Assembly: GCA_037974665.1 (NCBI GenBank)
Contig: CM075773.1
Location: 32,808,853 to 32,872,852 of the forward strand
Direction of reading: 5' to 3'
Source of the DNA: Ehretia macrophylla
Lineage: Eukaryota > Streptophyta > Magnoliopsida > Boraginales > Ehretiaceae
DNA: 64,000 nucleotides
Numbering within the stretch: the stretch's first letter is position 1; every line of letters starts with the position of its first letter. Positions 1 to 64,000 of the stretch are shown one piece after another. The notes below the pieces were generated by a model. That model ran no database searches, was not told the origin of the DNA, and was given only the letters and a program-made list of their open reading frames with translations. Made by a program: the position numbers and the translations under genes.

Positions 1-995
1 CTTCTTTTTTTCCATTTCTTTTTTGTGTTAATGAAGATTTTTGCGAATATGCAAGGCAAGACTGTGTAGAATACAGCAGAACATTCTTTTCCCGACCTGC
101 GCAGAGTAGGAGTTTTGTGCCCCGACTGCCCGTGTATTGTATTTCCTGTTCTATCACATGTACCCTTTTCTTATTCCTCACCGCGAGCTATGCAGTGTGC
201 AAAACTATCATAAATTGTAAAAGGCTTAACCTCTACTTCTAAATATACAAACTTTAGCTCAATATAGTAATCCTTGATACATTATAGAGCTAAAAATTAT
301 ATTTTTCTGACAGGAGTATTGGAGAATTATTCAAAAGAAGTAGGCAAATCAATTCTTTATCTCATTTTGGTTATAAAGTTTTAATCTTTATGCTTATTTA
401 GTGAAATTGTACTTATTATGCTATTGATTTTGGGTTCATATAATGTTTCAATCAGAACTAAAAAGTTTTGAGTCTTTATGCTTATTCTTTGAAATTGTAT
501 TTAGTATGCTATGATTTTGGGTTCTTTTTGTATTTCAATGAGTTGTACTTTTTCGAGAAATTGCATGTATGCGATATGCCAATTTAAAATGTATTCGTGG
601 CATTATATGTTCAGTTATTGTTTTTTTTATAGTGGATTATGGATACATTGAGCATAAAAGTCTTATATTTGTCTATTTTCATGTCTATAGGTGTGAAGTC
701 AATGTACACGTAAATGGGGTGGAGATTGGTAGGGAAAAAGGTCGGTTTCTGGATTCGTTTCAATTGATGTAATACCATTTCTTGTGGTATGGTGAATAGT
801 GTATGTTTCATCCCATGATTATGTGAGCCTTGACCAAAAAATGATCAATGAAATTTAAGCTGAGTACTCTGTTGGTCTTTTAGAGAAGCAGTCAACCTCT
901 TTGCATGTTTAGTTTCAAACTAATTTATGAATTGCTTCTGTTTAATGAAAATTTACTCTGTGTTTGATCCTTGACTGGTAAAGTTGAAGGAGGCA
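1..995. other. Upstream spacer, possible 3' end of another gene
   Basis: AT-rich sequence with no gene I can name. A pyrimidine-rich tract ending in AG at 689-690 is followed by a short open stretch (691-772, + strand) that ends in TAA and could encode about 26 residues (CEVNVHVNGVEIGREKGRF...). This could be the terminal exon of a gene starting left of the window, or chance. I do not recognise the peptide and see no second exon that would join to it. Confidence 0.25.
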
Positions 996-3900
996 ATGTG
1001 GCGTAGGCTGGTCACACTTGCAGGACTTCATTTGTATGATAGCTGGCCCTTCCTCACCACAAACCCCAGCCCTTGGGCAACAAATAATTCAATATCACTG
1101 ATGTAGATATTTCTTGCATATATGTTATGGAGCTAGTCGTACTTTGGATTGCAGATAGACGTGAATTTGAAATTGAAATGTAGGGCATTAGATTGTGATA
1201 TGTTGTGAGTCATGGTCACCACTCTAGTTGACAGTATATTAGAATTGGTTACTCTTCTCTTCCGCTTAACTACTTATATAGTGTTTCATGAAGTTCACAT
1301 GCATAAATGAGAGAGAATTTTTGACCAGAAACACTTGTCCTTGTTTAAGTTACTTTCTATAGAAACTTCTAATAAATTGCATACTTGACTTCCTTTGCAG
1401 AGTATTTGTGCTACTCTTGCAAAAGTATTAAATGTAGCATCCAAAGATGCAGTAGTATCTATTCGCAAATCTAATCTTGAAGAGTCACTGAAGTTGCTTC
1501 CTGCTTTGGTTGGACGGTTACAAGGTAAATAAATCCGTTTAATCTTTTCTTGTTCCTCCTTGGTAAGTGTGTATGGTAATATTTCTGGGCCTCTAATTGT
1601 TGACTGGCAGCTTGTTTATTTGGTGTTTGTTGGTTAGTGAACCGCCCGTAAACATTGTAATTTAGCAATTGATGAGCTCCTAGGGCTTTGTCCGCCTACA
1701 GTACGGGCAAAGATGAAAGGAAAACTTCTGTTTTCCCCAATTTTTGGAATTTAAATTCTAAAAGAGATGGGACAGGAAAAGGCTTCAATTACAATTCTGC
1801 TTTATCCTTTTGATTTTGCTTTAATATATATATTTTTAAAATTTTGAATAATGTTACAGGGCATTGCCTCCATTCAGCTACACATGATTATGAGGATGTA
1901 TACTTTTTGACGAGCAGATCCTTCATAAGGTAAACTAATGTCTTTGCAATGTGAACTTTTGCTTGTATATTTTGCTATATCAATAGCTAGCTGTGGAGAG
2001 TTTGTCTGTTAGGCTTTAGTGACTCTTTTGCTCTTTTAGAAAAATATAGTGACGAAAGACATTGAAATTTTTAGAAGGTCTTTGTTGAGAGAATATAAGT
2101 TTAGACTCTGTTAAACAAATTTATCTGCTCTAGAATGTTTGCTAATTCTGTTATAACTTTTTGAAGTCTTTTATGACATCTTGACTTTCTTTTGTACATG
2201 ACGAGCACCCTCTTGGTGCTGTGTTAATAAGATATCATCTTTACTGATAAAAAAAATAGTTCTGTATTTTCCAATGTTAAAAAATAGCATCGTATCTACT
2301 TTTTAGGTTCTTTCATGCAAGTCCAGAATCCCTGGCTAGAAAGAAGGATGAAGCGGCTTTTGGTGTAAAGACTCGCAGTAAAGGGAAATTTAAGAAAAGA
2401 CCAAAGGATTTGCAAGCTCCTGTTGAAACTCCCTATGTGCCACCTAGACTAAAAAGAGCTGCCAAAGCCTTTCCAGATAAGACCATTGAGATATTTGAAG
2501 GCATGACCATCATAGAGCTGGCCAAGCGTTGTGGAGAGTCAATACCTATCGTGCAGCAGATTCTTGTGAATGTTGGGGAGAAAGTTGATTCAGAATTTGA
2601 TCCTCTGAGCATTGACATTGCAGAGCTTGTTGCAATGGTAAATTTTCTTCTTAGTTGAGGAAGCCATATTCCGCTGTGCTATCTAAGTAACACGATGAGA
2701 TTCTGAATGCTTGTGCATTCAAATGGCGCGTTCAATTCACTTCAATCCGAGTTTCTTAGCACAAAAAAATTTGAAAAAGACAAAAAGAAGAAATTCCTAA
2801 TATTGCAATAGTTTGATGATGACTTTTATCCAAATTACAGTTTATATATGCAAATTACCCATTTTTTAGTCTGGGGGGCTGGGTGTCTCTCCTATATCTC
2901 TATCTCTATTTTGGAGACTCTTAAAATTTCTATCTCTCGACTGACGATACCTTGCAAATGACTGTCCCCAGATGGGCGGGCAGGCATTCCTCCTCGGGGT
3001 GGGGGTGGGTGTGTTGGAGGAGGATGCTCTCTCCGATTATATCTATGAGTTCTAATGTCATATAGGGATTTCCATTCTAAATCCTCTCTCTTGGCAAATA
3101 TGAACTGTATTTTGGATGCTTGTTGGAATTAATTTTGCTGTTCTCTCTGCCTTGTTCTCAATGTTGCCAGGAAGTTGGAGTCAGTGTCAGGGGGCTACAT
3201 ACAAATGAAGGTGCTGATGTGCTACCCCGTCCTCCAGTTGTGACGGTGATGGGTCATGTTGACCATGGTAAAACATCTCTTTTAGATGCTCTACGTCAAA
3301 CGGCTGTGGCAGCCAAAGAAGCTGGAGGCATAACACAGCATTTAGGTGCATTTGTTGTCGGCATGCAATCAGGGGCATCAATCACATTCCTTGATACTCC
3401 TGGACATGCTGCATTTAGTGCGATGCTAGCAAGAGGTGCAGCAGTTACAGATATAGTTGTGTTGGTGGTGGCTGCTGATGATGGCGTGATGCCTCAAACT
3501 CTTGAAGCTATGTCACATGCAAAAGCAGCTGATGTACCAATTGTTGTCGCAATAAATAAATGTGACAAACCAGCTGCAAACCCGGAGAGAGTGAAAGTCC
3601 AGCTTGCAGCGGAAGGGTTGCCTCTGGAGGAAATGGGTGGAGATGTCCAGGTTGTGGAAGTCTCTGCAATAAATAGAACTGAACTAGATAAGTTGGAGGA
3701 AGCGTAGCTGCTTCAGGCTGAATTGATGGAGCTGAAAGCAAGTATTGATGGTGCTGCTCAAGCCTATGTAGTTGAGGCAAGGCTTGACAGGGGCCGCGGT
3801 CCATTAGCTACTGCAATTGTGAAGGCAGGAACCTTACTTTCTGGGCAGCATGTTGTTGTTGGTGCTGAGTGGGGAAGAATAAGGGCAGTTAGGGATATGG

Positions 3901-5245
3901 TGGGAAAATTGACTACCTGTGCAACACCCGCGATGCCTGTTGAAATCGAAGGATTGAAGGGGCCCCCTATGGCAGGTGATGACATTATAGTTGTGGAGTC
4001 TGAGGAAAGAGCGAGGATGCTTAGTGAAGGGAGGAAGAAGAAACAAGAAAAGGATAGACTCACGAAGATGGAGGAGGAGAGACTCAGGAAGGAGGAGGAG
4101 AGGGAGGAAGAGGAGGAGGAGGAGGAGGAGTCTGGAGATTCTGAAACGTCAAATTCAAAACAGAAAGAAAAGAAGCCGAAGTGGGCTGAATTGCCCATTA
4201 TAGTGAAGGCAGATGTGCCAGGCACTGTTCAAGCAGTCATGGATGCATTACGAAGTTTGAATAGTCCTCAGGTATATCAACTAGTTCCCATGGTTAAATA
4301 ACATTATGGTTTGTCTTGTTGGTGGTGTTTGATTAATTTCCTTTTGTGACGGTTAATTGCTTTCTTTGGGAATGAGTGGTAGCTCTCACTCCAGTATTTT
4401 ATCAAGTGAATCCCGTTCTCTCAGAAACTTCGGTTTAAACTAATGTGACCTTTTCATTTACTAGGTTTTGGTGAAAATTGTCCATGGTGGAGTGGGGCCT
4501 ATATCTTAGTCTGATATAGATTTGGCTCAAGCATGTGGTGCATGTATCATCGGATTCAACGTGCCAAAGCCACCTAGTTCTATCACTCAGGCAGCTACTC
4601 GAGCCAGCATAAAGGTACCAGGTTTTACTGCATATTTACTCGACTGTTAATTCGTGTCATTTGAATTACCTATTACAAAAAAATTTACTTTTCTACCATT
4701 TGAGAATCTATAGTGCACCTCTTAAGAGCTGGCGAAACTAGCTTTTTATTTAGTGATAAAAATGAAGGTTGAACTTTAACTTATACTACTCGTAATATGG
4801 TTCGTTATAGATAAAACTGCACTGCGTGATCTATCATTTGCTGGAGGACATTGGTAATTTAATTGTAGAAAAGGCTCCTGGGACTTTTGAAACCCAAGTT
4901 GCTGGAGAGGCCCAAGTGTTGAACATATTCGAAATCAAGGGCAGGAGCAAAGCCAAGGGACAGGATATAAAAATTGCTGGTTGCTGGGTGGTAGATGGTC
5001 GTGTCACCAAAGCATCGACAATGAGGCTTCTTAGAAGTGGGGAAGTTCTTTTCGAAGGAGATTGCATATCCCTGAAGCGAGAAACACAGGATGTCGAAAC
5101 AGTGGGAAAAGGGAACGAGTGTGGACTTGTGATCTGCGATTGTTTTGATTTCCGGGTTGGAGATGTTATCCAGTGCTTGGAGCAAGTCAACAGAAAACCG
5201 AAGTTCATCTCATCTCAGAGCGGGGCTGTTCGTATTGAATGCTGA
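996..5245 (+). pseudogene. Nuclear-encoded organellar translation initiation factor IF-2, two in-frame stops
   Basis: IF-2 is the GTPase that brings initiator tRNA to the small ribosomal subunit; this form is probably mitochondrial. Exons that join in phase: 1401-1524, 1860-1929, 2308-2637, 3171-4271, 4465-4614 and 4811-5245. A start at 996 (ATG TGG CGT AGG CTG, then GT at 1011) fits the phase and gives an Arg-rich presequence-like start, but is uncertain. The G domain shows GHVDHGKT (about 3251), GGITQH, DTPGH and NKCD, followed by a Glu-rich stretch (about 4075-4135) and the IF-2 C-terminal domain ending in AVRIEC. Two in-frame TAG codons, at 3705-3707 (where relatives have Leu in EEALLLQ) and 4507-4509 (where relatives have Gln in PISQSD), would cut the protein after the G domain. 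A conserved Arg after DTPGH (AMRARGA in relatives) is Leu here. All visible splice sites are intact, so decay looks recent. A sequencing error at both sites is the alternative. Confidence 0.85.
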
Positions 5246-6267
5246 GAATGTTTGGAGCAAGTCTCGACCCTTACCCCGATCCCGCACATAACAAGAGTTT
5301 TTGCACACAAAACTGCTCAAGTACTGGAGCCCGATACCTAAGCTTCTGCATTTTTGTTCAATATAGGAATTCTCATAGTTATTCGTTATCGGAAGGCAAT
5401 TAGATTTTATGATAGAATGCCAAAAGCTGTTATATATCAAAGAAATTTATTATAGAGTTTTAAAGATTGGGAGAGAATTTTTGTGAACTATATCAAATGT
5501 ACATGAAAGACATTAAGAACAGAGTTCTTCTGATTATCTAAAATATTATTTTTGTGTTAATTAATTATCTAATATATTATCCTTTTTCAATTAATATATT
5601 CCCCTGACTAGGATATAAAATAAATAAGGGTCCTATCCTCCGCTTAATGGATAAGCATTTGTTTCTAGTCGAGAATTGCTTCTCCTCTTAAATTGAGGTG
5701 ATTGTATTTGCACCAATAGAAACCATAAATTTCATATACATAATTTTCATATTCAATGAAGAGATGATAAGCTTTCGTCTTTCATTCCTCTTTACTTCAT
5801 TCAGTATACGAGTGTCCAGAGGCATTTGAATGGTGCAAATGCCAAATTTTTGGTAATCAACACCGTAAAGGACCCGATACCTCAAGGAAGGCAGAATTTG
5901 TGATTCGTATTTGATTACAATAGGTCAGTGAATTCATTTTACCCAATTCTTGAACGTCTTTTACTTTAATTGTATAAGAGAGATGTTACAACACTTCAAA
6001 TGATTTTGTAATCGCACGGCTGACTACGGCCTCCTTTGAAGCAAAGGAAAAAAGAAAATCTATAATACAAATAAGAGCCAAGTGAGAATCCTAAACTAGA
6101 TGATGTCAAGTTAAAGATCATAGGATTACAGGACTTTCACATTACCTCGGATGAATCGAGCTAACATAGTTTGGCAATGTGCATAATGGTAAGTGAGGTC
6201 GATCAACTTCTTTCTTTTCATGCATTGTAATCGTGCTTTCTTGGTGCCCACAAACAAGAATCACAAG

Positions 6268-6503
6268 ACAATCCACTCTCGACATCCATTGATTCTGTGT
6301 GATCAATCAAAGAGCGTAATAATTTCACGCAGCGCATGTGAAAAACCATGTAAAAGTTCAGTTTATGTTAAGATATTTATTCGAAACAATGATACTCGAC
6401 GCAAATATAGACTGAACTTTTACATATTTTTCACATGCACTACATAAAATTACTAAACTCCTTGATTTATCACACAGAATCAATAATTGTTAAGAGTGGA
6501 ATC
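6268..6503. repeat. Imperfect ~236 bp inverted repeat
   Basis: The left arm (CCATTGATTCTGTGTGATCA... through GTAAAAGTTCAGT) is mirrored by the right arm (ACTGAACTTTTAC... through CACACAGAATCAAT). Arms are roughly 95-100 bp, perhaps three quarters identical by eye, around a ~40 bp loop. No clear target-site duplication was found. An old foldback MITE is most likely; a hairpin RNA locus is possible. Confidence 0.7.
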
Positions 6504-7283
6504 ATATATCAAAAAGCCACTCGAACGAATGTTAGAGGAGCTTCGCCACATCTTACATTGCAAGAATAACAAAAGAGGTTTTTTTATAGTACTAAAGTGG
6601 AGGCGGATGATGTTAAAGATGGTTATTCACTTAGCTAGGGTTTAAAGTCATCAAGCATTTGGACCATTATGGGACAAGGTCCAACAATTGGAACAGGCTG
6701 CTCCATTAGGCCAAATGTAAATGAAAAGAGAACAATGAAAAACTTGCATCGAGGGAGGAATCAATGCTCATCCATCGGGTGCCTTTTAATCAAATGGCAT
6801 TCCCTCGACATGTGGAACCGTCTTGCGTTATATGTACTGAAAATGTTGACGAGACATAGTTCATATCTAGTGAAAAAATTCAAATTGTGTTTGAGTAGGA
6901 ACGAAAGTTAGCCTTAATGAGTTGACTGTAAAAAAAAAAGGGATTACGGTCTATATTGATTTTGGTCACTTGCTAATCGAAACCTTTATGTATTGACTTG
7001 GAGCAGGGCCTTCTTCTAGCACTATTTTGGATATGAAAATAATCGAAACCTTTATGTGTTGCTAATCTAACATATTGGGATTAAAAATGACACTTTAAAA
7101 CCTTCCGCCTTCTATAAATTTCCAAACAGCTCCTATAGGTCGAGCGCACTTTTCAATAAGAGTATAAAATTTGTATGTGTCAAATTCAGATTCATAAAAT
7201 GATGGAAATACGACCATAAGATGCAAAACTCCTAATGGACATTTTATGTACATGAAGATTACAAAAATAATTGTAGCTATCAA

Positions 7284-7806
7284 ATTGCTTCCAAAATTCA
7301 AAGATGCTTATGGTACCCGAGTGGTCTAACTAGCATTTTTCTTACATTATGAATTCTTCTAAGTTAGGGCCTTAATTATCATGGACGAAAGTATCCCAAG
7401 TAATATAGGCATCAAACCAATTACACAAAACACTGTACTAGATACCACTAGCTATTTAGTCTCATAAATATTGTTTTAGATGCAAGAAGTCTCGAGATTT
7501 ATTCTTTAATAATATAGGCATCAAATCAATTATACAAATCACTGTACTAAACACCACTGGCCATTTAATCTCATGAATCTTGCATGGTTGGATGTACTTT
7601 TTTCTCTAGTAATTGCTTCCAAAATTCAAAGATGCTTATGGTACCCGAGTGGTCTATGTAGCATTTTTCTTACATTATGAATTCTTCTAAGTTAGGGCCT
7701 TAATTATCATGGACTAAAGTATCCAAAGTAATACAGGCATCAAACCAATTACGCAAATCACTGCACTAGAGACTACTGACTATTTAGTTTAATGGTATGA
7801 ATTTTA
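7284..7806. repeat. Direct repeat, ~195 bp at 328 bp spacing, plus partial third copy
   Basis: The segment starting ATTGCTTCCAAAATTCAAAG at 7284 recurs at 7612 with few changes for about 195 bp. A shorter related piece starting TAATATAGGCATCAAA lies at about 7509-7580. This looks like a local tandem duplication with decay. No coding content. Confidence 0.8.
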
Positions 7807-8280
7807 TTTTAAATGTAAAAAGTCTCAAAATTTATTTTCGTGTGTAATATTTTACATGATGTAAAATGCCTTAAGGTTCCCTTAAATCCAAAAAATAAAA
7901 TAAAAATCACTGCACTAGACCAAAGGCTAAGAGCACAAGTATAGAATATTAAACTTTGCATCCGAGTTGAGTGGAATTATCAAGTAGTGACATCTTATAA
8001 TAAGATGTTTTGTATTTGAATCACGGTTTCAACCTCTATTGTACAAAAAAATATATATTAAACTTTTATTTATATGAACACGAAAAGATTGAAACATATA
8101 TATACAAAAAGCAACCTTGTTCCTGAGAAATATGTGGTTACTAACTTATATCATATGTAACACTAATCAAATAACTCACACTTGAATCAGCTATGGAAAA
8201 CTTTTTTTATTTTTATTTTTTGTTTTTCACCCCCCACCCATATAAGATTTGAACACTACTAGGGGCGAAACCCACCACTA

Positions 8281-9189
8281 CTATGCTACTTGAAAATCTG
8301 GAGAACCTGTGCTCTCAAGGGTGGGATGACTTCTTGTAACTGTTGCACGAGGCAATTTGCTTCCATGAATCCAAACCGTTTCAAGAACCTCACCTTCACT
8401 TGCTTCTTTCTCCATTTTATGTGTTCTTTTCGATGACAAAACTCTCAAGAACAATGCTCCAACAAGTGCAACCAACACCAGCACTGCAAACCCAAGCAGA
8501 AATCCAATCAGCCATAATCTCCAAATGTTCTCTTCCTTCCCGATCCTGATTGTAGGCGTAACAATTGAGAAATGGCCCTGAGTATTTCTGCTAAAACACA
8601 CATTCGGCAACATAATCTCACTGAGAAGAACCTCCCCATTCGCGTCGAATGTAGCACATTTTATACCTTTCTTTCTAGCTATAGCTAATGATGAATTCTG
8701 GAACTCAATCAATATAGGCTTCCCCATTGTGTTGAGATCGAGCTTGGTAAGATTGCTGATGCTTAAACTCGATGCATCATAAACCATAAATCCAACAACA
8801 GAAGTGATTAATGAGTAACCTGTGATGTTGTAGTAGTAAGAAGACCAGTTGCGAAGATCATGGTAAACAATGAAGAGTCTCCTCACATAAGGCTTTGGTA
8901 GAGTTCTTGGTGGGATGTGAAAATCACTCAAGTTTGCACCTCTTCTCCAGAGAGTCCTGCTTCTGAGCCTGACAACTGATATCTTCATGCCTGCTAGATT
9001 AGCAGGAAGGCTAGCATTGTACGTTGCGCCTGTTTTTTGAGGCCGAGGATGAAACAAAGATTTGAGTCCATGGTCGCGCAGAATGGCATCTAATGACTGG
9101 CTGAACGTATCATTAAAGCTGTAGACAAGAGAACACAAGTGCAAATAGATCAAGAACTGCAGGAAATACCAGGCCTTGTTTGATCCCAT
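8281..9189 (-). CDS. DUF1191 family single-pass membrane protein (302 aa)
   Basis: Uninterrupted single-exon frame from ATG at 9189 to the stop at 8281. Residues 1-24 form a signal peptide (MGSNKAWYFLQFLIYLHLCS...). The extracellular part carries about seven N-glycosylation sequons (NDT, NAS, NLS, NWS, NIT, NLT, NSS). A hydrophobic segment at about 223-249 (LWLIGFLLGFAVLVLVALVG) is followed by a basic stop-transfer sequence and a ~50-residue cytoplasmic tail. The body (LRDHGLKSLFHPRP..., RRLFIVYHDLRNWSSYYYNI...) matches the plant-specific DUF1191 family, whose usual length is about 300 residues. Function is unknown; topology predicts a type I plasma-membrane or secretory-pathway protein. It appears intact. 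Confidence 0.9.
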   Translation of the reverse strand: MGSNKAWYFLQFLIYLHLCSLVYSFNDTFSQSLDAILRDHGLKSLFHPRPQKTGATYNASLPANLAGMKISVVRLRSRTLWRRGANLSDFHIPPRTLPKPYVRRLFIVYHDLRNWSSYYYNITGYSLITSVVGFMVYDASSLSISNLTKLDLNTMGKPILIEFQNSSLAIARKKGIKCATFDANGEVLLSEIMLPNVCFSRNTQGHFSIVTPTIRIGKEENIWRLWLIGFLLGFAVLVLVALVGALFLRVLSSKRTHKMEKEASEGEVLETVWIHGSKLPRATVTRSHPTLESTGSPDFQVA

Positions 9190-10736
9190 TGGGTTGTCTC
9201 AAGTACAATTTGAAGTATCAGCTGAACATCAAAATCACAATGTAGTCTTCTTACACTTCATGATTAAGTTCCATTTCCAGATGGAATGAGAAAATCATTT
9301 GTTTCTTTCTTTCCATTGTCGAGCCGTTGGTACTTAATCATGAAGATGGCTAAACTTTTTTGGTCATCCAGGCTTATCAATACATTGCTTTAGGCTTTAG
9401 CTGTGCTGCTAAAGGAAATACTATTTCTTTATGTCAACTCTTCACACGCATCTAAGACCGTCTATAATTTTGTTTTGGGGAAATTAATTTTATCTTTTAT
9501 ACTACTAGTTGAAAAATTTTAAAGTAATGCGTAAAAAAATTTAAAGTAAAAATTGGGACCAATGAGAGTTACAACTTTTATTGACACAAAGATGAATTTG
9601 TCCTTGCCTTCACTCCTTTTTTTTATTATTTATATATAGTAAAAACTTTATTATATAGGAATGGTCCGAAAAAGAGCAGCTTTTCTTTTCTACAAACTCG
9701 TGCTAATTCTGGGTCCCATTAGAAGAAAAGATATACTCAATTACTTGCTTAATCAAAGGTCTTATCTGTAGAGTAATGCAGCCATAATGTTGTTTGGTGA
9801 TGTGTAAGTGACAATCTTGCTCCATAGAATGCGGGGAGATACGCGTGCTGGTTTTCATGCAGATCAGCAAGAAATGAAACACAGCTAGATTTTATAATTA
9901 TTGTTGTTCATTCTTCATACATTTTTGTTACTACTAAATGGAACTACTATCAGATTACTAATATAAAATGCTTAGCCTCGGTAAAAATGAATTATCTCAT
10001 AATGTTAGATGACCACTAACTTTGGTTGTGTTATATATTTAGTTATTTATAATTACATATTTACAAATAAAATGGGTTGAGAAAACAATGAAATTACCGA
10101 CTCAATTCTAATTCTAAAATACGAAGAGAATAACTAAGTAATTTTCATAAAGAAAATTAGTGGAGCTGTGAGCAATAAGAGATAAATGATTTTTCATATT
10201 AAAATTTTCAATATTCTGAATATTTTGACATAGCAAGATTCATTCCGGAAATTAGTTTATTAGTTTTTCCACACTAATATCAAATTATGGGTGTATGGGG
10301 TATTATATCGAGGGCACAAGGCAATGTTCCAGCATTCAGTTGAAGACATGGGCCTCGTGTGGGCCTCATATGGCCCAAAATGTTCAAGCAAATGAAAGAT
10401 AGTAGAGGAAATAAGAAAAAGATTTTAAGTGGTCTTTTTCTTATTTTTCGCAGAGAATGAGGCTAAGATAATTACATCAAAATGACTTAAAAGGAGGTAA
10501 CTCCTTTCTATCTATATCTAAGAGGCTGAGCAGGGTACTAGACGGATCTTTTAATAATGTACCTTCGACGGTTTAAAATAAGTTATAATTAACTATTCAA
10601 TTCGCACACATATTTACTTCCTTATAGACCTGTTTTAGCATGAATCCATGCTTCCTATCCAAAAAATCCTTACAGCCTTGAATTGACTAGCCAAGTACAC
10701 TATGTGGAGGGACTGCCCCTTGTATCAACTTGACAA

Positions 10737-11134
10737 GGGTAAATTTCATACTTAGTCCCTATTGTTTAAATATTTTTTCAATATAGTCTCTAATATTTTA
10801 AAAGATTAATAGATGTCCCTAATGTTTACAAAAGTTATTCAAAATGGTCCCTATTGTTCAAACTTAACTAATTTTGTCCTTATTATTTATTAAAAAATTC
10901 AATTTAGTCCCTATTATTTTTTTAAAAAATTCAATTCAATCCTGTATGTTATTCCTTTTGGGGACTAAATAAAATTTTATGAGAAATAATAAGGACTAAA
11001 TTGACTAGTTTTAAATAATATAGACCATTTTGAATCATTTTGTAAACATTAGGGACCTCAATTAATATTTTAAAACAATAAGGATCAACTTGAAAAAAAT
11101 AGCAAACAATGGGGACTAAGTGTGAAATTTACCC
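10737..11134. mobile_element. Foldback MITE, MULE type, 9 bp target duplication
   Basis: Nearly the whole 398 bp is an inverted repeat, starting GGGTAAATTTCATACTTAGT and ending ACTAAGTGTGAAATTTACCC. The flanks are ACTTGACAA (10728-10736) and ACTTGATAA (11135-11143), 8 of 9 matching. A 9 bp duplication and long terminal inverted repeats point to mobilisation by a Mutator-like transposase. No coding capacity. Confidence 0.85.
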
Positions 11135-11586
11135 ACTTGATAATATCTCAAGTTGTCTTTCATTTGCTTGGAATTTACAACCATAATATCAAAACTAGAG
11201 AAAAATCAATGCAAATCTTAACCCTTTTTTCTTTTGAAGTTCTTGGTATATCAAACAATTAAAGTTCTTGGAATTTAAAGTTGTGTTCTTTTTTTTAGTG
11301 ATATCTTAAGTCAGTTTTTACGAAGCTCAAATTAAATCATTTATTCGATCCATGAAACTTGTTCTAATGATATGAGCAACAATGAAATCAAAACTCCAAT
11401 CTCGGTTTAAAGATTTTTTTTCTTTCTTTTAAGTCTAGATATAAAGATATCACTTGTGTACTAAATAGCCAAATTATTCTATTTTATTTCATCAACGTAT
11501 TAGTAGGGTACTTGGTAAGATGATCACGATTTCGACCACGTTAAAAGAACAAAACAAAAAGTCACTGATGTAAGGAAAAAATTCTT

Positions 11587-12003
11587 AGGCTCCGTTTGTT
11601 TGCCGTAAAATATTTTTTCAAAAAATATATATTTTTAATTTTTTGATATTTGGTAACATCAAAAAATTAATTAACTAAAAAATAATTTTCGGTAAAAAAT
11701 AATGGCTACTTTTTTTTAATTTTCTAGTGTTTGGTAATACCTGAAAATTGGTCAATTAAAAAATATTTTTCAGTCAAATATTACGACTAGTAAAAGTTTG
11801 AGAAAATATTTTTATGTCTTTTGAGAGAAAAAAATATTTTTCGGAACTCAAACACCAAAAAATATTTTTTAGTATTCTATTTTTTAAAAAAATATTTTTT
11901 CTTAATAAGTTATTTTATATTTAACAAATAGAGTCCAAAAATATATATTATTTTAAAAATATTTTGCATAAGTAAATTATTTAACGGCAAACAAACAGAA
12001 GCA
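11587..12003. mobile_element. AT-rich foldback element (MITE-like)
   Basis: Terminal inverted repeats of about 16 bp are clear: GGCTCCGTTTGTTTGCCG at the left and CGGCAAACAAACAGAAGC at the right, with AT-rich complementary sequence between. I found no convincing target-site duplication, so the superfamily is open. Confidence 0.65.
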
Positions 12004-13108
12004 GTCACGAAGCTCAAAATATTATGTTATACCTTTGAAAATGCACGTGTGTCTCTGTGGAGTTCAGATTCGCACTGAACCTTGTCGTTTTGCAAACAAA
12101 ATTTGTGAAAAGAAAGACAACGCTGGGTTGCTTGTTGTCCTCCTTAGAAATTATAAAAGCTAATAAATTCAAGGATAAGCTTATCAAAATAATAATATTT
12201 TATGTCGAGTGATGCTTTATTCTTTTTTTATACTGTAAGAATTTTTATATTAAATATTATTTTTTTATGTATATGATAAATAATATTTATTATATACAAA
12301 AGAATAAAATATCATTCAATGAATATATAATAATGCTCGAACTAAATTATGAGTATATAACTTCATTATTCCTGTCTATTCTAGTACTATGATCATGTTG
12401 ATTAGTATAAGCACTTAACCAACAGAAGAAAAGAGAATATAAGCACGTCTATGATAAGCTTAAAGACTTTTATGTGGTTTTGACAAACTAAATCAAATCA
12501 AAAAGGAGGAAAAAAAATGGAAAATAAGAAATGAGAAATCAAAAAAGGGTGTTTCACCTAAGAGTAATTTTTATAATCAAAAATTTTGAGTTTTAACAAC
12601 GACTTCGATTTCTATTGTTTAAAAAAATATTTGCTGGCTAAGGAATTTTATTTTTTGATTGATGAGATGTCTAGCTCGCAATTAAAAATCGTTAACAATT
12701 TGAGAAAATGCTTCTCTTTATTTATCTTGAGTTTGCAAAAAACACGGGTTGGTCCAAGCAAGCAGGCTAAGGAATTATGACACAAGCTATGAAGTGTTAG
12801 TCAACATATGTGGTCAATGGCTACTTGGTGTGAAATTATGACAAAAGCTAACATGTGTTGGTCAAAAAAGTGACCAAAAGTACCAAGTGCTGAACTCCTG
12901 TTGGTGCTCATCAATACTAACTAGTGGCCATTTGGTGTAAAATTATCTAAACAAACAAATTCAAAAGTTATGTATTAGATATGAGTGAAACAATTTTAGA
13001 TTACTCTTTCAATCTAATTTTAAATTTACATAGAGGCAATATGCCTGTAGATTGATTGACGAATTAAATTCCTTCTATCCTGCTTCAGCTATTGAAAAAC
13101 GAGAAAAT

Positions 13109-13740
13109 ATCTGTCACATTTCGAGTTCAAAATTTTGAATTCGCAAATACGTAAGCATAAGAAATAATTACTTGAATTTCTTTTCTACTAGTTCAAAATG
13201 GTTAACCCAAGTTATTCTATATACTCACAACATCCACTTATAAACCACACAATTACATCAGTAAAATATAGTGTAATTGTGTGGTTTATAAGTGGGTGTT
13301 ATGGATATAAAGAATAACTTGAGTTAACTATTTTGAGTTAGTAGAAAAAAGACCAAAGTAGTTGTTTCTTATGCCTACAAAACTAGTCGCGCTTGCGGAT
13401 TCAGGATTTTGGACTCGGGGTGTGACATAATGGTATTTAGAGCATGTCACTAGCTGGTGAGGAAACTAAGTGTTATGTAGGGTAAAGTGCTATATCTAAA
13501 AGGTTGGTGAGAGCCACCTCTTAAACCCATAGGGGTCACCTTTAGAATTCTACACCGCCTGGTTGGTCTTGGGTATGTGTACCCCTGACGATAACATCAG
13601 TCCTTAACGGAGGGTGTGTGTAATATCTTATATTGGTAGAATATAGTGTAATTGTGTAGTTTATAAGTGAGTTTTGTGAGTATAAAGAATAAATTGGGTT
13701 AATCATTTTGAATTAACTTGAGAATAATGTTACTGTTGGC
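13109..13740. mobile_element. TRIM-like relic with inverted and direct LTR copies
   Basis: A ~170 bp segment ending GGGGTGTGACA (about 13257-13427) is followed by a primer-site-like sequence (ATGGTATTTAGAGCA, compare TGGTATCAGAGC of initiator tRNA-Met), and part of the segment recurs in direct orientation from about 13617. To its left (13109-13256) the segment is present inverted, forming a long hairpin. This fits a decayed terminal-repeat retrotransposon in miniature that was rearranged or joined by a second copy. It is non-coding and broken. Confidence 0.5.
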
Positions 13741-16031
13741 ACCGTGACTAACAGTAACTTTGCATTGAAAATATATATACATTTTCCTTTATTTTACTTT
13801 GATAGTTATAAATCATATACATTCAGTAAAAAGAATATAAGGATATAATCACTATTATCCTTGAAAGATTTAGGTTTACAAATACGTTTCACAGTTCTTA
13901 AACAAAAATAAAAATCAAAGTTCGCATACACGTGTGATTGAGATTTATACATGTAGGAGGATTGTAATTGGATAACCATACGGATTACTTTCTATAAATA
14001 TTATACAAAGTTCGTATGCTATGAGTTCCTTGGTAATCTGTGGCGGCTACAATTGATAATATATTGTATGAGAATTAAAAATTAATTATTTATATTATCA
14101 TTGTTTTTTGCTAAAAATTGCAATTGATTTTCAGAGATTTTTATATTATAAAAGTATTATAATACTTTTTTCCTATTAACAATATCAAGTACGTTATTCT
14201 TCATTTATCACTAGACATTCATTCATTCAAAATCTCACATTTGGCTCTATAATTGATTTGTCACAATTTTTATTGAAAAAACACAAGCAATATATTACTT
14301 ATATTTACATAATCATGGATCAAAGATTGGAAACATTTGAAACCTTAGGAGTCTTGGTAGGATTGGACACCACTGGTTAGACTAATAAAAAATAAGGCAG
14401 AAAAGAAAGTATTGATTTTGTGCCACGACAATAGATAAGGGAAAGTGCTAAAAAAGGAGATTTAAATTTACATGAAACTTTAATTTAGTATATTAGTCGT
14501 AAAATTAAAGTTTTAATTTTTAATTTTACTTTTGTCATACACGAATCTAACAACGTGAATTCAAATCACGATATCCTATATCTTAAATGATTAGGTTGTC
14601 CTAGACACTCCAAACTCTAAACTGCGAAGCAAGTATTAAAACCCTCAAAATAATTATAATGATAAGCTCAATATAAGTATTAGCATTACCGAATCACAAC
14701 AATTTCCATTAGATTATCCTCCCAACCTCCCCTTGTTAGATTTTCTCAGCTTTTCCCTTTTTTATTTTTCTTTTGATAATGGTTTTGAATCCATGACTAT
14801 GATCGTGAAGATGAAGCGACCTCGATTATTAATTTTTTAGGTTAAATAATTATTTTCACATTATACCTAATCTATCACCAATCCCTCTATAACACTATGG
14901 CCAATCTTTGACAAGAATTAAATATTTGCATAGTTCCATAAGACTTCTGATTTTAAGACACTTAAGGATTAGACATAATTTTGTAGGACTTGTAACTTGT
15001 CAGATACTAAAATAATGAAAATGCAAATAGATATGTGAAATTTTATCTCACTGATTTGGACTGTACATGGTAATTACGAGTTATTTTAGGTAGGAGAAAT
15101 ATTATTTTGACAAAACTCGAAAATTGGCATAATCCTCCTTGTGAAAGTAGAAATGCTCATTGGTATTACATAGTTGAATTCTTTAGGTGCCGTTTGGAGC
15201 TTTTTTTTAAAACAGTTTTTTTGTTTCCAAAAAAAAATAAAATTATTTGGCATAGAGTTGTTTTACGTGATTGTTTTTAAAAATTGTTCTGCGAAATGTG
15301 CTCTCAAGAACAAAAAAAATAAAAAAATAAAAAAATACATTTTTTATATTTTCATGTGTTCTTAGGTCTAACTACCCATTTTTTTTTTTTCTCATTTCTT
15401 AATTTCCATTTTTTCCCCTCTTTAAGCTTATCGTACAAGTGCTTATACTCTGTTCTCTTCTGGTGCTTTAAGTGCTTATACCAATCAACATAATTCTATT
15501 ACTAGAATAGTGATAAGAATTACGGAGTTAGTTACTCATATTTTAAGTACGAGTATTATTATATATTCATTGAAAGATATTTTACTTTTCTCAATATAAT
15601 AGAGTAATGTTATTTTTTTATTAATGTTATTCTCATCCGTTAAAAATGATTAATAACTTTGGGGTATTTGAAAAAGAAAAATTAAATATCTGTAAAAAAA
15701 AAAGAGATTGAATATCTTTTACGAAAACAAAATACTAAACAAAAAATAAAAAAATAATTTAATCTAAAGCAAAAAAGTATAACTTTCAAAATAGTTATTA
15801 AAAACAACTCATATTAAATAATATTTTCTAATTTTTTTAAAAACAAAAAAATTATTTTCAAAAACAGTTCTAAACATCTCCAAAATCACTGTTGTTTTAT
15901 ACGTGTAGAACATAGAAAATGCAGTGTACGAAGCACAAATTGTAAGCTACAACCTATATCACAACTAGACTTTCTCATGATAAGAGTATAAAAGAGAATG
16001 ATTTCATCACTGCCCTCATTAAAATTCTTTA

Positions 16032-16535
16032 GAGTTAAAACCATTTTAGTTTATGAGGTTTGAATTAAAGATCAAATTAATTTTTGAAGTATGCAAAAAA
16101 TCTAATTCAGTCCCTACTGTTAGTTTTTTATTAACGGTCAATCTATTGATTGTGTAAAATGACGCTCATGCTCTTGTCTTTTAAATTTTTGTTAATGTGT
16201 TAAAAAAAAAAAACATGATAGCCGTTGAAAATCTAACGACTATTTTACGTTGTTCTTCTTGCCATGCCTGTAATGTATGGCCAACCAAAAAAAAGAAAAG
16301 CAATCTTATGGATGCTATATTCTAACGGCTAAAACCCAACAGCTATCATGACTTTTTTTTTTGTTTAACGCATTAGTAAAAATTTAAAAGACAAAGACAT
16401 AAACGTCATTTTACACGGTCAATAGGTTGATGTTAATAAAAAACTAATAACAGGAATTAAATTAGACATTTTACATACCTCAAAAACTAATTTGATCTTT
16501 AATACAAACTTCAGCGACTATAATGGTTTTAACCC
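16032..16535. mobile_element. Foldback MITE, MULE type, perfect 10 bp target duplication
   Basis: A 504 bp palindromic element with ends GAGTTAAAACCATT... and ...GGTTTTAACCC; the arms run most of the length (AAAGATCAAATTA pairs with TAATTTGATCTTT). It is flanked on both sides by AAATTCTTTA (16022-16031 and 16536-16545). The 10 bp duplication and long inverted repeats identify it as Mutator-like and non-autonomous. Confidence 0.9.
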
Positions 16536-17091
16536 AAATTCTTTATTTTTCCATGATTCGTGAACATGAATTACGCTCAGAAGGTGAAAAAAAAAATGAA
16601 TAAAGCCAGCGACACATCGCCATAACCATATGACATGCGTGAATAAGTTAGTTCATAATATTTTAAGTAAAATTTAATAATTATAAATTATTAATACTAT
16701 TATAATAAATTGAAATGAATTATAAATTTTGATCGTTATATTACGATATTATGAGGGACAACATGTACAAATACAAATACAATAACTTATTTAAATTTTT
16801 TTAATTAGTTCGAATTGATATCAATTTATAAATTAAAAAATAAAATTCACATATGTAAATATTAATTTGAACCGAACTCATATAAGAGAATTTATATTAA
16901 TTTGAACCGATTTGTTAATTTTCCATCATTTAACACAGTATACAAGAAAAACTAGTGTACTATGTAGTAAGCCTAGAAAAGTAAAATTCAGTAAAGAAGA
17001 AGAAGAAGGCAGGTGCAGCAAGTTAACCAAGATGAGTAAGTAAAAGATAAAGTGAACCAGAGAGAGAAGAGATTTTATAGTGTAGAGAGAG

Positions 17092-20000
17092 ATGAAAAAG
17101 GAAGAGAAAAGTGGTGAGGGGCCAGCAGAAAAGCAAGAAAATTTGGGAGAAAAGTTGAAGAGAGAGTGGAAAAAAGGTGGGCAGACCACTCCTGTAGTAC
17201 CCTTTTGGAGACTAGAACAACAACAACAACAAATCTTAGCAGCTGGACCAGGTGTTGCGAAAGATAGCATAATTCAACACACCCCTTTATATATTCCTTG
17301 TGTTTCTGCAAGAAAACTTGCTGCCACATTTTGGGAGCTGCATCACCATAAGTTTCCACTTTCCAAGATGCACCACCAGGGTGGTACTGGTCCACCTCCA
17401 AGGCTTCGTCGCGTCCACCACCGCCACCACCACCACCACCAGCAACACCACAACAATCATCATCATCATAGCCTTTATGAGGATGGAAGAGGTGGTGGTG
17501 GTGTTGAACCATCTGATCCTTCACCTAGTTCACCTGACTTGGTATGAAAAAGATTCTTCTTTTATGTGCTAATTTGTGTTTTTATTGTTGTTTGCATAAA
17601 GGTTATTGATTAGTTGGCTTGTATATACATGAATTATTGGTAGTTGACTCAAGAGATTCTTCTTTTATATGTCAATTTGTGTTTTTGTTATTCCTAGCAT
17701 ACAGGGTACTGATCGCTTGGCCTGCTTTTACATGAATTATGGGTAGTTAACTACAAAGATTCTTCTTTCATATGTAAATTTATGTTTTTATTGTTCTTAG
17801 CATAAAGGGTACTGATTGGTTGGCTTGTACTTACATAAACCATGGATAGACAACTTCAAAGATTCTTCTTTTGAGTGTTAATTTGTGCTTTTAATCTGAG
17901 CATAAAGGGTGCTGATGAATTGGCTTGAATTTACATAAATTATGGGTAGCAAACTCAGAAGAGTCATCTTTTACGTGTTAACTTGTTATTTATGGTTTTT
18001 ACTTTTTAGCATAAACGGTACTGATTGGCTGGCTTGTATTTACATGAACTATGGGTAGTTAACTCCAAAAATGCTAATATGGTAAAAAGATTCTGCTTTT
18101 GCATGTCAATTTGTTTTTTCAAATGTTCCTAGCATAAAGGGTACCGATTGGTTGGCGTGTATTTACATGAATTATTTAATTCTTCTTTTATGTCTCAATC
18201 TGCATCTATATCGTTTCTTTTATGAAATATGCTGATAGGTTGGCCTTGTTTTTTATGATTGTGGTTGGTTGGTTGGTTTTGTTTTTGGTCTTTTTCTTTT
18301 TTTTTTGGTTTTGAATTGTGATTGTGGATTTGTACTTTTCCTGATTAATGGTTTGATCATTTATGGTAAACTCTCTGAGGTTTATCTCTTTCGATTGGTT
18401 GTGGAAGATCCATCTTAGAATGATTGGCGGCATCTTGTGCATATCTAACTCTGCGGTTGCTGTTAACTGTTAATGTGGCCGCATGATTTGGTTGCTGGGG
18501 TAGGATTTTACCTTTGTTTTGCAAGATTATCAAATTCATATGTCCGGTTTGTTTTGGTGTTGAACTTTTCTTCGTTGTTCTCATTTGAATTTAGAGGACA
18601 CACCAATTTCCATGTTTAGTTTCTATTTCCTCCCCTTGGGACAGAGAGGGCATAAACATCTGCATTTGCTCTAACGGCTCGATGCTCGCTATGTATTATT
18701 TTAGTTTCTTTTAACAAATTCTTGGATTTGTTAGCATATTTAAATAGAAACTGACTATCCAGTTCTAATCAGTTTATCATTGTGAATGGCTTTGATGTGT
18801 AAGCTTTTAAGATACGTACTCGGAGTAATGAGTAAAAACAGTTTGCTAGTTTGCTTAAGATATTTGGATTTGTTGTATGTATGAGAAATTTAAGCGTTTC
18901 TGAATATTTTGGGGAACACCTGTTTTAGTGGCGTTTGAATGATCTAAATTGGGGCTAGCCAAGTTGAAGTTTTGGTTTTTAATCCCTCGTAATCTCTCTT
19001 GTTTCTGATGCCAGCCTGATAGTGCTAGCAGCTTGAGGAGACATGTTGCTGCATCAATATTAAAACATCATCGAGCAATTGAAAGGAACAATCATGCTGT
19101 ACAACGTGTATCTCCTGCAAGTTATAGCAGTTCAATGGAGGTAATGATCTTGCCTTTATACTTCACTCGCAATCAGTCTATATTGGGCAAAATAACACAG
19201 AAACATTTTGTGGAAAAAATCGTGAACCTCTGATCTCTCTTGGAACATCAATCCTCATTTTCTCTATATACATGGATATCTATAATGTCAATGTTGTAAT
19301 TAATTGCGACAGTACGCAGAGATTCACCATGTTCAGAACCTTGACTAGCTGTGCTACAAGAACTTATCTTTCAATGGACCGTACATTTTTCAAAAATTTC
19401 CTGAAATCGTACCTCCCTTTATAGCTTAATATACTTCTTTCTGGCAGATAGCACCTTATAATCCTGCAGTTACCCCTGGCAGTTCTGTAGACCTTAAGGG
19501 AAGAATTGGTGAAACAAGTTACAGTCTTAAAACATCTTCGGAGCTGTTAAAAGTACTGAACCGAATCTGGAGCCTAGAAGAGCAGCATGCCTCCAATATG
19601 TCTCTTATAAAGTTATTGAAAAAGGAGCTAGACCACGCCCGTGCTCGCATCAAGGAGTTGATGCGAGATCGGCAAGCTGATAGGCGTGAGATTGAGGAAT
19701 TGATGAAGCAGATTGGGGAAGATAAACTGGTCAGGAAGAACAAGGAACAGGATCGAATCAACAGTGCCATTCAATCTATGAGAAATGAACTAGAAGATGA
19801 GAGGAAGTTAAGAAAGCGTTCAGAGAGCCTGCACAGGAGGTTAGCTCGGGATCTTTATGAGGTCAAAACATCTCTTGCCACAGCTGTGAAAGAGCTGGAT
19901 AAAGAGAGAAAATCACGTATGCTTTTGGAGGACCTCTGTGACGAGTTTGCTTGGGGTATAAAAGATTATGAGCAAGAATTGCATGCTCTGAGGCAAAAAT

Positions 20001-20989
20001 TTGACAAGGATTGGGCTGAAAGAGCTGATCATGATCGATTGATTCTCCATGTGTCCGAGTCATGGCTTGACGAACGAATGCAGATGAAGCAGGAAGCCCA
20101 GAATGGCTTAGGAGAGAGAATCTCAGTTCTTGACAAGTTGAGCTCAGAACTAGAGACCTTTCTTCAATTCAAACAGAAAGGTAAGAGCAAGAGTACTGGC
20201 AATGAGGTGCCTAGAGATGCCAACTTCCGTAGGAGTTCTCTGGAATCCATCCCCTTGAATGTGGCTGTTAGTGCTCCTCAAGATGAGGATGGTGATAATG
20301 ATTCCGCTGGCAGCGATTCACATTGTTTTGAGCTTCACAAACCAAGTGCTGTGGACTTAAAACCTCAAGAAAATAAAGCTGAGGAAAATCATACTGATGA
20401 ATCAGGGAAACCCGATACAGTGGAGACAAATGTCGCGCCTCCTGGGAGAGCAAAAGGATGTACATCCTCCAGTTTGCAGTTAAAGTTTGAAGAAAATATA
20501 GCTCGAGCCATATCACAAAGTGGGAGCAGGGAAGGGCATCCAGTTAAAGTATCAATCTCAAAAAAGTCAGAGATACACGAAGCAACAGACGGTGGGAGTT
20601 CTGAGAAGAAGAACAAAGCTGATGCAAGCCCTGGATTGAGCTCAAACTTTGTGATTGATGATTTGGTTAGAAGTCATTACATGTCTGGGAGTGGGAGTAT
20701 GCAGCCTGGAAATGATAAGGGGTTTGATTCCGGTGGTATTTCTGTATGGAGGAGTCATCCTAGTCCTGTGAGGCAATGGACAGATAAACTCCCAGCTCAT
20801 GATCGTGACACCGAGTCGTCTTCAAGGTTGCCGCCAAACCTGAAGGAGAAACATGACACTCATGAGTCGTCTTCAAGATTGCCATCCAGCCTGAAGGAGA
20901 ATACTCTAAAGGCAAAATTAATTGAAGCAAGGTCGTCAAAGGGTCAGCGTTCGCGATCACGTTTAAAAGGTTCCAAGATTTCCTTGTAG
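17092..20989 (+). CDS. Plant coiled-coil protein, At5g41620/USO1-like family (705 aa, 3 exons)
   Basis: Exons 17092-17541, 19015-19140 and 19448-20989 join in phase 0 through GT-AG introns. The start is fixed by an in-frame TAG at 17083-17085, nine bases upstream of the ATG. Residues about 65-86 hold the family signature (PCVSARKLAATFWELHHHKF), followed by a His-rich stretch (about 105-126). Exon 2 encodes SLRRHVAASILKHHRAIERN. Exon 3 begins with a conserved SSELLKVLNRIWSLEEQHAS block and a long, highly charged coiled coil (about 220-395) with FAWGIKDYEQELHALR, then a Ser-rich, low-complexity C-terminal tail containing a short repeat (THESSSRLPSSLKE). Relatives are annotated as intracellular transport protein USO1-like; role unproven, probably cytoskeletal or scaffold. 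No damage seen. Confidence 0.92.
17551..18205. repeat. Intronic minisatellite, ~103 bp unit, about 6-7 diverged copies
   Basis: Within intron 1 of the coiled-coil gene, units beginning AGATTCTTCTTTTATATGTC recur at about 17551, 17654, 17757, 17860, 17960, 18088 and 18178. Each contains GCATAAAGGGTACTGATTGG and TTTACATGAATTATGGGTAG. The spacing of exactly 103 for the first three steps shows slippage or unequal crossing-over; later copies are more diverged. Confidence 0.9.
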
Positions 20990-23107
20990 AGAATAAGAAT
21001 TCAAAAGCTTCAGAACTTGTGCAACTTTCTTTGAGGTCTAAGCAATTGGTCTTTGTGTATGTTTATCAGGATGCTTCTGTAAGTTTGCTGGGGCATTTGT
21101 ATATCAAGTAAATATTTTTACACGCCCTGTTGAAGTCACAGATGCAAATAAGTTCAAGGATTTTCAATTGTGTGAATACATCTTTCTTTATACGATCATC
21201 AGAATTCGATCTTCTTTTTTTCCATTGGTTTTATTATCGAGTTAAATAGGCTTTTCCGCAATCACTTTCCTTTTGGGGTGGTTGTGGGCGAGGAGGAATT
21301 CGAACTCTTGAGGTTCGTAGTCACTTGCTCTAGTCCTTTGAGCTACAAGCTTATCCCATCTCCATTGAATCTGTTCTCATGAGTACCTCAAAAGTAAGAC
21401 CTTTCTTCTCCTCAAGTCATTTTAGGTTAAGAAAATGTGCAAATGTATTTATCTCTGTACGCATAGTGCGTCCCATGGTATGAAATGTGAGAGAAGAGGC
21501 GGCATAATTGTTGGGAGTTCATATTCGCGTTTTTTTGAGAAGTCGAAGTAATGTCTAATGAAGATTTTTTTTTGTACATGAACTTTGTGTAAAATAACCA
21601 AACAAGTTCTCAAATTAGACATCTAATATCACCAGTGCATCTAGGTCCCAAAAATAATTTATACTGTTCATAATTGAATAATGGTTTTAATATACTTTTT
21701 CTACCTTCCTTTAATATTCCAAAACTATATAGTGTCATCTCAATTTTTTTTTACTAATAAATTATACATAAAAAACTCAAATGAATGAAGACCCCTCAAT
21801 TTTTTTTTACTAATAAACAAGTTCTCGAATTTGGGACGTGACAAAAGAGATATAATTATTGAAACTATGAGGGGTCTTCATTATTCCACAAACTAAATAA
21901 TAGCTATAGAGCACTAAAATTCACAATTATTGAAACTATTGCACTCCATGTGTTTTAAAGACAAGCTCAATAGAAAAAGTACAACTAAATTGCCAAACTG
22001 AAAAATAAATCTTCCACTATGCAAAATAAGAAATAAACTAGTGTCTCATATCTAAACTCTCATTCAGTGGCAAAGATGACAAAGTTCACTACCCCCCACT
22101 CGCTACTTGCTAATGCTCGACACCTACTCGTTATTATTTGTAAAGGGAAGAGAGGATAAAATAAAACACAAAAGAAAAAGGGTGAGCGAATCGAAAGCTT
22201 AGTAAGTGGGGAGGCTCCTCCCCTATAAAGAAACACGAAAAATAGTTAAACACGTGAGAATCACGAGGACACGTCACAGGTGGTATATATGATATCAATG
22301 GAAAACAAAATTTATATGATACGAACAAATAAAATATCATGGTAGTCAAGTTATGGCTATACTAAAGCATATTAGTCTCGTTAAGATCACGTTGTAGGTA
22401 CAAGGCCCCTACCGGCACTCACAACATGGGCACAAGGCCCTTACAGGCTCACGCATTATGGGATCCCAATAATTTCACGACAAGGTGAGTACTCACTGGG
22501 CACGTCACGCAAAACTTCCATAGTCAGCAACATAACAAAAAGGTAGCAGAGATAATTGCTGATGAGGAAGAAAAAGGAATTTGTTCAAGGTAACCAAGTC
22601 AACCATGTTCTATGCAAAGTTAATCTACACTTTATTGTTACTGCAAGGTTAAAGATTAATACCTATTTGCAGCAACATCACCTATGATAATGAAGTATTA
22701 GGACTAGGCATATAAGGACAAGAATAACATACCTAACAAATCAAAATTTTATGCAGCAGCTTATTAACTTTGCAATTCTAATAACGTCAGCCATGCTCCG
22801 TCATGATATGGAATGGAGAATATACAATGCCAAGTAGAAAAGATGCACGACACCAAGTAATAGGGGCAGTCGCATAGCTTTTGGCGCAGAGCTTAATGGC
22901 ATGGAGCAAAAATAATCTTGCCTTTAATTTCCATTGCTAAAGTACACCTGATGACCTTAGAAAGCACAAGAGGTCTGTCAGCACCTATTAAAACTAATCA
23001 AAGTTTCAGCCATGGTTTCTATTGTGCAGGTCAGCCACAAGAAGATTTTATGAGTGGTCACCAGGAGGTGAAGGCTCAATGAGTGACGACATTCGGGAAA
23101 CAAAATG

Positions 23108-23425
23108 TGTTAGAAAATACACTTGTCCACATAGAAAAATTATAAATTCTTAGACCACTTAATAAGATCATTAGCTATTTCACTTGGCACCAATTAGTTT
23201 TAAGATGGAAACTCAGTTATCTTAACATGGTATCAGAGTTAGGCCTATGGTTTAGTCTCATTCATCTTTCGTGTGTGACCCATCTCAAAAATTCGGTCCA
23301 CATCTATTAGAATATACATTTGTCCCACGTAGAAAAATCATAAACTTTTAGACCACTTAATAAGATTCTAGATTACTCCACTTAACACCAATTGGTTTTA
23401 AGATGGAAACCCAGTTATCTTAACA
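23108..23425 (+). mobile_element. TRIM (miniature LTR retrotransposon)
   Basis: Two ~120 bp terminal repeats (23108-23227 and 23305-23425), the first beginning TGTTAGAAAATACACTTG and both ending CAGTTATCTTAACA, flank a ~77 bp interior. The interior starts directly with TGGTATCAGAGTT, the site complementary to initiator tRNA-Met. Flanks AAATG and AAACG are a probable 5 bp target duplication with one mismatch. It is non-coding. Repeats differ at roughly a tenth of sites, so the insertion is fairly old. Confidence 0.87.
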
Positions 23426-24128
23426 AAACGAAAAAAAAGTGAAGATAAATATGAAATTTCTAAGGAGATAGAAGTTGTAAATACCATTTAGCTTTAAACG
23501 AGATTGCGTCATGAAGAATTCATGTACTGTAAGTTTTTGATCATTATCAGGCACGAAAGTTACCCAGGAAACCACACAAGATTCACGATAGGGAGTTTTT
23601 GCAGGGGAAGAACACGATAGGATCAAGAAGAGAATACCCCACTTACCTCAAAGTTTTAGAATTATCGAACACTATCTAGCCTTCAGTTCCAGCCGAGAGA
23701 AGAGAGGTCTGAATACCCGTCGCACGTACTACTTGTTCACAGTCTCTTCTCCCTCGCGATCTGCTTCATGCGCGCATAGGTTGGCTATGTATTTTAGATA
23801 CAAGAAACATTATACGTTGTTTATTAAAAGACTCCTGCTAAAACTTGTTTTCCTGATGTTTAGCCCTTTTTTTTTTTTAAAACTCAAAAGCAGTTGAAAT
23901 TTAGCTGGACACTATCTTATCTGAATTAGTGGAAGGCCCCACTACTTAAAGTGGTTAAATGGATGGTTCCACTAAAAATTTCTCAGCCGTTACACCTTTA
24001 GTACATCGTCATTTTATCTAATAATTATGATTTTTCGCAACTAACATGGCCATTCATAATATTGGAAGGGTTTGGCACAACTATAAGCTGCTCAAATTGG
24101 TTAAGCAAACCTGTTAATTTGATTTGGG

Positions 24129-24975
24129 ATGACAATAGGGATGGGTTTTACGAGTATCAATCCCACCTCCGCTTCAAATGGGGGCACTATTGGGGTGGAA
24201 AATGGAGAATGGGGTGAGGGATGGAGGTTGATTTTGATTTCCTGACGGGACGGGACGGGAGATAAGGATAAACATTTCCTGTCCCGCATTCATCTCCCGG
24301 CACATATTAATAACATTATTTAAACCATTTAGTTATTGATGTTGAAATATTTAAGTTAATTGCACGGTATTAGAAAATATTGTTCTTTCCTTATCGATTA
24401 CTCTAATTGTAAAGGGTAATTAGTTCTTCTATTTCCTTATTTGTATTAATGCTAGGGCTATGTTTTAATTGTACAAGCACTGTACCAATGAATTCCAGAT
24501 TTTTAAAGCTATCTTCTTTTATCTACATGTACTTAAACTGGAAACTTAACTCTCCTAGGATTAAAACTTATTACCTCTATTAAACTTTTTTTCTTTGCAA
24601 CATTTTCTAATTACATTTTTATAAAAGTTAGATTGCATGATAGTATTCTATCTTTTTCGCAAGAATCATTTACTTATAATTGAAAAGCTGAATCTCAATT
24701 TATAATAGATATTTGATTTTAGTTTATTTACATTGTTTATGTATTATAAGTTTAGTTTATGTCTTGAAATTTGTGTATTTTAAAGTAATATCAGTATATA
24801 AGTTAAAAAAATAATAAAAACCCTGCAGGTAATCCCTATTTCTCACAGGGATTTATTAACGGGGCGGGAGCGGAGGACGGGGACAAAAGAAGCAAGGGGA
24901 GGGGCAGGGGACGGGGAGTCATTTCAAGTGACTGGGTGGGGTGTGGAGATAGGTCCTCCGCCCCATTGTCATTCT
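24129..24975. repeat. G/C-rich-ended repeat, candidate non-autonomous element
   Basis: Two G-rich blocks (about 24130-24295 with GACGGGACGGGACGGGAG, and 24855-24970 with ACGGGGCGGGAGCGGAGG) bound an AT-rich core. The outer ends, ATGACAATAGGG and CCCCATTGTCAT, are inverted. This resembles a non-autonomous element with short inverted ends, but I could not find a target duplication. Confidence 0.4.
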
Positions 24976-25788
24976 TGGCCCAAAAACGCTTAAAACAAGT
25001 GATTAATTATAAGCTCATTTATTTTTTTCGCTTAGTGTTTGTGCTTCTAAGCTGTAGCAGATCATAATATACGCCGCGAGGTTAGAAAAAAATTCGGTTT
25101 CATAATTTGCTTAAGCAATAACTAGCAATGACTGAGAAAGCCAACTGCTTATTATTCAATATATGTTCAATAGAGATGGGAGATTTAGCTTTATATGAAG
25201 TAACTCAAGGGCGGAGCTACTTTATAACGACGGGGCTGTAATTTTGACATATCTTAATTTTTTTTAAATGTGTGTATTTTAAAGATATTTTTAGATTAAA
25301 AACTCAATTTAATTCTCATAATTTTTTTTTTCTATTTGTACAATATTAAATTGTATGATTATAACTCTTCCTAAATTCTGTTTACTATTCAAGATCTCAG
25401 GATGATGGTAGCTAGAAAAGATATAACACTTAGCAAACTAATATATTTCCAATTTGAATTCAACCTTTTCTAAACGCGATGAAACATCTAGGCCCCATGG
25501 AATAAAGGGATATCAAACTTTTGGTCCCATACACATTTTCTTTTTTTTTTCCTTTTCACAATATATTTACCCTTCTCAAATCACAGCTTGATGTCACGGA
25601 CAGCAATCTTTTCAAATTTCATTTTGCACACGAGATTTAGTCTAATTCGATCCCACACTCTCTCACAAGGTTTTAAGAAAGAAAAGACATAATTACAGAA
25701 CAAAAAAATATAATTTCCATAAGGCGCTTTATGTGACAAAAGGAGATATCATAGGTAAAACTGAAACCTTGTAGAAGAAATGGAATTT

Positions 25789-26015
25789 TTCCAAAAAAGA
25801 AATGATTCAAACCGTGTGCTCATCAAGTAAAAGCTCATTACCAAATTAAGAAAAAAAATACACAATACTTTTATGTGTTTTACGAAAAATTACATATAAA
25901 AATTCCAAAAAAGAAATGATTCTAAACTGTGTGCTCATCGGGTAAAAGCTCGTTACCAAATTAAGAAATAAAATGCACAATATTTTTCTGTATTTTACAA
26001 AAAATTATATATAAA
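25789..26015. repeat. Tandem duplication, 114 bp unit, two copies
   Basis: The unit beginning TTCCAAAAAAGAAATGATTC (25789) is repeated from 25903 with about a dozen differences. It includes GTGTGCTCATC and AAAGCTC(A/G)TTACCAAATTAAG. Non-coding. Confidence 0.85.
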
Positions 26016-27093
26016 ACCTTGTATTTTAAAAAGTAATTGAGGGTTACAATACACCAAATAGTTGAGGGTTTGGTTAATATCGGGCCGGTGGTGTTTTATT
26101 TATGAGTGACAACTAATGAAGAATATGTTATTTATAGAGAACTATTTCTTGCCGTTTAATTTAAAGGACTATTAGTGAAATTTTTCATAATTTAAAAGAC
26201 TTGTAGGTCGCAGATCAACTGTTACTAATTTTGAACGAATTTGCCGTCTAAGCAAGATTGAAGTGTCAAATGTGTGGTTTACGTATTTTATGAAAAAATA
26301 TTTCTTATCATTTAGACCAAAAGACTTGCACTCTAAGTTTGCCCTCTAAGCATGTGGTTTTGTAAGTAATTGTTGTAAGTAATAACTTAAATTAATTAAT
26401 TTGGGCCAACTAATTTGAGAACTAGCTAAATAATTATTTTTCATATCTACAACCTTAGTCTCACTTGCAAGTTTAAGATTTTGGATTCGGAGATTGAGAA
26501 CTGTGACTCATAAGTGAATGTTGTAGGTTTAAGTAATAATTCTGATTAACCATTTTGGGTCAATTAATTTGAGGCTTAAATAGTTATTTTTTATTATTCC
26601 TATGACACTATTTTAGCTTGCGAATCTGAGATTTTGGACCCAAAACGTGACACAATATTTGTTCGAATTATTAAGATATTGCTTTTATTTAAAAATTCAT
26701 AATTCTTAGTCCGCACTATTTATTACTAGTGCTTAGATTCATCCCTACTATTACTTTTCTTTTAAAACGACAAAAAATTGATGTTACGACCATGCACGTG
26801 CCATTTTTGGAGAACTATCTTGAAAATCATTGAGTAAATTTTAATGGAGACCGATAAGAAAATAAATAACATAAATTTTCACTGGGGTATAAAAATAAAT
26901 TCGTGATTTTCAACTTGATAACTTTTGTAGAATATGAAAATTCGGCAAAACATTGGGCAATAATAATGAAATTTACTTGATAAGTAACTAAATAGAAACT
27001 GGGCAAGTGATGGTATCATTTGAAGTGATACAATATATCATTAATCGACGGGTTATAGTATATTACCCCTGCACTTGATGTACAAAATATTAT

Positions 27094-27540
27094 TGTCGAG
27101 GTCAGAAACCTTACAGTTGAAGTTGGGAGCTACTTGTGCCGAGCTGGACTTTTCAGGTCGGCCTCCGAGCTGTTCTTTCCGGGTCGGCTACCAGACTTGT
27201 ACAAGGAAAATAAGGAAAAGGCGGGGTGATGACCCGGATTTTCCCCTCGAGCGTGCGAATGATTAGTATGTCTGAGCTGCCAAGGTAGCTGAGAGCATTT
27301 AATAACGAGTTACCTCCTTAAATGAAGAGGGTGGAGCTCTATTTATACTAAGTTCTGGTCTGACAACATTTAATGCAACGCAGCTTTATGTCCCATCGGA
27401 ACAGTTGGAACTGAGGTCGGGGTATCTGGGGTCGGGCCAGTCATCCTAGTGGGACATTCAGCTCAATGTGCTGGCCTTGGCGCTGATTAGCCCGTTTGGC
27501 TGGGGACGGATTCGTACCTCAGCTCGGGAACCCCTCGTCA
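27094..27540 (-). repeat. 3' LTR of Tat copy 1
   Basis: 447 bp, beginning TGTCGAGG and ending CCTCGTCA on the + strand, so TG...CA in either orientation. It contains a TATAAATAG promoter-like motif read on the - strand (in AGCTCTATTTATACT). It lacks an 18 bp internal segment present in the other LTR. Confidence 0.95.
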
Positions 27541-27553
27541 ATTCCTCCCCCCA
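27541..27553 (-). other. Polypurine tract of Tat copy 1
   Basis: Read on the - strand, TTGGGGGGAGGAAT lies directly against the inner end of the 3' LTR, the expected place and composition for the plus-strand primer. Confidence 0.85.
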
Positions 27554-27735
27554 AGTCGAGATCGAGAGGGTGAGATCTAGAATTTGGCGGTTCCTCCCGA
27601 GTTGTAGGTGTCCGACCCTGAGAGAGTAGGGATGGCCATGTCAACGGTGCATGCCCAACGGATGGCTGACACGTCACCTGGCAGTTCTGACGAGACGTGA
27701 CGTTTGGGCTTCCCGAGGTGACTTTCAGGGGCGCC

Positions 27736-27743
27736 TATAAATA
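27736..27743 (+). promoter_or_regulatory. TATA box of the antisense gene, Tat copy 1
   Basis: TATAAATA in CGCCTATAAATAGGGC lies about 230 bases upstream of the antisense gene's first ATG and is followed by a CT-rich leader. The same place in copy 2 reads TATACATA (53020-53027). It faces away from the LTR, opposite to gag-pol transcription. Confidence 0.7.
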
Positions 27744-27964
27744 GGGCTTTAGCATCCGAGATTCATTTCACACTTTGCTTTCAATTTCTCAAGAAATTTA
27801 GGTCGGACACCAGAGTGGTCGGACGCAATTAGCTCGGAAAGAATCTTCTCGGGATTTGTCAGCTCGGAGCCAGCTTGGTCGGTCGCCCCCGCAGTCAAGA
27901 GCAGTAGGTACGTCCCGATTCCCTTTAGTCATTTCTGTTCATTTATATTTAGTCTGTAGACAGG

Positions 27965-30298
27965 ATGGGGAGGTCAGAGTCGGAAGACTCTCAGGCTATG
28001 GAAGTAAGGTCCTACGGTGGAGACGAGAGACCGTCGAGCTCGGAGTCTACCTCGAATAGGACCATGGTGGAGAGAGGACCAGTTCGTCTTCAGGGTCGGC
28101 TCGGAAATCTATGCCCCGGGAAAGCGATGATGACTGCCAGGTTATAGGGGTCACAATGGCGCAAGAAGAGGCCGAGGCAGATCCTTTGGCCGACTTGGGA
28201 GACTTGGGGGATGGAGAGGACGGCAAGCCATTGAACAAGTTGGAGGGGGTCGAGATACCACATGAGTACTTAGCTGGAGTTTCTGCGTCGGAGCCGACTG
28301 CAGTGATCCCAATTAGGGCAGTCCGACCTCGGAGCTCAGCTACAGCCAGTGGTTCATCAGGTTGGGGGAAGATGATAGAGCAGTTATTCGCTTGTTGCCA
28401 GCGCGAGTGTCATTCAACCATCGAGATGGCCAACGCTTGGCTGAGAGACTGGTCGGTGGACCGGCACCACAAACTGAAGGTCCCCGGTCGGAATGACCCT
28501 GCCTGTTATCCTCCACCCGATCACTTTATGATTTACGACCTCGCCTTCGATGTCGTCTGCCTTCCACTTCCCAGCTTCATTACAAGCATTCTGAACTACT
28601 TTGAGCTCAGCCCGGGTCAGATGTCACCAAACGGTTGGGCCATAATGGTGGCATTCTTTGTGTTCTGCCTCGAAAGGAAGATAGAGCCGACCTTGCGCCG
28701 TTTCAGGCATTTTTTCGTTTGCAAGCCCAACCCGAAGCAGCTAGGCTGGTTCCACTTTGCGGCTCGGGTCAACAATGCTATATTCACCAAGTGGCACTCC
28801 TCTAAGAAGGGCTGGCACAACGACTACTATTGGGTCAAGTCGACAGTGAACCCGGGGTGCAGGATGGACTAGAATCTTTCACTGAAAAAGACTTTAAATG
28901 ACGACCCCAAGCTTTCCAAAGAGGAACTCGCCGACGTCAACGTGCTGAGGCCCGAGCCGGGTATGCTGATCGACATCGATAGTGTCCTTAGGTGGGACAG
29001 GATATGGAAGTCCAAGCTATTCGGGAGAGAACCCGACCTGAGCGAAGAGCACCCACACTTGCTTCCAGAGCCTGAAGAGAACGCTCATTCCGACTCAGAA
29101 GAGGGTCAGTTCACAGGATCAATGCCCGACCTCCCCGTCTCCTAGTTTGTCGTTGCTCTTCTCGATTGGTAATTGGTCATTTTTCACCTTCTTTTCCTTT
29201 GTTTTTGCAGGCATGGCATATACAGTGAAGCTCGCGTACCTCCAGAGAAGGAGAAAGCCCGACGCCAGTGGCGAGGCGCCGGCTTGGTCCGGTTTTGGCT
29301 CCGTCCCTCAGGAGCAGAAGCAGCAGCCCGGGGGCCATTCGAGGGAGGTTGGCGCAGAGGTCTCGTCGGGATCTCCTTTGACAAAGAAGATGAGCTCGGG
29401 TGTGGTGATCCCCGAGCGCTCGGCATCCCGTTCTGACAACAGGAAGCGGCCCCGGCCCGAGTACTCCTGTAAGGGCAAGGCCGCGGAGGTGAGCCCTCCA
29501 AATAAGGATTTTGTGGAGGCTGCAAAGGTTGCCCGTGATCCCAAGTTGGGGTCGGTGCCAGCGGAGCAGCTTTCACTTGACCTGAGGACGGCCATAGTTA
29601 TGGTAAGACCTACCCAGACATGCTGTCATGGTTTCTTTTGTTGATTACTTTGACTAACCACTTTGCTTTCTTCCGCGCAGGCTGAGTCCCACATCCTTTC
29701 CACGCCTGGCCTGCTTGCCCGGGCCCAGACTTACTGTGTGGAGCTCGAGCAGCCCTACACAGATTCCCGAGCCGAGCTGGAGTCCTTTAGGACGGATGCG
29801 GCCCAGAGGCATAAAGCGGATGAGGCGGAGATCGCCCGGCTAAGGAAGAAGCTCGAGGCTGAAAAGTCCCGGCGCGAGGCCGTGGCCAAGGACCTTGAGC
29901 GCTACAAGCGGGAGAAGCGCGAGGCCGAAGCGAAGCATAAGGACCTCTTGGATCAGGTCGGCCCGCGAGGGGAGAAGGCAGTGGAGGCCTTTAAGTCCAG
30001 CCAAGAGGCCGTGGACTGGCTAGCCACTGAGGGTGGGGTGATGGCCCGGTACACCGAGTTGGAGTACTATTTTCGAGGCCAGGTTACAGCTCGTGAGAGG
30101 GCGAAGACCTTTTTCCCTACCGCCAAGATCGATTATATCGAGATCTTGGAGGCCCCACCCCCGAAATTTTGGGAGATTCTCGAGCTACCAGCTGACCTGA
30201 CGTCCCAGGCCAAAGAGGTGCTGGTGTTCGTTGAGAAGGGTATGGACCAGATCGGCGACGTTGCCGAGGCCACCACCTCCACCGCTGCTTCCAAATAA
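27965..30298 (+). mobile_element. Antisense extra gene of Tat copy 1
   Basis: This open region runs opposite to gag-pol, between pol and the 3' LTR. A probable leader intron (27908-27963, AG|GTACGT ... ACAG) precedes the ATG. Further introns end at about 29210 and span 29603-29680 (GTAAGACC ... CGCGCAG). The first part carries the 'putative gypsy type transposon' domain (PF04195; CYPPPDHFMIYDLAFDV..., LSPGQMSPNGWAIMVAFFVF). The last exon is a charged coiled coil (RLRKKLEAEKSRREAVAKDL). Extra genes of this kind are known in Tat relatives such as maize Grande and Silene Retand. Role unknown. It is part of a fossil element and is interrupted. Confidence 0.85.
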
Positions 30299-30949
30299 TA
30301 ATAATTTCTTTTGTAAAGTCGCCCGAGTCGGGCTTTTATAATTCTGCCCAGGCTGGGCTTGTGTAATTGATTTCAGTATTAATGAAATATCTATTTTACT
30401 TTTGTTTGGGTTTTGGTCGAGTTTGTACGTGTGTACCTTTCTCTTCGCAAATTTTCTTAAGTAACTGGGGTCGGACTGATTTAAGGGACCATACAAACTT
30501 AAGCGTAATGAACCGAGCTGGACGCGACTAGTGAATTAACACTCTAATCCGAGCTGGTTAATGGGGCAACTGTTTAATCGTCGCCGACTTGGACTCGTCA
30601 GTCTAATTTAAAACTGGTCAAACTAATGTTGACAAATGTTGAGCTCGAGTTCGGACCCCAAACTAACATACCGACCTGAAGCCGGATTAAACCGAGTTGG
30701 AACTTAACTCGAACTGGCAAAACTTAATCAAATTATAATCGATTATACCCTAACTGGAACTTTGTTCGAGCCGGTTTTATTGATCATTAACTCATAATCA
30801 AACGTGGCCATCGCATTAATCCGAGTTGGTAATAGCTGTATAGCTGAGCCAATTTGGGCCCGGGTCGGGCATTGCACTGGTTTTGGTGCTTATTCCCAGG
30901 TCGGGAATTGTACTGGTATGTAAAGATGCACTGTAATGAGTCTGTACAA

Positions 30950-31070
30950 ACAATGTCTTGGCCCGGGGCCTTTACAAGATTTCTCAGCTCGGGGCCGTAA
31001 TAAAATATTCCGGCTCGGGGCTGTTTACAAAGTATTTCGGCTCGGGGCCGCTAGACAAAATACCGCTTCA
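30950..31070. repeat. Short G/C-rich tandem motifs in the Tat spacer
   Basis: The motif CTCGGGGCCG or a close variant recurs about four times at ~30-35 bp spacing between the converging 3' ends of the antisense gene and pol. A similar cluster lies at about 56250-56350 in copy 2. It may mark the transcription-end region; that is inference. Confidence 0.6.
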
Positions 31071-34000
31071 GGTGTTCCGAGTGCCATGCGTTCTTCAATA
31101 GTTTCCCGTTCTTGTCACGAAGGTAGAAGGTCCCGGGTCGGACTTCTTTCACGACTTCATAGGGTCCCTCCCAGGTCGGGGATAGTTTGTTACCGGAGCG
31201 CGGCAAAAAGATTGCCTTTCTGAGTACAAGGTCCCTAACCTTAATAGGCTTAGGCTTAACTTGTTTGGCAAAGGCCTTTTGCATGGCAGCTTTGCTGGCC
31301 AGCATTCTAATTTGAGCTTTAGCTCGAAGCTCTTCAGCGAGGTCGAGCTCTCCACGGATCCGTGCTCCGTTTGTTTCTGGATTATGGTGGAGGGTTCTAC
31401 TGGTCGGAGACCCGATTTCCACCGGCAGCACCGCTTGAGTGCCGAAGGTCAGTTCGAAGGGCGATTCTCTCGTTGCCGAGCTGGTGTTGGTCCGCTGAGC
31501 CCACAACACCTCGGGAAGAATTGATGCCTATTGGCCCTCCGCTTCCTCCAGCTTGGTTTTCAGGCCCTGCAAAATGATTTGGTTAGTCCTTTCAACTTGG
31601 CCATTACTTTGAGGGTGAGCAATAGATGCGAGTCTCAGGTCGATCCCAATCTCAGCACATTTGCCTCGAAAGTATGCGCTGTCGAATTGTTTGCCGTGGT
31701 CAGTGATGATAACCTTTGGCACCCCAAATCGGCAAATGATGTTTTTCCATACAAAATCCCAAGCTGCCTTTTCTGTTATTCTAGCAACACCTTCAGCCTC
31801 GGGCCATTTGGTGAAGTAGTCTACAGCTACGAAGGCGTGCTTCTTTTGGCCGACACTGGTCGGCAATGGGCCAATGATGTCTATACCCCACTGAAAGAAT
31901 GACCAAGGGCCTACCATCACTGTGAGGTCCAGAGCAGGCTTTCTCTGTACATTGGCGAACCTCTGACAGGTGTCGCACTTTTTTACATACTCTTTGGCAT
32001 CCTGCTCTAAGGTTGGCCAGAAATAGCCTTGCCTTAATGCCTTCCGAGCCAGAGCTTTGCCTCCCAAGTGGTTTCCACATACCCCTTCATGGATCTCCCG
32101 GAGTATATAGTTTCCCTCTTCGGGTCCAACACATTTCAAGAGAGGCCAAGTGTAGGCTCTCTTGTAGAGTTGCCCGGCAATTATGACAAACCTTGAGGCT
32201 TGTTTCATGAGCTTTCGGGCTGCTTTTTCATCTTCTGGGGTCATACCCTCCTCCAAGTAGTCCACGATTGGTTTGGTCCAATCTGGGCTTAGATTGAGCT
32301 CGGCTACGGCTTGCACCCCCAACTGAATACTGGATTCAGATACTTCTTCAACATGGACCAGGGCAGGTCGGCTCTCGCCCAAGGCCAATCTGGACAGGGC
32401 ATCAGCCTTTATATTCTCTTCCCTGGGAATCTGCTGTATCGTGAACCTTCTGAGCCCCGAGGTCAAATCCTTGACTCTGTTGAGGTAGGCCAGCATAGCA
32501 CTGTCCTTGGCTTCAAACTCTCCCGATATCTGATTTGAAACCAGTTGAGAGTCGGTGCTCAGGTCGACTGTTTGTGCCCCGAGCTGCGCTGCAATTTTCA
32601 GTCCTGCAATCACTGCTTCGTATTCTGCTTTGTTATTGGAAGCCGGAAAGGTGAACTTCAGGGAGTATTGGTGCTCATGCCTGGTTGGGTCGAGGATGAC
32701 CACCCCAGCTCCGCTTCCGGACTTCCCTGAGGCCCCATCCACATGGACCTTCCATACGTCCCCCGGGTCATGCTCTACTCGGCCAGTGCATTCTACCACA
32801 AAGTCCGCGATGGCTTGGGCTTTGATGGCTGTCCTGGGCTGGTAGGTGATGTCAAATTGACTCAGCTCAACTGCCCATTTCAGTAGCCTGCCCGACGCCT
32901 CCGGCTTGTACATGATGGACTTGAGAGGGGCATCCGTCATGACCTTAACTGGATGAGCATCAAAGTATGGTTTCAACTTTCTTGCCGCTGTGATGAGCAT
33001 GAGGGCGAGTTTCTCCACGGATGAGTATCTCGCCTAGGCCCCTTGCAAGGTTTTGCTGACATAATAGACCGGCTTCTGCTCCTTTCCTTTTTCTCGGACT
33101 AGTGTCGCCGCTATTGCTATTTCTGAGCATGCTAAATATAGTACCAGCTCCTCCTCCACCTCAGGTCGGGACAACAGGGGTGGCGAAGCTAGGTATCTTT
33201 TCAGCTCTTGGAAGGCGTTCTGGCAATCCTCAGTCCATTCAAAGTTCTTAGGATTCCTCAATATCTTGAACAAAGGAGCACACTTGTCAGCCGACCTGAA
33301 CCTAAATCTGCTCAGCGCTGCGACCTTTCCTGCTAACACCTGGACGTCCTTTACGCAGGTCGGCAGTGCTAGGTCGAGTATTGCCTGGACCTTCTCGGGG
33401 TTGGCTTCTATTCCGCGGGCTGTGACCATGAAGCCCAGGAATTTGCCTGCCTTGACGCCGAATGCGCACTTTTTCGGGTTCAGCTTTATCCCAAAGTGCT
33501 CCATTACGGCGAAGGCTTCAGCCAAGTCGTCTACATGGTCTTCCGCCCTTCTGTTCTTGACCAACATGTCATCTACATAGATTTCCATATTCCGGCCAAT
33601 CTGATTTTTGAAGACCTTGTTCACCATCCGAGTGTAGGTAGCTCCAGCATTCTTGAGGCCAAAAGGCATGACCTCATAGTAGTAGAGCCCTTTATCAGTA
33701 GTGAAGACGGTCTTCTCTTTGTCTCCGAGAGCCATCTTGATTTGATTATAGCCTTTGAAGGCATCCATAAAAAAGAGTAGCTCGAATCTGGAGGTGGCGT
33801 CCACCATCTGATCGATCTGTGGTAAGGAAAAACAGTCCTTAGGGCAGGCTTTGTTGAGGTCGGTGAAGTCAATACACAGCCTTCAACCACTCGAGGACTT
33901 AGTCACCAGCATCACATTGGACAACCAGGTTGGGTACTGTATTTCCTTTATGTGGCCAGCATCCACTAACTTATCCATCTCTTCGGCTATGATTTGTTGT

Positions 34001-36323
34001 TTATTATAACGGAAGTGCTTGCGTTTTTGCTTTACCAGATAGTGATTTGGGTCGGCATTCAGGTGATGATCAATTACATCCGGGTCAATTCCTGTCATGT
34101 AAGAGGCAGACCAGGAAAATATATGTTCATTCTTTAAGAGGAATTGGCTTATACTTTTCTTGAGGTTGACAGAGAGTTTACTCCTTATCTTTGCCCTCTT
34201 GGTTTCATCAGAGAGCTCCACCTCCTGAAGGTCTTCAGCCAGGCTTCCTCTCTTAGCATCCCTCTTTTTTTCGGGCAGATCTGGTCCCCAGCCGATTTGA
34301 TACTTGGGCCGGAGTGAGTTTTCATAACATTCCCGAGCTGAGAGCTGGGCTCCGCGAATTGTGGCTACTCCGGCCGGGGTTAGGAATTTCATGGCCTGGT
34401 GATAAGTTGAGGGGACGGCCCTGAAGTGATTGAGTGCCACCCGACCTAAGATCCCATTGTAAGTGGAGTTGCAATCCATTACTATGAAGTTGGTTTGCAT
34501 CGATACCCATTTATCTCCATCCTCCAGCTTCAGCGGTAGGTTGATGACTCCTTCGGCTCGGTGGGACTGCCCGGTGAAACTAGCTAAAGTACCCCTCAAT
34601 GGCCTGAGTAGGCTCCTGTCCAACCCCATTTGCTCAAAAGCGCTGAGGAATAAGACTTCTGCCGAGCTCCCGGTGTCCACCATCAACCTCTTGACGGTGA
34701 AGTTAGCTATTTCAGCGCTGATTACCAATGGGTCGTCATGAGGCAATATCACCCCCTCCAGGTCTTCTGAGGAGAAGGTGAGCTCCTGCATCCCCGGGGC
34801 CGGTCCCCGCATCGGTCCATACTCCCTCCCAGCGCGAACATAACCCTTCCTGCCTGCTGAGGTCTCTCCTCCTAACGCCAACCCTCCCGCAATGGTCTCA
34901 ATCACGGCCAAGCGTCTGCCCCCAGCCTGGTGCCTCGGCGGACTCCTCTCCCTATCCCTTTGGTTGGGATTTCGGGTCGGCTGCGGATCTACATATCTCC
35001 GGCGGTGGCCTCGGGCTATCAATGCCCCAATCTCCTGTTTCAAGTCTTTACACTCTTCGGTGGTATGGCCGTAATTCATGTGGTAGCGGTAATACTTGGT
35101 TCTATTACGCTTCTCCGGTCGGCCCTTCATCCTTGGAGTTGGAGGCAGGTGGTTATGGTGTTGGATCTCCATCAGGATCTGCTCCCTAGAGGTGTTAAGA
35201 GGAGTGAACATGGTGAACCGGGGGTTCTGCTTTGGCTGTTGAGGCTGCTTGCCTCTGTCATTTTGGACTTTACCGCCAGGTTGGGCTCGAGAGGCCTCTC
35301 CCTTCTCCTTGTCATCATCCCTTTTCGCCTGATGGATTTCCTCCGAGTGTATGTACCCTTCTGCTCGTACCATCAGCTCGGATACAGTGTCCATGGGGTT
35401 GATTGCCAGGGAGGACGTGAGCGGGCCCGACCTCAACCCACTCTGGTAAGCTATCAACGTCATGGAGTCCTCCAGGTTGGGAATTCGGAGGGACTCTTCA
35501 TTGAATCTGGCCGTGTAGGCCCTCAAGCTTTCCCCTCTATGTTGCTTCACCAGCAGTATTGTAGAAGTATGGCGGGTAGCGCGTCGGCTTCCAGCGAAGC
35601 GAGACAGGAAAGCCTCAGCCAGCTGGTGAAAACTTGCAATCGAACCGGGACGAAGTTTCTGGAACCAGTCCAAGGTATTGCCAACCAGGGTGGTCGGGAA
35701 TGTCTTTGCCTTCATGAGATCTGGCATGTCATGCAGAGTCATGTGGTGATCAAAATTAAGCCGGTGGCTAGCTGGGTCTCCATCTCCATTATAGACGGCC
35801 AGGTTGGGCATGCTGTTGTCAGTGGGCAGTGGCGTGGCCAGTACCTCGGGGGAGAGTGGGCTTACGCCGAGCTGGTTGATGACCTTGGCTATGGCAGCTG
35901 CGGTCTTGGCCTGCTCGGGATCGGCTTGAACCGCGCTTTTACCTCTCGCCGCGTCGGATCTCGCCACCGGCTCTAGGAAACCCTCTTCGTCCTGCGTCCG
36001 TTTCGCCTTGACTCTAGGATGTGGAATTGCGGAGGTGATGGCCGCGGCGTAGCCTCTTACGGGGCTAGGGGGCCCTCAGCTAGCTGGGCTACCTGTTCCT
36101 TAAGTTCCTCGAACATCTTCAGCATCATCCTTATCTCCGGTGATAGGCTGGAGTTGGGGTCTCCTTCTGCTGTGGGGTTGGTTTGAGTGGCTAAGTGTAT
36201 ACGTTGGCTCGTTCTAACGTCGGCGTGGGTTAGGTTTTGGCTAGGCACCTGCGTAGTTTCGAAGTCCCCTTCCGGGTTGGCCGAATCCTCTACCGGTGTG
36301 TTGTGGCTTCTAGTTTGCACCAT
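31051..36323 (-). mobile_element. gag-pol region of Tat copy 1
   Basis: On the - strand: gag starts at 36323 (MVQTRSHNTP...), with the retrotransposon gag core at about 35810-35430 (NTLDWFQKLRPGSIASFHQL) and a CCHC-like knuckle near 35050-35110. The protease has a DTGSSAEV active-site motif near 34675. The reverse transcriptase has YVDDM at about 33565-33579. RNase H lies at about 33250-32830 and a second archaeal-type RNase H at about 32750-32370 (VHVDGASGKSGSGAG). Integrase has an HHCC zinc finger at about 32095-31970 and its core and C-terminal part down to 31051. The region is interrupted about four times. Confidence 0.93.
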
Positions 36324-36371
36324 AATGGTTTCTCAATGAGTGGTGAAGAGAGTTATAAAAGAACTCGTCGT

Positions 36372-36389
36372 TTCCCACAGACGGCGCCA
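36372..36389 (-). other. Primer-binding site of Tat copy 1
   Basis: Read on the - strand, TGGCGCCGTCTGTGGG begins three bases inside the 5' LTR. The first nine bases match the complement of the 3' end of plant tRNA-Asp (TGGCGCCGT...). Confidence 0.8.
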
Positions 36390-36392
36390 AAC

Positions 36393-36857
36393 TGTTGAGG
36401 TCGAAAACCTCATAGTTGAAGTTGAGAGCTACTTGTGCCGAGCTGGACTTTTCAGGTCGGCCTCCGAGCTGTTCTTTCCGGGTCGGCTACCAGACTTGTA
36501 CAAGGAAAATAAGGAAAATGCGGGGTGATGACCTGGATTTTCCCCTCGAGCGTGCGAATGATTAGTATGTCCGAGCTGGCAAGGTAGCTGAGAGCATTTA
36601 ATAACGAGTTACCTCCTTAAATGAAGAGGGTGGAGCTCTATTTATACTAAGTTCTGGTATGACAGCATTTAATGCAGCGCAGATTTATGTCCTATCAGCG
36701 CTTTATGTCCCATCGGAATAGCTGGAACTGAGGTCGGGGTATCTGGGGTCGGGCCAGTCATCCTGGTTGGACACTCAGCTCAACGCGCTGGCCTTGGCGC
36801 TGATTAGCCCGCTTGGCTTGGGACGGATTCGTACCTCAGCTCGGGAACCCTTCATCA
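36393..36857 (-). repeat. 5' LTR of Tat copy 1
   Basis: 465 bp, with ends TGTTGAGG and CTTCATCA on the + strand. A TATA motif read on the - strand lies at about 36638-36646 and is the likely promoter for gag-pol. An 18 bp segment around TATGTCCTATCAGCGCTT is absent from the 3' LTR but present in related form in both LTRs of copy 2, so copy 1's 3' LTR lost it. Confidence 0.95.
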
Positions 36858-36943
36858 ATTACATATATATTATTATCAAACATGAGAAGAATGATATTTC
36901 ATCTTTGAGAAATTATAATTATAATCTGTGGAGAATAGGTTAA

Positions 36944-37346
36944 TTCAAATTGGAACATAAAGGTACAGAAGATTAATGTCGCGATAGTATATAGACCTTG
37001 TTTGAAACACCTGCCACATATAATATCGAGGTGAAGTCTAATGATATTAATTTTGGTGATACATGTCTTTAATGCTTTATTGATGTGGATTAAAATTCAG
37101 TTGATTCCACTTGTATAACCATATAAAAGTCAATATAAGTTACAATAGAAATCATATTATACATATATGATACTACAATTTAGAGGAAAAAATTATTTAT
37201 CTTTGGCAAAGAGCAAAGAGACAAGCTATGATGTCTTTCATAATATAGGAATTAAAATAAGATATGATTGATTATTCATCTCCATTCGTATCTCTTTTTC
37301 CAATCTCACTATTGATTAGTTCACAAGATTGAATGACAAATTTTCT
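36944..37346. repeat. Dispersed duplicate block, copy A
   Basis: About 400 bp starting TTCAAATTGGAACATAAAGG are shared with 46443-46903 in the same orientation, at high identity apart from a few indels. It lies next to the right LTR of Tat copy 1 and downstream of the XTH exon fragment. No coding content recognised. Confidence 0.88.
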
Positions 37347-37720
37347 GGGTCAGAGCCCCCCCGGCCCGATAATAGATCCGCTATTGCCTTGGTCAAATGA
37401 AGGATGATTCAGATTTGTCAAACACAAAATCTGACGGGTATGGCCTTAGAAAATTAGTTCACTGCCTTACTCAAACCCAAGACGTAAACAAGTTTCTTAC
37501 CTAGGTTAATTCAAAGCGCTCCACCACTAAATTAACCCTAAAGGATACAATGTAATATAAACTTCTTATGAATAGAAAGTTGAAGTAATTAAAGCATGCA
37601 TGGCCATGGGACTATTAAAGTGCTTAGACGTGTATAAAGATTAGAGAGAATATTTATCCATATATCTTCAAATAATAAATGATACGTCAAGAGGAAATAA
37701 AGTAACATGGGATTAACAGA

Positions 37721-37891
37721 TGATGATTTATCGAGGGAAAGTTGAAGTTCTCTGCCTTTGTTCAAAGACTCGATGTTATTTTGTCCATATGAAATCCTAT
37801 AGTTTGTGTCAAAGCTTGGAAAGTATATTTTCCTTGTAGAAACTTCTCCAGTGAACAACACCAGAAAGACACTTAGTAGATACAACCCCAT
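37721..37891 (-). pseudogene. Orphan first exon of a xyloglucan endotransglucosylase/hydrolase
   Basis: From ATG at 37891, 57 residues match the N-terminus of plant XTH enzymes, which cut and rejoin cell-wall xyloglucan. They comprise a hydrophobic signal peptide (MGLYLLSVFLVLFTGEVS), then FPSFDTNYRISYGQNN and ESLNKGRELQLSLDKSS. After DKSS, where relatives continue with GxGF, the frame reads unrelated residues to a stop at 37589. The catalytic exon with the ExDxE motif is nowhere nearby, and block A occupies part of the downstream sequence. A TATA-like TATATAAAAAC precedes the start. It is a truncated remnant, probably of a tandemly duplicated family member. Confidence 0.8.
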
Positions 37892-37899
37892 TGAGATAT

Positions 37900-38407
37900 T
37901 AAAGTAATCTAAGTTTTTATATATCTATTTTCTGTTTTGCTAGAAAAATTTGAGGGATGCTTATATAACATGATTAATAAATTGTCATAATATACAACTT
38001 ATAAATAGGGTTTTAAGTCGTTTAATGGTGTTCATACTTCTGGTGTAACATATTATTCAATGTGAAATTTCAACGTTCATTAATTTTGTTAATGTTTGTA
38101 ACAATTTTCTTTTTTCTCCCCCTCTCTCTCTCTCTCCCTCCATGAATTTCATTCCTTTTTTTCTCTTTACTACTTACGAAATTGAACCCTCCCTTTCAAT
38201 TTTTGGAAGATGGTGGGAAAGGAAACACGTTAAAAAGAAAAAAAAAAAGAGAGGTTTTTGCTTTTATTTAGACTAAAAAGTGTATTATCTATGATTTTGA
38301 TGTTGGTGTACTAGGAGGAGAAAAAGGTTTAACTGTATAATGCTTGCGATCTGGTATTTTTTTTTAATTATTATTATTATTTTTTGGTAAGTCTAGTTTT
38401 AAAGGTT
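37900..38407. other. Spacer left of the CACTA element
   Basis: The first ~150 bases would be the XTH fragment's promoter (- strand). A CT microsatellite (CTCTCTCTCTCTC, about 38120) and A/T-rich low-complexity sequence follow. No gene seen. Confidence 0.6.
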
Positions 38408-38429
38408 CACTACAAAAAAATGAATTCTG

Positions 38430-38850
38430 TGACGGTCAATTTCCCCTCACCGTGCTGTCGCCAATTTTGACTTTGCGACGGCACGGTGAGGGGAAACGTC
38501 TGTCAGAAATAAGGTGGTCGCCAAAATCTTCCCAGTCACGGCGACGGCTCGTCACCAGGCCGTCACCAATGATTGCCGTCACCGAGCTCTCGCCAATGTT
38601 TTCCCTCACTAAGCCCTCGCCAATTTATCCCGTCACCATGCCGTCACAAAAATTTTCCGTCACCATGCTGTCACTAATGTTTCCCTCATCATGCAGTCAC
38701 TAATATAACCCGTCACTATATCGTCACAAATAATTCCTGTCACCATGCCTTCACTAATATTTTCCGTCACCATGCCCTCGCCAACTTTACCCGTCCTCAT
38801 GCCGTCACCAAAACTGCCATCGCCAAGCCCTCACCAAAACTGCATGCAAC
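38430..38850. repeat. Left subterminal repeats of the CACTA element
   Basis: About twenty copies of a ~10-20 bp motif based on CCGTCACCATGC(C/T)GTCAC(T/A)AA in direct and inverted orientation. In the En/Spm family such arrays are binding sites for the element-encoded TNPA protein. The right array (about 43920-44140) has fewer and more diverged copies. Confidence 0.85.
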
Positions 38851-39295
38851 AGTTTATCTTCTATCTTTTCCCAAAACCCCCTCATCTCTCTACATGTGTA
38901 TGTTGTTAATTATTATCCCTACTTTGTCTCACATGTCACAATTCTTTATAATAGATTTAAATCTGTTACAAAAATGGGTATAATGCAAAAATAGATCATC
39001 TTTGAATGATATATGTACAACTAACCCGTTTATATACATACTAGTTGAGCTTGCCCGTGCAAACCCAATGAACATTAAAAAAAAAATTATAAATGAAATT
39101 ATTTTATAAAGATATATACAATGTTGATTCCAAACTTTTTGATTCCATAACATGAATATGACCAAAAGAAAAAGTAAATTGCCAACATAATATTGTGAAT
39201 TTATTGGATTACAGTTACAGTTCATTTTTGCAAAGTAGTGATTCTCCACGAACAGAGTCTGCCAACACATTTCCATATCCTGAGATCTATCTCTG

Positions 39296-39560
39296 CTATA
39301 AACTTCTCTCCCCAAACTATCAGCTAGACGCTAATTCTTGGGATTGCAATATTGTCGACTACAATATAACCCAGTTTATTAAGCTTTCCATTCTCCTCTT
39401 TAAAAAGTGATTCATTTTCAGTAAGCATTATGCTACCATAGTTATACCAACATATTACTAATCTTCATATCTGTGACTACTATAAACTTCTCTTTCTTCT
39501 AACTGTGAGACGAATGTTAATTCTAGGGATTGCAAACCTATCGACTAAAATTCAACCAAG
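39296..39560. repeat. Diverged direct repeat inside the Helitron
   Basis: The segment TATAAACTTCTCT...GGGATTGCAA...TCGACTA occurs at about 39297-39375 and again at 39481-39560, 185 bp apart. Non-coding. Confidence 0.7.
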
Positions 39561-39735
39561 CCTCTATTTAAATAAAATAAAATAAAAACCTTGATTGACA
39601 TGCAAGGTTCCAAATATGAGACTCCATTAAATTTTCATTCTTACGTGTAAAGTATTTTTTTTTCCTGAAAAATTGTAACAGGAAGAAAAGACCCCAAGCA
39701 AACTTCACAAATTTACAATGTATAAAGAGCCCTAC

Positions 39736-39865
39736 TGTAAAATCCCAACGATGTCTCTCAGCAAATTCTTTTGCAGCTTCTTCATTGTCAAAACTCAATG
39801 TTGAATCACCAACATTAGCATATGGGTCGCCTGTGGATGTCCAACCCATTAATGGATTTTTCCAT
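39736..39865 (-). pseudogene. Captured NDUFS4 (complex I 18 kDa subunit) exon
   Basis: A 130 bp exon with its own splice sites (TTGTAG acceptor before 39865, GTAGGG donor after 39736) encodes [20 protein letters not shown] and then [15 protein letters not shown]. This is the core of the NDUFS4 family (Arabidopsis FRO1, At5g67590), an accessory subunit of mitochondrial complex I. The following exon (relatives have TPLLKVKSYADNFKWKG) and the N-terminal exons are absent, so it cannot make the protein. The retained splice signals mean it could be spliced into a chimeric transcript. Confidence 0.88.
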
Positions 39866-40488
39866 CTACAATAATGATAATAATTTTAATAACATGATTG
39901 TAAAAATAAAGTACATTGGAACTCATAATTAAAAAATGAGTCAAGGAAATGCTAGTAGAACAAAAACCTATCAACATCTAATAATTGATATAGAGAAACA
40001 TTGTAAAAATGAACTGAGATAGGAAAGGAAATGACCGAGGCTGCATTATGGCTAAGTAGAAGTGAAACGAAGAAACTTTCCCTCATTTAAGGTCCAGGCT
40101 GTGAAAAATTTGCACCGTTGTCCACCAAACCATTTTCAACTTGATAACATTAAAATTTTACAAATTAAAATGACCTCCTTGCTAACAAATCAGTCTTCTT
40201 TTATGAAAGTCTTCAATTGCAAAATGTTAAACATGAATACGTTTTCATATATACCAAAATCTAGATCTCATGGTGCCGGTAACTTCTAATGTACTAAGAA
40301 GGCAAAGATATTCATAAGGACAATGACCAACATATTCTAGGACCAGCAGAAAAATGAGGTATTATTCAACTTCCAAATTATACCCAAAACATAAAGATAA
40401 AAATCCAAAATGAGCAAGATTTACGTTGTATCTAAAAAACACTCACGACTCCAATTTTAATACTCATTATACCTTGTGATAAAAGCAT

Positions 40489-40692
40489 AGCAACTGGGTT
40501 AATCAAAAACATTGGTTACCTACTCCCTTTCTTTATTCCAGAACCCTTATCTTTGGAATTTCCATCTGCCATCCGTGAATGAATAGAGATAGCAACTGGG
40601 TTAATCAAAAACATTGGTTACCTACTCCCCTTCTTTATTCCAGAACCCTCATCTTTGGAATTTCCATCTGCCATCCGTGAATGAATAGAGAA
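40489..40692. repeat. 102 bp tandem duplication inside the Helitron
   Basis: 40489-40590 and 40591-40692 are nearly identical (two or three differences), so the duplication is recent. On the - strand each copy holds an ATG followed by DGNSKDKGSGIKKGSR-like coding sequence and a GTAACC donor-like site. It may be a duplicated captured exon of a gene I do not recognise. Confidence 0.9.
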
Positions 40693-41284
40693 CGTCCATA
40701 TTTTTATTAATGCATCCATGTAAAAACAAAAAATCATTCATTTATCCACAGAGTAAAAACAATATTAAATATCAATTATAGTTCAAAAGAAACTTAAGGT
40801 ATAAAATGAACAATGGTTAAAACAAACATTCAACTGACCTTCAGAATCAGGTTTGAAATAATTGTATGTTGAAAGTATAACTAAATAAAATTAAACAATG
40901 AAATATAATAGGATAAGATAAAGACGTGCATGATCAATATATTTAAAGCCATAAGGACTTTCTCCATCCAAAATTATTAACCAAAATCACCATTTAGAGA
41001 GTGAAGACAATACAAGAGTATAGATTACGAGGCATACCCTTCCTCAAGAGAATACACATGCTATGACATCTTTGCCACAGCTAACCGAACAAGATCACTT
41101 GAATAATGACGATCTTCATGAAAGTCACCCATGGTATCACTGAACCACTTCTTCTAATTAGGGTGCTTATTGTTGTTGTTGTAGGCATCCTCCCAAATTA
41201 ACAAATTAACATCCGTCAATAAAATTAAACATTCACGGAATCAGATTTGGTTAGAGGGCATACAAAAAAAGACCACAACAATCT

Positions 41285-42321
41285 TGTGATATAGCAGGAT
41301 TGTCTAGATAATGATGTGCTTTAAAGAGCTCTAGCACTGAGGATTTCTAATAGTCCAAACAAACCTACAGATAGAAAATAGTTATGAGAATAGCACCAAC
41401 AACTTATGTACTAAATGTTCCATGAACAGCTTTGGTTTTGACACTAACTTAAAAACCTTAGTGTCATCCACATATGAGATGTTAATGAGGTATTCAAGAC
41501 CTATTAACAAACCACTTATGTTCAAATTTGTTATATTCTAGTACCCGGATACCAGCCTGCAGAGAAATCATTCAATTAACAAAATCTTTCAACCTAATAT
41601 CACATACAGTTCACAGATGATACTATATAATGCCTAAAATTCAAACGCATAATTGGCTGAAGCGTTTTAGGTCTTAAGAATACAATTTATTTACATGATT
41701 CTAGATGCTAAACTGCTCTGACCAATTGCTCCCTCATGTCATATCTATAAGCCAACTTTTGTTATGATAACAAAATCACATTTGATTCTAGGAGCGTGTC
41801 AAAAAATTGATCTAGAATTCAGGAATAATTTTCATAAAGAACCGGAGCACACAGTTTCAGACATCAGGTAAAATTGATGGGACAAAATCTAACATCCTAC
41901 CACATAGATTATATAAAGATAGACTAATTCTTCAGGTTTTTGAAATTCAGCACTCTAAGAAGTGGAGGTTTTTCTTGCAGAAAGCATAAAAAAAGATCAA
42001 ATAATGGCATGAATCCCCTAGACAACTCTAGAACTAAGATTGAATGACTTGGGAAGAAATGGTTGCCAGCACACACCACTTGAGGAACTCCACACTTCCT
42101 ATCCTTACCCTCTTTCCAAGCAGAGAGACAAACAGGTAGCATCTTTTACTCACTACTTTTTTGTTATGAAATATGTTATTAGTTAGATAAGAATATCTTC
42201 CAATTAGAAGGGAGAAAGGCATATTTTGTATGGAAATGATTCATTGTGCTAATAATATGAGCAGAAAGATACTCACCTTGTAGAATGATGTAAAGAACAA
42301 CGCCAAATTCTGAATAAATGC
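41285..42321 (-). pseudogene. Captured segment of exportin-1 (XPO1/CRM1), three exons with introns
   Basis: On the - strand, in gene order: exon 42277-42321 (AFIQNLALFFTSFYK; TTCAG acceptor, GTGAGT donor); a second at about 41448-41556 that begins near IRVLE and ends GLEYLINISYVDDTKVFK; and a third at about 41285-41364 containing VCLDY and VLELFKAHHYLDNPA. XPO1 is the nuclear export receptor for leucine-rich export signals, a ~1,075-residue HEAT-repeat protein; these pieces are about 70 residues of it. Damage: the middle of exon 2 has drifted and changed frame, its donor is no longer GT, and the Trp of LDYWN is TAG. Introns are kept, so the copy came from genomic DNA, not mRNA. Confidence 0.85.
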
Positions 42322-42647
42322 CTGAACAAAATAAAGAAATAGACTAAGACTAAGATTATATAAATAATTGGCACCTTAAACTCTATATTGGTTTGTTCAA
42401 AACTTGCTTGAAATAAGTTGGTAATTGGGCTTCGCCAATTGAGTTTCTAAGTAGGTTCAACATGACTGAAGTTCTTTAATTTATCAGATTTAATACAAAT
42501 TGGAGTCCCTAAATATGACAGACGATATCCGCTGAACACATGAACAAAAATAAAACACATCATTCAGAAGCATGTATACAAACAAAATATACAGAAGAAT
42601 ACCAAACATTCATATACTATTGAAAATATTGGTTAATTATCCTATTA

Positions 42648-42943
42648 TCATGTTTTGCGACTATCATTATTGGGCAAAGTGAGTTATCTAGTCAAGAACA
42701 TCTTGTTAACAGTATTAGAAATCAAATCACTTCACAAGCTCAAACTATCCAATTCCTCATCAGCAACCACAAAAACCAATAAAAATTGACAAACCTCATC
42801 AGCAACCTCAAAAACCAATGAAAATTCATATGTTACCATGTTTTGCTATTTATCATTACTATGCAAATTCAGCTATCAAACAAAGATCATCTTGTTCACA
42901 AAATATTAGAAATCAAAGCACTTTCATAAGCTCAAACTATCCA
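42648..42943. repeat. Diverged tandem repeat inside the Helitron, ~189 bp period
   Basis: CATGTTTTGC...ATCATTATT...ATCTTGTT...ATTAGAAATCAAA...AAGCTCAAACTATCCAA occurs at 42648-42752 and 42836-42943. A shorter CCTCATCAGCAACC(A/T)C unit is repeated between them. Probably intronic sequence of a captured gene. Confidence 0.75.
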
Positions 42944-44168
42944 AGGCATCATCTAAACTATTTTGTACACTCATAACGACTATAAAAAATAGAAAAAAAA
43001 GCATCTAAACACAAGGATAGCAATACAATATGTAAAAACTTTAAATAAGTAATTAAGTCAAGTAAATCAATCTTGAAATGCATCGATCTGAAAGAAATTA
43101 AAAAAAATTAAAAAAAAAAGAAGAGACAGATCGATGTCCATTTAATTTGAGATGGACAAAAGGTAGAAAGTAGAGAACCTAGCCTTACAGGTACTGCCGA
43201 CAAGAAACAAAGAAACAAAATTTTAAAATTTTAAAAAAATTTAAAAAAATAAAAAAAGAATAAAAAGATCTAGATAGAAACAAAGAGAAAGAGAACTCAC
43301 CAGTGAGAGGAAAAGAAACAAAGAGATATAGAGAGCACTAAGAGAGAAATATTTTTGGAGAAGCTTGTATGAAGAGAGTGAAAGAAACAAATAGAATTGT
43401 TGAGAAGCTTTGAGAAAATCTGTGATGTGAAGAGAGAACGTTGAGAGATTTGAGAAATAAACGAGACGTCAGATTCCGCTAAAGATCTTTTTTGGGCATA
43501 CAAAAGATTGTACAAAACTGTTAACACATAGTACAATCATGTTTATGCATTGATTAGTTACAAATATTTTCAATTGGACAATTTTGTCCAAGGATGTCAT
43601 GGTCATACAATATGAAAAGTACAACAATGGTAACACATGGTATAATTCTCTTAATGCATCTACAACCTACAAATATCCATAACTTGACCACTCTGTCCCT
43701 TTATATTCTTTTATGCTATAATAGATATATATATATATAAGGTATGGTCCTAAATTACAATTTTAGGATAAATTGTTAATAAAAATTTAATGATTAATTA
43801 TTTATATTAACTTAAATTTTAGATTAAAATAAATTAATTATTAAATAAAAAAAATATTATTTTCAAAAATTATAAAAAAAATTGAAAATAAAAAAAAAAT
43901 CCTAAAATAAATTTTACAAAATTGGAGACGGGAGGCTTTTCCTTCTCCAATTTTGGATACGGGAGGCGTTCCCGTCGTCAATTTTGGAGACGGCGAAGTA
44001 TGCCGTCACTAACAGTGACGGCTTGGTGACGGTTTTTTCTGTCTCACATTATGCCCTCACTCTCCTATCACAAAATTAGTGTCAACATTACCCTTCACCA
44101 AACTGTCGCCGTATTGGTGACGGGATGACGACGGCCCGTCACAAAATTCAGTTTTTTTTATAGTGGTT

Positions 44169-44994
44169 GTTTTGTAGGGATTTAAATATAAAATACCACA
44201 ATGTTATAAGCAACGTTTATAGAGGCATTGTAAATAATTTTAATTTCACAAATCGTTGCGAAAAGTACACTAGAGATAACTCTTTTTAATTATTTCTACG
44301 ATGCGAGGAAGTAGGTCTTGCTTCAGATTTGTTAATTTACTTAACCAAAAGGGTACTCAATATTCATACTCCATGAATAGATAAAATCGTTGTAAAAGAT
44401 TATATAAGTTTTAGACAACGGTTAAAAAAAAGTGTTGCAAAAAGCTAATTATAGCAACAATTTTACTATTTGTTCAATTAAAGTATTGCGGAAAGCAAAA
44501 ATATGGGTGTGTCTGTCTTCCCAACTAGGGGACTAGTTAATTATTTATTGATGCTACCACAAATCATTTTTCGAAAAAAATGTTCTAATGCTTTTGTTTA
44601 ACTTGCTTATTCAATAATCCAATCATTCTCATTTGAATACTTTTTTTTTAGATGACAAGAAGCTACCTTAGGTTGGACCAATTGAATCAACCTCAAGAAT
44701 ATGAACCATCTGGTATAACTGTGTATTTCAACATATGTTTTAAGTCAATTAACAGTGAAATAATATTTATTATGGGAGAGTATAAATTCAAATTTAAGAT
44801 GTCAGACCACAACAAATCGCTATCCAAATAGTGGTAGTGCTAACACGAGAAATATTAAGAATAAGATCAATTAATTGTAACATAAAAACATAGAAAATTC
44901 GTACTGATATAAATAAAACTAAAAGAAGTTCATATTCACAAACATAGAAAATATTAGTGTCTTCTAACAACGTAACTCTAAATAACTAATATCA
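44169..44994. other. AT-rich spacer between CACTA element and RING gene
   Basis: About 830 bp with no recognisable gene or repeat. The right part would be the 3' flank of the RING gene, which is on the - strand. Confidence 0.6.
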
Positions 44995-45716
44995 TTATAC
45001 TTCAGCTCTGCAAATAGGGCAAGAAGTCTTTGTTGACAACCATCTGTTTATACAATCTACATGGTATTCATGGCCGCACTGCAGAGTCGCAATAGTCTCA
45101 TTGTTCTCGTATTCTTCTTGGCACACAACACACGTATCGCAGCCTTCATCTTTATCCGCATTCCCTTCATACGTCCGTGTCATCAAATTCTGGAAGACAT
45201 CCATAGACGACGACTCAATATTCACATCATCAACAAGATCAGCTATATCTTCAATTAAGCCGTTCACATAATTTACGAATTCTCCATGGTCGGCAAACGG
45301 CAATAACGTTTCTTCCTCCAGTTGTTGTTCTAGTTGGTCAAGAAGAGGCATTGTTTGATCAGCAATACTCACGTCGAGTTCTGGCTGCAGACTCTGATAA
45401 TTATAATAATCATGATAGCCATGCGAGGCATATAGTGCTGGATTATGCATACTCTGATGATATGGCTGGTGGCATGAACCGCCATCATTGGTGAGCCATA
45501 AGGGGATAGTAAAGAAGCGCCATTGACATTGTTGGCCGCAGAAAATTGCGTTTCTTGATGGAACCTTGGAGCAGTGGTGACATTGACATTGTTGGCCGCA
45601 GAAAATTGCGTTTCTTGATCATAGAAGCTTGGAGCAGTGGTGTAATGGCTGCCAAAGGAGGCATGGTGCTGACGCTGAGCGTCATTAGCTATAGTGTGTC
45701 TGACGCTATTGGCCAT
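44995..45716 (-). pseudogene. RING-H2 E3 ubiquitin ligase gene with an apparent frameshift
   Basis: The start at 45716 (MANSVRHTIANDAQRQHH) opens a frame carrying GASLLSPYGSPMM. The C-terminal part reads in a different frame, from about 45485 (NDGGSCHQPYHQSMHNPALY) to the stop at 44995. The C-terminus is a C3H2C3 RING finger: CVVCQEEYENNETIATLQCG, then HEYHVDCINRW and CPIC, at the extreme end as in BIG BROTHER/MBR-like ligases. It would bind an E2 and transfer ubiquitin. The two frames meet near 45485-45500 without splice signals, so a small indel or a sequencing error is likely. A 60-63 bp tandem duplication (45520-45642) repeats TAPxFxxETQFSAANNVN. If the indel is an error the gene is about 240 residues and intact. 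Confidence 0.7.
45520..45642. repeat. In-frame 60/63 bp tandem duplication in the RING gene
   Basis: Two copies of CATTGACATTGTTGGCCGCA...GGAGCAGTGGTG lie head to tail (45520-45579 and 45580-45642), differing mainly by 3 bp. It duplicates a stretch of about 20 residues in the N-terminal region and is in frame. Confidence 0.9.
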
Positions 45717-46442
45717 GTCTTGTGAAAATACAAAGTAGACAAGTTCGAGAATGTTTTGTGAGTTGAGAGGGTGGAGAACTAATGACTAGGTATTTATAAA
45801 GTTTTTTTCAATCCTAGGAAACTACCTAGGTTTCAAGCTCCAACGTTACTCCCCCTCCTTGAGCTTGATGCTTCAAGACTTACAATTAAGTCTGTTGGAC
45901 ATCAACATGATCAAGAGTACAAGGCATGGTAGCAGAGAAGAAATAAAAAAAAAAAGCTCCAACGTTCTTATTTATTGTTTATTTGCTTGTCAAGTAATAT
46001 TAATTAATGATTTGCTTGTCAAGTAATTGATTAATGGATTGATTTAAAGATTCCAAAAATTGGACATAATTTTCATGGCATTAATTTAAGAAACTAATTT
46101 GAGGAGGTCCTATCAAATACGACACGTGACTAAAAACACATAATTAAACATTCATATATAGACAAAAAAAATTTCACTCAAGGCTAAATTAATTTTTTAG
46201 CTTAAAAATACTTTAAAATTTTATACATTTAAAAAAAAAAATTTAACTTACTTGTTAATAACTCTGTTCTTTCAGTAAGTGGGAGTTAGAGTCCCCATCA
46301 CTTCCATATAAATCAACCCGTGTGTATCAACACTCGTTGAAACCAATAATTCTCCCCATCTCCTTTTGCATCGGCATGTGTATGGATACATATTCATGAA
46401 AATCCTAATAATTCCCACAAAACTTCTTTCGAAGAATTGGAG
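45717..46442. other. Promoter side of the RING gene and spacer
   Basis: The first ~150 bases are the RING gene's upstream region (- strand) and include a possible TATA (ATAAATAC read on the - strand, about 45792). The rest is AT-rich with no gene seen. Confidence 0.5.
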
Positions 46443-46903
46443 TTCAAATTGGAACATAAAGGTACGGAAGATTAATCCCACGATAGTATGTAGATCTTGT
46501 TTGAAACACTTGCCACATATAATATCGAGGTGAAGTACTCTTATGATATTAATTTTGGTGATACATGTCTTTAATGCTTTATTGATGTGGATTAAAATTC
46601 AGTTGCTTCCACTTGTATAACCATATAAAAGTCAATATAAGTTACAATAGAAATCATACATATATGATACTACAATTTAGAGGAAAAAATAAAAAAAAAA
46701 TAAAAAACAGTTCACTATATGAAACTTATACTATGTACAAAATCAAGGAAGCCTCAAAATTATTCATCTCTGGCAAAGAGCTATGATGTCTTTCAGAAAT
46801 ATAGGAATTAAAATAAGATATGATTGATTATTCCTCTCCATTTATATCTCTTTTTCCAATCTCACTCTTGATTAGTTCACAAGATTGAATGGCTAATTTT
46901 TCT
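46443..46903. repeat. Dispersed duplicate block, copy B
   Basis: Same orientation as and collinear with 36944-37346, with a ~60 bp insertion around 46690-46750. The two copies flank the XTH fragment, the CACTA element and the RING gene, so a ~9.5 kb step separates them. No coding content recognised. Confidence 0.88.
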
Positions 46904-48055
46904 CCAGACCCTCAATTTGATTATTTTCCAATAATATTGAGTTCGATGTGTGTAAGCCAGATATCTTGTAGGAACAAAAGAAAAAAGACTTTCGGTTTTT
47001 GCACCATGTTTTGGTCTCACAACTACATAACAGGGATTTTCGTATTACACTGGTTGGGAGATGGCATCATCAGAAAAGAAACTAGTCATTTTTTTAGAGT
47101 CTTCACTCCTGACTCTATCAGTTCAACCAATCTCTTAAAGAAAAAGAAGATCCATGTCACACAAGAAATTAACCCTATTTCTTACTCTGCTCGCTCATCT
47201 ACGTTCCAATCCAACAAATAATAACTGAAAAACAATGTTTCTTTGCCTCAATTCTTCCCAACTCAAATAGACAGCTAGATTTTCTTATTGAAGGTTTTAT
47301 TCTCTACAAAAATCTGTCACGTCTAAGCATGCCATCAGCGCCAAATCATCGTCTGCTGGTAGATGTGATCCATGAGATGGCCCCATATAGAGATCATGGG
47401 CCACCATAGCTTAATGTACTTGTTGGAATGATCATCGAAAATTTAAAAGAAATTTTAGGGTAGTCAACAATGTGAAAAAGGGTTAAAAGGCTAATTAGGG
47501 TAAAGTTATCTAGTTCGAAATACATGCATGCAATCTCCAAATCAGACCAGACACGCCCGTGAAGTTAAGTTTTAAGCGAGTCATACACATCCAGGATACA
47601 TGTTAATTTCTCTTTGCAAAAAAAGATGAACGTGTATATTCACATATTAAAAACGGATATATAATGAATGAAAAATTAAAAATTAAAAATTGAAAACCGA
47701 ACACATTATATCTACGTGTAGGGAGTAATAAAAAAATTATCTAAACTACATGCAAAACTATCTAAACCACATGTGAAGATATTGAAGAGATTAGAGATTA
47801 ATTTACAAAAGTGGAATTCGTGTCTTTGTAGTTTCAAATCTCAAGCTCTTTTATACGAAAATAAAAGAAACAATAGCTCTATAAGTTACACAAAATTAAT
47901 TCTTAGATGCTAATAAACTAGACCACATGGAGATAAATGTCCAGCTCGCATAAGACCATTTTTCTTCATTTAGAAATCAAGAAAATGACCATATATAGTA
48001 ACGCTATATATCATCAATGGAAAGGGGAAATGGTGAGAAGGAAATAAGTGAAAGA
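46904..48055. other. Spacer downstream of MIR319
   Basis: No gene recognised. A short open stretch on the - strand around 47300-47420 has a local hairpin (TGGCCCCAT with ATGGGCCA), but no family match. It could be the 3' part of the MIR319 primary transcript. Confidence 0.5.
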
Positions 48056-48065
48056 GGAGAGAAAA

Positions 48066-48236
48066 AACAGTAAAGGGAGCTCCCTTCAGTCCAAGTACAG
48101 GAAGCATAAGATTCAACTTGTCTTTCACATCATTCATTCAGTTGCTGGGTAGCCATCAATGCAGCCTAGAATGAGTCGACAGCTAATTAAATCCTACTAT
48201 TACCCGTGAGTGGACTAAAGGAAGTTCTCTTTAGAA
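48066..48236 (-). ncRNA. MIR319: MIR319 precursor hairpin
   Basis: On the - strand the 3' arm holds TTGGACTGAAGGGAGCTCCC (48075-48094), the mature miR319 sequence, and a possible 21st base T (48074). The 5' arm holds the star-type sequence CTTCCTTTAGTCCACTC (within 48208-48230). The long internal stem also shows the second conserved duplex of this family, TTAGCTGTCGACTCATTC pairing with GAATGAATGATGTG. Known role: miR319 cleaves mRNAs of the TCP4/LANCEOLATE class, controlling leaf growth and flower form. Long foldbacks processed from loop to base are typical. The hairpin looks intact and functional. Confidence 0.95.
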
Positions 48237-48518
48237 GTCATACCGTTGACCATCACAATAGGAAAGGTATCTACGAAAATAAAGAAACGCGAAGCATCTA
48301 TGGTAGGAAAGAACATTTGATATAAGAAGTTGAAGACTATTTTGCTCGTTCAAGGGGTTTCCATCAATCTAGTTAATTCATTTCCGCGAGTCGCTGATTG
48401 AGAAGATGAAGAAGGATCAAATAGATGCACCCAGAGGGAAAAGGAGTATATGTGAATTGAGGAGGGGGATTATGTTTACTACCCTAAGAAGCTTGTGGAA
48501 TATGAGTCGATGGATGGC

Positions 48519-48526
48519 TTTATATA
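48519..48526 (-). promoter_or_regulatory. TATA box of the MIR319 gene
   Basis: Read on the - strand, GCTATATAAAGCC contains TATATAAA. Transcription would start about 30 bases downstream (near 48490), some 250 bases before the hairpin, a usual spacing for plant pri-miRNA genes. No competing coding start lies between. Confidence 0.7.
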
Positions 48527-48529
48527 GCA

Positions 48530-49540
48530 AAGAGAAAGACAACGATTAGACAATATTTTCGTTAAAATATTGCAGGAACAAGTATGAAAGAACGTTATGC
48601 ATATTCTTCTTTTATTTTGTGTTGCATTTTACACTCCCTTCAATCTTAATCCTGAAAAGTCCATCACCTCCTTTGCATATTCTTTACTTTGAAAAAATAT
48701 TATTAATTTAGCAAAAATATTAGATAATGATCCACATGTCATTTACTAGCAGTCAGGTGACGGAGTCACTTAGGTGTGAGGGATGCTTCTAGACCCTCTC
48801 AACTTGAAAAAAAAAAATCTTTAATTATTTTTGATTTTTTAAAAAAAGTTATTATATTTGACACTTTTACTGTATGAATGTACCCTTTCACTTCTCACAT
48901 TGTACGAGTACATCTCTGACTATGAGTTCCTGTCTCCGCCATCGCTAGCAGTCAACCACTAAATGTTGGATTATAACTCTTGGTGATTAAGTCAACATTT
49001 AATCGATTCCTGAATGTGATTTCGATGAAGACAAGCTTCAGTCTTACGCATGTCATTCCTTAATTTTTCTTAAAATAGCATATATATATATACACGTAAG
49101 GTTCACTCTTTGAAGTTTTTTTGTCAAGCTTTGCTATAAACATATCTTCTTTTTTTTTTCTTTTTTTTTTTTTCTGTACTTAACTTTCCATCCTATACTT
49201 AGTTTTTTTTTTTGGTGGGTAGGACAGATGTTGAAATCGTGATTCAAATTTATAATTTTTTATTACAATAAGTCGTTACCCAACCATTCTATACAATCCT
49301 TAGGTGTCTCATATACTTACGGACAACTAATAACTTCTGTTTTTTTTTTTTTGAACAAAATAACTTATATGTCAAAGGTGTTAACAATTAAACCTCGCTA
49401 GACTTTTACCATAAAAAGGGCCTAGAGATCGTAGATATTCAAGTTAAAAACTTGGGTCTTTCTAGGGTTTCCATTTAAGCTGAATAAGGCTTTCATCCGC
49501 TGGTATAAACCCTAATTCGACAATTCCTTATAGCCTTTCT
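48530..49540. other. Upstream region of MIR319
   Basis: About 1 kb with no coding gene seen. It probably contains the MIR319 promoter. It includes T-rich runs (49150-49175) and no recognised transposon. Confidence 0.5.
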
Positions 49541-49984
49541 GAATTTATAAGGGAGAATTCCATTTTCCCCCATGTGTTGAGCTATAAATCCCATGTGTTT
49601 TTAATATTACCTAGATTTCCCCATGGCTTCTAACACCGTTAACAAATGTTAATGGTCAAACCTGTTGACCAGCTACAATTACAGATTTGCCCTTACTCAC
49701 TGAACCTGCTAGTGACAAACTAGTTATTACCCTGTTTTAATTACATTTTTGCCATTATTCACCCCCATTAGCTTAGAACTGCGTAATAAACTAATATCCA
49801 TGCAAAATATTGCTTCAAAAACACAATTAAAAAATTCATAAAAGTCCACCAAGTTTCAAAATACAATCAAAAAATTCATAAAATCCACCAAACACTACCA
49901 CCAACATCACACAAAAAATAATCAAAAAAAAAAATAAAGTACTCCACCAAACAACACTACGCACCTCTCTCAGCGAAAAAACAA

Positions 49985-50415
49985 CACTACCACTACCAAA
50001 AAAGTTACACCATCAACATATGTAGATACATGAAGCCTAAATGAGCAACCTTCTGCATTACATTCAACAGTGACTTTGCTTTTATCATTCGCCTTTTTAT
50101 TTAATTTAGCCCCTTCTTGCATACAATATTCATCTAAGGTGATATACATTATCAAATATTTGGCCCTGTTTAAACACAACCTTCCACATCTCTTTATCCC
50201 CATCTAGGACTTTCTTGAAGTAATCACCTTGCATCTTATCTGCTACATTGGCCATTCTTTTTCTCCACCCTATCATTGGTCTCATCTTCATCATCAATTC
50301 CTTTACAATGTTCAGCATTATCAGAGTTATAATCTGATAAATGTTACACTATCATCCACAACCTGTCTAACTCCACCGTCATCATCTGCACTAATACAAT
50401 CTTTGGAATGCCATC
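49985..50415 (-). pseudogene. MuDR transposase N-terminal fragment
   Basis: On the - strand: an acidic stretch (SDNAEHCKGIDDEDETND), then EMWKVVFKQGQIFDN, then in another frame EGAKLNKKANDKSKVTVEC and EGCSFRLHVSTYVDGVTF. This matches the DBD_Tnp_Mut region, which binds the terminal repeats, including its C...EGC...RLH motif. At least two frame changes are seen, and the catalytic DDE domain and zinc knuckle are missing. The element depended on an outside transposase. Confidence 0.75.
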
Positions 50416-51110
50416 CTATCAATTACAAAAATGAATAAAATTACGTTTATACGAGCATCTTTACGTCATAAATTCAACAAAAGAATTCAATAATACAATC
50501 TTTCTGGACAATTCTTTGCAGATGACTAGGGAGGGAAAATTAATTATTCTAACACTGAAACATTATTCTGAAATAAGGAAACGAAAACGAGAAAATTAAT
50601 TCTGAAGGTGTTTCATGGGGGAAAAAAAGTGTGCAGTCCACTTTGATGCTCAAATTGACCACGACCTCAAAATAAACAAACAGCATAAGCTAACAAACTA
50701 AGAATTGTGATCCTATATTTGTACCTTTTGAATTTAACTACGAATATATATGTGCCAGCAATGAGACCACTTCGAGCAGCGATGACGTTATTTTCAGCAG
50801 CTTTGGTTAAAACGAAAAAAGAAAAAAATTGATGTTTTACCACAGATCGAAGTTGGTAAAAATATTTTTCATCACTTTGCTTTGTTTGTGTGTGTGACGA
50901 GGAGTGGATTTGAGTATGTGTAGTTCTCTGATAGAAGCAAATCGTGTTTTTCTTCTTTTGCTTAGTTGATGCGGGAAGGAACAGATGGTTGGTGAAAGGG
51001 CTTTTCTTCTCACTTTAATAACCAAAAAGACTATATTAACCTCAAGTATTAACGATTTGTTAACGGTGTTAAAAGTCATGGAAGAATCTGAGTAATGTTA
51101 AAAACACATT

Positions 51111-51131
51111 GGGGGGGGGGGGGGGGGGGGG
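51111..51131. repeat. Homopolymer of 21 G
   Basis: An unbroken G run in the right inverted repeat of the MULE. The left repeat has no counterpart: there ATGTGTTTTTAATATT follows directly. It may be a real slippage expansion or a base-calling artefact. Confidence 0.95.
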
Positions 51132-51195
51132 TGGTTGAACTTTGGGACTTATTACTCAACACATGGGGGAAAGAGGAATTCTCCCGAATTTATAA

Positions 51196-52353
51196 TATTC
51201 TATTTGCGCTTGACTAATCCTAACTTCTGCGAACATGTCTTCCAAAATTTCTATGTTTAATATGGTATAACACGTTTTTAACTATGTAAGATCCTCATCT
51301 TACTAATTGATGATTTATTACTTTAATCAAACCCACACAAGTATATGATTCACGCCTTAATACAATATTCAAGAGAAATTTTTACAAACCCTCAAAATAC
51401 TGTTGTGGGATTATAAAAAAATATGTGAATCTCACTAAATGAGGTGATATAATTAATAAACGAGCGTGCGTTTGTAAGAAAATTCCCAACATTAGACGCA
51501 CAACTGGCAATCTTGCTCAAGTCCTCAGTTGATTAAAAAAAAGCATAGCCGTGCTCACTTCAGAAAGATGCTCGTAATCATTGACTCTGATTGAACTCTA
51601 TGTTATTATTCTTGCTTAGTGTGCAAAGTTCTATTCAAGTCCAGGTGCAAATATATCGTAGAAAATTACTGCTAACCACATTCTTATTGAAAAAAAAAAA
51701 AAATACTTGGCTGTTATACCAAATTGAAGGACTGGGATAATATTTGTCTTTGGGCAAATAGCAATCAAATCTCCAAGGCCTTCCAATTCTAGATTTTTAG
51801 ATTAATGCTGGGAGCAGCTACTTTATTCCGTTTGGGCTGAGAGAAACCAGAGAATCTTCACCAACACCCCCAAATCGATGACCAAATCTTTTTTAGAGTC
51901 AAGAATAGTATACAACCTAGTGTATGGTGTGAGAGGAATTTTTGTAACAGTATGTTCAATAGGTCTATTTGTGTTTTGTTTGATGTGTTCATATGAGCAA
52001 ATAAGTGTTTGGAAAGAGGTCATATAGTTTGGAATTTGATGTCTTTAATGTGAGCTCGAAAAGACATTTTGAAAAGAACTCTGCGTCATTAAACTTATGG
52101 GCAGTCCCAGTAAAATATATTGGAAACAAATTAAACAACTGGGTGCTGAAGGAAAGGAAAAGTCATTTGGAGTCAAGATAACACTATTGAAAAAATGTAA
52201 TTCTGCTATATATGTTTATGGAGAAACTATTACATCAGTCGAGACTTATATAAAGTTTTCTCACATAATGATAGGACTCACATAAGTGAATTTTACACAT
52301 CATGTGAAAGATAGATTCATTAATGTGAACTAATGCAATAATTTATCATGTTT
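51196..52353. other. Spacer between MULE and Tat copy 2, possible LINE relic
   Basis: No complete gene. At about 51815-51890 on the + strand, SVWAERNQRIFTN can be read, resembling the W.ERN.RIF motif near the 3' end of plant LINE reverse-transcriptase frames. It is short and isolated, so only a tentative LINE remnant. Confidence 0.3.
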
Positions 52354-52358
52354 ATGTG

Positions 52359-52824
52359 TGTCGATGTTGGAAATCTCACAATTGAGGTTGGGAGCTACTC
52401 GCGCCTAGCTGAACTTTTTAGGTTGGCCTCTGAGCTGTACTTTCCTGGTTGGCTACCAGACCTGCACAAGGACAAGAAGGAAAAGGTGGGGTGATGACCC
52501 GGATTTTCACCTCGGGCGTGCGAATGATTAGTATATCCGAGCTGGCGAAGTAGCTGAGAGCATTTAATGAGCAGTTACCTCTCAAATGAAGGGGGTGTAG
52601 CTCTATTTATACTAAATTCAGGTCTGACAGCATTTAATGCGGTGCAACTTTATGTCCCATCAACGCTTTATGTCCCATCGGAACAACTGGCACTGAGGTC
52701 GGGGTTTTCCGGGGTCGGATCAGTATCCAGGTTGGATATTTAGCTGAATGCGCTGGGCTCGGCTCAAATTAGCCCGTCTCAGCTCGGCGTGGGTAACTCA
52801 CCCCAGCTCGATAACCCCTCGTCA
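52359..52824 (-). repeat. 3' LTR of Tat copy 2
   Basis: 466 bp, TGTCGATG ... CCTCGTCA on the + strand. The polypurine tract (GGAGGGGGGGGAT read on the - strand, 52825-52837) abuts its inner end. Confidence 0.95.
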
Positions 52825-53019
52825 ATCCCCCCCCTCCAAGTTGAGATCGAGGGGGTGAGATCTAGAATTAGGTGTTTTTCTCGAGCTCGAGGTGCCCGAC
52901 CCTGATAGAGTAGAGATGGCCACGTCAGCGGTGCATGCCCTTCAGATGGCTGACACGTCACTTGGCGGTTCTGACAAGACGCGACGTTTGGGCTTCCCGA
53001 GGTGATTTTCAGAAGCGTC

Positions 53020-53027
53020 TATACATA
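53020..53027 (+). promoter_or_regulatory. TATA-like box of the antisense gene, Tat copy 2
   Basis: TATACATA in GCGTCTATACATAGGGC, at the place matching TATAAATA in copy 1 and ~230 bases before the antisense ATG at 53248. Confidence 0.6.
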
Positions 53028-53247
53028 GGGCTTTGACATCCGAGATTCATTTCACATTTCACTTTCAACCTTCAAGAGCTTTAGGTCGGATACCAGAGCG
53101 GTCGGATGCATTTAGCTCGGAAAGAACCTTCTCGGGATTTTCAGCTCGGAGCCAGCTTGGTCGGTTGCATTCCGCGGTCAAGAGCAGTAGGTATGTCCCG
53201 TCTCCCTTTAGTCATTCCTGTACATTTATATTTAGTCTGTAGACAGG

Positions 53248-55603
53248 ATGGGGATGTGGGAGTCAGAAGATTCCCAGGCTATGGAAGTAAGGTCCTATGG
53301 TGGAGATGAGAGTCCGTCGAGCTCAGAATCTACCTCAAATAGGGACCATGGTGGAGAGAGCACCACTTCGTCTTCAAGGTCGGCTCGGAAATCTGGGCCC
53401 GGAGAGAGCGATGATGATTGCCAGGTTATTGGGGTCATATTGGCACATGAGGAGACCGAGGCGGATCCTTTGGCCGACCTGGGTGACTTGGGAGATAGGG
53501 AGGATGACGAGCCATTGAACCAGTTGGAGGGGGTCGAGATACCACATGAGTACTTAGCCGGAGTTTCCGCATCGGAGCCGACTGAAGCAGTCCCGGTTAG
53601 GGCGGTCTGACCTCGGAGCTCAGCTATAGCTAGTGGTTCGTCGGTTCGGGGGAAGAGGATAGAGCAGTTATTCGCTTGTTGTAAGCGCGAGTGTCATTCT
53701 ACCATCGAGATGGCTAACGCTCGATTGAGAGACTGGTCGGTGGACCGACACCACAAGTTGAAGGTCCCAGGTCGGAATGAATCTGCCTGCTATCCTCCGC
53801 CCGATCACTTCACTATTTATGACCTCGCCTTCGATGTCATCCGGCTTCCACTTTCCAGCTTCATTACCGGCATTTTGAATTACTTTGAGCTTAGCCCGGG
53901 TCAGATGTCACCAAACGGTTGGGCCATAATGGTGGCATTCTACGTGTTCTGCCTTGAGATGAGGATAGAGCCGACCTTGCGCCGGTTCAGGCATTTTTTT
54001 GTTTGTAAGCCCAACCCGAAGTAGCCAGGGTGGTCCGCCTTCGCAGCTCAGGTCAACAACGCCATATTCACCAAGTGGCACTCCTCCAACAATGGCTGGC
54101 ACAACGACTACTATTGGGTCGAGTCGGCCGTGAACCCAGGGTGCAGGGTGGATTGGAATCTTTCCTTAAAAAAGACTTTGAATGACGACCCCAAGCTTTC
54201 AGAAGAGGAACTTGCCGAGGTCAGGGTGCTGAGGCCCGAGCCGGGTATGCTGATTGATATCGACAGTGTCCTAAGGTGGGACAGGATCTGGAAATCCAAG
54301 TTATTCGGGAGAGAACCCGACCTAAGCAAGGAGCACCCCCACCTACTTCCCGAGCTCGAAGAGAATGCTCATTCCGGCTCAGAAGAGGGTCAGTTCGTAG
54401 GATCAATGCCCGACCTCCCCATCTCCTTGTTTGCCGTTGCTCTTCTCGATTGGTACTTGGCCATTTTTTCACCTATCTTTTCCTTTGTTCTTGCAAGCAT
54501 GGCAGAAATGGTAAAGCTTGCGTACGTCCAGAGAAGGAGAAAGCCCGACGCTAGCGGCGAAGTCTCTGCTCGGTCCGGCTTGGGCTCCGTCCCTCAGGAG
54601 CAGAGGCAGTGGTCCGGGGGCCATGTACGAGAGGTTGGTGTCGAGGTCTCGTTGGGGTCTCCTTTGCCCAAAAGAGCGGGCTCGGGTGTAGCAATCCCTG
54701 AGCGCTCAACAGCCCGTCCTGACAATAGGAAGCGGTCCCGGCCCGAGTACTCCGGGAAGGGCAAGGCCACGGAGGTGAGCCCCCCCAATAGGGATTTTGT
54801 GGAGGCTGCTAAGGTCGCCCGTGATCCCAAGTTGGCGTCGGTCCAGGTGGAGCAGCTTTCACTCGACCTGAGGACGGCTATAGCCACGGTAAGGCATATG
54901 TGGACGTGCTGACATAGTCTCTTTTGTTGATTGTTTTGCCAGGTTTTTTTAGCTTTGACTGACCACTTTGCCACCTTCCGTGCAGGCCGAGTCCCACATC
55001 TTTATAGCACCTGGCCTATTTGCCTAGGCCCAGACTCACTATGTCGAGCTCGAGCAGCGATACACAGACTCCCGAGCCGAGCTGGAGGCCATTAGGGAGG
55101 ATGCGGCCCAGAGGCAAAAAGCGGATACGACGGAGATCGCCAGACTAAAGAAGGAGCTCGAGGCTGAGAAGTCCCAGCGCGAGGCCGCGGCTGCGGATGT
55201 CGAGCGCTTCAAGAAGGATAAACGCGTGGCCGAGGCGAAGCTTAAGGACTTCTTGGATCAGGTCGGCCCACGAGGGGAGAAGGCAGTGGAAGCCTTTAAG
55301 TCCAGCCAAGAGGCTGTGGACTGGCTAGCCACAGAGGGTGGGGCGATGGCCCGGTACGCTGAGTTGGAATACTACTTCAGAGACTAAGTCGCAGCTCAGG
55401 AGAGAGCGAAGACCTTCCTCCCTGCCACCAAGAACGATTACTTCGAGATCTTGGAGGCTCCGCCCCAGGAATTCTGGGAGATTCCTGAGCTACCGGCCGA
55501 CCTGACGTCCTAGACCAAGGAGGTAATGGAATTTGTCCAGAAGGGTATGGACCAGGTCGGCGACGTAGCCGAGGCCACTATCTCCACCGCTGCTCCTAAG
55601 TAA
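53248..55603 (+). mobile_element. Antisense extra gene of Tat copy 2
   Basis: Collinear with the antisense gene of copy 1: acidic Ser-rich start, the PF04195-type domain (CYPPPDHFTIYDLAFDV), an intron at about 54889-54985 (GTAAGGCA ... CGTGCAG) and a terminal coiled coil. A leader intron like that of copy 1 is implied by GTAGGTATGTCC upstream of the ATG. It is interrupted several times. Confidence 0.8.
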
Positions 55604-56348
55604 TTTTTGTAATCGCCCAGGTCGGGCTTTGTAATTTCGCCCGAGTTGGGCTTTTTGTAATCTTTGCCTTTTCAAGTTTAATAAAATGACTGTTTTGCGT
55701 TTTATTTTGAGTTTGTACGAATGTACTTTTCTCTTCACAAATTTCTCAAGTAAGTGGGGTCGGACTAATTTTAAATAGGCCTTTCAAACTTAATTAAAAT
55801 ATAGGGAACCGAGCTGGACGCGATTAATGAATTATCATCCTAATCCGAGCTGGTTAACTGGGCAACTGTATAATTGTCGCCGATCTGGACTCGTCAGTCC
55901 GATTTAAAATTGGTCAAACTAATGTTGACAAATGTTGAGCTCGAGTTTGGACCCCAAACTAACATACCGATCTGAAGCCGGATTATACCGAGTTGGACCT
56001 TAATCCGAACTGACAAAACTAATCAAATTATTATCGATTATACCCGAGCTGGAACCTTGTCCTAGCTGGTTTACTTTGACCATTAGCTCATGATTAAGCG
56101 TGGCCACTGCGTTAATCCGAGTTGGTAGTAGCTTTGTAGTTGAGGCAATTTGGGCCCGGGTCGGGCATTGCGCTGACTTGGTTGCTTGGGCCCGGGTTGG
56201 GCGTTGCAATGGTTTACAAAATGTATTGTATTGAATTTGTACATGAAGTACTTGGGCTCGGGAGCCGATTACAAGCAATGTTTTGGCTCGGGGCCTTAAC
56301 AAAAGATTTCAACGCGGGGCTGTTACAAATGATTTCGGCTCGGGGTCA

Positions 56349-59300
56349 TTAGACAAAATACCGCTTCAGGTGTTCTGAGTGCCATGCATTCTTCAATAGT
56401 TTCCCGTTCTTGTTGCGGAGGTAGAAGGTCCCGGGTCGGACTTCTTTCACGACTTCATAGGGTCCCTCCCAGGTCGGGGAGAGCTTGTTACCGTAGCGCG
56501 GCAAAAAGATGGCCTTTCTGAGTACTAGGTCGCTAACCTTAATAGGCTTAGGTTTGACCTGTTTGGCAAAGGCTCTTTGAATGGTAGCTTTACTGGCCAG
56601 CATTCTGATTTGAGCTTTAGCTCAGAGCTCTTCAGCGAGGTCGAGCTCTTCACGGATCCGTGCTCCGTTTATTTCTGGATCATGGTAGAGGGTTCTACTG
56701 GTCGGAGACCCAATCTCTACTGGCAGCACCGCTTGAGGGCGCAAGGTCAGTTCGAAGGGCGATTCTCTTGTTGCCGAGCTGGTGTTAGTCCGCTGAGCCC
56801 ACAACACTTCGGGAAAAATTGATGCCCATTGGCCCTCCGCTTCCTCCAGTTTGGTTTTTAGGCCCTGCAAAATTATTTGGTTAGTCATTTCAACTTGGCC
56901 ATTACTTTGAAGGTGAGCAATAGATGAGAATCTGAGGTCGATCCCAATCTCAGCACATTTGCCTCGAAAGTATGCACTGTCGAATTGCTTGTCGTGGTCA
57001 GTGATGATGACCTTTGGCACCCTAAATCGGTAAATGATGTTTTTTCATACGAAATCCTAAGTTGCCTTTTCTGTTATTCTAGCAACACCTTCAGCCTCGG
57101 GCCATTTGGTGAAGTAGTCTACAGCTATGAAGGCGTGCTTCTTTTGGCCGACACTGGTCGGCAATGGGCCGATGATGTCTAGACCCCACTGATAGAATGG
57201 CCATGGGATTATCATCACTGTGAGGTCTACCGTAGGCTTCCTCTGTACATTGGCGAACCTCTAGCAGGTGTCGCACTTTTTTACATACTCTTTGGCATCT
57301 TGCTCTAAGGTTGGCCAGAAATAGCCTTGCCTCAATGCCTTTCGAGCCAGAGCTTTGCCTCCCAAGTGGTTTCCACATACCCCTTCATGAATCTCCCAGA
57401 GTACATAGTTTCCCTCTTCGGGTCCAACACATTTCAAGAGAGGCCAAGTGTAAGCTCTCTTATAGAGTTGCCCGGTAATTATGACAAATATTGAGGCCTG
57501 TTTCATGAGTTTTTGAGCTGCTTTTTCATCCTCTGGGGTCATACCCCCTCCAAGTAGTCCACGATTGGTTTGGTCCAATCTGGGCTTAGATTGAGCTCGG
57601 CTACGGCTTGCACCCCCAACTAAATATTTGGTTCGGATACTTCTTCTACATGGACCAGGGCAGGTCGGCTCTCGCCCAAGGCCAACCTGGACAGGGCATC
57701 AGCCTTCATATTCTCTTCCCTAGGAATCTGCTGTATCGTGAACCTTCTGAGCCCTGAGGTCAAATCCTTGACTCTGTTGAGGTAGGCCAGCATAGTACTG
57801 TCCTTGGCTTCGAACTCTCCCGATATCTGACTAGAAACCAATTGAGAGTCGGTGCTCAGGTCGACTATCTGTGCCCCGAGCTGAGCTGCAATTTTCAGTC
57901 CTGCAATCACCGCTTCGTATTCCGCTTCATTGTTGGACGCCGGAAAGGTGAACTTGAAGGAGTATTGGTGCTCATGCCGGTTTGGGTCGAGGATGACCAC
58001 CTCAGCTCCCCTTCCAGACTTCCCTGAGGCCCTATCCACATGGACCTTCCACACGTCCTCCGGGTTATGCTCTGCTCGGCCAGCACATTCTACCACAAAA
58101 TTCGCGATGGCTTGGGTTTTGATGGCTGTTCTAGGCTGGTAGGTGATGTCAAATTGACTCAGTTCAACTGCCCATTTCAGTAGCCTACCCGACGCCTCTG
58201 GCTTGTGCATGATGGACTTGAGTGGGGCATCCGTCATGACCTTAACTGGATGAGCATCAAAGTATAGCTTCAACTTTCTTGCCGCTGTGATGAGCGTGAG
58301 GGCGAGTTTTTCCAAGGAGGAGTATCTCACCTCGGCCCCTTATAAGGTTTTGCTAACATAATAGACCGGCTTCTACTCATTTCTTTCTTCTTGGACTAGA
58401 GCTGCCGCCACTGTTGTCCCCGAGCATGCTAAGTATAGTACCAGCTCGTCCCCCACCTCAGGTCGGGATAACAAGGGTGGCGAAGCTAGATACCTTTTCA
58501 GCTCTTGGAAGGCGTTATGGCATTCCACAGTCCATTCAAAGTTCTTAGGATTCCTTAATATTTTGAATAGAGGAGCACACTTGTCAGCCGACCTGGACAT
58601 GAATTTGCTCAGCGCTGCAACCTTGCCTGCTAACACCTGGACGTCCTTCATGCAGGTCGGCGGCGCCAGGTCAAGTATCGCCTGGACCTTCTCTGGGTTG
58701 GCTTCTATTCCCGTTGGCTGTGACCATAAAGCCAAGGAACTTGCCTGCCTTGACGCCGAATGCGCACTTTTTCGGGTTCAGTTTTATCCCGAAGTGCTCC
58801 ATTACGGCGAAGGCTTCAGCCAGGTCGGCTATATGGTCTTCCGCCCTTATGCTCTTGACCAACATGTCATCTACATAGATTTTCATATTCCGGCCAATCT
58901 AATTTTTTAAGACCTTGTTCACCATCCGAGTGTAGGTAGCTCCAACATTCTTGAGGCCAAAAGGCATGACCTCATAGTAGTAGAGACCTTTATCGGTGGT
59001 GAAGGCGGTCTTCTCTTTGTCTCCGGGAGCCATCTTGATTTGGTTATAGCCCTTGAAGGCATCCATAAAATAGAGTAGCTCGAATCCGGAGGTGGCGTCC
59101 ACCATCTGATCAATCTATGGTAGGGGAAAGCAGTCCTTAGGGCAGGCTTTGTTGAGGTCGGTGAAGTCAATACACAGTCTCCATCCCCCTGAGGACTTAG
59201 TCACCAGCACCACATTGGATAACCAGGTCAGGTACTGTATTTCCTTTATGTGGCCGGCGTCTACTAACTTATCCACCTCTTCTGCTATGATTTGTTGCTT

Positions 59301-61631
59301 ATCATAATGAAAGTGCCTGCGCTTTTGCTTTACCGGATAGTGATTTGGGTCGGCATTCAGGTGATGCTCAATCACATCCGGGTCGATACCTGTCATATCA
59401 GAGGTAGACCAGGCAAATATGTGTTCATTCTTTGAAAGAAATTGGCTTATACCTTTCTTGAGGTTGGCAGAGAGTTCACTCCCAATCTTTGCTCTCTTGG
59501 TTTCATCAGAGAGCTCCACCTCCTGAAGGTCTTCAACTGGGCTTCCTCTCTTAGCATCTCTCTTTTCTTCGGGCAGATCTGGTTCCCAGCCGACCTGATA
59601 TTTGGGTAGGAGTGAGTTTTCATAACATTCTTGAGAGCTGGGCTCCGCGAATGGTGGCCGTGCCGGCCGGGGTCGGGAATTTCAGGGCCTGGTGGTAAGT
59701 TGAGGGGATGGCCCTGAAGTGGTTGAGTGCCACCCGACCTAAGATCCCATTGTAAGTGGAGTTTCAATCCATCACAATGAAGTTCGCTTGCATCGACACC
59801 CACTTATCCCCATCTTCCAGCTTCAGCGGAAGGTTGATGACCCCTTCGGCTCGGTGGGATTGCCCGGTGAAACTAGCTAAAGTACCCCTCAATGGCCTGA
59901 GTCGACTCCTGTCCAACCCCATTTGCTCAAAAGCGCTGATGAATAAGACTTCTGCCGAGATTCCGGTGTCCACCATCAACCTCTTGACGGTGAAGTTGGC
60001 TATTTCAATACTGATCACTAGTGGGTTGTCATGGGGCAATATCACCCCATCCAAGTCTTCTGAGGAGAAGGTGAGCTCATGCATCTCCGGGGCCGGTCCC
60101 CGCACTGGTCCATACTCCCTCCCAACCAGAACATAACCCTTCCTGCCTGTGAGGTCTCCCCTCCTGACGCCAATCCTCCTGCAATGGTCTCAATCACAGC
60201 CAAACGTTCACCCCCAGCCTGGCGCCTGGGTGGACTCCTCTCTCTATCTCTTTGATCGGGATTCCGGGTCGGCTGCAGATCTATGTACCTCCGGAGGTGG
60301 CCTCGGGCTATCAGTGCCTCAATCTCCTATTTCAAGTCTTTGCACTCTTCGGTGGTATGGGCGTAGTCCATATGGTAGCGGCAATACTTGGTTCTATTGC
60401 GCTTCTCGGGTCGGCCTTTCATCCTCGGAGCTGGAGGCAGGTGGTTCTGGTGTTGGATCTCCATCAGGATCTGCTCCCTCGTGGTGTTAAGGGGAGTGAA
60501 CATAGTGAACCGGGGGTTCTGCTTTGGCTGTTGAGGCTGCTTGCCTCGGTCGTTTTGGACTTTACCCCCAGGTTGGGCTCGGGAGGTCTCTCCCTTCTTG
60601 CTGGCTTCCTTCTCCTTGTCATCATCCCTCTTCGCCTGATGGATTTCTTCCGAGTGTATGTACCCTTCTGCTCGTACCATCAGCTCGGATACAGTGTCCA
60701 CGGGGTCGATTGCCAGGGAGGATGTAAGGGGGCCCGACCTGAGCCCACTCTGGTAAGCCATCAACGCCATGGAGTCCTCCAGGTTGGGAATTCGGAGGGA
60801 CTCTTCATTGAATCTGGCCATGTAAGCCCTCAAACTTTCCCTTCTATGTTGCTTCACCAGCAGCAATGTAGAAGTATGGTGGGTGGCGCGTCGGCTTCCC
60901 GCGAAGCGGGATAGGAAAGCCTCAGTCAGCTGGTGAAAACTTGTAATTGAACCGGGACGAAGTTTTTGGAACCAATCCAAGGTATTGCCAACCAGGGTGG
61001 TCGAGAATGTCTTCGCCTTCATGAGGTCTGGCATGTCATGCAGCGTCATGTGGTGATCAAAATTGAGCAGGTGACTGGCTGGGTCTCCATCTCCGTTGTA
61101 GACGGCCAGGTTGGGCATACGGTTGCCGGTGGATAACGGCGTGGCCAGTACCTAGGGGGAGAGTGGGCTTACGCCGAACTGGTTGATGACCTTGGCTATG
61201 GCAGCTGCGGTCTTGTCCTGCTCGGGGTCGGCTTGAGCCGCCCTTTTACCTCTCACCGCGTCAGGTCTCGCCATCGGCTCTAGGAAGCCCTCCTCGTCCT
61301 ACGTCCATTTTCGCCTTGAATCTGGGATGTGGAATTGCGGACGCGAGGGCCGCGGCAAAGCTTCTTGCAGAGCCAGGGGGCCCCCCGCTAGCCGGGCTAC
61401 CTGCTCCTTAAGTTCCTCGAACATCCTCAGCATCATCCTTATCTCCGGTGACAGACTGGAGTTGAGGTCTCCATCTGCAGTGGGGTTGGTTTGAGTGGCT
61501 AAGTGTATACGTTGGCTCGTTCCAACGTCGGCTTGGGTGGGGTTCTGGCCAGGCACCTGCATGGTTTCGAGGTCCCCTTCCGGGTTGGGTGAATCCTCTG
61601 CCGGTGCGCTGTGGCTTCTCGTTTGCACCAT
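56349..61631 (-). mobile_element. gag-pol region of Tat copy 2
   Basis: Same domain order as copy 1: gag from 61631 (MVQTRSHSAP), gag core about 61118-60740, CCHC-like knuckle near 60330-60390, protease (DTG near 59970), reverse transcriptase with YVDDM near 58860-58875, RNase H and second archaeal-type RNase H (about 58530-57670), and integrase (about 57380-56349). Broken in about ten places. Confidence 0.92.
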
Positions 61632-61679
61632 AGTGGCTTCTCAATGAGCGGTGAAGAGAGTGATAAAAGAACTCGTCGT

Positions 61680-61697
61680 TTTCCACAGACGGCGCCA
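61680..61697 (-). other. Primer-binding site of Tat copy 2
   Basis: TGGCGCCGTCTGTGG read on the - strand, three bases inside the 5' LTR, as in copy 1. It matches the 3' end of tRNA-Asp over the first nine bases. Confidence 0.8.
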
Positions 61698-61700
61698 AAC

Positions 61701-62166
61701 TGTCGAGGTTGGAAATCTCACAATTGAGGTTGGGAGCTACTCTCGCCGAGCTGAACTTTTCAGGTTGGCCTCCGAGCTGTACTTTCATGGTCGGCTACCA
61801 GACCTGCACAAGGAAAAGAAGGAAAAGGCGGGGTGATGACCCGGATTTTCCCCTCGGGCGCGCGAATGATTAGTATGTCCGAGCTGGCAAAGTAGCTGAG
61901 AGCATTTAATGAGCAGTTACCTCCAAAATGAAGAGGGTGGAGCTCTATTTATACTAAATTCAGGTCTGACAGCATTTAATGCAGTGCAGCTTTATGTCCC
62001 ATCAGTGCTTTATGTCCCATCGGAACAGCTGGCACTGAGGTCGGGTTTTTCCGGGGTCGGGTCAGCATTCCGGTTGGGCATTTAGCTGAATGTGCTAGGC
62101 TCGGCTCAGATTAGCCCGTCTCAGCTCGGCGTGGGTAACTCACCCCAACTCGATGACCCCTCGTCA
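61701..62166 (-). repeat. 5' LTR of Tat copy 2
   Basis: 466 bp, TGTCGAGG ... CCTCGTCA on the + strand. It contains the same TATA-bearing segment (AGCTCTATTTATACT) as the other LTRs, read on the - strand. Confidence 0.95.
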
Positions 62167-62171
62167 ATGTG

Positions 62172-64000
62172 TATTGTGTGCATGGGGGAAGATCACATCA
62201 CAAACTCATACTATTGAAATGAATGAAAAATCCAAAAGGGTTGTCTATCCCATCCACCTAGATGAATGGTCAACCTACTCATATAAAAGTAGGCCCCACA
62301 ACATGTGGGACCCACCCCATATAAGTGGACTGACTATCCACCCGGGTGGATAGAAGAACAACTCTTCTCGCTCATCTACATGGAGCATTTTATTGCCATT
62401 TTAGTTCAATCACAACTTTATATTCTCCTATCGTCTATTCATGATTTACATTTACACCAATCTTTTCTTGCCTGCCTTTAGTTAATTTTCCAATCCTAGT
62501 GTACATTTTAAATGCAGCACAATATTTTATGTTTGACAAATCAGAGCACCAATGAGCTATTCTCCTAAAGAATCTTCTTGCCTTTGCTAGTAATCGAATT
62601 ACATATAAAATGTCAATAACCTAAAGAAAAAACCTACATTAAATGTCATAAACTCGTTTGAATTTTGTCCCTAAATATATTTGGTCCACGAAATCTGAAT
62701 CATTTGTCATCCACATTTTGGATTTTTCTTCCAAATGTCAAAACATAACGTTCGAACACACACGTGTAGAATATCATAAAGGAGAGTCAAGGAGAGAGAG
62801 TGAGAAATGAGGTGAAAGAAAGGTGTGGTAAGATGTTTTAACGTCTCACCCTCACATTTTTTGTAATCTTTCACTGCTTATTTTGTGCAATTTTATGGTA
62901 TAATTTTCTATGCAACTTGTTCATTACCTTTTAATTTTAGGAGATGACAAAATATATTATTATGACAAAACTTAATGGAAGTTCTAAGAAGATCTAGACA
63001 ATGATAAAAGTAATTTTATGATGCCTTCAATTCAAATATTATGGTCTCTATAGTGACTCATTTTCAATTGATACCGACTTTCGAAAGCGCTATTCGGTCA
63101 CTCACTGGATGAATATGGCGGGATAAGAATTTTCCCATACTCATCATTGTGTACGTCTGCATTCAAAAGAATTACACTGGTAAAGCTCGCATTATTTTGT
63201 GAAGCATAATAAAAGGGTACACTAGATATTAAACTATCAAATAGTGGACTTTTACAAAGTGAGGTTTAACATAGGATTAACCTATCCCATACTATGTTTT
63301 AGAGGAGGTTTTTTTTTTTTAATTTTTTTGTTCAATTTTAGACGTGTTCAGTTTCCCGAATTTAGAATAAAATATCTCTTGTGGAGTTCTTTTTCCCGAG
63401 AAGTTGGTCGTTCTAGGCTAGAATATATTCTTTTTATACTATTTGTGCATCTATTTCACTTTTCCTTATATGAAACAATGTTTTGTAGCTCTTCAGTTAG
63501 ATATATAATTTGTTTTACGTACTGTTCCATAAGTTTGAAAATCGAAAAGAAACAAGCTAATTTGCAAGTGAAATAAAAGGATTCAATGGTTTTTCTTCAT
63601 AATTCTTTTTATTATTATTATTATTATGAGGAAATCGCTCTGAGAAAATAAGGAACTTCCTATTTCAGCCATTCCAACTGCATTCCTTACATGCGAATAA
63701 GCTAGATGTTCGGTTTGATCGTTTTCATTTTCGGCATTTCCCCAATTTAATTTGCTGCTTTGAGATCCAATTTTTTTTTTTTTTTTTTTGGGGTCAAAGA
63801 GATCCAAATCTATAAAGAACATTTTTGGACTATTCTCTGTCATGTCTTTCTACCATTGATATTAGCATGATCTTGTGGCTTGGTTCGTGTTCAAATTAAT
63901 CTATAATATGTGTAGTCCAGGACAAAAAAAAAAAATACTTAAGCGGAATTTCATTATGGTCCAGGAAAAAAAATTAGTGCAGTTTTATTGTGAACTTTAA
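62172..64000. other. AT-rich spacer at the right edge
   Basis: No gene recognised. A small imperfect hairpin with ends GTTGTCTATCCCATCCACC and GGGTGGATAGAAGAACAAC (about 62240-62362) may be a short MITE. A TTA/ATT microsatellite lies near 63608 and a T run near 63771-63789. Confidence 0.55.

What the first reader, a model, noticed from the sequence alone, without database searches (positions are those of the whole stretch)
39041..43725. Probable gene-capturing Helitron nested inside a CACTA transposon
The 5.76 kb CACTA element (perfect ends, GTT duplication) contains a 4.69 kb insert with a TC start, CTAG end and A|T target, the Helitron signature. Removing it leaves a ~1.07 kb CACTA with subterminal repeats on both sides. 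The insert carries exons from at least two unrelated host genes in one orientation, so it is an exon-shuffling vehicle inside another transposon.
Basis: partly seen in the sequence, partly recalled or inferred. Interest (0 to 1): 0.85.

Follow-up and report, generated by a model that had tools for sequence, protein, structure and literature searches.

The report
CACTA transposon carrying patchwork Helitron cargo
A jumping gene of one class (CACTA) in a plant genome carries, and is copied together with, the ends of a second class (Helitron), and sister copies across the genome hold five different Helitron subfamilies at exactly the same base, which is hard to explain by ordinary random insertion.

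Summary
The CACTA is 38408-44165 with a GTT duplication; the insert has Helitron ends on the minus strand (TC at 43725, CTAG at 39041, A|T flanks). Unrelated loci share each Helitron end without CACTA, and an uninterrupted version of the left-hand site exists. The interpretation needs correcting. (1) The 4.69 kb insert is not one Helitron but a mosaic: a 3' module of one Helitron family, a fragment matching another locus, an interior piece of a second family and the 5' end of a third. A sister CACTA on C18 shares the arm and 3' module but continues as the free family does, so the patching came after the 3' end reached the CACTA. (2) The site lies in foreign sequence the CACTA already carried; the postulated 1.07 kb empty CACTA was not found. 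(3) The surprise: 48 of 56 intact arm tips run into CTAGT (42 exactly). In 30 loci read in letters these are 3' ends of five Helitron subfamilies, at one base and in one orientation, although tips differ by only about 4% between types. CACTA transposition spread the composites. How five Helitrons reached one base (recurrent precise insertion or end exchange) is open. In the window only one captured host exon (NDUFS4) is confirmed.

The parts
38405..38407 (.). target-site duplication GTT, left copy (right copy 44166-44168)
   Evidence: sequence
38408..44165 (.). whole CACTA composite, 5758 bp
   Evidence: terminal CACTA.../...TAGTG plus GTT duplication; left arm found at many other loci with different flanks
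38408..38837 (.). CACTA left end with subterminal repeats (27-bp period array 38550-38811)
   Evidence: homology of the non-CACTA locus L075 starts only at 38838
38838..39040 (.). foreign sequence carried by the CACTA before the Helitron; the docking site is its right edge (39040|39041)
   Evidence: continuous across the site in L068, L075, L076, L077
39041..40428 (-). Helitron 3' module (A family, type T1) ending CTAG at 39041; the terminal hairpin is altered by a deletion relative to free L007 but still folds
   Evidence: 92-93% to free copies L007 and L010; predicted -5.4 against -6.4 kcal/mol for L007; seven A copies and L002 continue differently beyond 40428
39733..39867 (-). captured exon of NDUFS4 (complex I 18 kDa subunit)
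   Evidence: Pfam NDUS4 E 5e-13; 11 of 14 genome matches of this family lie in A-family copies (one search read)
40429..41203 (-). B fragment, exon-like but unidentified; contains a 102-bp tandem duplication 40487-40691
   Evidence: 92-95% to L079 (C15:9205700-9207100); a second place on C7; duplication
41204..41215 (.). 12-bp junction filler between B and C
41216..42361 (-). interior piece of a C-family Helitron
   Evidence: 93-95% to L013, L015, L016, L018-L024; the copies shown continue differently on both sides
42362..43725 (-). 5' part of a D-family Helitron, TC terminus at 43725
   Evidence: 95% to L004, L005, L006; D-family 3' ends seen at the other side of L005, L006, L008, L009, L012
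43726..44165 (.). CACTA right arm
   Evidence: 86% to L036 and L037; 891 first-look candidates, 40 scored

Best explanation
A non-autonomous CACTA family first acquired a piece of foreign sequence at its left inside edge. Helitrons then became joined to one A|T in that piece, always with their 3' CTAG end facing the CACTA left arm. From then on CACTA transposition (3-bp duplications) moved the composite, including copies whose Helitron 3' hairpin is lost. The interiors behind the Helitron 3' module were later patched with pieces of other Helitrons and other loci, most simply by template switching during repair or replication of the element; [quoted passage not shown] Shown: anatomy, uninterrupted left site, mosaic junctions, precise CACTA ends with independent flanks, five Helitron 3' types at one base. 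Inferred: template switching, and that transposases are supplied from elsewhere. Unresolved: whether the five types came by recurrent insertion or by exchange at the Helitron terminus.
For: Sister arms plus Helitron 3' part at L002 and L003; modules A/B/C/D with sharp edges. L002 continues 169 bp past window 40428 as the free A family does, so the window's switch to B is later. 48 of 56 arm tips joined to CTAGT, 42 exactly and 6 with one or two changed letters; 31 of 31 exact-anchor tips have CTAGT at one offset out of 29 allowed, reversed control 1. 30 of 32 distinct tip loci read in letters carry T1-T5 ends (3, 7, 6, 4, 10). 22 independent left flanks among the 26 loci with a recognised CACTA start. 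Matching 3-bp duplications GTT (window) and ACA (L073). A hairpin-less T2 end sits at two independent CACTA sites, L048 and the L045/L052/L062 group. L049 (T1) and L070 (T3) have left arms 96% identical, grouped 100/100, with different Helitrons; T1 and T3 as single clades are rejected, p-AU 2.2e-5 and 4.0e-5.
Against: Right ends were seen in only three composites, and one of them (L074) lacks a clean matching duplication. Of 48 filled tips 30 were read in letters, 17 were typed only by match coordinates (C19:39762820 only as T5-like at 81-83%) and one (C13:52565798) is untyped. A Helitron 5' end was identified only in the window among CACTA-borne copies. T4 as one clade is not rejected (p-AU 0.36; T2 and T5 not tested), and all filled copies as one clade are not rejected (p-AU 0.154). 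Types are weakly but significantly clustered on the arms (permutation p 0.012 for the last 103 columns, below 0.005 further in). Microhomology at the window junctions is short or absent (about 3 bp at 40428, none at 42361, by eye), so template switching is not proved.
Confidence: 0.72

Rival explanations
1. One reading: one gene-capturing Helitron of 4.69 kb inserted as a unit into a 1.07 kb CACTA.
For: Both termini and A|T flanks fit; both ends have free families.
Against: The two ends belong to different families; sister CACTAs L002 and L003 already carry the 3' part, and L002 continues as family A; no empty 1.07 kb CACTA among 56 tips.
Confidence: 0.1
2. The five Helitron types arose by recurrent, independent insertion at one strongly preferred A|T of this CACTA family.
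For: Each type has its own 3' letters and exists free at other sites (T4 from one free copy); 9 of 22 free flanks end in a TA run by eye and the tip is TA-rich; the uninterrupted L068 falls inside a filled clade, 96/97 support (81/90 for the like fork).
Against: The other 13 of 22 free flanks are not TA runs; the native site has 13 A|T positions within 30 bp, the used one included, yet 31 of 31 tips use one offset, in one orientation; holding all filled copies together is not rejected (p-AU 0.154).
Confidence: 0.4
3. One ancestral Helitron docked once; later types replaced it by exchange at or near its CTAG end (stalled synthesis at the 3' hairpin and switch to another Helitron end, or gene conversion between CACTA copies).
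For: One base and one orientation for all types; near-identical arms with different types, differences denser near the tip in L049/L070 (by eye); interiors demonstrably patched; fork-stalling template switching is a published model for Pack-TIR elements in animals (PMC8277862, passages).
Against: Type-specific letters begin straight after CTAGT, so each switch would have to fall within about 5-10 bp.
Confidence: 0.4
4. A single ancient insertion with purely vertical divergence of the Helitron into five types.
For: Shared position; about 75 bp of related 3' end; filled copies as one clade not rejected.
Against: Arm tips differ by only 4.4% between types in the last 103 columns, while representatives of the types differ by about 10-26% over the 36-156 bp that align, and nothing beyond aligns in 1200 bp.
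Confidence: 0.04
5. Helitron signature by chance; the interior is native CACTA.
For: L002 and L003 match CACTA arm and interior without a break.
Against: Same termini beside many unrelated flanks, and uninterrupted sites.
Confidence: 0.01

Closest known systems
Pack-CACTA / gene-carrying CACTA elements (soybean and Arabidopsis elements as cited in PMC13317346, passages; Chenopodium PMC8978399, passages)
   Same: CACTA ends, captured host fragments; here also subterminal repeats and 3-bp duplication
   Different: Cargo consists of Helitron 3' ends at one fixed base, with five Helitron subfamilies across sister copies
Canonical Helitrons (TC...hairpin...CTAG, A|T target; description in PMC4778049, passages)
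   Same: Ends, 3' hairpin, A|T insertion, captured exon
   Different: The window copy joins ends of two families and was spread as CACTA cargo
Template-switch (FoSTeST / gap filling) Pack-TIR model, PMC8277862 (passages)
   Same: Patchwork interior between terminal arms with sharp junctions
   Different: Described in metazoans; the filler here is largely other transposons

Membership tests
CACTA (En/Spm) | CACTA...TAGTG termini | tested here: met
   38408 and 44165
CACTA (En/Spm) | 3-bp target-site duplication | tested here: met
   GTT in the window, ACA in L073; L074 reads ATA against ACA
CACTA (En/Spm) | subterminal repeats on both sides | tested here: met
   arrays 38550-38811 and 43922-43993
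CACTA (En/Spm) | own transposase (autonomous member) | not tested
   no transposase search was made; this copy is treated as non-autonomous
Helitron | 3' CTRR with hairpin | tested here: met
   CTAG; predicted hairpin -5.4 kcal/mol in the window, -12.6 (T3) and -15.2 (T4) in sister composites, absent in L049 and L045
Helitron | 5' TC and A|T target | tested here: met
   ' terminus to within 2 bp
Helitron | both ends from one element that moved as a unit | tested here: not met
   ends belong to families A and D; patching after docking
Helitron | Rep/Hel protein in an autonomous partner | not tested

The most novel reading that the evidence does not exclude
A CACTA family carries a fixed docking base at which Helitrons of different subfamilies are repeatedly exchanged or inserted, end-exactly and in one orientation, so that one transposon class serves as a reusable carrier and swap site for another.
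Probability: 0.5. Interest if true: 0.78.

Novelty: new variant of a known kind. Interest (0 to 1): 0.6.

Why it matters
Nested transposons are common. A family in which nearly every copy with an intact arm tip holds a Helitron end at one base, while the Helitron differs between near-identical carriers, is not. It offers a natural test of how Helitrons pick targets and end, and of how DNA transposons swap their interiors. It also suggests that exon shuffling begun by Helitrons can be continued by cut-and-paste transposition even where the Helitron's own terminal hairpin has been lost (as in the T2 copies L045 and L048).

Tried and rejected
Reading 39041-43725 as one Helitron: rejected. Tandem Helitron arrays at the docking site: no second 3' end at 38 bits or more was found in the window, L031-L034, L070 extended, L073 or L074. 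Clean Helitron 5' junctions at the module edges of T2 (L073, L051), T3 (L031, L070) and T4 (L047): none of these copies had a TC terminus there. L070 as a clean insertion: the foreign sequence does resume behind its cargo, but about 60 bp of it is missing and a histidinol dehydrogenase fragment lies between. The foreign piece 38838-39040 looked bHLH-like by eye in its neighbour (recalled motif; also in my note), but Pfam gave nothing, so the name is not used as a finding. Parent of fragment B: its C15 locus carries the same in-frame stop, so it is not shown to be an intact gene. Papers: searches (15 of 90 listed; 8; 12 of 21 listed; 1; 1; 1): no listed title or abstract start describes Helitrons at one fixed site of a CACTA family; beyond listings I saw passages of PMC4778049, PMC5148889, PMC13317346, PMC8277862 and PMC8978399.

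Rows dropped or special: L055 was left out of the trees (long branch); L060 was left out; L052, L055, L056, L057, L058, L060 and L062 were left out; six loci without a recognised CACTA start were left out. L060, labelled 'empty', is on re-reading a T2 copy with a deletion across the junction: its arm stops 6 bp before the tip and a T2 match from base 117 follows directly (C6:2742066-2742205); C16:37851178 looks the same.
Full report
The window lies in a 1.58 Gb genome of 20 contigs, G000:C10:32808853-32872852; gene content and transposon types are those of a flowering plant (inference, species not named).

Observation. The CACTA runs from 38408 to 44165 (5758 bp) with GTT on both sides. On the minus strand the insert starts A|TC at 43725 and ends CTAG|T at 39041. 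Three D-family copies with clear flanks read A|TCTCTATT, so the 5' terminus is certain only to 2 bp. Free copies with the same CTAG terminus and unrelated flanks were seen at L007, L010, L015, L020 and L025. In one search I fetched 18 flanks of free T3-like and T5-like copies and another 4; all 22 have an A before the 3' end, 18 keep CTAG and 4 have one changed letter in it; several come from local duplications. The Helitron boundary is therefore real.

Mosaic. The search scored 40 of 2188 candidates; its 66 matches break at fixed points. Going right from the CTAG end: module A (39041-40428; 92-93% to free L007 and L010), B (to 41203; L079, 92-95%), 12 bp of filler, C (41216-42361; 93-95%) and D (42362-43725; 95% to L004-L006). 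All seven free A copies inspected (L007, L010, L011, L026-L028, L030) continue beyond 40428 with GTCCATT..., and so does L002, a CACTA-borne copy, for 169 bp. So the ancestor shared by the window and L002 had CACTA arm plus A, and the window's B-C-D came later. The C and D copies shown continue differently at the edges that the window shares with them. Microhomology is about 3 bp at 40428 and none at 42361 (by eye). No other place among the matches joins both ends.

Uninterrupted site. L075, L076, L077 and L068 run without interruption through the point where the Helitron begins. L075 lacks CACTA sequence: its homology to the window begins at 38838. L076 was fetched only from 91 bp before the tip pattern, so its left side is unknown. 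L068 has a precise CACTA end; L077 is probably CACTA-borne (its match starts 18 bp inside the CACTA part) but its end was not fetched. Hence 38838-39040 is foreign sequence that the CACTA carried before the Helitron. One search lists 12 long matches of the sequence beyond the site, 6 of them beside a tip. None of the 56 tips was seen joined to the right arm, so the proposed 1.07 kb CACTA was not found.

The recurrent site. A 26-base tip pattern has 56 places with at most 2 mismatches and 0 in the reversed control. With CTAGT appended, 48 of the 56 remain, 42 with CTAGT exact and 6 with one or two changed letters (3 further places there are outside the 56). The 8 others are L077, L068 and six loci with one shared variant, of which L075 and L076 were read. 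A pattern allowing CTAGT at any of 29 offsets found it at one offset in 31 of 31 places, with 1 hit for the reversed control. Of 32 distinct tip loci read in letters, 30 are followed by a Helitron 3' end; L068 is uninterrupted, and L060 is a T2 copy with a deletion across the junction. The 30 fall into five types: T1 3 (window, L002/L044, L003/L049), T2 7, T3 6, T4 4, T5 10. By match coordinates 17 more of the 48 can be typed (T2 4, T3 1, T4 2, T5 10, one of these only T5-like), and one is untyped. Between representatives of the types only 36-156 bp near CTAG align, at 74-90% (T1 against T2: nothing); within types at least 125 bp align at 87-99%. Tips differ by 3.9% within and 4.4% between types over the last 103 columns (24 loci, permutation p 0.012): types are slightly clustered but the arms are close. 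All five types exist as free Helitrons with their own 3' letters: T1, T3 and T5, T2 and T4 (T4 from a single free copy, L101). So neither chance nor a single insertion with vertical divergence fits.

What moves it. Of 26 tip loci with a recognised CACTA start, 22 have independent left flanks (20 of types T1-T5, plus L060 and L068). L073, a T2 composite read end to end, has ACA on both sides; L074 reads ATA against ACA. A hairpin-less T2 end (predicted -0.4 kcal/mol) sits at two independent CACTA sites, L048 and the L045/L052/L062 group, and L049 has none (0.0). Window and L044 share one deletion in the hairpin at different places, but that end still folds (-5.4 against -6.4 for free L007), so it is weaker evidence. 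The 3' hairpin is the transposition terminator in Helraiser (PMC4778049, passages). CACTA transposition, not Helitron transposition, therefore spread these copies (inference from these facts).

History of types. In the arm tree L049 (T1) and L070 (T3) group with 100/100 support, and single clades for T1 and T3 are rejected (p-AU 2.2e-5 and 4.0e-5), while T4 is not (0.356); T2 and T5 were not tested. The types were defined by sequence, but I chose the three tests after seeing a tree. In L049 against L070 differences look denser near the tip, which suggests recombination inside the arm (by eye). L068 sits inside a clade with T1, T3 and T4 (96/97, 81/90), which favours more than one docking, but holding all filled copies together is not rejected (p-AU 0.154). 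I therefore leave recurrent precise insertion and exchange at the Helitron terminus about equal. Template switching as the patching process is borrowed from the animal Pack-TIR literature (PMC8277862, passages) and is not shown here.

Cargo. One host exon is sure in the window: NDUFS4 at 39733-39867 minus. Of 14 matches of this family in the genome, 11 lie in A-family copies and 3 elsewhere (C7, C16, C2), the latter being possible parents. B is exon-like but unidentified. The claim of two host genes is not proved for the window. Sister composites carry other pieces: histidinol dehydrogenase in L070/L078 (E 1.9e-10) and DUF4283 (E 2.2e-8) in L074.

Print. The searches listed no title or abstract start reporting Helitrons at one fixed base of a CACTA family; 15 of 90 and 12 of 21 papers were listed, and most subscription papers are not held. 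Nested transposons, Pack-CACTA elements and capturing Helitrons are well known, so I rate this a new variant of a known kind, with the fixed shared site as the surprising part.

Noticed in passing
window 27094-36811 and 52359-62118: Two copies of one LTR retrotransposon (gag-pol-like frames, long direct terminal repeats) about 25.3 kb apart lie on either side of the CACTA region.
   Followed up: no
window 37037-37156 and 46539-46658: A 120-bp direct repeat, 98% identical, lies on both sides of the CACTA, 9.5 kb apart.
   Followed up: no
window 40487-40691: A 102-bp tandem duplication (98%) covering an exon-like piece in fragment B; the relative L079 has one copy.
   Followed up: partly
L004, beside the D-family 5' end: The D-family Helitron 5' end is followed directly by an inverted copy of the same 5' end (head to head).
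   Followed up: no
G000 C5:44533490-44746976: Seven T5 CACTA/Helitron tips in about 210 kb; the four with flanks read share one flank, so a local segmental amplification.
   Followed up: partly
L036, L038, L040, L041 (L042 less exact): CACTA right arms preceded directly by what looks like another CACTA right terminus (...TTTTTGTAGT), i.e. doubled right ends.
   Followed up: no
Helitron types T1-T4: Shared 3' modules are of similar length, about 1.3-1.5 kb, before copies diverge (T1 1388, T2 1472, T3 1494, T4 1305; free T5 matches reach up to 1400).
   Followed up: partly
window 44995-45618 and 2281-5245: Frames that look like a RING-type zinc finger gene and a translation initiation factor IF-2 (by eye).
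   Followed up: no
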